Shown piece after piece: positions 1 through 25,241 of a DNA stretch of 25,241 nt. How positions within the stretch are numbered: position 1 is the first letter of the stretch; every line of letters begins with the position of its first letter. Where the stretch lies: positions 1 through 25,241 of IMG/VR virus record IMGVR_UViG_3300035204_001720; one strand, written 5' to 3'. The notes beneath the pieces were generated by a model. The model was not told where the DNA came from. It ran no database searches and worked only from the letters and a program-made list of their open reading frames with translations. This stretch comes from a virus. The translations under genes and the position numbers were made by a program.

Positions 1-25
1 TTAAATTTATTCGTGCGGTATTTAA

Positions 26-53
26 TTGATTTTGTGCTTTTCTTTGCTATTAT
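26..53 (+). promoter_or_regulatory. Putative sigma70-like promoter before rmlA
   Basis: TTGATT (26-31) and TATTAT (48-53) are separated by 16 nt, a spacing typical of sigma70-type promoters. The rmlA ATG at 61 lies only 7 nt after the -10-like box, so a transcript would have almost no leader. No Shine-Dalgarno sequence is visible before the ATG. AT-rich DNA produces such boxes by chance, so this remains a candidate. Confidence 0.35.
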
Positions 54-60
54 ATGAGCT

Positions 61-918
61 ATGAAGGGAATAATTCTAACAGGTGGAAAAAGCTCAAGGT
101 TATACCCTACCGCATTAGTAAACAATAAGGGGTTGCTGCCTGTATATGATAAACCCATGATATATTATCCCTTGTGTACGTTAATTGAAAATGGAGTAAA
201 AGATATTTGTATTATTTCTTCTCCTGATCAAATTAACAATTATAGAAAGCTATTAGGTAATGGAAGTAGATTTGGTATTAAAATTTGTTATAAGATTCAA
301 AAAAAGCCAGAAGGAATAGCTCAAGCTTTTTTAATTGCTAGAACTTTTATTAAAGGGAGTAGAGTCGCACTAATTCTTGGTGATAACATTTTCTATGGAA
401 GCCGCGTGTTTAGTAGAGCCTTTCGAGGCTTCAGAACAGGAGCCACTATATTTGGATACGAAGTAAAAGACCCCACAAGATATGGGGTAGTCAACTTTCA
501 CAAAGGGAAACTCGAAAGCGTTATAGAGAAACCCAAGGAACCACAGAGCAACTATGCAGTTCCGGGGCTATACTTATTTGATAAAGATGTTTTTGAAATT
601 GCTAAATACCATGTAAAACCCTCTCAAAGAGGAGAACTTGAAATAACTTCCGTAATCAATCAATACATTGGAAGAGGTAAATCAGTAAAACTAGTAAAAA
701 TCAACAGAGGTTGTGCGTGGCTTGACGCAGGGACTCCTACTTCCTTGCACGAATCATCACAATACATTAAGGTTATAGAAGATAGACAAGGAATTAAAAT
801 AGGTTGTGTTGAAGAAGCTGCTTTTAAAAGAAAATTCATAAACAAGGCACAGTTAATAGAAATAGCGGCCAAAATGCCAAATAGCGATTATAAAGAATAT
901 ATAGAAGGATTATTATGA
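61..918 (+). CDS. rmlA: Glucose-1-phosphate thymidylyltransferase (RmlA-like)
   Basis: This enzyme makes dTDP-glucose from glucose-1-phosphate and dTTP, the first step of dTDP-6-deoxysugar synthesis in the cytoplasm. The 285 aa length is close to the usual ~290. The N-terminal nucleotide-binding signature LTGGKSSRLYP is followed by LLPVYDKPMIYYPL (residues 25-38). The sugar-binding/catalytic segments LGDNIFYG, YGVV, EKPKEPQSNYAVPGLYLFD and AWLDAGTP appear in the family order. The usual G-x-G-T-R-L signature is altered to GGKSSRL, but the arginine and leucine remain. The gene overlaps the next by 4 nt, and dTDP-glucose dehydratase lies three genes downstream, which supports a dTDP-sugar role. 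Confidence 0.93.
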   Translation: MKGIILTGGKSSRLYPTALVNNKGLLPVYDKPMIYYPLCTLIENGVKDICIISSPDQINNYRKLLGNGSRFGIKICYKIQKKPEGIAQAFLIARTFIKGSRVALILGDNIFYGSRVFSRAFRGFRTGATIFGYEVKDPTRYGVVNFHKGKLESVIEKPKEPQSNYAVPGLYLFDKDVFEIAKYHVKPSQRGELEITSVINQYIGRGKSVKLVKINRGCAWLDAGTPTSLHESSQYIKVIEDRQGIKIGCVEEAAFKRKFINKAQLIEIAAKMPNSDYKEYIEGLL

Positions 919-1778
919 TATTAGTATTAGGACAAACAGGATACATAGGAAGTCAATTCATAAATGAGTTAAAATATAGAAATATACCATATACAGGATT
1001 ATCGCGGGTAGATATAAATTATTGTAATTATTCTGATCTATTTTCCTATTTAACCACTTCTAATTTTAGAGGCTATGATTTAATTATTAATTGTGCTGGA
1101 TACATAGGTAGGCCAAACGTAGATGCTTGCGAAGATCACAAAGCAGAAACGATAGAGGGAAATGTTGTATTACCTAAAATGTTGTCAGACATTTGCGTGG
1201 AAACAGGTTACACAAAATTAATGCACATATCTTCTGGATGTATCTACAATGGGTATACGAAAAGCTACACCGAGGAAGACCCACCCGATTTTTGTTTTAA
1301 AACTAATAATGGTTCTTTTTATTCTGGGTGTAAAGCTTTAGCCGAGGATCTAATTAATAAAGATAATTCTTATATTTGTCGATTGAGAATTCCTTTTGAT
1401 GAATTTGACAATCCTCGAAATTATCTCAGCAAATTAAAAAATTATGACAAATTATTAAACGCAGATAACTCTGTCTCTCATAGAGCTGATTTTGTTAAAG
1501 CATGTTTAGATTTATATGAGATGAATTGTGATACCGGCATTTACAATGTCGTTAACACCGGCTCGGTGACAACCGCTTGGGTTACGCAGCAGATGGCAAA
1601 ATATAATATTAAAAATGATTTTAGCTTTTTTTCGTCTGAAGAAGAGTTTTACAAATTTGGAGCGAAGGCTCCAAGGTCTAATTGTTTGCTCGATAACTCT
1701 AAATTACTATCATCTGGCGTTAGAATAAGAAGTGTAGAAGAAGCAGTGGACGGCGCTTTGTCTAACTGGAGAGCCTAA
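915..1778 (+). CDS. NAD(P)-dependent sugar reductase/epimerase, RmlD-like SDR
   Basis: This is an extended short-chain dehydrogenase/reductase of 287 aa. The Rossmann glycine motif GQTGYIG is at residues 6-12. The catalytic pair is Tyr136 and Lys140 in YSGCK, with the serine element HISSGC near residue 104. Length and architecture fit RmlD-like dTDP-4-keto-sugar reductases, but the family also includes 4,6-dehydratases and epimerases. The exact substrate is therefore inference from the neighbouring rmlA and rmlB. The start overlaps the end of rmlA (ATGA-type junction) and the stop codon overlaps the next ATG (TAATG), suggesting translational coupling. No RmlC 3,5-epimerase is seen, so the product may be a 6-deoxyhexose other than rhamnose. 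Confidence 0.75.
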   Translation: MILVLGQTGYIGSQFINELKYRNIPYTGLSRVDINYCNYSDLFSYLTTSNFRGYDLIINCAGYIGRPNVDACEDHKAETIEGNVVLPKMLSDICVETGYTKLMHISSGCIYNGYTKSYTEEDPPDFCFKTNNGSFYSGCKALAEDLINKDNSYICRLRIPFDEFDNPRNYLSKLKNYDKLLNADNSVSHRADFVKACLDLYEMNCDTGIYNVVNTGSVTTAWVTQQMAKYNIKNDFSFFSSEEEFYKFGAKAPRSNCLLDNSKLLSSGVRIRSVEEAVDGALSNWRA

Positions 1779-2548
1779 TGAAGCTTACTATTTATATAGC
1801 TATAACTAGAGATTATTTTATATTTTCAAAAATATTAATCCATTCTTTAGTACAGAATTTTCCAAACGAAAAAATAAAAAAAATTGTAATTAACAATATA
1901 GGGTTATCGCAATCTCAATTATCGTGGTTAGAAAATAGTTTTGAAAGAATAGAGTTTATAGAAACGACGAAAGAAACAATAGAAACTGAATTCAAAATAC
2001 ATACAGCAGAATGGCAGGAGGCCGTTAGTCAAAAAACCATAGGCCTACACCAGATATGTGAAGAGAAGAATTATCCGATATTAATGCTTGATTGCGATAT
2101 GTATGTAGTTAAAGACTTTTCTAATGAAATTTTTGAAGAATGTGATATCCAAGTATGTAAACGACCCCCATTATCAACCGGAACGGGGTATGTGTTGAAT
2201 TATATAGGGTGTTGGTTTCTAGTGCATACTCCTTTGGGGAAAGAATTCGTAGAATCATGGATAAGAACCATACCCCACATGAAAGGCGGGCACAAAGAGA
2301 CTCCCGCCTTATGTTCCCTCATACCCACCACTGGTCAACGTTACCTAATAAAAGAAAACACGCAAGATAATGTAGCCTCCTTAAACGCTAAAAAACATGA
2401 AGACGAAAGAAGGACGTCTAAAATTCTCCACTTTAAAAGCAAGCCGCACGGAGGAAGACATTACCAAAGCTTGCCTGAACGAATTTTAAATGTGAAAAAC
2501 ATTCCACACGACATAGGCTACACCATAACACAACTTATAAAATCATGA
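1778..2548 (+). CDS. Glycosyltransferase-like protein, GT-A fold
   Basis: This 256 aa protein begins with a beta strand, IYIAITRDYF, typical of nucleotide-diphospho-sugar transferases. It has a DxD-type metal/nucleotide-sugar motif, MLDCDMYVVKDF, with Asp105-Cys-Asp107. The DxD sits after a hydrophobic strand (YPILML), as in family 8-like GT-A enzymes. It lies between the RmlD-like and RmlB genes, with 1 nt and 4 nt overlaps. It probably transfers a sugar made by this cassette. The acceptor (virion protein, phage DNA or host surface glycan) cannot be read from the sequence. No signal peptide or membrane segment is seen, so it is probably cytoplasmic. Confidence 0.65.
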   Translation: MKLTIYIAITRDYFIFSKILIHSLVQNFPNEKIKKIVINNIGLSQSQLSWLENSFERIEFIETTKETIETEFKIHTAEWQEAVSQKTIGLHQICEEKNYPILMLDCDMYVVKDFSNEIFEECDIQVCKRPPLSTGTGYVLNYIGCWFLVHTPLGKEFVESWIRTIPHMKGGHKETPALCSLIPTTGQRYLIKENTQDNVASLNAKKHEDERRTSKILHFKSKPHGGRHYQSLPERILNVKNIPHDIGYTITQLIKS

Positions 2549-3486
2549 ACTTACTAGTAACAGGAGGATGCGGGTTTATCGGCTCTAACTTTATAGAGCA
2601 CGTTATAAACAAAAAACAAATCAATAAACTAATCAATGTCGACTGTTTGTCTTACGCTGGGTCATTAGACAATACGGCTAGTTTTTGTGGTGACTCTAAA
2701 TATCTTTTTGAAGAATATGATTTATCTAATTATCAAAGCACCTACGATACCTTTTACAAGCATGACATAACACACGTAGTCCATCTAGCTGCAGAAACGC
2801 ACGTAGATAACTCTATATTGGACGCTGACGCATTTTTATCGGCAAACGTACTCGGAACACACAACTTACTTAAAGCCGCCTTAAAATTCAAAATAAAGCG
2901 ATTTCATCATGTATCGACTGATGAAGTGTACGGACATCTAAATAAGGAAGATAAGAAATTTTCAGAAGACACTCCATATGACCCAAGGAATCCGTATTCA
3001 GCTTCGAAAGCTGCTTCAGATTTTTTAGTAAGATCTTATTTTCATACGCATAGCTTGCCGATAACCCTTTCAAATTGTAGTAACAATTATGGCCCAAATC
3101 AGCACAAGGAAAAGTTTATACCTACTGTTATTAATTCATTATTAAGCGAGCAAGATATACCTGTTTACGGTAAAGGAGATAATATCAGAGATTGGATTTA
3201 CGTAGAAGATCACTGTAGGGCTCTATGGAAAATCCTTACCAAAGGTAAAACGGGCGAAACTTATCTGGTGGGATCAAAATGTGAAAAAACAAATTTAGAA
3301 ATAATCCATCAAATTTGTAAAATATTAGAAAAGGAGCCAAAAGAATATATTAACTTCGTAAATGACCGGCTAGGACATGACTTTAGATATGCCATCAATA
3401 ACAAAAAAATATCTAAAGAACTAAAGTGGAAACCCAAAACTAAACTAAAAAAAGGCCTTAAAAAAACCATAAAACATTATGCATGA
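2545..3486 (+). CDS. rmlB: dTDP-glucose 4,6-dehydratase (RmlB-like)
   Basis: This enzyme converts dTDP-glucose to dTDP-4-keto-6-deoxyglucose using bound NAD. The Rossmann motif TGGCGFIGSN is at residues 6-15. The diagnostic dehydratase triad Thr-Asp-Glu appears in VSTDEVYG (T125, D126, E127). The SDR pair is Tyr151 and Lys155 in YSASK. LAAETHVDNSI and SNNYGPNQ further match RmlB, and GDNIRDWIYVEDHC is the usual C-terminal substrate-binding segment. At 313 aa it is a little shorter than the 330-360 aa of cellular enzymes, which is common in phage-borne or streamlined versions. It acts directly after the rmlA product. It is coupled to its neighbours by overlaps of 4 nt upstream and 8 nt downstream. 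Confidence 0.93.
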   Translation: MNLLVTGGCGFIGSNFIEHVINKKQINKLINVDCLSYAGSLDNTASFCGDSKYLFEEYDLSNYQSTYDTFYKHDITHVVHLAAETHVDNSILDADAFLSANVLGTHNLLKAALKFKIKRFHHVSTDEVYGHLNKEDKKFSEDTPYDPRNPYSASKAASDFLVRSYFHTHSLPITLSNCSNNYGPNQHKEKFIPTVINSLLSEQDIPVYGKGDNIRDWIYVEDHCRALWKILTKGKTGETYLVGSKCEKTNLEIIHQICKILEKEPKEYINFVNDRLGHDFRYAINNKKISKELKWKPKTKLKKGLKKTIKHYA

Positions 3487-4450
3487 AACTCTTATAGAAA
3501 ACGTAAAGCTTCATATTGACGAGATTTTACCCCAAGAAAACGAAATCACCCTAAGGGGTTGGTGCGCTTCAGATTCTTCTAAAGTTAAAAAGATAAGACT
3601 TTTCGCTGGTAAAAATTTCGCTCACAAAGGAGAATGCCAAGAAGCTAGGGAAGACGTGTATGAATATTACGAAAAAAATAAAAATTTCCTAAATTCTGGG
3701 TTTACTATTTCTGTCCCCCATAAGCTAAAAGAAGATAAGGATATTTTCTTACAAATTCTACACAAAAACAAATGGGAAAATGTTAAGAGAATAGAAGGAA
3801 GAGCTTCCTTACGTTTAAAAGAGATAAAAACTGATTTTGACATAAATAAAACCTTAGACACAAACTTAATCGTTGTTGATAATTTTTATGAAGACCCCCA
3901 CCTAATAAGAGAGTTCGCCTTATCCAGAAACTCTTTCGCTCCGCACACTGAATACCACAAGGGTCAAAGAACAGAAGAAAACTTTAGGCCAGACGGAGTA
4001 AAGGAGGTCATCAGTAAACTCTTAAACAAAAAAATAACAAATTGGGATACCCACGGAGCCAATGGAGTTTTTCAATTCTGTACGTCTGAGGACGCCTTAG
4101 TTTATCATGTGGACACTCAATCCTATGCGGCTGTAGTGTTTTTAACGCCTGACGCTCCCCCAGAATGTGGCACAACGTTCTATAGGAGTAAGGCCAATGG
4201 CCTAAGAGAGAGCCCTACCAATAAGATATCGGAACAATTAAACAAAACTAAAGAACAATTAAATTTCGAAATTTTTAAAAACGGGTTTTATGATAAAACT
4301 CAGTTTGAGACTGTAGATGTTGTCGGAAATGTATTTAATAGACTCGTCATCTGGGACGCTAAATTAATCCATGCTGCATCAGAATATTTTGGAGATAATA
4401 GGGAAAATTCCAGACTCTGGCATATGTTCTTTTTTGATGCAGAAGAGTAA
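3479..4450 (+). CDS. 2-oxoglutarate/Fe(II) oxygenase-like protein with N-terminal accessory domain
   Basis: The C-terminal two thirds look like a non-haem iron dioxygenase fold. A His210-x-Asp212 pair (YHVDTQ) is followed by distal His298 (LIHAAS) and an arginine at 312 (SRLWHMFFFD) that could bind 2-oxoglutarate. The segment VVFLTPDAPPECGTTFYRSK resembles prolyl-4-hydroxylase/DUF6445-type phage proteins. Residues 1-115 form a separate beta-rich region (EITLRGWCASDSSKVKKIRL) of the sort seen attached to glycan-modifying enzymes. The protein probably hydroxylates a sugar, amino acid or base. Its place between rmlB and a WbqC-like gene favours a role in surface or virion glycan modification. 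The substrate is unknown, and the family call rests on motif order only. Confidence 0.6.
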   Translation: MHETLIENVKLHIDEILPQENEITLRGWCASDSSKVKKIRLFAGKNFAHKGECQEAREDVYEYYEKNKNFLNSGFTISVPHKLKEDKDIFLQILHKNKWENVKRIEGRASLRLKEIKTDFDINKTLDTNLIVVDNFYEDPHLIREFALSRNSFAPHTEYHKGQRTEENFRPDGVKEVISKLLNKKITNWDTHGANGVFQFCTSEDALVYHVDTQSYAAVVFLTPDAPPECGTTFYRSKANGLRESPTNKISEQLNKTKEQLNFEIFKNGFYDKTQFETVDVVGNVFNRLVIWDAKLIHAASEYFGDNRENSRLWHMFFFDAEE

Positions 4451-5127
4451 TGAAAATTGCTATTGTCCAGCCCAACTTTTTTCCATTTAAAGCTTACTAT
4501 GACTTGGCCGGCAGAGTTGATAGGTTTATCTTTTTGGATGATACGCGCTACAACAATAAAAGCTGGGTTAACAAAACTGTCATTAATTTAAATTCTAAGA
4601 ATTATTATTTCAGAGTGCCCTTAGATCATGATCCTTCTGAGCTCGTTTTAACTAAAGACGTAAGACCTAAAAATAAAAGCTGGAAAAATAAATTCCTTAA
4701 ACTTATTAAAGTTCAATACAAGCGTTCTCCAAATTTTGATGTACTATACCCTATTTTAAAAGAAATTATAAACATACCCACAGAATGTTTCGCTCATATG
4801 TCTGCGTACAGTGTTTTTAGGCTAGCTCATAGCGTGCTGGGGGCGAAAACTCATTTTACCTTCTCTTCTATTAAATACGAAAAAGTTAAATTATCGTATC
4901 AAGATAAGATTTTTCATATATGTAAGAAAGAAAAAGCGAAGACACTATATACCTTTGCGGGGAACAGGGGGTCTTTTGACGAAAGAAAATTCACCACGGG
5001 AGGAATAGGGATAAGCTACTTTAATTCTTACTCAAGTAATTATTCCTTTATTGACGAAATTATGCATAATCATTCTTACAGAGACATACTCGAAAAAGAG
5101 TGTAATCTTTTACAAGATGAAACATGA
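4450..5127 (+). CDS. WbqC-like family protein
   Basis: This 225 aa protein opens with IVQPNFFPFKAYYDLAGRVD and then DDTRYNNKSWVNKT, matching the N-terminal signature of the WbqC family (typical form QSNYxPWKGYFDLI...DDVQYTKRDWRNRN). WbqC-like proteins sit in O-antigen and deoxysugar clusters and are thought to act in amino-sugar transfer or modification, though their biochemistry is poorly established. The start overlaps the previous stop (TAATG). The 3' end overlaps the preferred phoH start by 11 nt, so the sugar cassette and phage core genes are expressed as one unit. Confidence 0.8.
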   Translation: MKIAIVQPNFFPFKAYYDLAGRVDRFIFLDDTRYNNKSWVNKTVINLNSKNYYFRVPLDHDPSELVLTKDVRPKNKSWKNKFLKLIKVQYKRSPNFDVLYPILKEIINIPTECFAHMSAYSVFRLAHSVLGAKTHFTFSSIKYEKVKLSYQDKIFHICKKEKAKTLYTFAGNRGSFDERKFTTGGIGISYFNSYSSNYSFIDEIMHNHSYRDILEKECNLLQDET

Positions 5128-5917
5128 GCCCTGCAAAAGTAAAGGGAAGGACGGCAAAGTCAAAATTCGTGGAGACAGAAAAACAGCCGAAAACCTAACT
5201 GGGTGCGCCAAAAAAGGTCCCAAAACCCCGAACCCCATCAAAAGGCAAATAAAGCTTAACCAATTTCCTTGGACTGAAAAGCAGAAAGAGTTTTTTAGGG
5301 TAGCGCTAGACCCATCAACTAACGTGGTTTTTGTAAACGGACCCGCTGGAACGTCAAAAACGCTTTTGTCCGTATATTGCGGTCTTCAGCTTCTAAACAT
5401 GAAGGTTGCTGATGATATAATGTACTTGCGCTCTGCTGTTGAAAGCTCTGATAAAAGCTTGGGCTACCTGCCCGGTGATGCAAACGAAAAATTAAGGTTC
5501 TATAACTTACCATTCCTTGACAAGCTCGACGAATTGCTTACGGAAAGTACCGCCCAGAAACTAGAGGACCAAAAAAGGATTTCCATGTTCCCCGTAAACT
5601 TTGCTAGGGGCATGAACTGGAAGCATAAATGCATTATTCTTGACGAAGCCCAAAACAGCTCTGTAAAGGAAATTATAACCGTTCTCACCAGAATGGGCGA
5701 AGGGTGCAGGTGCTTTGTTTTGGCAGACCCAATGCAAACCGACCTGAAAAGCGAAAGCTCGCAGGGAGGGTTTGAGGGCCTGTCTCATATTTTTTCTGAC
5801 GAAGAAAGCGTTAATATGGGCATATATACCTTCGAATTCTCAGAGGAAGACATAATGAGATCAGAGCTAGTTAAATTTTTGATTAAAAAAATACATAAAT
5901 TCGCAGAGGAGGAATAA
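5117..5917 (+). CDS. phoH: PhoH-like P-loop ATPase
   Basis: This PhoH-family ATPase is about 266 aa from the ATG at 5117. Walker A is GPAGTSKT at residues 75-82 and Walker B is IILDEAQN at 173-180, the DEAQN form being diagnostic of PhoH. TRMGEG and LADPMQTDL follow as in the family. I prefer 5117 (MKHEPCKSKG) over a longer in-frame start at 5051, because the upstream 22 codons lie inside the WbqC-like gene. PhoH is frequent in marine phages; its phage function is unresolved and may involve RNA metabolism. The N-terminal ~45 residues are lysine-rich and cysteine-containing and lie outside the ATPase domain. The stop codon overlaps the next start (TAATG). Confidence 0.9.
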   Translation: MKHEPCKSKGKDGKVKIRGDRKTAENLTGCAKKGPKTPNPIKRQIKLNQFPWTEKQKEFFRVALDPSTNVVFVNGPAGTSKTLLSVYCGLQLLNMKVADDIMYLRSAVESSDKSLGYLPGDANEKLRFYNLPFLDKLDELLTESTAQKLEDQKRISMFPVNFARGMNWKHKCIILDEAQNSSVKEIITVLTRMGEGCRCFVLADPMQTDLKSESSQGGFEGLSHIFSDEESVNMGIYTFEFSEEDIMRSELVKFLIKKIHKFAEEE

Positions 5918-6234
5918 TGCATCAGGCTTTAAGAAAAGAGTTTGAAAACCTCAAGCACTTATCTCAAGGAAGCAATACGCCCCTTTCCCTAATAGAAACT
6001 AAGAGAGAGGACATAGTCTTCATTTCCAACGGTAAACGACTCGTGTGCTTGGCTATACAGGAAACTAAAATTCACAACATCTTATCTTGCTTCAGGGTTA
6101 ATATTGAAAAATGGAAATGGGCGGAAGACGAGGGGTTCGAACTAGAGAACGGTCTTCCTGATGAATTAATAGGCGAAATTTTAGTCAAGTTCCAAACCCC
6201 GGAAGAATACCTAAGGTATTTAAATCTTTATTAA
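5917..6234 (+). CDS. Hypothetical protein, 105 aa
   Basis: I do not recognise this protein. It is preceded by a strong Shine-Dalgarno sequence (GAGGAG, about 5 nt before the ATG) and overlaps the phoH stop by 1 nt, so it is very likely expressed. It is acidic towards the C terminus (KWAEDEGFELENGLPDEL) and has a predicted alpha/beta character, with hydrophobic strands such as DIVFISNGKRLVCLAIQ. No signal peptide, membrane segment or metal motif is visible. It ends just before a gap holding a convergent minus-strand ORF. Confidence 0.75.
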   Translation: MHQALRKEFENLKHLSQGSNTPLSLIETKREDIVFISNGKRLVCLAIQETKIHNILSCFRVNIEKWKWAEDEGFELENGLPDELIGEILVKFQTPEEYLRYLNLY

Positions 6235-6248
6235 TTTATTAAGATTTA
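6221..6248. terminator. Possible bidirectional AT-rich hairpin between convergent ORFs
   Basis: A perfect 8-bp inverted repeat, TAAATCTT (6221-6228) and AAGATTTA (6241-6248), with a 12-nt loop spans the stop codons of the + gene ending at 6234 and the minus ORF ending at 6239. Its position fits a shared terminator. The stem is AT-rich and weak, and the following T run is short. Confidence 0.3.
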
Positions 6249-6430
6249 TGATAATTTTTATAATGTTTATTTGTCCAGTGATCTTCTTTGTCTAATCCAT
6301 GATTACGGATATATACCTCCGCATCGTGGGCTAGGTTGTTTATTTTTTGAAAATATGTGGCAATATCTCTGTTATTGTTTTTACAAAAAGGAAAGCTTAG
6401 GTCCATAATTTCTTTTAGCTCTTTTTTCAT
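6239..6430 (-). CDS. Possible small minus-strand hypothetical protein, 63 aa
   Basis: This is the only minus-strand ORF that does not lie opposite a convincing + gene. It fills most of the 270-nt gap between 6234 and 6505. The product is charged and aromatic (residues 36-54 include AEVYIRNHGLDKEDHW) and has the look of a soluble folded peptide rather than random translation. No good Shine-Dalgarno sequence precedes the ATG, although AT-rich promoter-like sequence lies upstream at 6431-6504. No family is recognised. It could be a small early or regulatory gene, or non-coding spacer. Confidence 0.4.
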   Translation of the reverse strand: MKKELKEIMDLSFPFCKNNNRDIATYFQKINNLAHDAEVYIRNHGLDKEDHWTNKHYKNYHKS

Positions 6431-6485
6431 TTTAGCGTCTAATCTTGATTACACATAAAATTTTATATTTCTTTTTTTAAAACTC

Positions 6486-6491
6486 TATAAT
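6486..6491 (+). promoter_or_regulatory. Consensus -10-like TATAAT before zinc-ribbon gene
   Basis: An exact TATAAT lies 13 nt before the ATG at 6505, inside an AT-rich intergenic segment following a T7 run. No convincing TTGACA -35 box is seen 17 nt upstream. It may be a phage-type promoter driving the zinc-ribbon/sigma/terminase unit. The same region could fire divergently for the minus-strand ORF. Confidence 0.35.
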
Positions 6492-6504
6492 ATAATTAAT
6501 AAAG

Positions 6505-6891
6505 ATGAAAACATATTGCTATAATTGTGGGGCAAAGTCAGAATTCTCCATTAGGGACAAACCTAAGTTTTGTTCAAAATGTGGAGTTTCCTTTTCGGGT
6601 GAATCGAAAGAAAAAGAGCGAGTGGGCCTCGACTCCGTGGAAGCCGAAGAAGACGAAGGTATCGTAAATATCCCCAACATAAGCGAACTTGAATATGATT
6701 TCTATGACATGAAAAAATCGAAAGAAACCATTGGTTCCTTGGTAGGGACAGGGACATCAAGCGGTCCACCCGGAAGCAATAAACCACAAAAAAATATGCC
6801 GAGTATGACTCGCGAACAAGCTATGGAAATATTCCAAAAAGAAGCCGGGTCAATAAAGCGAAGCGCTAAAAAGAAAGATGCCGAAACATGA
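6505..6891 (+). CDS. Zinc-ribbon protein, 128 aa
   Basis: The N terminus carries a classic zinc ribbon: Cys5-x2-Cys8 (CYNCG) and Cys23-x2-Cys26 (CSKCG) with 14 residues between the pairs. The rest is acidic in the middle (EAEEDEG), then Gly/Pro/Ser-rich, and ends in a basic tail (IKRSAKKKDAET). Such ribbons bind nucleic acid or RNA polymerase subunits. The gene overlaps the sigma-like gene by 14 nt, so a partner role in transcription is plausible but inferred. No enzyme domain is present. The start at 6505 lacks a Shine-Dalgarno sequence and lies close to a TATAAT box. Confidence 0.75.
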   Translation: MKTYCYNCGAKSEFSIRDKPKFCSKCGVSFSGESKEKERVGLDSVEAEEDEGIVNIPNISELEYDFYDMKKSKETIGSLVGTGTSSGPPGSNKPQKNMPSMTREQAMEIFQKEAGSIKRSAKKKDAET

Positions 6892-7585
6892 GAATAAGCC
6901 CACAAAAAAGAAACCCACGTTTGAAGAGTGCATAGGTTTTATAAATGAAGAAATTAATAAGAGGAAAGGTAAATGGAATTTAACCTCTCTTCACTGGTTG
7001 GACTATGACGATGTATCACAAATAATAAGAATACATATCCATGAGAAGTGGCATTTATACAATCCTGAAAAACCCTTAGCGCCTTGGGTCAATAGGATAA
7101 TTTCCAACCAAATAAAAAACCTCATAAGAAATAATTATGGAAACTTTAGTAGACCATGTCTAAAATGCGAAGCGGCAGAACCTAACGATTTATGCAAAAT
7201 ATACGAAAAGCAATGCAACGAATGTCCGCTTTATGCAAAGTGGGAAAAAACAAAAAAGAAAGCATATAACGTAAAAATACCACTAGCTCTAGACGACCAC
7301 GCTCATGAAGTTAGCTTTATATCTTTCGAAGATGGAGTTGATATAGAAAAATACGCACAAAACTTACACAAGGAAATGAAGCGAACTCTAAAGCCTAACG
7401 AGTGGACTGTATATGAAGGTCTATTTATAAAAAATTTAGAAGAAGATGAAGTATCTAGCATGCTTGGATTTAAATCAAACGAAAAAAACAGGAAGCCGGG
7501 ATATAAGCAAATTAAAAATTTAAGAAAAAAAATCATGGACAAGGTTAAAAAATGTCTAGAAAAAGGTAATATTGATATTTTATAA
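6878..7585 (+). CDS. Sigma-70-like RNA polymerase factor with cysteine-rich insert
   Basis: Residues ~40-88 resemble sigma region 2: DYDDVSQIIRIHIHEKWHLY, then NPEKPLAPWVNRIISNQIKN, matching the ECF pattern 'D-hh-Q-x-hhh..W-x-x-hxP-x-xPFxxWL-x-RIxxNxxxDxxR'. Residues ~170-225 resemble region 4 with a helix-turn-helix (LKPNEWTVYEGLFIKNLEED, then EVSSMLGFK). Between them lies an insert with Cys94, Cys97, Cys106, Cys113 and Cys116, a likely zinc site not found in ordinary sigma factors. The protein could direct host RNA polymerase to phage late promoters, as gp55 does in T4; that role is inference. It overlaps the zinc-ribbon gene by 14 nt and is followed 1 nt later by the next start. Confidence 0.65.
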   Translation: MPKHENKPTKKKPTFEECIGFINEEINKRKGKWNLTSLHWLDYDDVSQIIRIHIHEKWHLYNPEKPLAPWVNRIISNQIKNLIRNNYGNFSRPCLKCEAAEPNDLCKIYEKQCNECPLYAKWEKTKKKAYNVKIPLALDDHAHEVSFISFEDGVDIEKYAQNLHKEMKRTLKPNEWTVYEGLFIKNLEEDEVSSMLGFKSNEKNRKPGYKQIKNLRKKIMDKVKKCLEKGNIDIL

Positions 7586-7586
7586 A

Positions 7587-8672
7587 ATGAGCGAATTCGA
7601 CCTAACACCAGAACAAAGAGAAATCATTTTAAACGAATGGAATTCTCGCATAGAAAATCCTCCCGCACTTTTAGAACTCATAAAGCTGGCTTTTCCCGGT
7701 CAAGATTTAGACGGAAGAACGAAAGAAGGAAGGGCTGTCAAAGCTTTTCTTGCGACAAGGAAAATAAAAGCAAGGGGAGCTCACGAATATCAAGCGAAGG
7801 AGAAAATGGAACTAACAAGCGAACACAAACAGTTTATAGAAAGTAACGCATCCATGATGAACGGGAGAGAAATGGCGTGCGTTATTTTTGCGAACCCTGA
7901 ACTAAGCAACCTTCATCAAGAAGTTAGAATCGTAAATGACTACATAAAATCCCTAGATCTACAACCATACGAAAGCCCTGACGAAGTGCCGAATGAGAAA
8001 TATAAGCCGCCAGAAACTTTTCATAAAACAGTAAACACGGTTAACAAGTACGTGAACAACGCAATTGATAAAAACAAAATCACAAGCTCTGTTAAAAAAA
8101 ATATCGACGCCTTAATTAACTATCTAAGCACATTTAGATTCTCGCATCAAATTAATACTTATTCCTCTCAAACAGATAGAGAGCTTTTTGAAAGTAGTTT
8201 CATTAGATATACCCATGACAAATCTGATTTATCTCAAGAAGAAGTAGATCAATATATAGTCCTCTCCACTGAAGTTATTATAGCGGCAAGCATTCAAAGA
8301 AGAACAGAAAGGCTTCAAGAATTACTAGACGCGTCAGCAGAAGACACGGAAGGAAGACGCATCGCCATGGCTTTAGTAGATGCCATCAGTTCTGCTCAAA
8401 CAGAATACAACCAGTGCATAAATAGACAGCAGAAGCTCTTGAGCGATTTAAAACAGAAGAGAAGCGACAAGCTCAAAAATCAGATAAAAGAAAATGCCAG
8501 CGTATTAAATCTAGTTCAACTCTGGAAAGAGGAAGAAAGCAGGAAGAAGCTAATACAGCTAGCTAATATAAGGAAAAAAGCCGTATCAGACGAAATAGAA
8601 AACCTTACCGGGATGGACGAAATCAAGTGCAGAATTATGGGCATAAGTGAAGGGGAGGTATTAGATGAGTGA
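7587..8672 (+). CDS. Hypothetical helical protein upstream of nuclease and terminase
   Basis: I do not recognise a family with certainty. The product is about 361 aa from the ATG at 7587; an in-frame TTG at 7572 would add five residues but lies inside the upstream gene. The N-terminal 130 residues have helix-turn-helix character (RTKEGRAVKAFLATRKIKAR; MNGREMACVIFANPELSN). Residues ~200-340 are long charged helices, probably coiled coil. DNA-binding N-terminal helices plus an oligomerising coiled coil close to the large terminase could describe a small terminase subunit, but no diagnostic motif supports this. It overlaps the nuclease gene by 8 nt. Confidence 0.8.
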   Translation: MSEFDLTPEQREIILNEWNSRIENPPALLELIKLAFPGQDLDGRTKEGRAVKAFLATRKIKARGAHEYQAKEKMELTSEHKQFIESNASMMNGREMACVIFANPELSNLHQEVRIVNDYIKSLDLQPYESPDEVPNEKYKPPETFHKTVNTVNKYVNNAIDKNKITSSVKKNIDALINYLSTFRFSHQINTYSSQTDRELFESSFIRYTHDKSDLSQEEVDQYIVLSTEVIIAASIQRRTERLQELLDASAEDTEGRRIAMALVDAISSAQTEYNQCINRQQKLLSDLKQKRSDKLKNQIKENASVLNLVQLWKEEESRKKLIQLANIRKKAVSDEIENLTGMDEIKCRIMGISEGEVLDE

Positions 8673-9624
8673 TGTTATCGTACCAGAACCAACTTGTCAG
8701 GCTTGTCAAAAACAATTTGAAACGCACAGGCAATTACACGCTCATCTTAAAGCCCACGATTTAAGAGTTGTGGGGTATTACCAAAAATACTTTCCAAGAT
8801 ATGACTTACACGACAACAATATCATTAGATACAAAACCCTAGAACAATATTTTTCAACGGACTTTAACTCTAGAACAAACCTAAGACTTTGGCTTAAATC
8901 GATTGACAAGGAGGAAGCGGAAACTTACTGTAGGAACATCTTGTTAAAAAGAAAGAACGACAAAGGCCTTATTTATACCCCTACTCAAGTAGAGCTTAGG
9001 ACAATATTATCGCCCCCAATTCAATACTTGCGAGATATACTTGATGGATATTATAAGGTGTGCGAGGAAATGGGGTTCATAAATAAATATCAATTACCGA
9101 CAAAAATAGTTGAAGGCAAAGAATACTCAAAACCTCAATACTCCATACACGTAGATACAAGAGAGCAGATGCCCCTAAGATTTGAAGACTACCGCACTAG
9201 GTCTACAACGCTGTCTGTGGGAGATTATACTTTTAGTGAACCCAAATTAACATGCAACTGCTACATAGAAAGAAAATCTTTAGCCGACTTCATTTCTACT
9301 ATGAGCGTTAAAAATTTAAATAGATTTGAAAAAGAGATAATAAGAGCAAAAGATGAAAAAATTAATTTAATTATTTTGGTAGAAGATACTCTAGCTCACG
9401 CGGTTAGCTTCAAATATCTGCCTCATATATCGAAAAAGATAAAGGCAACACCGGAATACATATTTCACAACGTAAGAGAGTTAATACAAAAATATCCACA
9501 CATTCAATTTCTATTCGTCAGAGGAAGAAAAGAGGCGGAAAGGGTTATCAAAAAAATATTTTTTAGCGGATGTTTCTATAAGCAGGTAGACCTCCAATAC
9601 GCGTATGATATGAAAGCTTTATAA
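8665..9624 (+). CDS. C2H2 zinc finger + ERCC4-type nuclease
   Basis: The N terminus holds a canonical C2H2 finger: Cys11-x2-Cys14, Phe18, Leu24, His27-x3-His31. Residues ~158-290 form an ERCC4/XPF-type nuclease domain with VDTREQ (Asp164, Arg166, Glu167), VGDYTF (Gly186, Asp187) and the IERKSLADF signature (Glu202, Arg203, Lys204). These are the metal-binding and catalytic residues of the family, and all are present. XPF-type nucleases cut branched or flapped DNA. Next to the large terminase (1-nt overlap, TAATG), this enzyme could resolve branched concatemers before packaging, the role endonuclease VII has in T4. The activity is well supported, the packaging role is inferred. Confidence 0.85.
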   Translation: MSDVIVPEPTCQACQKQFETHRQLHAHLKAHDLRVVGYYQKYFPRYDLHDNNIIRYKTLEQYFSTDFNSRTNLRLWLKSIDKEEAETYCRNILLKRKNDKGLIYTPTQVELRTILSPPIQYLRDILDGYYKVCEEMGFINKYQLPTKIVEGKEYSKPQYSIHVDTREQMPLRFEDYRTRSTTLSVGDYTFSEPKLTCNCYIERKSLADFISTMSVKNLNRFEKEIIRAKDEKINLIILVEDTLAHAVSFKYLPHISKKIKATPEYIFHNVRELIQKYPHIQFLFVRGRKEAERVIKKIFFSGCFYKQVDLQYAYDMKAL

Positions 9625-11450
9625 TGTGGTACTGTCCTGAAAAATACGAAACAGAGCCGGAGAACATCAATGAAGAAATGATGAAAATCAAAGGCTTCAT
9701 GTCAGAAAAAGAAGCAAAGATAACTTTAGCAAAATTTCTCCACGCTAATTTGGGATTCACCACTGAATTGATATCAGGAATTAAGCTTGCACCATTCCAA
9801 GAAGTGACTCTTCGGGGAATGATGAATAGAAACTTTAGTATGTGTGTATGGGGTCGTGGCTGTGGCAAAACTTTTATAGCTTCTGTGTTTTGTTTCCTTC
9901 AATGTATATTCAACCCCGGGACAAAAATACTTGTTGCTGGCCCAACGTTTCGTACTGCAAGGTTTATATTTAGTAATTTGGAAAAGTTGGTAGAAACCAA
10001 AGGCGCGGAATTGCTAGCTCAATGCTTTGGAGCAAAAGTAAAACGCAATGACCAATTCGAATGGAGTATTAACGAAGGGACAATTACCGCAATTCCACTC
10101 AACGGCGAAAAAATTCGTGGTTTTCGAGCGAACGTACTTCTGCTGGATGAGTATCTTTTGTTACCCGAAGACCTAATTAACACGGTCCTTATGCCCTTCT
10201 TGGTTGCTCCTCAAAACATGAAGGAGCGCATAGAAATCAGAGAATTGGAAGACAAGCTTATTGAGTCGGGCCACATGAAGGAAGAAGACAGGATGGTGTT
10301 TGAAAACGATTCGAAAATGATAGCGCTGTCTTCTGCCTCTTACACTTTTGAAAATTTATACAAAACTTATAAAGATTGGGTGAACAACATTTACGATGAG
10401 ACTCCATCAGATTCTTCTTATTTTATTTCCCAGATGGGGTATGAAGCATTACCAGAACACATGATAGACCAAACCGTAATTGAAGCCGCGCAGGACGGCG
10501 GAACCTCTAACGCCTCTTTTCAGCGCGAGTACTGCGCCATGTTTACAGATGGAAGCGATAGTTATTTTAGCGCTATTAAAATGCACGCCTGCACTGTTCC
10601 TGACGGAGAAGAACCGACGACGTTAATAAAAGGCAAGTCAGATAAAAAGTATGTCGTAGGGATTGACCCCAATATGAGCGATAGTCCAAGCGCAGATTAT
10701 TTCGGTATAGCCATAATGGAGGTTGACGAAAAGAAAGAGGCCGCAACCTTAGTTCACAACTACGCGGGATTAGGAAGCTTAAACAAGCACGTGCAATATC
10801 TTTATTATGTTTTAGAAAACTTTGATCCATCTTTAATTTGCGTTGATAACGCTGGTGCAGACATGTTTATTGAAGCAGCTAACAACTCAAAGCTGTTCTT
10901 GGATAGTAGAGTTAATTTAAAAACAATAGAGTTCGACTCTAACAAGGAAGGGGTAGATTATACTAAACAAGTGAGAGATTTTAAGAGGGCGTATAATAAA
11001 GAAAATAAACAAATAGTATTTAATCAAGTATTTTCAAGTGATTGGATAAGAAAGGCCAACGAACTACTACAGGCCAATATCGATTATAAAAAAATATGGT
11101 TTAGCTCTAGAACGTCTGCGAATGGCTCGGAGTTCGATAAACAAAGTACATACAAAATTAACCTAAAACACGTAGATGAAGAAAATTTAGGAGATTTCAT
11201 AGAAACTCAAGATAATCTAGTATATCAGGTTAAAAAGCAATGTGCGTTAGTAGAAGTCAAAACAACTGCGAGAGGGACACAAACCTTCGACCTCCCGCAG
11301 CATTTAAAGCGAAACACTAGCGCAAATAGAGCCAGAAAAGATAACTATACTGCTTTACTGCTTGCTAACTGGGCGACTAAATGCTACTTTGACATGGAAA
11401 ATTACAAGCTTGATGAAGGAAGTGCGACATTTGTGCCTAGAATGGTGTAA
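9624..11450 (+). CDS. terL: Terminase large subunit (packaging ATPase and nuclease)
   Basis: This 608 aa DNA-packaging motor is of the T4 gp17-like type. Walker A is WGRGCGKT at 76-83 and Walker B with the catalytic Glu is LLLDE at 172-176, followed by a coupling segment ALSSAS near 234. The C-terminal RNase H-like nuclease begins with VVGIDPN (Asp348) and continues with ICVDNAGAD (Asp408). Length, domain order and the position directly before the portal gene all fit. The stretch ending at 11450 is followed by a 43-nt A-rich gap before portal. Its codons blend with the neighbours and no frameshift or intron is visible. Confidence 0.95.
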   Translation: MWYCPEKYETEPENINEEMMKIKGFMSEKEAKITLAKFLHANLGFTTELISGIKLAPFQEVTLRGMMNRNFSMCVWGRGCGKTFIASVFCFLQCIFNPGTKILVAGPTFRTARFIFSNLEKLVETKGAELLAQCFGAKVKRNDQFEWSINEGTITAIPLNGEKIRGFRANVLLLDEYLLLPEDLINTVLMPFLVAPQNMKERIEIRELEDKLIESGHMKEEDRMVFENDSKMIALSSASYTFENLYKTYKDWVNNIYDETPSDSSYFISQMGYEALPEHMIDQTVIEAAQDGGTSNASFQREYCAMFTDGSDSYFSAIKMHACTVPDGEEPTTLIKGKSDKKYVVGIDPNMSDSPSADYFGIAIMEVDEKKEAATLVHNYAGLGSLNKHVQYLYYVLENFDPSLICVDNAGADMFIEAANNSKLFLDSRVNLKTIEFDSNKEGVDYTKQVRDFKRAYNKENKQIVFNQVFSSDWIRKANELLQANIDYKKIWFSSRTSANGSEFDKQSTYKINLKHVDEENLGDFIETQDNLVYQVKKQCALVEVKTTARGTQTFDLPQHLKRNTSANRARKDNYTALLLANWATKCYFDMENYKLDEGSATFVPRMV

Positions 11451-11493
11451 TAAAAATAGACGCAAATAAAAAAATAATCTAAAATTAAAAAAA

Positions 11494-13506
11494 ATGAGCC
11501 AAAATAAGCCAAACGAAAAAAGCTCCCCCAAGAAGCCAAGAAGAAGGACGACGAAAAAGACAGAAACGTCTGCGGAGCCCCTAATGACCTCCACCGCTTC
11601 TCATGAGTCTTTCGCTCATAGAGCGGATACTCACACCAGAAGAAACAAAGCCGGATCAATAGAAAGGACGGACAAATTCACTAATATTGAGAATGGTCTT
11701 ATTCCTTTTAAGACTTATTCAGGATCAGGACAAAGCGGAATCTCCATTAGAGATGCCGTGATTCTTTGTCAAAAAGCTTATTACAATTTCTCCGTTTTCA
11801 GAAACACCGTCGACCTTATGACGGAGTTTTCAACTAGCGAAGTCTTTTTTGAGGGGGGTAGTAAAAAATCGAGAAACTTTTTTGAATCGCTTTTCGCCAA
11901 GGTAAATATCCTAGATCTGCAAGACAGGTTCTTCAGGGAATACTATAGATCAGGAAATGTTTTCTTGTATAGATTTGATGCCAAGCTGAAACCAGCAGAT
12001 GTAAAAAAGATAACTCAGACTTTCGGGGCAAAAAGTCAAAAGGTTAAAATACCCTATAGATATGTTGTATTAAATCCAGCAGACATATCAATTGCCGGGT
12101 CTTTAAATTTTACCGAAACAAGAAAATATCACAAAGTCTTAACCGACTTTGAATTAGAAAAAATAAGAAACCCGAAAACGCCGGAAGATAAAGAAATTTA
12201 TAACGCTCTCCCGGAAGCAACTAAGAGAGCGATAAAGCAAGCTCCGCTTTCAAATTCGATTACAATAGAACTAGATGGAGAAAGGTTCTCCGCGATATTT
12301 TACAAGAAACAAGACTATGAGCCGTACGCTGTCCCCATGGGATATCCAGTGCTCGAGGACTTGAATCATAAAGCAGAACTTAAAAGAATGGATATGGCTG
12401 TAACCAGAACTGTTCAGCAAGCAATTCTTCTAGTTACCATGGGTACTGAGCCGGATAAAGGCGGCATCAATCAGGAAAACTTAATGAAAATGCAGGCTCT
12501 TTTCGAAAATCAATCTGTCGGAAGAGTCTTGATCGCGGATTATACAACTAAAGCTCAATTCGTTATCCCTCAGGTATCGGATATTCTTGATCCCAAAAAA
12601 TATGAAGTAGTTAATGCTGACATTAATGCTGGCCTTAATAATATGCTTACAGGCGTAGGTTCTAGCGGAGAAAAATTCGCAAATCAGCAAGGAAAGGTTG
12701 AGGTATTCATAGCTAGACTTAGACAAGCTAGAAAAACGTTTTTAAATGATTTTCTTCTGCCTGAAGTTAAAAGAGTCTCTAAGACGCTTGGATTCAAGAA
12801 TCACCCTGTTCCTAAGTTCGAAGAAATTTTGCTAAGAGACAACACTCAAAAATATAGAGTATATACAAGAATGGCCGAACTCGGACTGTTAACTCCAGAA
12901 GAACTTTTTCAAGCTTTGAATTCAAACAGGCTTCCAAACAAGGAAGAGTCAATGGAATCTCAAAAACAGTATCTAAACGAAAGGGATGATGGTCTTTATT
13001 TCCCGTTGGTTGGAGGTTCACCTACGGAAAACCCAGCCATGGAATCTTGGGAAGCCCCAGAGCCAAAAAACATAGTTGACCCGAACAAAGAACCGCAGAA
13101 AAGCCAAACTACCTCCCCGAATAATGGAAGACCCTCTGGAACGGACGGCGTTCCACAAGAAAGGGAAAAGGCTGCGGCGAAACAAAAATACAGCTTCGAA
13201 GAAATGAGGGTTAACATTGTTAAATCTCAAAACCTAGGAAAAAAGGTCGAAAGACAACTCAGGAAGATTCACAAAAAAACAAGACTCACCAAGGCTCAAA
13301 AACAAATTGCTCAAACCATTGGACATATAATTATTGCTAACGAAGCGCCTGATAATTGGGAAAAGTCTGTCGAAAAATATTGCAAAACGCCAGCCGACCA
13401 AAACGAAAACCAAGTAAGAGCCGTAGAGGAAATTGCGTTAGAGCATCAATTAGATACTTTCATGGCAAGCATGTTGTATCACAGTAAAATAGAGGAAAAA
13501 AAATGA
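11494..13506 (+). CDS. Portal protein
   Basis: This 670 aa protein follows TerL directly. It has portal-like features: an N-terminal basic low-complexity tail (KKPRRRTTKK), then a core with AVILCQKAYYNFSVFRNTVD and FFREYYRSGNVFLYRFD, which resembles the stem/wing region of myophage portals. A long helical region follows (LNHKAELKRMDMAVTRTVQQ). Residues ~520-565 are a Pro/Gln/Ser-rich linker, and residues 570-670 form an extra helical, lysine-rich C-terminal domain. That makes the protein longer than most gp20-like portals (~520-560 aa). The start lacks a Shine-Dalgarno sequence and follows an A-rich run. The stop overlaps the next start by 4 nt at an A8 tract. Confidence 0.85.
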   Translation: MSQNKPNEKSSPKKPRRRTTKKTETSAEPLMTSTASHESFAHRADTHTRRNKAGSIERTDKFTNIENGLIPFKTYSGSGQSGISIRDAVILCQKAYYNFSVFRNTVDLMTEFSTSEVFFEGGSKKSRNFFESLFAKVNILDLQDRFFREYYRSGNVFLYRFDAKLKPADVKKITQTFGAKSQKVKIPYRYVVLNPADISIAGSLNFTETRKYHKVLTDFELEKIRNPKTPEDKEIYNALPEATKRAIKQAPLSNSITIELDGERFSAIFYKKQDYEPYAVPMGYPVLEDLNHKAELKRMDMAVTRTVQQAILLVTMGTEPDKGGINQENLMKMQALFENQSVGRVLIADYTTKAQFVIPQVSDILDPKKYEVVNADINAGLNNMLTGVGSSGEKFANQQGKVEVFIARLRQARKTFLNDFLLPEVKRVSKTLGFKNHPVPKFEEILLRDNTQKYRVYTRMAELGLLTPEELFQALNSNRLPNKEESMESQKQYLNERDDGLYFPLVGGSPTENPAMESWEAPEPKNIVDPNKEPQKSQTTSPNNGRPSGTDGVPQEREKAAAKQKYSFEEMRVNIVKSQNLGKKVERQLRKIHKKTRLTKAQKQIAQTIGHIIIANEAPDNWEKSVEKYCKTPADQNENQVRAVEEIALEHQLDTFMASMLYHSKIEEKK

Positions 13507-15257
13507 GCTTTAGAGATACGGGGCAAAAAGATTCTGGGAATGTTATAAGTAGAGATTCTACTTATCTAAGCGCAAATGATGGCTTACTTATTCCCGCGTG
13601 TGACGCAGACAAAAGCATTGTCGTGTATGACATATTGTCTTACGGCGCTGGCACGTTAGGCACTGCTGCTGATGGTGGAGGAACTCGCCTCGGTTTTATA
13701 AATGCAGGGCACAACGAATATGGTGTCTCACTCATAGTCCCCGCTGGTCAGGGTGTATATACTAATGCTCAAAGCGAGAACATAACAATTACTTATGCTA
13801 TTGTAGATGGTCTTCCTGCCAGCCTTATAACTAACGTAAGTTCGGGAGGGGGAGGAACAACTACGACAACTACCGCCGCTGCGACGACAACTACCACCGC
13901 TGCGCCTACTAATTTAGAATTTGCATTGGCGACCTCTTCGATAGCGGAAGGAAACGCCGGAACATCTACTCATACAGTAACAGTAAATAGAACAGGTAAT
14001 ACCAATGGTACAGCTACAGTAGATTATGTTACGATTGGTATTACAACGTGGGTTGAAGATTATACTGCTGCAAGTGGAACTTTAACTTTCGCAGCAGGAG
14101 TAACTTCTCAAACCATATCCATAACAATTGCTGGAGATACCGGTAATGAAGATGACGAAACCTTTAATATCACTTTATCGAACCCAACCCAAACCGTGGG
14201 CGTAGCATCTATAACCGGAACTAATCCACACGTAGTTACGATTACAAATGACGATACCTCTACAATAGGGTTTGCTTTGGCAACCGCTTCTGTATTTGAG
14301 GCCCACGGAGCGTCCGGATATCATGATATAACAGTCACTAGGAGTGACACCAACGGTACGGCTTCAGTAGATTATGCTACGGCTGACGGCACCGCAACAG
14401 CCGGCACCGACTACACCGGAATTAGCACAACCACCTTGAATTTCGCCGACGGGCAGGCGAATGCGATCTTATCCGTATCAATTTTTGGAGATACTGACTA
14501 TGAGAATGACGAAACCTTTACGGTGACCTTGACTAACGCAACCTCACAATACGGCGCAGTAGCGTTAGGTACCAGCACTCATACAGTTACGATTACAAAT
14601 GATGATACAACGACAACTACCACCGCAGCACCAGCATCAAACGCTTGTGTCGCTCAAACTTCGGGAAACGAGTACTATTGGAGCGTAGATTCCACTTTCA
14701 CGCCGGTAGTCGGCGCTAACGCAACCCATTACAGTAGAACTCAGTATGTAAATGCTGATGGCAGCTTGTGGCTCGCGTACAACGGTACAGCAACCAGATG
14801 GAAAATCAATGATGGAGTAAACGAGGGCGGGAGTGAATGGTACGAGTCTGACAATGACGGAACTAATCCTTGGGATGTCACTTGGGCAAACGCTTACATA
14901 AGCGTTACCGAAAAGGCTAACGCTACCCATTGTTATCCAGCGGGCACATCAAACTTCTGCATAGCTGGACAAGGATACTATCCAGAATACGAAGGCACTT
15001 GGATACCATACAATACATATAACGGGAAAGCGGTATGGTGGAACCAATCCGCAAATGGCTACGAACTGTTTATGTGGTACGATTCCGGCAGCTCTGTGTG
15101 GCAAATTTATAGCGATGGGTGGGAGCCTCACGGAAACAACGGATACGCGTCAGGTTATAGTTCTAGCGATGGGGACGGAACCAATCCTTGGGATGCTGAT
15201 TGGTCTTCTGAAATTGGAAATCAAACCTTTGACAGCATAAATTCAGGGGATTGTTAA
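13503..15257 (+). CDS. Modular capsid-surface protein with two Calx-beta-like domains
   Basis: Domain order in 584 aa: residues 1-103 are a decoration-like domain homologous to the complete 90 aa protein coded at 19791. A Thr/Ala linker follows (118-135). Two Calx-beta-like domains lie at ~137-251 and ~255-368, each with the acidic GDTxxExDETF motif and ending in VTITNDD. A second Thr/Ala linker (369-377) leads to two aromatic C-terminal repeats (~385-475 and ~485-584), each with an NG...W pattern and DGTNPWD. Calx-beta domains bind calcium in other proteins, and the C-terminal repeats could bind glycans; both are inference. It is probably displayed on the head and reaches outward, as Hoc does in T4. 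It overlaps portal by 4 nt. Confidence 0.75.
   Translation: MSFRDTGQKDSGNVISRDSTYLSANDGLLIPACDADKSIVVYDILSYGAGTLGTAADGGGTRLGFINAGHNEYGVSLIVPAGQGVYTNAQSENITITYAIVDGLPASLITNVSSGGGGTTTTTTAAATTTTTAAPTNLEFALATSSIAEGNAGTSTHTVTVNRTGNTNGTATVDYVTIGITTWVEDYTAASGTLTFAAGVTSQTISITIAGDTGNEDDETFNITLSNPTQTVGVASITGTNPHVVTITNDDTSTIGFALATASVFEAHGASGYHDITVTRSDTNGTASVDYATADGTATAGTDYTGISTTTLNFADGQANAILSVSIFGDTDYENDETFTVTLTNATSQYGAVALGTSTHTVTITNDDTTTTTTAAPASNACVAQTSGNEYYWSVDSTFTPVVGANATHYSRTQYVNADGSLWLAYNGTATRWKINDGVNEGGSEWYESDNDGTNPWDVTWANAYISVTEKANATHCYPAGTSNFCIAGQGYYPEYEGTWIPYNTYNGKAVWWNQSANGYELFMWYDSGSSVWQIYSDGWEPHGNNGYASGYSSSDGDGTNPWDADWSSEIGNQTFDSINSGDC
13863..13904 (+). repeat. Tandem 21-nt linker repeat (two copies)
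   Basis: A 21-nt unit beginning ACGACAACTACC occurs twice in tandem (13863-13883, 13884-13904) with one difference. It encodes the Thr/Ala linker before the first Calx-beta-like domain. A third copy lies at 14610-14630. Confidence 0.85.
14235..14257 (+). repeat. 23-nt repeat at end of first Calx-beta domain (partner 14586-14608)
   Basis: The 23 nt coding for VTITNDDT at the end of Calx-beta domain 1 recur at 14586-14608 with a single substitution. Conservation at DNA level points to recent duplication or recombination of the domain unit. Confidence 0.8.
14610..14630 (+). repeat. Third copy of the 21-nt Thr/Ala linker repeat
   Basis: This copy matches the tandem unit at 13863-13904 closely, with differences near its 3' end. 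It again joins two protein domains (Calx-beta 2 to the C-terminal repeats). Confidence 0.8.
14856..14877 (+). repeat. 22-nt repeat coding DGTNPWD (partner 15174-15195)
   Basis: These 22 nt, coding for DGTNPWD in the first C-terminal aromatic repeat, recur at 15174-15195 with one substitution. The copies mark equivalent positions of a tandemly duplicated ~100-residue domain. Confidence 0.75.
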
Positions 15258-15274
15258 AAAAAGTGTAATAATTA
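15256..15274 (+). promoter_or_regulatory. A7-GTGTA motif with TAATAAT before the tubulin-like gene
   Basis: AAAAAAAGTGTA runs directly into TAATAATTA, ending 2 nt before the ATG at 15277. The same A7-GTGTA string occurs at 18459-18470 and a variant at 23917-23929, each in an intergenic gap. It may be a phage promoter element. No Shine-Dalgarno sequence is present. Confidence 0.35.
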
Positions 15275-15276
15275 AC

Positions 15277-16422
15277 ATGAGTGATAACGAAAAAGAAAAC
15301 AACGAAGAACAAATCAAAGCTTTTTATGACGAAAGCATTGATATCTCATTGCCTGACGATATGGTCATACCTACTCAGCCCGAAGAAGGAGATGCAAAAG
15401 CGTACGAAAACGAGGTTGAGGATGATGTAGATGTTTCTTTTAAATTTGCGTTTGTAGGGGTAGGGCAAGGTGGGTCAAGAATTGCCCAAACGTTTAAAAA
15501 GCTAGGCTATAATCGCGTAGCTGCAATCAATACCGCTCAACAAGACTTAAACTCTCTTGACCTAGAACACAAACTGTGTATCGGAGAAGGAGGAGCCGGA
15601 AAACAGCCTGAGTTAGCGAAAGAAATATTCCGAGAAAAAAAAGAAGATGTTTTGGATTTTTTGCGTTATTCCTTTGGAGAAACGGTTGACAGAATTTTTG
15701 TATGCGCTGGGGGCGGAGGAGGCTCCGGGTCAGGCATGATGGCTCCATTAACGGAAACAGCTGAAGAATTGCAAAAGATTTTAAATTCAGAATCAAAACA
15801 AGTTGGCGTTATTCTCACTTTACCAAGAAAGTCGGAAGGAGAAAAAGTTCGAATGAATGCTATGAAAGCTCTCCATGAGGCTATCAATTTAAAGAATAGA
15901 AAAATCATTTCTCCTCTCATTGTTTTAGATAACGAAAAGATTAGCCAACTATACCCCAACCTTCCAGTTGCTAAATTTTGGGATACAGCAAACTCGAGTA
16001 TAGCTGGATTGTTTCACTTGTTTAATTTGACGTCCAACAAAGACAGTAGTTATTCTTCCTTCGATAAAAACGATTACAAAACCATATTAGATTCGGGGGT
16101 TGTAGCTTTTGGGGTTTCCCCCGTTAAGAAATGGGATGATCCCGTTGCACTTTCGAGAGTTGTAAGGGATAACCTTAGGAACAGTTTACTGTCTGGCGTG
16201 ACAGATATATCCACGGGAGAAACAGCGGGGGTAATAGTTATTGGAGGGAAAGATGTGTTAGACAACCTTCCTCAGAATAATATAGATCAAGCCATTGACC
16301 AACTTAACAGGTTATTAAAACAAGGAAGCGTAATTCATAGGGGAATTTATAGCGGAGATAAACAAGGCAGCCTGATGATTTTTACGTCAATTGGAGGGCT
16401 TGCTAATCCCTCAGGAAGATAA
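15277..16422 (+). CDS. Tubulin/FtsZ-like GTPase
   Basis: This 381 aa protein has an acidic 55-residue N-terminal extension followed by a tubulin-superfamily GTPase core. The T1 loop GVGQGGS is at 61-67, AAINTAQQDL matches the FtsZ 'ANTDxQxL' segment (82-91), and the tubulin signature GGGGGSGSG is at 145-153. The T7 catalytic loop FDKNDYKTIL (262-271) lines up with FtsZ DFADVRTVM, keeping both aspartates (263 and 266). Polymerisation-coupled GTP hydrolysis is therefore plausible. Phage tubulins such as PhuZ position replicating DNA in some jumbo phages; whether this one does so is unknown. Its place between the portal/decoration and protease genes is unusual. It may alternatively be closer to TubZ, CetZ or FtsZ-like relatives. 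Confidence 0.85.
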   Translation: MSDNEKENNEEQIKAFYDESIDISLPDDMVIPTQPEEGDAKAYENEVEDDVDVSFKFAFVGVGQGGSRIAQTFKKLGYNRVAAINTAQQDLNSLDLEHKLCIGEGGAGKQPELAKEIFREKKEDVLDFLRYSFGETVDRIFVCAGGGGGSGSGMMAPLTETAEELQKILNSESKQVGVILTLPRKSEGEKVRMNAMKALHEAINLKNRKIISPLIVLDNEKISQLYPNLPVAKFWDTANSSIAGLFHLFNLTSNKDSSYSSFDKNDYKTILDSGVVAFGVSPVKKWDDPVALSRVVRDNLRNSLLSGVTDISTGETAGVIVIGGKDVLDNLPQNNIDQAIDQLNRLLKQGSVIHRGIYSGDKQGSLMIFTSIGGLANPSGR

Positions 16423-16432
16423 GGTTTAAGTT

Positions 16433-17116
16433 ATGGAGATAGACTTTTCAAATCAAATAAAGTCTTTCAATGTAGATAATATTACCTATGAAGAAACTAG
16501 GGAAGAGCTGTCAGAACAGGCAAATAAAAAATTTCAAGTTTTAAACCTAAGCTTAGAAAATACGCCCATTGTCAATCCTCCAAAAAACTCAAGCATAACT
16601 ACGAAAGAAGAGCTCGATTACATTAAATCGTTTCAGGAACAATGGGGTCCAAGCGAAAGCCTCTTAAAAAAATGTGACGATGACCCAGACGGATTGATAG
16701 TGGACTTTCATGATAAGGTTTACGGTAAAAACGGCAGAAAAGAATACGACATGGAAGCGATCATGGAAGATTTAAATATTTATGTCATGAACGTAAAATT
16801 TATATATAAGCGCGTAAGACCTTATCAGGTGTCAGAATATCACAAGGTTGAAATCAAACATAATAAACCTATGCAAAACGAGGGGACAGCTAACACACCA
16901 TCTTATCCCAGCGGGCATACTATGGCAGCATTTCTTGCTGCTAAGATTTGTGGTTTTTATTACCCAGAGTGCGAAAAAGAATTCTTAAGATTAGCCGAGA
17001 CAGTGGGTAGGTCTAGGATAAAAGAAGGTGTTCATTTTAAAAGCGATAACGAATATTCAAAATTACTTGTAGACGAAGTCGTAATGCCTGCATATCTAGA
17101 ACACATAATTAAATGA
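16433..17116 (+). CDS. PAP2-superfamily acid phosphatase-like protein
   Basis: All three PAP2 motifs are present in order. Motif 1 (K-x6-RP) is Lys122 to Arg129-Pro130. Motif 2 (PSGH) is residues 159-162 in SYPSGHTMAA. Motif 3 (SR-x5-H-x3-D) has Ser194, Arg195, His201 and Asp205. The spacing is within the family range, so phosphatase (or vanadate-haloperoxidase-like) chemistry is expected. There is no signal peptide or membrane helix, unlike lipid phosphatases, so the substrate is probably soluble. The first ~110 residues are a separate acidic region starting MEIDFSNQIK, echoed by the protein coded at 19023. It follows the tubulin-like gene by 10 nt and overlaps the next gene by 4 nt. Confidence 0.85.
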   Translation: MEIDFSNQIKSFNVDNITYEETREELSEQANKKFQVLNLSLENTPIVNPPKNSSITTKEELDYIKSFQEQWGPSESLLKKCDDDPDGLIVDFHDKVYGKNGRKEYDMEAIMEDLNIYVMNVKFIYKRVRPYQVSEYHKVEIKHNKPMQNEGTANTPSYPSGHTMAAFLAAKICGFYYPECEKEFLRLAETVGRSRIKEGVHFKSDNEYSKLLVDEVVMPAYLEHIIK

Positions 17117-17910
17117 GCAAGACCGCAGCAATAACCTGCTTCTTTAATTTCGATAGGAGTTCGAATAATTTAGACAACTTTATCGAATTCAAGGAATCCA
17201 TAGAAAAGCAAAATATCCCTCTTTTTGTTATAGAAATAACAGCAGAGGGCATCGTTCCTGTTCTTCGTCGTTTTTGCAACAGGGATAGATACTTGGCAGC
17301 AAAGACTATCGTTCCCATTTTAATCAAAGGGAATGCGCTAAATGTCTTATCTTCTCGTGTGCCCAAAGAGTACCAAAACATTGCTTGGTTAAACTGCGAC
17401 ACAATTATAAAAAACGAAAACTGGGCAGAAGAAGCGGAGAAGCTCTTAGATAATTGTAGGCTTGTAAAAGTAGGAAAAGACTCTTGTTACGAATCACCGA
17501 TGGTTGCTAGGAGAGATTTTTTTGAAGCTGTAGGTTTATTTGATCATGATTTTTGTGGAAATAGTAACTTGGTAACATTCCTTAGCGCCACTAATGCCAA
17601 CTTACTTCAAGAGTGTGAAGATTTATTAAATTTATATCAATCAAACAATCCTGAGATTTTTTATAAAATACTCTCCTATAGGCAAGATTGTTACAATTAT
17701 TTTAACGAAGAGGTATCCTATCTAGATTCTACTATAGACACCCCACCAAATCCTAAACCCTACTCAGTAGAGCAATCAATTAAGTTGCTAGAACACATAA
17801 GCGTAAGCGACAATATACATTACTCAGGTATTCACAACCTAATAGCAGTCAAAAACATTTTTGAATTAAATTATTCGACAGAGTTAATAAATTTAATAAA
17901 TAAGGTGTAA
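17113..17910 (+). CDS. Glycosyltransferase-like protein (GT-A type)
   Basis: This 265 aa protein begins with a strand followed by a Phe-Asn pattern (TAAITCFFNFDRS). It has KGNALNVLSSRVPKEYQNIA leading into WLNCDTIIKNENWAEEA (residues 92-108), an arrangement seen in GT-A glycosyltransferases in which this segment carries the DxD. Here the first acidic position is Asn94 (N-C-D), so metal binding may be altered. The C-terminal half is helical and unassigned. No signal peptide is seen. It overlaps the phosphatase gene by 4 nt (ATGA), so the two are probably co-translated. A virion- or host-glycan target is plausible but not shown. Confidence 0.55.
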   Translation: MSKTAAITCFFNFDRSSNNLDNFIEFKESIEKQNIPLFVIEITAEGIVPVLRRFCNRDRYLAAKTIVPILIKGNALNVLSSRVPKEYQNIAWLNCDTIIKNENWAEEAEKLLDNCRLVKVGKDSCYESPMVARRDFFEAVGLFDHDFCGNSNLVTFLSATNANLLQECEDLLNLYQSNNPEIFYKILSYRQDCYNYFNEEVSYLDSTIDTPPNPKPYSVEQSIKLLEHISVSDNIHYSGIHNLIAVKNIFELNYSTELINLINKV

Positions 17911-17919
17911 TCATTATGA

Positions 17920-18420
17920 ATGAGGTTTATCGCAGTTTTCTTGGCGCTAGTGTTATCAGGCTGCGGTATTATGCAAAGTTCGAAAGACTCCCCTTGGGTT
18001 AAGGAGCAGCGCGCGTTAAATCTTGACCCCTATCATGTTCAAAGCTGTGGTCCCGAAGCCATGCAGAAAGCATTTTCTAATTTCGGAATATTCATAGAAC
18101 TAGAAAGCTTAAGTCATGCACTGCAGAGCAGCCCATCGTGCAGCAATTTACTAAGAGATGTACTTTCTGTTTTCAATAAACAAGCTAGACAAATAACTTT
18201 CCCGACAGAAATTAAAAAGATTTTAAAGAAAAATGGATTCTCAATCGTCCCTATAGGGAGCTTGAAGGATTTGAACGAAAACAAGGACACGGCCATAGTT
18301 TTAATCAGGAAGAAAAACACCCTAACATATCACTGGGCTTGCTTCCCTAATGATGCATATATTGAAAGTTTTTTTGGAAAAGATACACTTATAGAAGAAA
18401 TATATCTCATCAAAAAATAA
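17920..18420 (+). CDS. Lipoprotein with C39-peptidase-like motif
   Basis: The N terminus is a lipoprotein signal: MRF, a hydrophobic core and the lipobox LSGC with Cys15, so the product is likely exported and lipid-anchored. The mature part contains SCGPEAMQKAF (Cys43), as at the active-site cysteine of C39-type papain-like peptidases. It also contains YHWACFPND with His138 and Asp145 near the expected His/Asp positions. At ~150 mature residues it is short but in range for a C39-like domain. The start at 17920 is chosen because it gives the signal peptide; an ATG at 17916 is out of frame. A phage lipoprotein may act in superinfection exclusion or host envelope processing. Its true catalytic state is uncertain. 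Confidence 0.7.
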   Translation: MRFIAVFLALVLSGCGIMQSSKDSPWVKEQRALNLDPYHVQSCGPEAMQKAFSNFGIFIELESLSHALQSSPSCSNLLRDVLSVFNKQARQITFPTEIKKILKKNGFSIVPIGSLKDLNENKDTAIVLIRKKNTLTYHWACFPNDAYIESFFGKDTLIEEIYLIKK

Positions 18421-18458
18421 AGTAAATATTTATTAATTTTTATTGAAGTGTTTTTAAT

Positions 18459-18482
18459 AAAAAAAGTGTATTCTTATAAGTA
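18459..18482 (+). promoter_or_regulatory. A7-GTGTA motif with TTATAAG element
   Basis: AAAAAAAGTGTA (18459-18470) is followed by TTCTTATAAGTA in the 77-nt gap after the lipoprotein gene. It is shared with 15256-15267. The TTATAAG could be a -10-like box for the unit starting at 18498, which also has an AGGGAAG ribosome-binding site. Confidence 0.35.
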
Positions 18483-18497
18483 GGGAAGATTTTTTTC

Positions 18498-19019
18498 ATG
18501 AAAAAACTAGAAATTGAAGGGCTTAATAACGAGGCTCCCCACAATGGAGACGCCAGAAACGAGCAGGACGAAAATATCACATTTTCTTCAAAGCTCGTTG
18601 ATTACTTTTCTCTACAGGTAAAAGTATTCAAGGAGAGCAGCAAAGACACCCTAACAGTTAATCAGCTCAAAAAAGTTTATTGTCACGCAGCGAGAGAAGG
18701 GAGAGCTCAAGAGGCAGAAAACCTTAACCTTCATGGTCTAGCAAGAGTACATATGTTTTTAAGGTTAAAGTCTGGTGGCAAAATGGCTATTAAGCCAGAC
18801 TCCCCAAAAGACACAAAGGCTACAGAACTTGAACTGGAAGAGCCTCAAAAAATAATAAGATTATCAAATTTTATTGATATTTCTGAATCGTGGATCCCTT
18901 CTGACGAAGACTTTGATAAAGCTCAAAAAGAAATGGATGAAAACGACTTAAAACATGAATATGATAACATAGAAGATTTATATTTAGAATATGAACCAAT
19001 TGAACAAAAATGGGATTAA
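18498..19019 (+). CDS. Hypothetical protein, 173 aa
   Basis: The family is not recognised. The product is hydrophilic and acidic. A helical central part (residues ~30-95) includes TVNQLKKVYCHAAREGRAQE and LHGLARVHMFLRLKSG. An acidic C-terminal third (EKEMDEND, EYDNIEDLYLEYEP) follows. It has no signal peptide and no membrane or metal motif. An AGGGAAG ribosome-binding site lies about 9 nt before the ATG, and a promoter-like motif precedes it. It is followed 3 nt later by another unknown gene. Position among head genes suggests a minor virion or internal head protein, but this is inference only. Confidence 0.75.
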   Translation: MKKLEIEGLNNEAPHNGDARNEQDENITFSSKLVDYFSLQVKVFKESSKDTLTVNQLKKVYCHAAREGRAQEAENLNLHGLARVHMFLRLKSGGKMAIKPDSPKDTKATELELEEPQKIIRLSNFIDISESWIPSDEDFDKAQKEMDENDLKHEYDNIEDLYLEYEPIEQKWD

Positions 19020-19022
19020 ATT

Positions 19023-19781
19023 ATGAACATTGATTTTACTAACGACATTAAAAAACTAAAAGAAAAAGACGTCTTACATAAGCCGTTTCCGGTAGCAGAC
19101 GGAGGATATGCTCTCTTCGCCAAAAGCGAAGATGGAAATTTTGTTAAAATGATTTTCTCCAACCAAGATCACATTAAGCAATATCTTAACAACGCTGGAT
19201 ATGATTGGGGGAACGAAGGTAAAGATGAATTTAGAAATTTTGACTGCTTAAATCGTCTTCTAACGGTTATGCCTGAATTATCAGACGTAGAAACTGTTGC
19301 GGCCGATCCGCAATGGGAAATATCAGAAAAAGCAGTAGATCTTCCCGAAAACTCTTCAAAAAGAAGCATGGAAGACATGCCTGATGCGGTTGAATTAAGA
19401 GAGGTAGATCATCCAATTGGCTATGATGACAGAACTCACGCTTCCGAAGAAAAGGATTATTCTGAACTCTGGCAAAAAGTTAATGCCACGAAAAAATTGA
19501 TGGGTCAAAAGAAATTCGCAATGGGTGACATGGTTGAAAACATTAACCCTGATTGTAAGCATTTTAAAAGCGAAGGAGAGATCGTTGGCTGCAGGTCAAT
19601 CAAGAGTACTAGGATAAACAGGGCAGATGATAAACCCGGCGAAAAAGAAGATGAGTTGGGCTTTGTTTTTGCTTATCAGACCACCAACGCGGGTAAAAAC
19701 TGGGACGAGGGAGATACCTTGGAAAAGACTCCAGACCAACTAGAAAAAATAAAAGGTTTCAACCCAAGACTCTCAATGTAA
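19023..19781 (+). CDS. Hypothetical protein, 252 aa, sharing N-terminal motif with the phosphatase
   Basis: No family is recognised. The N terminus MNIDFTNDIKKL closely matches MEIDFSNQIKSF of the PAP2-like protein coded at 16433, although the rest differ. The central region is acidic (LSDVETVAADPQWEISEKAV), and the C-terminal ~100 residues include KFAMGDMVENINPDCKH and GFVFAYQTTNAGKNWDEGD. Together these could be a small SH3-like or beta-barrel fold. No signal peptide is seen. The gene follows 18498-19019 by 3 nt and precedes the decoration-domain gene by 9 nt, so it is part of the morphogenesis transcription unit. Confidence 0.8.
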   Translation: MNIDFTNDIKKLKEKDVLHKPFPVADGGYALFAKSEDGNFVKMIFSNQDHIKQYLNNAGYDWGNEGKDEFRNFDCLNRLLTVMPELSDVETVAADPQWEISEKAVDLPENSSKRSMEDMPDAVELREVDHPIGYDDRTHASEEKDYSELWQKVNATKKLMGQKKFAMGDMVENINPDCKHFKSEGEIVGCRSIKSTRINRADDKPGEKEDELGFVFAYQTTNAGKNWDEGDTLEKTPDQLEKIKGFNPRLSM

Positions 19782-19790
19782 AGGTAAAAC

Positions 19791-20063
19791 ATGTCGTATT
19801 TCAGAGAAACAGGCAGACCGAAACCCAGCAACGTCGTAAACGCGACAGCGGCGGGAGCATTAATTACTGGTGTATCCGGAAAAAAAATCGTTGTTTATGA
19901 CGTGTTGACTAGCGCAGCAATTTCTTTAACAGACGGAAGCAATACACTTATGTATGTTCAAGCAGGAAATTGTAATTTGCAGTCTCCGGTTGATTTCGGA
20001 ACAGGGAACGGAGTGACTCTTGTGGGTACAGCTAACGTAACTATAACATACGGCATTGAATAA
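19791..20063 (+). CDS. Small capsid decoration-type protein (stand-alone domain)
   Basis: This 90 aa protein is a compact version of the N-terminal domain of the 584 aa protein coded at 13503. MSYFRETGRPKPSNVV parallels MSFRDTGQKDSGNVI, KKIVVYDVLTSAAISL parallels KSIVVYDILSYGAGTL, and NVTITYGIE parallels NITITYAIVDG. It is mostly beta strand and has no charged tail. The position immediately before the protease-scaffold gene and the small size suit a head decoration or cement protein. AAGG precedes the ATG as a ribosome-binding site. The family is not one I can name, so the role is inferred from context and the paralogue. Confidence 0.65.
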   Translation: MSYFRETGRPKPSNVVNATAAGALITGVSGKKIVVYDVLTSAAISLTDGSNTLMYVQAGNCNLQSPVDFGTGNGVTLVGTANVTITYGIE

Positions 20064-20065
20064 AT

Positions 20066-21571
20066 ATGAAAGACTTTAAATACAAAACAATCTTTAGTTC
20101 GACTATCAGGCCTCTAGTTCCTGAAGAAAAGGACAAGTACCTAGCCTTAGCAAGCCTTGCTGACGTCGGTGACTTTATTCCTGATGTAGATACAGACGAA
20201 AATGTAGACCTGCTCCCCATAGCCTTTAATGCCTGTGTGGTAAACAGGGTAAACAAAAACGGCGATGTCATCGACACGGAAACTGCGGCAAAAATTTACG
20301 AAAATTTTATAAACAAGCCCATTAACATTGAGCACAATAGAGACAAAGTGGTTGGAGTTATTCTTGCTGCTGGATTTAGTGAATTCGGAACAGATTCTTC
20401 CCTATCAAAAGATGACATTTCCCAAACTGTATCCCCGTTCAATATTACATTAGGCGGCGTTTTCTGGAAAGTGGTAAATAACGACTTAGCAGGCCTAATT
20501 GAGGAGGCAAGTGACCCTACAAGTGACAACTACATGTCTATTTCTGCTAGTTGGGAGCTGGGATTTTCAGACTTCAATTTGATTTTATTAAAAGACGACG
20601 ATAAAAACATCGAAAACGGTGAGATAATCGCTGAAGAGAAGAAGATTGAAGAGCTCCAACACTATCTCAAGGCCTTGGGAGGAGGAGAGGATATCGGAGA
20701 TAACACCAAGGTATACAGGCAAGTTATTGGTGAAGTAGTTCCACTCGGCATAGGTCTAACAGAGAATCCGGCAGCGGACGTAGAAGGCGTGGCAACCGAG
20801 ACTACAATAACGGCTAGTGACGAAAAAGAAAAAGAAAAAGAAATTTTAGTAAAAGATAGTGAAAGTCTTAATAATATTTCACAAGAACCCAAAATTGATG
20901 TAATTTTAAGGGAGAATATCATGAAAATAAAATCAGTAAAAGACATTACGGATGACTTGTTAAAAGAGGTCTCCGCTTCTGTTGTGGCTGACTTTATCGA
21001 GGAAGAGATGAGAGAAGCTTCTGAAAAGTTCGTGGAAGAAAAGGGACAACTCGAGCAAGAGCTCAAGTCTTCCCAAGAAGCCCACGAAGCTATTTCAAAA
21101 GAACACGAAGAGCTCAAGACTAAGCTTGATTCCGTTGAGAAGGCTTTATCATCCCTCGAAGAAGAGAAGACACAAAGAGAGGCTGAAGCCAAATTCAACG
21201 AGCGCATGGCGTTATTGGATGAAGAGTACGAATTGAGCGATGAAGATCGCGAAGTTCTCGCTTCTGACATTAAAGACATGAATAACGACGATTTTGAATC
21301 TTATCAAAAGAAGATTAACGTTCTTCTTAAAGCAAAGTCGAAAGCCGCTATCGAAGCCCAAAAGGCTGAGGAAGCTAAACAAGCGGAAGAGGCCAAAGCC
21401 TCAGAGCAAATTGAACAAACCGAGGAAAAGGAAGAAACGGTTGTTGAAACTGCGGTTGACGAAGCCGACAAAGAAGACACTGAGGTTCCTAACTCTATCC
21501 AAGCGGAAGAAGAAACTCTTGTTGAAAAATACAAGAAGGCCTTTGACTTGGATCAATTCGAATTAAATTAA
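20066..21571 (+). CDS. Prohead protease with C-terminal scaffold domain
   Basis: Residues 1-~240 resemble phage prohead proteases. FINKPINIEHNRDKVVGVI supplies a candidate catalytic His90, and NYMSISASWELG supplies candidate Ser158 or Ser160, the order expected of herpesvirus-protease-like S77/S78 enzymes. GEVVPLGIGLTENPAADV closes the domain. Residues ~265-285 are a charged linker (EKEKEKE). Residues 286-501 form a highly charged coiled coil followed by an Ala/Glu/Gln-rich segment and the C-terminal helix EKYKKAFDLDQFEL, typical of scaffolds that end with a capsid-binding helix. A strong internal start at 20921 would produce the scaffold alone. The gene sits just before the head and capsid genes, as in many phages. 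Confidence 0.8.
   Translation: MKDFKYKTIFSSTIRPLVPEEKDKYLALASLADVGDFIPDVDTDENVDLLPIAFNACVVNRVNKNGDVIDTETAAKIYENFINKPINIEHNRDKVVGVILAAGFSEFGTDSSLSKDDISQTVSPFNITLGGVFWKVVNNDLAGLIEEASDPTSDNYMSISASWELGFSDFNLILLKDDDKNIENGEIIAEEKKIEELQHYLKALGGGEDIGDNTKVYRQVIGEVVPLGIGLTENPAADVEGVATETTITASDEKEKEKEILVKDSESLNNISQEPKIDVILRENIMKIKSVKDITDDLLKEVSASVVADFIEEEMREASEKFVEEKGQLEQELKSSQEAHEAISKEHEELKTKLDSVEKALSSLEEEKTQREAEAKFNERMALLDEEYELSDEDREVLASDIKDMNNDDFESYQKKINVLLKAKSKAAIEAQKAEEAKQAEEAKASEQIEQTEEKEETVVETAVDEADKEDTEVPNSIQAEEETLVEKYKKAFDLDQFELN
20908..20915 (+). promoter_or_regulatory. Internal ribosome binding site for nested scaffold
   Basis: AAGGGAGA lies inside the protease-scaffold gene, ending 5 nt before an in-frame ATG at 20921. 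It is a stronger Shine-Dalgarno match than that of the full-length gene, whose start at 20066 has none obvious. Confidence 0.65.
20921..21571 (+). CDS. Nested scaffold protein (in-frame internal start)
   Basis: An in-frame ATG at 20921 begins MKIKSVKDITDDLLKEVSAS exactly where the protease domain and linker end and the coiled coil starts. The preceding AAGGGAGA has good spacing, so a 216 aa scaffold could be made separately from the protease-scaffold fusion. This is the same logic as lambda C/Nu3. The product is acidic and helical, with long Glu/Lys/Gln heptad-like segments and a conserved-looking C-terminal helix. Separate expression is inferred from sequence and would give the excess of scaffold over protease that head assembly needs. 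Confidence 0.6.
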   Translation: MKIKSVKDITDDLLKEVSASVVADFIEEEMREASEKFVEEKGQLEQELKSSQEAHEAISKEHEELKTKLDSVEKALSSLEEEKTQREAEAKFNERMALLDEEYELSDEDREVLASDIKDMNNDDFESYQKKINVLLKAKSKAAIEAQKAEEAKQAEEAKASEQIEQTEEKEETVVETAVDEADKEDTEVPNSIQAEEETLVEKYKKAFDLDQFELN

Positions 21572-21593
21572 ACTATAAAAGGAATAAAATATT

Positions 21594-22232
21594 ATGGCAG
21601 TAACTTTAAGACCATTTAGAGACTACGATGAAAAGGACGTCATTAACTTGTTCGCCCTTGACACCACCAGCCTCGATACGGCAATTACAACTTGGGCTAC
21701 CCGCGCAACAGCAGGTTCTCTCGTTAAGTTGTCGACCGCAGGCTGGCACGCCGACAAAGCAAGTATTGTCGACATGGAAGCAATATCTGGCGCTCATAGC
21801 GTGCAGAATGTAACAAGCCAAAACTGGGGCGTACAAGCGAAAGTAGAAATTACTGACGCAGCGTCTGACATTGTTTTGGGAATGATGCTCAATCACGTAG
21901 CGTTGTATGACGAAAACGGAGAGCAATTACAATATAACCCAAGAAAGGCAAGTGAGCTAGAAGCAGTTCTACCTTGGCAAGCAGTCCCAATCGTAAGAAA
22001 GGGAATGTTCTTGCTTGATAGCCCTCAGCTATCTGGCGAAACCTTTAATGCAGGAGCAAGATTGACTTGTATGGCGAACGCAGTAGACGGAGAATGGACA
22101 ACCGGATCTAACGCTACCACAGACACTCTTGTTGGATACACCCTCGGCAATAACCATGGTACAGTTGGCAACGCAGACCATCACACGCAGCATTTAGTAT
22201 TGCTTGATGTAACTGCTGGAATGGCCGCTTAA
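21594..22232 (+). CDS. Head protein, probable decoration or capsid-associated
   Basis: This 212 aa product is beta-rich and acidic. No named family is recognised with certainty. It lies between the protease-scaffold and major capsid genes, a site often taken by head decoration or stabilising proteins. Segments include VVLGMMLNHVAL-like hydrophobic strands (residues ~98-108: DIVLGMMLNHVALYDENGEQ) and a central LPWQAVPIVRKGMFLLDSPQ. The C terminus is His/Thr-rich (GNADHHTQHLVLLD). AAGGA is present ahead of the ATG, indicating good translation. The high density of small residues suits a structural protein made in quantity. Confidence 0.6.
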   Translation: MAVTLRPFRDYDEKDVINLFALDTTSLDTAITTWATRATAGSLVKLSTAGWHADKASIVDMEAISGAHSVQNVTSQNWGVQAKVEITDAASDIVLGMMLNHVALYDENGEQLQYNPRKASELEAVLPWQAVPIVRKGMFLLDSPQLSGETFNAGARLTCMANAVDGEWTTGSNATTDTLVGYTLGNNHGTVGNADHHTQHLVLLDVTAGMAA

Positions 22233-22260
22233 CCTATAATTAAATAAGGAGAATTATAAA

Positions 22261-23415
22261 ATGAAGTTAAAATTAAAAAACACTCCAGAACAAGTAGAAC
22301 TTGTTAAAGCCATTGGCTCTAGGGACGCATCAGTTTCCCGTGAAGCTTCCGAGGCTTTTGCAGCTTTTCTTGGACCTGTAATTCAAAAAGTTTTGCTGAC
22401 GGCTGGAACCGCAAGTCAAATTTTTGTTGATTCAGCCTTTGATGAAGACGACAGCCCGAGTTACCCCCTCGACCTACACTACGGTGAAGGCGAAGGCTAT
22501 GTAACCGTTTGGAGTCAGCACATGGCTGGTGGATTACCGACCTCGCAAGTCGAGGGAATGAAAGAAGTCAAGATCGCAACGTATCGTTTAGACTCAGCAG
22601 TGAGTTTTAACAAGCGTTATGCTCGCAGAGCACGCCTTGACGTAATTAGCAAAGCCATCGAAAGAATGGCTAACGAAGTGCTTATTAAGCAAGAGAGAAA
22701 TGCTTGGGCAGTTATTCTTAAGGCTCTTTCCGAGGCTTACACTAACAGCTTGAACCATTTCGTCGACGCCAGAACCAATGGTTTTGACTTGGACGCGCTT
22801 AACAAAGCAATGACTCTTAACACGCGAATCAATGAGTCCTTCTCGGGACACACGCCTATCGCACCTTACTCAACCGGAATTACTGACCTTTATGTCAGCC
22901 CCGAGGTTAAGGAAAAGATTCGCTCGTTCGCTTATAACCCGATCTATCAATCGAACACTAATGATGTTCTTCCGGATAACATCCGTGAGGGCATCTATAA
23001 TGCTGCTGGAATGCAAAGCATCTATGGCGTTAATATTAATGAGATGGTTGAACTTGGTGCAGGCAAGAAGTATCTTAGCTTGTTTGAAGCTGTAGCTCCT
23101 GCTACGGAAGCTGCAAACGCAAGCACAGATATGTTCTCTCTGCTTAACATCGACAACGGAGCAGATGACTCCGCTGGCGCTAACTGGGCAACGGGAACTC
23201 AAGACCTTGCTATCGGTGTAGACAACTCTCGCGGAGCATTTATCCGCCCGGTTGCACGCCAGCATGATAGCGGTGGAGACGGAACGTTTAGAGCTCTTCC
23301 TGATGAGCAATTCAACATGTACGGAAGTCGCGTTGAAAAGACAGGTTTCTACGGATTCCTCGAAGAGGGTCGGATTTGTATCGACGCTCGTGCGATCATG
23401 GGAGTAATTCTTTAA
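22261..23415 (+). CDS. Major capsid protein (probable HK97 fold)
   Basis: This 384 aa protein has a strong Shine-Dalgarno sequence (AAGGAG, about 10 nt before the ATG) and is followed by an efficient rho-independent terminator, both expected of the most abundant structural gene. The N terminus is helical (residues 1-50). The body has ATYRLDSAVSFNKRYARRAR, then RMANEVLIKQERNAWAVILK, resembling the E-loop/spine-helix transition of HK97-type capsid proteins in T4-like phages. C-terminal segments include GAFIRPVARQHDSGG and GFYGFLEEGRICIDARAIMG. Position after protease, scaffold and decoration genes agrees. Sequence-level family assignment is not certain. Confidence 0.85.
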   Translation: MKLKLKNTPEQVELVKAIGSRDASVSREASEAFAAFLGPVIQKVLLTAGTASQIFVDSAFDEDDSPSYPLDLHYGEGEGYVTVWSQHMAGGLPTSQVEGMKEVKIATYRLDSAVSFNKRYARRARLDVISKAIERMANEVLIKQERNAWAVILKALSEAYTNSLNHFVDARTNGFDLDALNKAMTLNTRINESFSGHTPIAPYSTGITDLYVSPEVKEKIRSFAYNPIYQSNTNDVLPDNIREGIYNAAGMQSIYGVNINEMVELGAGKKYLSLFEAVAPATEAANASTDMFSLLNIDNGADDSAGANWATGTQDLAIGVDNSRGAFIRPVARQHDSGGDGTFRALPDEQFNMYGSRVEKTGFYGFLEEGRICIDARAIMGVIL

Positions 23416-23440
23416 TTCTAGAGATATTCTAACCATATAT

Positions 23441-23465
23441 CCCCGCCTTCGGGCGGGGATTTTTT
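23441..23465 (+). terminator. Rho-independent terminator after capsid gene
   Basis: A perfect 7-bp GC stem, CCCCGCC (23441-23447) and GGCGGGG (23452-23458), has a TTCG tetraloop and is followed by ATTTTTT. It lies 26 nt after the capsid gene stop and is the clearest terminator in the window. Confidence 0.95.
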
Positions 23466-23493
23466 ATTAAATTTTTGTTTTTTTAAGTAAGTC

Positions 23494-23502
23494 TAATAAG
23501 AT
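23494..23502 (+). promoter_or_regulatory. TAATAAGAT -10-like element before 23508 gene
   Basis: TAATAAGAT lies after the terminator and ends 5 nt before the ATG at 23508. It follows a T-rich stretch and AAGTAAGTC. A promoter is needed here because the terminator at 23441-23465 should stop most upstream transcription. The element itself is only a loose match. Confidence 0.35.
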
Positions 23503-23507
23503 AAGTT

Positions 23508-23915
23508 ATGGCAAAGAAGAAACCAACGAAGAAAACCAGTAAGAAGGCTTCAGCTCAAAAAGCTAAAAAACCTCTGGAATCCCTTTCTCAAACCCACGGG
23601 AAAGAGGAAAAGTTTAAACCTACCACCCTCGACCAAGTTTGGGGGGAAAGCGGTAACACAAAGTACGGAACAACCGATGTTAATGAATACATCAGAAAAC
23701 TCGATGATTTGAATACCACTGACTTGCAAACTCACGCACACGTCATGGGGTTCGTGCCTCTGGATGATAGAGTGACATTAATAAAAAAGCTTGTTTCTGA
23801 GTTTAAAAAGCATTGTTCTTCATTTAAAAAGCCTACTTCCATTCCTGAAAATAGTCCATTAGCCTCAAACGACCTTCCGGCAAGCGTAAAGAAAACTTTA
23901 TCTGAAGGAAGATAA
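23508..23915 (+). CDS. Lysine-rich small protein with possible SAP/HeH-like fold
   Basis: This 135 aa protein starts with a very basic tail (MAKKKPTKKTSKKASAQKAK) that could bind nucleic acid. Residues ~56-104 hold VNEYIRKLDDLNTTDLQTHA and VPLDDRVTLIKKLVSEFKKH, a helix-loop-helix arrangement resembling SAP, LEM or HeH domains. The C-terminal 30 residues are Ser/Pro/Asn-rich and probably flexible. The gene is first in the unit after the capsid terminator. In many phages this position holds head completion or neck proteins, but nothing here is diagnostic. No Shine-Dalgarno sequence is visible. Confidence 0.7.
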   Translation: MAKKKPTKKTSKKASAQKAKKPLESLSQTHGKEEKFKPTTLDQVWGESGNTKYGTTDVNEYIRKLDDLNTTDLQTHAHVMGFVPLDDRVTLIKKLVSEFKKHCSSFKKPTSIPENSPLASNDLPASVKKTLSEGR

Positions 23916-23916
23916 T

Positions 23917-23929
23917 AAAAAAAAGTATA
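23917..23929 (+). promoter_or_regulatory. A8-GTATA variant of the A7-GTGTA motif
   Basis: AAAAAAAAGTATA lies directly after the stop codon at 23915 and resembles the motif at 15256 and 18459 with one change. A TATAAT follows at 23953-23958. Confidence 0.3.
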
Positions 23930-23952
23930 TTTTTTCCGCGCTGGTGTAAATA

Positions 23953-23958
23953 TATAAT
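23953..23958 (+). promoter_or_regulatory. TATAAT immediately before ATG at 23961
   Basis: An exact TATAAT ends 2 nt before the ATG at 23961. If it acts as a -10 box, transcription would begin inside the ORF, so it may instead be part of the coding region's AT-rich leader. There is no Shine-Dalgarno sequence. Confidence 0.25.
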
Positions 23959-23960
23959 GT

Positions 23961-24362
23961 ATGAGTGCGGAGATTGTAGATTTAAATATTACGCAAGGGT
24001 CATCTTTTCACGTAAGAATAACAGTTTCAGACGAAAATTCTAACGCCGTTAACTTGACAGGATATGAGGTAAGGGGCGCTGTAAAAAACAGGTACTCCGA
24101 CCCTGACACCGACATTTTAATTAACTTAGACCCCGTTGTATACGATGCGACAAATGGCCTCGTAGACGTTCTTTTAACCCCCACTCAAACCTCTACACTT
24201 CCAATTACGGAAGCTTTGTATGATTTAGAGAAATTCCCCATATCAGGAGTGGGAGAAATAGAAAAAATCATGAAAGGTAAATTCTCAATACACCCAGAAA
24301 TTACCAGCGGGGATGATGCTGCTTATGGAGGTGTAAACCCAACGACAACGCCATCCCCATAA
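23961..24362 (+). CDS. Ig-like/BppU-N-like tail or baseplate protein
   Basis: This 133 aa beta-rich protein shows the pattern ITQGSSFHVRITVSDENSNA followed by NLTGYEVRGAVK. It is seen in N-terminal domains of phage baseplate/tail accessory proteins and fibre-associated proteins ('xxGxTFxFxxxxxDxxGxPxDLTGYTxxxxxR'). The remaining strands end in KGKFSIHPEITSGDD, and a Thr/Pro tail (NPTTTPSP) closes the protein. It is followed 15 nt later by the collagen-like fibre gene, so a tail or fibre attachment role is plausible. The start at 23961 has no Shine-Dalgarno sequence. Confidence 0.65.
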   Translation: MSAEIVDLNITQGSSFHVRITVSDENSNAVNLTGYEVRGAVKNRYSDPDTDILINLDPVVYDATNGLVDVLLTPTQTSTLPITEALYDLEKFPISGVGEIEKIMKGKFSIHPEITSGDDAAYGGVNPTTTPSP

Positions 24363-24377
24363 TAAAAGAATATAAAA

Positions 24378-25241
24378 ATGGCGACCAACTACCAAGTTTG
24401 TATAACAAATTTAAATACTGGGGAAGTTATTCACTGCGCAGGCAGCAGTAGCTCTTCAAGTGGTAGTTCGTCATCCAGCTCTTCTTCGTCAAGCGTTGTA
24501 GGATCCGGTAATCAAGGGCACCAAGGGCATCAGGGAGAAGGTGGTGGGGGAAGCGGTAGCGGTAGCGGCCCCACAGAAGTAACTCTAGCTATTACTGAAA
24601 ACAGTAATGCTTTTTACGTCGACGGAACAAGAAACGCCAACATAGTTCTCTCTGTTAATACTAGGTATAAATTTGATTTATCTGATTTGAGTCTTTATGG
24701 CCATGTATTTCAATTATCCACAACGGTAGATGGAATATGGAATAATGGTGATACATATGATGGCGATTTTGATGACGAAATAGAAAAAGTAGGCACAGAA
24801 GGAACACCCGGGGCTTACCTGCTATGGGACATTCCTAATATAGTAAACAATATAATGTATTACTATTGCACTCAGCATTCTGGCATGGGTGGAAAACTTA
24901 GAATTGCTGGCGACCAAGGCCACCAAGGAATTGAAGGGAGCCAAGGTTATCAGGGAACGATACTTGTTGGTTACCAAGGGCAAGCTGGGGCTTTTTCCGC
25001 GCAGGGATATCAAGGATATCAGGGCTACCAAGGGGTCGAAGGAAATCAAGGCTATCAGGGAGAACAAGGAGACCAAGGAAGTCAAGGTTATCAAGCGACG
25101 ATTACTTTAGGATATCAAGGACAATTAGGAAGTCAAGGTTATCAAGGAGCCTCAGGAACAAATGGTTCTGACGGAAATCAAGGTTATCAAGGGATCGGAG
25201 GTATTGAAGGAAACCAAGGTTATCAAGGGGTTGGGGGAACA
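24378..25241 (+). CDS. Collagen-like fibre protein with cupredoxin-like domain (3' end outside window)
   Basis: The ORF is open to the right edge with 288 codons visible. The N terminus MATNYQVCITNLNTGEVIHC is followed by a long serine run and a Gly/Gln/His linker (GNQGHQGHQG). Residues ~65-176 resemble the plastocyanin/cupredoxin-like fold found in marine phage fibres: YKFDLSDLSLYGHVF (His109), and a C-terminal YYYCTQHSGMGG with Cys164, His167 and Met170 spaced like type 1 copper ligands. From ~178 to the edge, collagen-type G-x-y triplets are dominated by GYQ, GNQ and GxQ, nearly without proline. This looks like a virion fibre or tail fibre. The receptor-binding end lies beyond the window. 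Confidence 0.8.
   Translation, partial: MATNYQVCITNLNTGEVIHCAGSSSSSSGSSSSSSSSSSVVGSGNQGHQGHQGEGGGGSGSGSGPTEVTLAITENSNAFYVDGTRNANIVLSVNTRYKFDLSDLSLYGHVFQLSTTVDGIWNNGDTYDGDFDDEIEKVGTEGTPGAYLLWDIPNIVNNIMYYYCTQHSGMGGKLRIAGDQGHQGIEGSQGYQGTILVGYQGQAGAFSAQGYQGYQGYQGVEGNQGYQGEQGDQGSQGYQATITLGYQGQLGSQGYQGASGTNGSDGNQGYQGIGGIEGNQGYQGVGGT
24909..25241 (+). repeat. Collagen-like G-x-Q triplet repeat region
   Basis: The DNA repeats AGGNTATCAAGG-type units coding for GYQG, GNQG and GSQG triplets with short interruptions (TILVGYQGQAGAFSA; ATITLG). It continues past the window end. The interruptions may mark trimer hinges. Confidence 0.85.

Follow-up and report, generated by a model that had tools for sequence, protein, structure and literature searches.

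Among the closest described systems, phage PG7 has a Hoc protein in which an N-terminal capsid-binding domain is joined to a lipase, and one phage can carry two proteins, one short and one long, that share their binding domain (PMC10385173). The turret of HFTV1 consists of a small base protein (hexamer) seated on capsid hexamers and a large outward head protein (trimer) with a sugar-binding-type domain and an enzyme domain; its head protein is inserted into the base, and the sections consulted do not present it as a base paralogue (PMC12494034). The pb10 protein of T5 is described as a decoration protein of modular build that binds the capsid strongly and sits at hexamer centres (PMC5292684, PMC10766600). 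Here we analyse a stretch of 25,241 nucleotides (positions 1 to 25,241 of IMG/VR virus record IMGVR_UViG_3300035204_001720, hereafter the window), in which a 584-aa protein probably acts as a head display protein that combines a duplicated capsid-docking domain, a Calx-beta spacer, outward repeats and an exchangeable outer part. All the contigs compared are fragments of uncultured phages.

The long gene (13503..15257, plus strand, as are all features given below) starts with ATG, runs without internal stops and encodes 584 aa, in agreement with an earlier sequence-only reading, whose part list (N-terminal domain, two Calx-beta domains and two aromatic C-terminal repeats) was recovered in full; the labels 'capsid surface' and 'decoration' that it gave to the ORF are interpretation. 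The N-terminal docking-type domain (aa 1-102, 13503..13808) was delimited by a family HMM (E 4e-35) and by its blastp match to a 90-aa protein of the window, and corresponds to an all-beta region of the structural model (pLDDT ~80). It is followed by a Gly/Thr/Ala-rich linker evident from the sequence (~aa 114-135, 13842..13907; pLDDT ~33), which contains a 21-bp tandem repeat (13863-13904), and by Calx-beta domains 1 (aa 136-253, 13908..14261) and 2 (aa 254-370, 14262..14612).

The Pfam Calx-beta family (PF03160) matched the long protein in two stretches with 105.9 bits (curated cut-off 27; E 1.7e-30), the best of them at aa 249-368, and a local HMM (E 9.7e-52 for the second domain) set the limits at aa 136-253 and 253-370. 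Model residues 134-252 superimposed on 3gin_B (VIA-align; Z 18.3, 1.3 Å, 114 aligned) and thus have the Calx-beta sandwich fold, so that, of the two calcium-type domains proposed from the letters alone, both are borne out by profile and the first also by fold. In an alignment with NCX1 three acidic Ca2+-ligand positions are kept (E451, E454 and D447 in what we take to be the NCX1 numbering) and one, D446, is replaced by G; the pair may bind Ca2+. The likeness to the Calx-beta domains of Na/Ca exchangers covers the Pfam family, the fold and the acidic character of several Ca-ligand positions, whereas the host protein and the context are different.

The C-terminus is formed by two Trp/Tyr-rich, Cys-bounded repeats of ~95 aa (aa 387-478, 14661..14936; aa 488-584, 14964..15254), which share 26 of 83 residues (E 4e-6), as expected from the aromatic repeats reported earlier. 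Both were also recovered by a repeat HMM (2.5e-30 on repeat 1, from which very copy the HMM was built in part), and the second is 67% identical to its counterpart in contig L009. The HMM matched only long proteins among the related loci collected at that stage. Searches of Pfam, PDB and phage sequences returned no match to the aromatic tip, which the sequence-only reading took as putatively glycan-binding and whose model stays mostly below pLDDT 60; scanning IMG/VR for the repeat pattern gave nothing with a single sequence and, with an alignment, only two contigs that were both already known.

The link between the long protein and the 90-aa protein (19791..20063; AlphaFold2 pLDDT 83.8, pTM 0.70), a stand-alone docking-type domain and candidate head decoration protein, was found by blastp and phmmer. 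Residues 3-100 of the former aligned with residues 4-89 of the latter with 34 of 98 positions identical (pairwise blastp, E 9e-9), and a phmmer query with the N-terminal domain, run against 4892 ORFs, recovered both the small protein of the window (1.8e-5) and a homologue in phage L006 (5e-12), so that the similarity is not due to chance. The proposed match to the entire 90-aa protein therefore holds in the sense that ~102 aa are homologous to nearly all of it. Different folds of the two N-terminal domains would have spoken against the sequence-only reading; the strand order is equal in both AlphaFold2 models, an agreement that is not independent, since small-family sequences were among the rows of the second alignment.

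Related uncultured phages carry the domain in two kinds of genes, as a short stand-alone protein or at the start of a long one, where it takes up ~100 residues. Whole-record searches covered 50 capsid-bearing or long-protein records, a subset of those available, and yielded 22 matches in 17 records, all of them either immediately ahead of the 20066-type gene or in the position behind the portal that the long gene takes. The domain has its conserved home in what looks like the head gene cluster. Stand-alone copies are also present upstream of the terminase in contigs L132, L133 and L137. Seven large N-domains formed one group against 16 small ones in a tree (support 90/96), consistent with one duplication. 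A motif near the N-terminus, F-(R/K)-x-(T/D/S/N)-G, which was spotted before it was counted and is to that extent post hoc, was present in 26 of the 43 distinct ORFs with the domain and in 35 ORFs of a comparison set of 8501 (family members included); in this count the contig-truncated long proteins of L002 and L109 stand in the small group, and L094 duplicates the L006 protein in truncated form. That this motif is a capsid-touching arm is only a guess.

Both genes are situated between a putative portal gene (11494..13506; PHROG 16240, weak E 0.014) and a putative major capsid gene (22261..23415; PF25209 Phage_capsid_4, E 1.9e-4, 22.3 bits, under the 27-bit cut-off), labels that stem from weak profile matches, as the terminase alone matches strongly. 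The portal stop overlaps the start of the long gene (ATGA), and wherever a long-protein contig shows a portal, the long gene is the first long ORF to follow it (short ORFs intervene in L008, L010 and L127). Directly after the 90-aa gene comes a putative prohead protease/scaffold gene (20066..21571), conserved in related loci and named from position only, with no match of its product in Pfam or PHROGs. The gene at 21594, conserved in nearly all loci, adjoins the capsid gene and may encode the main decoration protein. The putative capsid protein has 93 related places in IMG/VR; in tblastn searches of 50,697 phage records neither it nor the small protein found a relative (one match at E 0.6 carries no weight), the terminase found distant matches only and the long protein matched one record through its Calx part only. 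When 84,980 bacterial and archaeal genomes were scanned with the capsid protein, no relative was confirmed, and hence no host is named.

Long adhesins, too, typically contain Calx-beta and repeat modules, and the long protein could accordingly be a tail or baseplate adhesin with the small protein as a tail-side adaptor, a reading to which a 3013-aa ORF with a Calx-like match further downstream in L007 and the domain copies upstream of the terminase would lend themselves. We consider it quite unlikely, given the position of both genes between the putative portal and capsid genes and the confinement of the domain to the two slots in the 50 whole records.

Fold comparisons of the small-protein model stayed below Z 8 throughout, a range that VIA-align itself notes as unspecific. 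The top matches were nucleoplasmin-like chaperones (best Z 7.8), followed at Z 7.6 (3.4 Å, 84 aligned; below the tool's trust level) by the HFTV1 turret chain 8qpg_TD, which from its length of 114 residues we take to be the base protein, and a KHP40 cement trimer was weakly similar (Z 5.8). The lack of strong VIA-align hits is not evidence for a new fold. A profile search of PDB chains, taken to E 10, produced neither a convincing relative nor a turret chain. The nucleoplasmin-like matches could be read as pointing to an assembly chaperone or internal protein, with a long protein that is not exposed on the virion. Apart from their lack of specificity, a linker, Calx-beta domains, repeats and shuffled modules suit outward display rather than packing inside the head, which makes that role very improbable. 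For the 584-aa protein we infer instead a location on the virion, capsid binding and an adhesive function.

The small gene was present in all eight long-protein contigs in which its slot is visible; in L090 the contig ends seven codons into it (MYFRETG). Four of the five nearest contigs without the long gene also lacked the small one. The small gene occurs in the absence of the long one in L128 and likewise in three contigs outside the co-occurrence table, L023, L042 and L043. This table comprised 28 hand-coded contigs, all with a tubulin gene, and left out those in which an unrelated gene of 420-600 aa lies between portal and tubulin (e.g., L023, L029, L041-L043, L050, L051), as well as L134, near-duplicates (e.g., L145) and some further contigs. 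Independent-pair tests of the co-occurrence, one of them on a tree of 30 hand-picked contigs, gave p values of 0.125 and 0.25, with too few events. Block exchange as the sole cause of the co-occurrence was rejected, as trees of the genes between the two slots also need 3-4 label changes.

The co-occurrence bears on whether both proteins sit on the head at different sites, the long form having moved after the duplication, for instance to the portal vertex or a whisker-like collar. The overlap with the portal gene, its constant place behind it and an identity of only 24-48% between the two paralogues within one phage would fit such a move; a separate site would not predict the small gene in eight of eight contigs, and we regard it as unlikely. 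Within the preferred reading, a head display protein on a shared docking site, a mixed platform is conceivable, if doubtful: a regular ring or layer of the 90-aa protein in which a few long paralogues replace single subunits, with one evolving socket for a library of exchangeable tips at the level of the population (calcium-stiffened spacers, Trp-rich repeats, a cysteine-peptidase-like enzyme) and a long form that needs the small one for assembly, which would explain why the long form is never found alone.

Across 11 long proteins the docking domain is common to all and always N-terminal, and what follows it varies: Calx-beta domains, Trp repeats, a module resembling cysteine peptidases, a tip rich in Cys, or next to nothing. 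The peptidase-like (C39-like) module of L008, L006 and L120 is recognized by the conserved motifs WC(A/S)PTAAA, LGHTVLI and RDNH only; it had no PDB match and, in the two proteins scanned (L008 and L006), no Pfam match up to E 1. Informative sites grouping the window with L004 or with L009 were divided 26:7 in the docking domain and 12:30 and 4:33 in the Calx domains (Fisher 1.2e-8), compared with 193:19 in the portal and 43:5 in the small gene. As judged from the aligned sites, these counts show a docking domain that tracks the flanking genes and a Calx part that was exchanged; the long protein is modular, with an apparently exchanged distal part. In L006 the 19023-type gene and the small gene were likely exchanged together in one event, according to the gene tree and the small-protein sequence.

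We reason that the docking domain (~102 residues, a beta-sandwich) would have arisen by duplication of the gene for the 90-aa protein and would bind the capsid lattice in the same manner, either sharing the site of that protein or joining the same capsid-bound assembly as a minor subunit. The flexible Thr/Ala linker and the two Ca2+-type Calx-beta domains would then form a spacer pushing the Trp-rich repeats outward, where these may contact the host surface or host matrix, and recombination at the domain/linker boundary would swap the outer part, leaving the docking part matched to the capsid. If true, an uncultured phage lineage would possess a plug-and-socket head surface with one conserved docking domain, traceable recombination right behind it and four or more types of outer module, one of them enzyme-like. 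The Hoc idea would also be carried over to a domain of unrelated origin, and whether paralogous decoration proteins mix in one capsid-bound assembly could be tested directly.

With T5 pb10 the locus shares the modular design of a decoration protein, and no sequence link was found; we know of no Calx-beta part or bare-domain paralogue in pb10. The HFTV1 turret similarly has a small base and a separate large outward protein, and the small model weakly resembles 8qpg_TD (Z 7.6, below the trust level), but here the long protein itself carries the base-type domain, and no sequence match was found. The parallel with T4 Hoc drawn by the sequence-only reading is fair as an analogy of design, not of descent; at E up to 0.1, neither Pfam nor PHROGs gave the long protein a match to a Hoc family. 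T4 Hoc and its Hoc-like counterparts, the long Hoc of PG7 among them, likewise unite a capsid-binding domain, a string of beta-sandwiches and a variable outer part, whereas in our loci all 11 long proteins carry the docking domain at the N-terminus, Calx-beta makes up most of the spacer and the short form is the bare domain. With T4 Hoc and PG7 as precedents, the head display arrangement proposed here would be a variant of a known design.

In the 584-aa product of the ORF at 13503-15257 (the long protein), a linker rich in Gly and Thr connects the N-terminal domain of about 102 residues to a pair of Calx-beta domains, and a short Thr linker connects these to two repeats that are bounded by Cys and rich in Trp and Tyr. 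The sequence-only reading had taken it for a capsid surface protein with Calx-beta and aromatic C-terminal repeats, and both repeat types were recovered: the two Calx-beta domains are secure by profile and fold, while the structure model is unreliable across the two aromatic repeats, for which searches of Pfam, PDB and cultured phages found no relative. The proposed match between its N-terminus and the whole 90-aa protein (19791-20063, the small protein) was likewise borne out, as residues 4-89 of the latter align with residues 3-100 of the long protein at 35% identity; we call this common part the docking domain. For the 90-aa protein, AlphaFold2 run on 22 sequences gave an all-beta model (pLDDT 83.8, pTM 0.70). 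Its top structural neighbours were nucleoplasmin-like domains (Z 7.8), accompanied by chain 8qpg_TD of the HFTV1 turret (Z 7.6) and, lower in the list, the cement protein of a Helicobacter phage (7dou, Z 5.8), all below the trust level of the tool. The viral model library returned two matches at E <= 0.001, both uncharacterised phage proteins.

Both genes lie in what we designate a head cluster, by combining the terminase, portal and capsid labels with the conserved gene order. The window, a virus record of 25,241 bp, starts with a sugar-nucleotide cassette (61-5124: nucleotidyltransferase, 8e-55; RmlD-type, 1e-16; a weak GT8-like match; dehydratase, 2.4e-78; DUF6445; WbqC-like, 5.5e-34), followed by PhoH, an ERCC4-type nuclease, the terminase large subunit (a firm label; PHROG 2, 2.5e-22), the putative portal (weak, E 0.014) and the 584-aa ORF. 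Next come a tubulin/FtsZ-like gene (15277-16422; PF00091, 1.3e-13), which adjoins the long-gene slot inside the cluster and is kept in many relatives, and a PAP2-superfamily membrane phosphatase-like gene (16433-17116, 2.7e-11), shared among the compared loci by only a few close relatives (L081, L092). After further genes stand the 90-aa ORF, a 501-aa ORF without a family match, a 212-aa ORF (21594-22232) kept in nearly all related loci, and the putative capsid gene (weak, 22.3 bits against a cut-off of 27). The 212-aa product, too, may be the main decoration protein. Tandem repeats of collagen-like appearance (Gly-x-Gln) occupy the window's end (25005-25095).

An iterated HMM search of 85 sequences (84 related loci of uncultured phages plus the window) placed the docking domain in 29 ORFs, duplicates included, and over all fetched loci it occurs in 70 ORFs (43 distinct). 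Of 50 whole records, 17 matched its profile, with 22 hits in all. These fall in two slots, one behind the portal, taken by the long form, and one immediately before the gene of the 501-aa type, taken by the short form. Eight further records (one of them, G031, already searched) added a single match, the long protein of L090. The exceptions to this rule come from a later set of 79 loci: short copies lie upstream of the terminase in L132, L133 and L137 (in L132 a tandem pair of 97-aa proteins, 3344-3946, far from the usual slot), and L127 has two tandem domain genes in the long-gene slot (4109-5220; 263 aa and, as an extra copy adjoining its long gene, 105 aa) alongside the usual small gene at 8438.

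Each of the 11 long proteins in the non-redundant set (lengths from 146 to 1544 aa) opens with the docking domain, and what follows it varies. Two Calx-beta domains precede two Trp repeats in the window and L009, and a Cys-rich tip in L004; L090 has three Calx-beta domains and Trp repeats, L119 and L112 (the latter cut by its contig end) three Calx-beta domains, L008 Calx-beta plus a peptidase-like module, L120 the same plus a Cys tip, L006 Trp repeats and the peptidase-like module without Calx-beta, and L010 a linker only, while in L127 the docking HMM was the sole module HMM matching. Since the module HMMs were built partly from these proteins, their E-values are not independent; Pfam makes the Calx-beta and Ig (PF16403) calls independent in the four long proteins that were scanned along with the window's. 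The peptidase-like module, which follows the docking domain (L008:2324-4378, L120:2911-5343, L087:1699-6333; motifs WC(A/S)PTAAA ... LGHTVLI ... RDNH), found no family match, and its Cys, His and Asn/Asp motifs resemble those of papain-type C39 enzymes.

L004 is the nearer relative of the window in portal, small protein and docking domain, and L009 in the Calx-beta and Trp parts. Informative sites divide 26:7 towards L004 in the docking domain and 16:63 in the two Calx-beta domains (Fisher 1.2e-8), and 10 of the 12 other genes compared clearly prefer L004, the preference being slight for the 212-aa (26:20) and capsid (35:29) genes. The site patterns thus put a breakpoint within the linker or close to it. 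Two contigs of close relatives (L002:10001-10365, L003:5979-6404) break within the Thr-rich linker after the docking domain, in the manner of assemblies at repeats or variable junctions.

The small gene was present in 8/8 long-bearing contigs where its slot is visible, counting L090 and L127 from later searches (L090 ends seven codons into it, reading MYFRETG); L128 carries it alone, and eight more long-bearing contigs (L002, L003, L109, L112, L119, L120, L124, L129) end before the slot and are uninformative. Scored over the 17 of 28 contigs allowing it, both genes occur in 8, the long gene alone in 0, the small gene alone in 4 and neither in 5. A supported group of ten contigs has both genes in six and neither in four, with at least 4 label changes; the exchange of a single block is insufficient to account for this, because the genes lie several genes apart and the trees of the genes between the two slots also require 3-4 changes. 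Considering that an independent-pairs test on the set of 28 contigs was not significant (p 0.25), the link between the genes is suggestive.

The most economical reading, which we consider reasonably probable, is that the long protein is a head display protein built on the docking domain of the small protein, its outer part being exchanged between phages. The earlier proposal is partly supported: head display is favoured, that both proteins share one capsid site is likely, if unproven, and the glycan-binding tip is unsupported either way. Literature searches found no paper joining Calx-beta, phage and capsid and, judged by title, none among those on Calx-beta and bacteriophage that concerned phage heads. 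A solved case is HFTV1, in which a small base on the hexamers bears a sugar-binding-type and enzyme-like head (PMC12494034); a review counts Hoc, pb10, gp12 and gp8.5 among decoration proteins that help in binding to surfaces (PMC7602432); and Hoc re-uses one capsid-binding domain for differing cargo, which in phage PG7 includes a lipase that follows a binding domain at the N-terminus (PMC10385173).

Follow-up and report, generated by a model that had tools for sequence, protein, structure and literature searches.

A tubulin-superfamily GTPase encoded beside the packaging and head genes of uncultured phages

The 25,241-nt stretch of viral DNA analyzed here (the window; IMG/VR record IMGVR_UViG_3300035204_001720) encodes, among packaging and head genes, a GTPase of the tubulin/FtsZ superfamily, and by sequence phylogeny the phage protein represents a third phage tubulin lineage beside PhuZ and TubZ. 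The reading that we prefer, to which we give a probability of about 0.5, is that the protein would be expressed late and build cytomotive filaments, which would bring phage DNA or proheads into position for packaging. The gene is referred to below as ftsZ; its coordinates and those of the other features of the window are collected in Table 1.

Results

Table 1. Features of the window discussed in the text
Feature	Position	Strand	Basis or remark
Protein with weak sigma-factor similarity, conserved in the cluster	6878..7585	+	phrog_1740, E 0.0045
Terminase large subunit (TerL)	9624..11450	+	phrog_2, 2.5e-22
Portal protein	11494..13506	+	Fold search; SPbeta YonE by family profile, E 0.003
Calx-beta-domain protein between portal and ftsZ	13503..15257	+	PF03160, 1.7e-30
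GTGTAAT promoter-like element, 7 nt before ftsZ ATG	15263..15269	+	Recurs before other genes of the clade
Tubulin/FtsZ-superfamily GTPase gene (ftsZ)	15277..16422	+	381 aa; profile, PDB sequence and structure matches
Acidic, mostly predicted-disordered N-terminal tail (residues ~1-52)	15277..15432	+	Composition; AlphaFold2
Conserved linear tail motif DISLPDDMVIP (residues 22-32)	15340..15372	+	Conserved across phage homologues
T1 nucleotide loop GVGQGGSR (residues 61-68)	15457..15480	+	Alignment of phage homologues and E. coli FtsZ
T4 tubulin signature GGGGGSGSG (residues 145-153)	15709..15735	+	Alignment of phage homologues and E. coli FtsZ
T7 (synergy) loop SFDKND, D263/D266	16057..16074	+	E. 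coli FtsZ D209/D212 by alignment
PAP2-like phosphatase, optional neighbour	16433..17116	+	PF01569, 2.7e-11
Probable prohead protease/scaffold fusion	20066..21571	+	Inferred from position before MCP and conserved residues
Probable major capsid protein (MCP)	22261..23415	+	PF25209, 1.9e-4, under cut-off

The protein has the tubulin fold and is not FtsZ

An initial annotation, made from the sequence alone, had described the open reading frame as tubulin/FtsZ-like, and this is confirmed by a match to the Pfam Tubulin family (PF00091; 1.3e-13, 52 bits against a cut-off of 33) and by the predicted fold. The NCBIfam ftsZ equivalog model also matches (7.6e-20), yet at only 71.5 of the 295.2 bits required, and because of this shortfall we classify the protein, on sequence grounds, as a member of the tubulin superfamily but not as FtsZ. 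FtsZ_C (PF12327) is undetected in the window protein and in three phage relatives (the E. coli FtsZ control gave 2.9e-37). The chain stops six residues past the last strand, so that there is no FtsZ-type C-terminal linker with its conserved C-terminal peptide; the short C-terminal helix of most relatives is missing from the window subclade. PF13809 (Tubulin_2 / FtsZl1) gives a partial match of 26.3 bits where 27 are needed, and the window protein has no C-terminal extension of the coiled-coil type of that family. Searched against PDB sequences, the window protein finds plasmid TubZ/RepX best (9.6e-17) and FtsZ next; with a family profile these matches improve to 4e-24 and 7e-18, respectively.

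An AlphaFold2 model built from 38 homologues has a pLDDT of 87.3 and a pTM of 0.84, with pLDDT below 50 at residues 1-24 and 34-41. The top matches of this model in a PDB structure search are exclusively tubulin/FtsZ proteins: TubZ 4ei7 is best (Z 35.4, 2.3 A over 321 residues, 22% identity), followed by CetZ2 (Z 34.1, 24% identity) and FtsZ (Z about 30-31). Structure prediction and profile search had been proposed in the initial annotation as the means of overturning its assignment; they returned the tubulin fold and no non-tubulin family. The structural similarity to archaeal CetZ is strong, but the context and host are different, and the sequence tree described below held no protein labelled CetZ. 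In the viral structure library BFVD the best match is A0A6J5RW92, annotated as "FtsZ Cell division GTPase" of an uncultured Caudovirales phage, and PhuZ proteins come far lower. At 27% identity and a TM-score of 0.79 by query length, A0A6J5RW92 is probably a member or near relative of the phage family; we found it as an annotation only, with no description in the papers searched. The initial view that phage tubulins are the PhuZ proteins of nucleus-forming jumbo phages is therefore incomplete on two counts, since it leaves out both this annotated protein and the TubZ of phage c-st (3v3t/4xcq), which is a second kind.

GTP-binding residues are kept throughout the phage family

The T1 loop, the GGGGGSGSG signature and the T7 aspartates, which had been reported as intact, are all as described in our alignments. 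Residues G61, G63, Q64, G65, G66 and R68 of T1 and G148, G149, G151 and G153 of T4 do not vary among the 38 phage homologues aligned, and D263 and D266 are invariant in 40/40 phage and 13/13 cellular homologues. The counterparts of E. coli FtsZ N43, N165 and N186 and of most T1/T3/T4 glycines are invariant or nearly so in the 40 phage proteins, and the catalytic residues are kept even in phage proteins that are about 48% identical to the query. The position of FtsZ N207 is occupied by Ser/Ala/Thr. The gene has been conserved over the long term. We infer with good reason from the sequence that the window protein would bind GTP and hydrolyze it upon polymerization; since the residues for catalysis are intact, a working filament is favored.

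An acidic tail carries one conserved peptide

The acidity of the N-terminal extension, given initially as 55 residues, holds: over about 52 residues there are 19 D/E and 3 K/R. The tail is variable in sequence apart from one short motif, a feature that the initial annotation lacked. Its commonest form in the family is D-[IV]-x-[LIMV]-P-[DEN]-I-P-x-P, which occurs across many lineages, and D22 and P32 of the window protein are invariant in 38/38 aligned phage sequences. A predicted-disordered tail with one fixed peptide is usually a docking site. We also asked whether a prohead protease might cleave the motif at a T4-type site (L/I-x-E) and dropped this idea because the window motif contains no such sequence.

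The phage proteins form a clade next to bacterial chromosomal proteins

After removal of long branches, the tree comprised 40 phage proteins, nine chromosomal proteins, TubZ and FtsZ. The phage proteins form a single clade (support 98/97), whose sister is formed by the nine chromosomal proteins, from Planctomycetota (Phycisphaerae, Sedimentisphaerales) and Omnitrophota (100/100); phage and cellular proteins together exclude TubZ and FtsZ (99/99). In a wider tree an Anaerolineae homologue falls within the combined group, on a long branch. The FtsZ-like proteins of the Phycisphaerae, Omnitrophota and Anaerolineae MAGs (L169-L177) share 36-42% identity and the motifs with the phage family but differ in being chromosomal, as are those of L199 and L200, and in that most of them carry K/R-rich, histone-H1-like tails of 60-200 residues, which are confined to the cellular branch. 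Their genes sit among housekeeping-type genes with no recognized phage genes nearby, and viral contigs scanned with an alignment of the cellular type yielded nothing.

In four of nine MAGs, which may be incomplete, the cellular homologue is the sole tubulin-superfamily match. Loss of ftsZ has been reported for the Phycisphaerae (PMC12283558). The cellular family is rare in the Planctomycetota (4/246 sampled genomes) and is therefore no general replacement of FtsZ in that phylum. Two Planctomycetota genomes encode a second paralogue (L196:758-1813 and L197:1105-2145) that has lost the GGGTGTG loop and kept the T7 aspartates; from its sequence this loop-less form is possibly a filament-capping subunit. 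Another Planctomycetota protein (L198:352-2079) combines an FHA domain with a weak tubulin-domain match. A keyword search of two published superfamily surveys found no mention of phages (PMC2875224, PMC9871819).

ftsZ recurs beside packaging genes in two arrangements

Searching IMG/VR with the window protein and a family alignment gave 69 loci, with one ftsZ copy per contig. The order terL-portal-(insert)-ftsZ-...-protease-MCP is found in dozens of contigs, and at most loci ftsZ comes directly after portal, the two genes either overlapping by 8 nt or lying 1-6 nt apart. Eight loci of a second lineage have the order terL-ftsZ-portal, and the two of these that were placed in the tree have an ftsZ from a different subclade. 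Because the two arrangements are separate, contact of ftsZ with packaging genes has recurred. Family members are also present away from this portal type: L057/L058 have ftsZ near a terminase beside apparent replication genes, and in other records it follows a lambda J-like tail gene (L060), lies together with a baseplate protein and a DNA polymerase on a 211-kb contig (L053), or is found between RecA-like and DnaB-like genes whose names were read by eye (L208, L209).

A scan of IMG/VR with the portal found at least 597 related stretches, from which 79 new loci were kept; ftsZ is present in 16 of the 79, and many have none in the DNA around the locus. In 12 records without ftsZ beside portal there is none anywhere else, as far as the contigs reach. 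Taken at face value, the portal tree requires six or more changes in the presence of ftsZ; if well-supported branches alone are counted, it requires at least two. Since many close portal relatives are without ftsZ, at least near the portal, head assembly as such can proceed without the gene.

About 50,000 GenBank phage records contained no recognizable family member. Two weak matches labelled as phage, MT839183 and MT837522 (L183, L184), were rejected as bacterial ftsZ loci; an FtsA-like gene is upstream of one and an IF-3-like gene downstream of the other (ORFs read by eye). One portal match (L048:7998-9992) contains an in-frame TAG, which may be amber recoding or a sequence error. A description of a phage tubulin in a head-gene setting was not found in the literature searched, which included few subscription papers and no bioRxiv preprints.

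The neighborhood in the window

The initial annotation had placed the gene between portal/decoration and protease genes. The portal stands, by fold search: the gene has no family match and its predicted fold is of low confidence (pLDDT 59), yet the best 50 matches are all portals. The supposed decoration gene encodes instead the Calx-beta-domain protein, an insert present in some relatives only. The probable protease is supported by invariant residues (H90, S160/S162) and by the conserved order before the MCP, but profile searches gave no match. Support for the MCP is weak, with a phrog_1650 match in one member, and PDB profile searches with protease and MCP gave nothing useful. Among relatives the PAP2-like phosphatase was detected in L004 and L005 only, and the sigma-like protein is 77-80% identical in close relatives. 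PADLOC found no defence match in ftsZ or its neighbors.

Three further observations concern the rest of the window. A conserved 63-aa ORF (MKKELKEIMDLSFPF...) at 6239-6430 on the minus strand has a GTGTAAT element upstream and relatives in L004-L006. A collagen-like protein with GYQG/GxQG repeats (24378-25241) continues past the window end. Beside the head module, positions 61-5127 hold RmlA-, RmlB- and RmlD-like sugar-nucleotide genes and glycosyltransferase-like, 2OG-oxygenase-like and WbqC-like genes, all read by eye.

A promoter-like element is common to ftsZ and structural genes

The sequence GTGTAAT lies 7 nt before the ftsZ ATG in L003, L008, L065 and L060 as it does in the window. It also precedes many portal, PhoH, lipoprotein and capsid-region genes in the clade, at distances of 7-23 nt, and it occurs again in the window at 5100 and 17905. 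Over 19 loci, 38 of 56 occurrences fall upstream of an ORF at a distance of 40 nt or less, which ranks GTGTAAT first among the 210 permutations of its letters (mean of the others, 1.4). From its sequence and placement the element looks like a phage-specific promoter, and because it is common to both, ftsZ would belong to the same regulon as the structural genes. With GTGTAAT only 7 nt before some start codons, some transcripts may be leaderless. A scan for sigma-70 promoters gave chance numbers only.

Discussion

The mechanism that we envisage is a filament that acts on phage DNA and proheads. The phage GTPase would polymerize with GTP in a head-to-tail manner, each active site being completed by the T7 loop of the adjoining subunit, and it would be made late, from a common phage promoter, together with portal and capsid proteins. 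The dynamic filaments would move or position replicated phage DNA and/or proheads and so make packaging efficient. The D-[IV]-x-x-P-x-I-P-x-P peptide of the acidic tail would dock a partner, which might be the portal, the terminase, the prohead or a DNA-bound factor, in a manner that we liken to the C-terminal peptide of FtsZ. A role in DNA handling is suggested because ftsZ adjoins packaging genes in two arrangements and replication genes elsewhere, and because the cellular branch carries tails of a DNA-binding type; the K/R-rich, histone-like composition of those tails suggests an association with DNA within the family. Counting against a filament at packaging, some phage backbones have ftsZ away from the head genes, the gene is missing near many close portal relatives, the window subclade is without the short C-terminal helix of most relatives, and the histone-like tails occur in the cellular branch only. 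A more specific version, which we put forward only tentatively, is a tubulin dedicated to packaging, whose filaments would be made together with the portal, docked by the peptide to portal, terminase or proheads, and would unite genomes and proheads without a phage nucleus, with an ancestry common to the histone-tailed and possibly DNA-associated FtsZ-like proteins.

The initial annotation had offered interference with host FtsZ beside the organization of capsids or DNA. The phage protein might coassemble with or poison host FtsZ, or sequester its partners through the N-terminal peptide, so that the cell stays large for late phage production. The two proteins have the fold, GTP-binding loops and T7 aspartates in common, and the DIPxP of many tail motifs bears what we take to be a loose resemblance to the core of the FtsZ C-terminal peptide. 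However, identity to FtsZ is about 20-24%, FtsZ_C was not detected, a poison needs no catalytic residues and all are kept, and the surroundings of ftsZ are late head genes, while inhibitors of host division are as a rule made early by phages. We regard interference as unlikely, and because of the low identity and the undetected FtsZ_C the evidence agrees better with a role in organizing DNA or capsids. That the protein is instead a part of the prohead, as a scaffold/core or portal-vertex protein, would be in keeping with its tight coupling to portal and with T4, in which core genes 67 and 68 occupy the same portal-protease interval; but the gene occurs outside head modules too, many relatives of the same portal type are without it beside the portal, and the GTPase residues are fully conserved, so that we consider a prohead component distinctly unlikely.

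The known filament systems of phages and plasmids provide two further explanations. A role in TubZ-type partition, with segregation of a plasmid-like prophage, would account for TubZ being both the closest solved structure (4ei7, 2xka) and the best PDB sequence match, and the TubZ-like_C cut-off is reached by one phage and one cellular relative. But most plasmid tubZ genes that we compared have a gene of 95-115 aa directly upstream, and here that place is taken by portal, Calx-beta or TerL and not by any TubR-sized gene; repeats around ftsZ are Calx-beta-internal or short two-copy matches, with no iteron-like, centromere-type cluster. The window ftsZ also differs in its lytic head/packaging operon, its acidic N-terminal tail and its separate clade, and partition is in our judgment very unlikely. 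PhuZ, the spindle tubulin of the Chimalliviridae, is likewise phage-encoded, positioning of DNA or capsids is proposed for both, and a similar function may apply. Sequence similarity, however, is barely detectable: the PhuZ PHROG is touched by 4/38 members (best E 2.5e-4), the window protein not among them, and the family profile does not match phiKZ or 201phi2-1; in 201phi2-1 the PhuZ gene is away from the annotated head genes. Seven contigs of 81-211 kb, possibly incomplete, contained no chimallin homologue (phiKZ control, 5e-138), and a spindle protein of a nucleus-forming phage is an explanation to which we attach hardly any weight. The phage protein is thus assigned to neither FtsZ nor TubZ, because the defining features for which we looked were not found, and an assignment to PhuZ lacks support; a resemblance to the three would be, at most, in how it works.

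The phage tubulins known so far are mainly PhuZ, from nucleus-forming jumbo phages, and TubZ, from plasmid-like prophages. The family described here is a separate tubulin lineage and a regular constituent of the packaging/head module across a large group of uncultured phages in which no nucleus genes were detected. The cellular sister group offers a starting point for work on bacteria said to be without FtsZ. For the phages, our findings suggest that cytomotive filaments are more widespread in infection than has been recognized, and that they may act directly on virion assembly.
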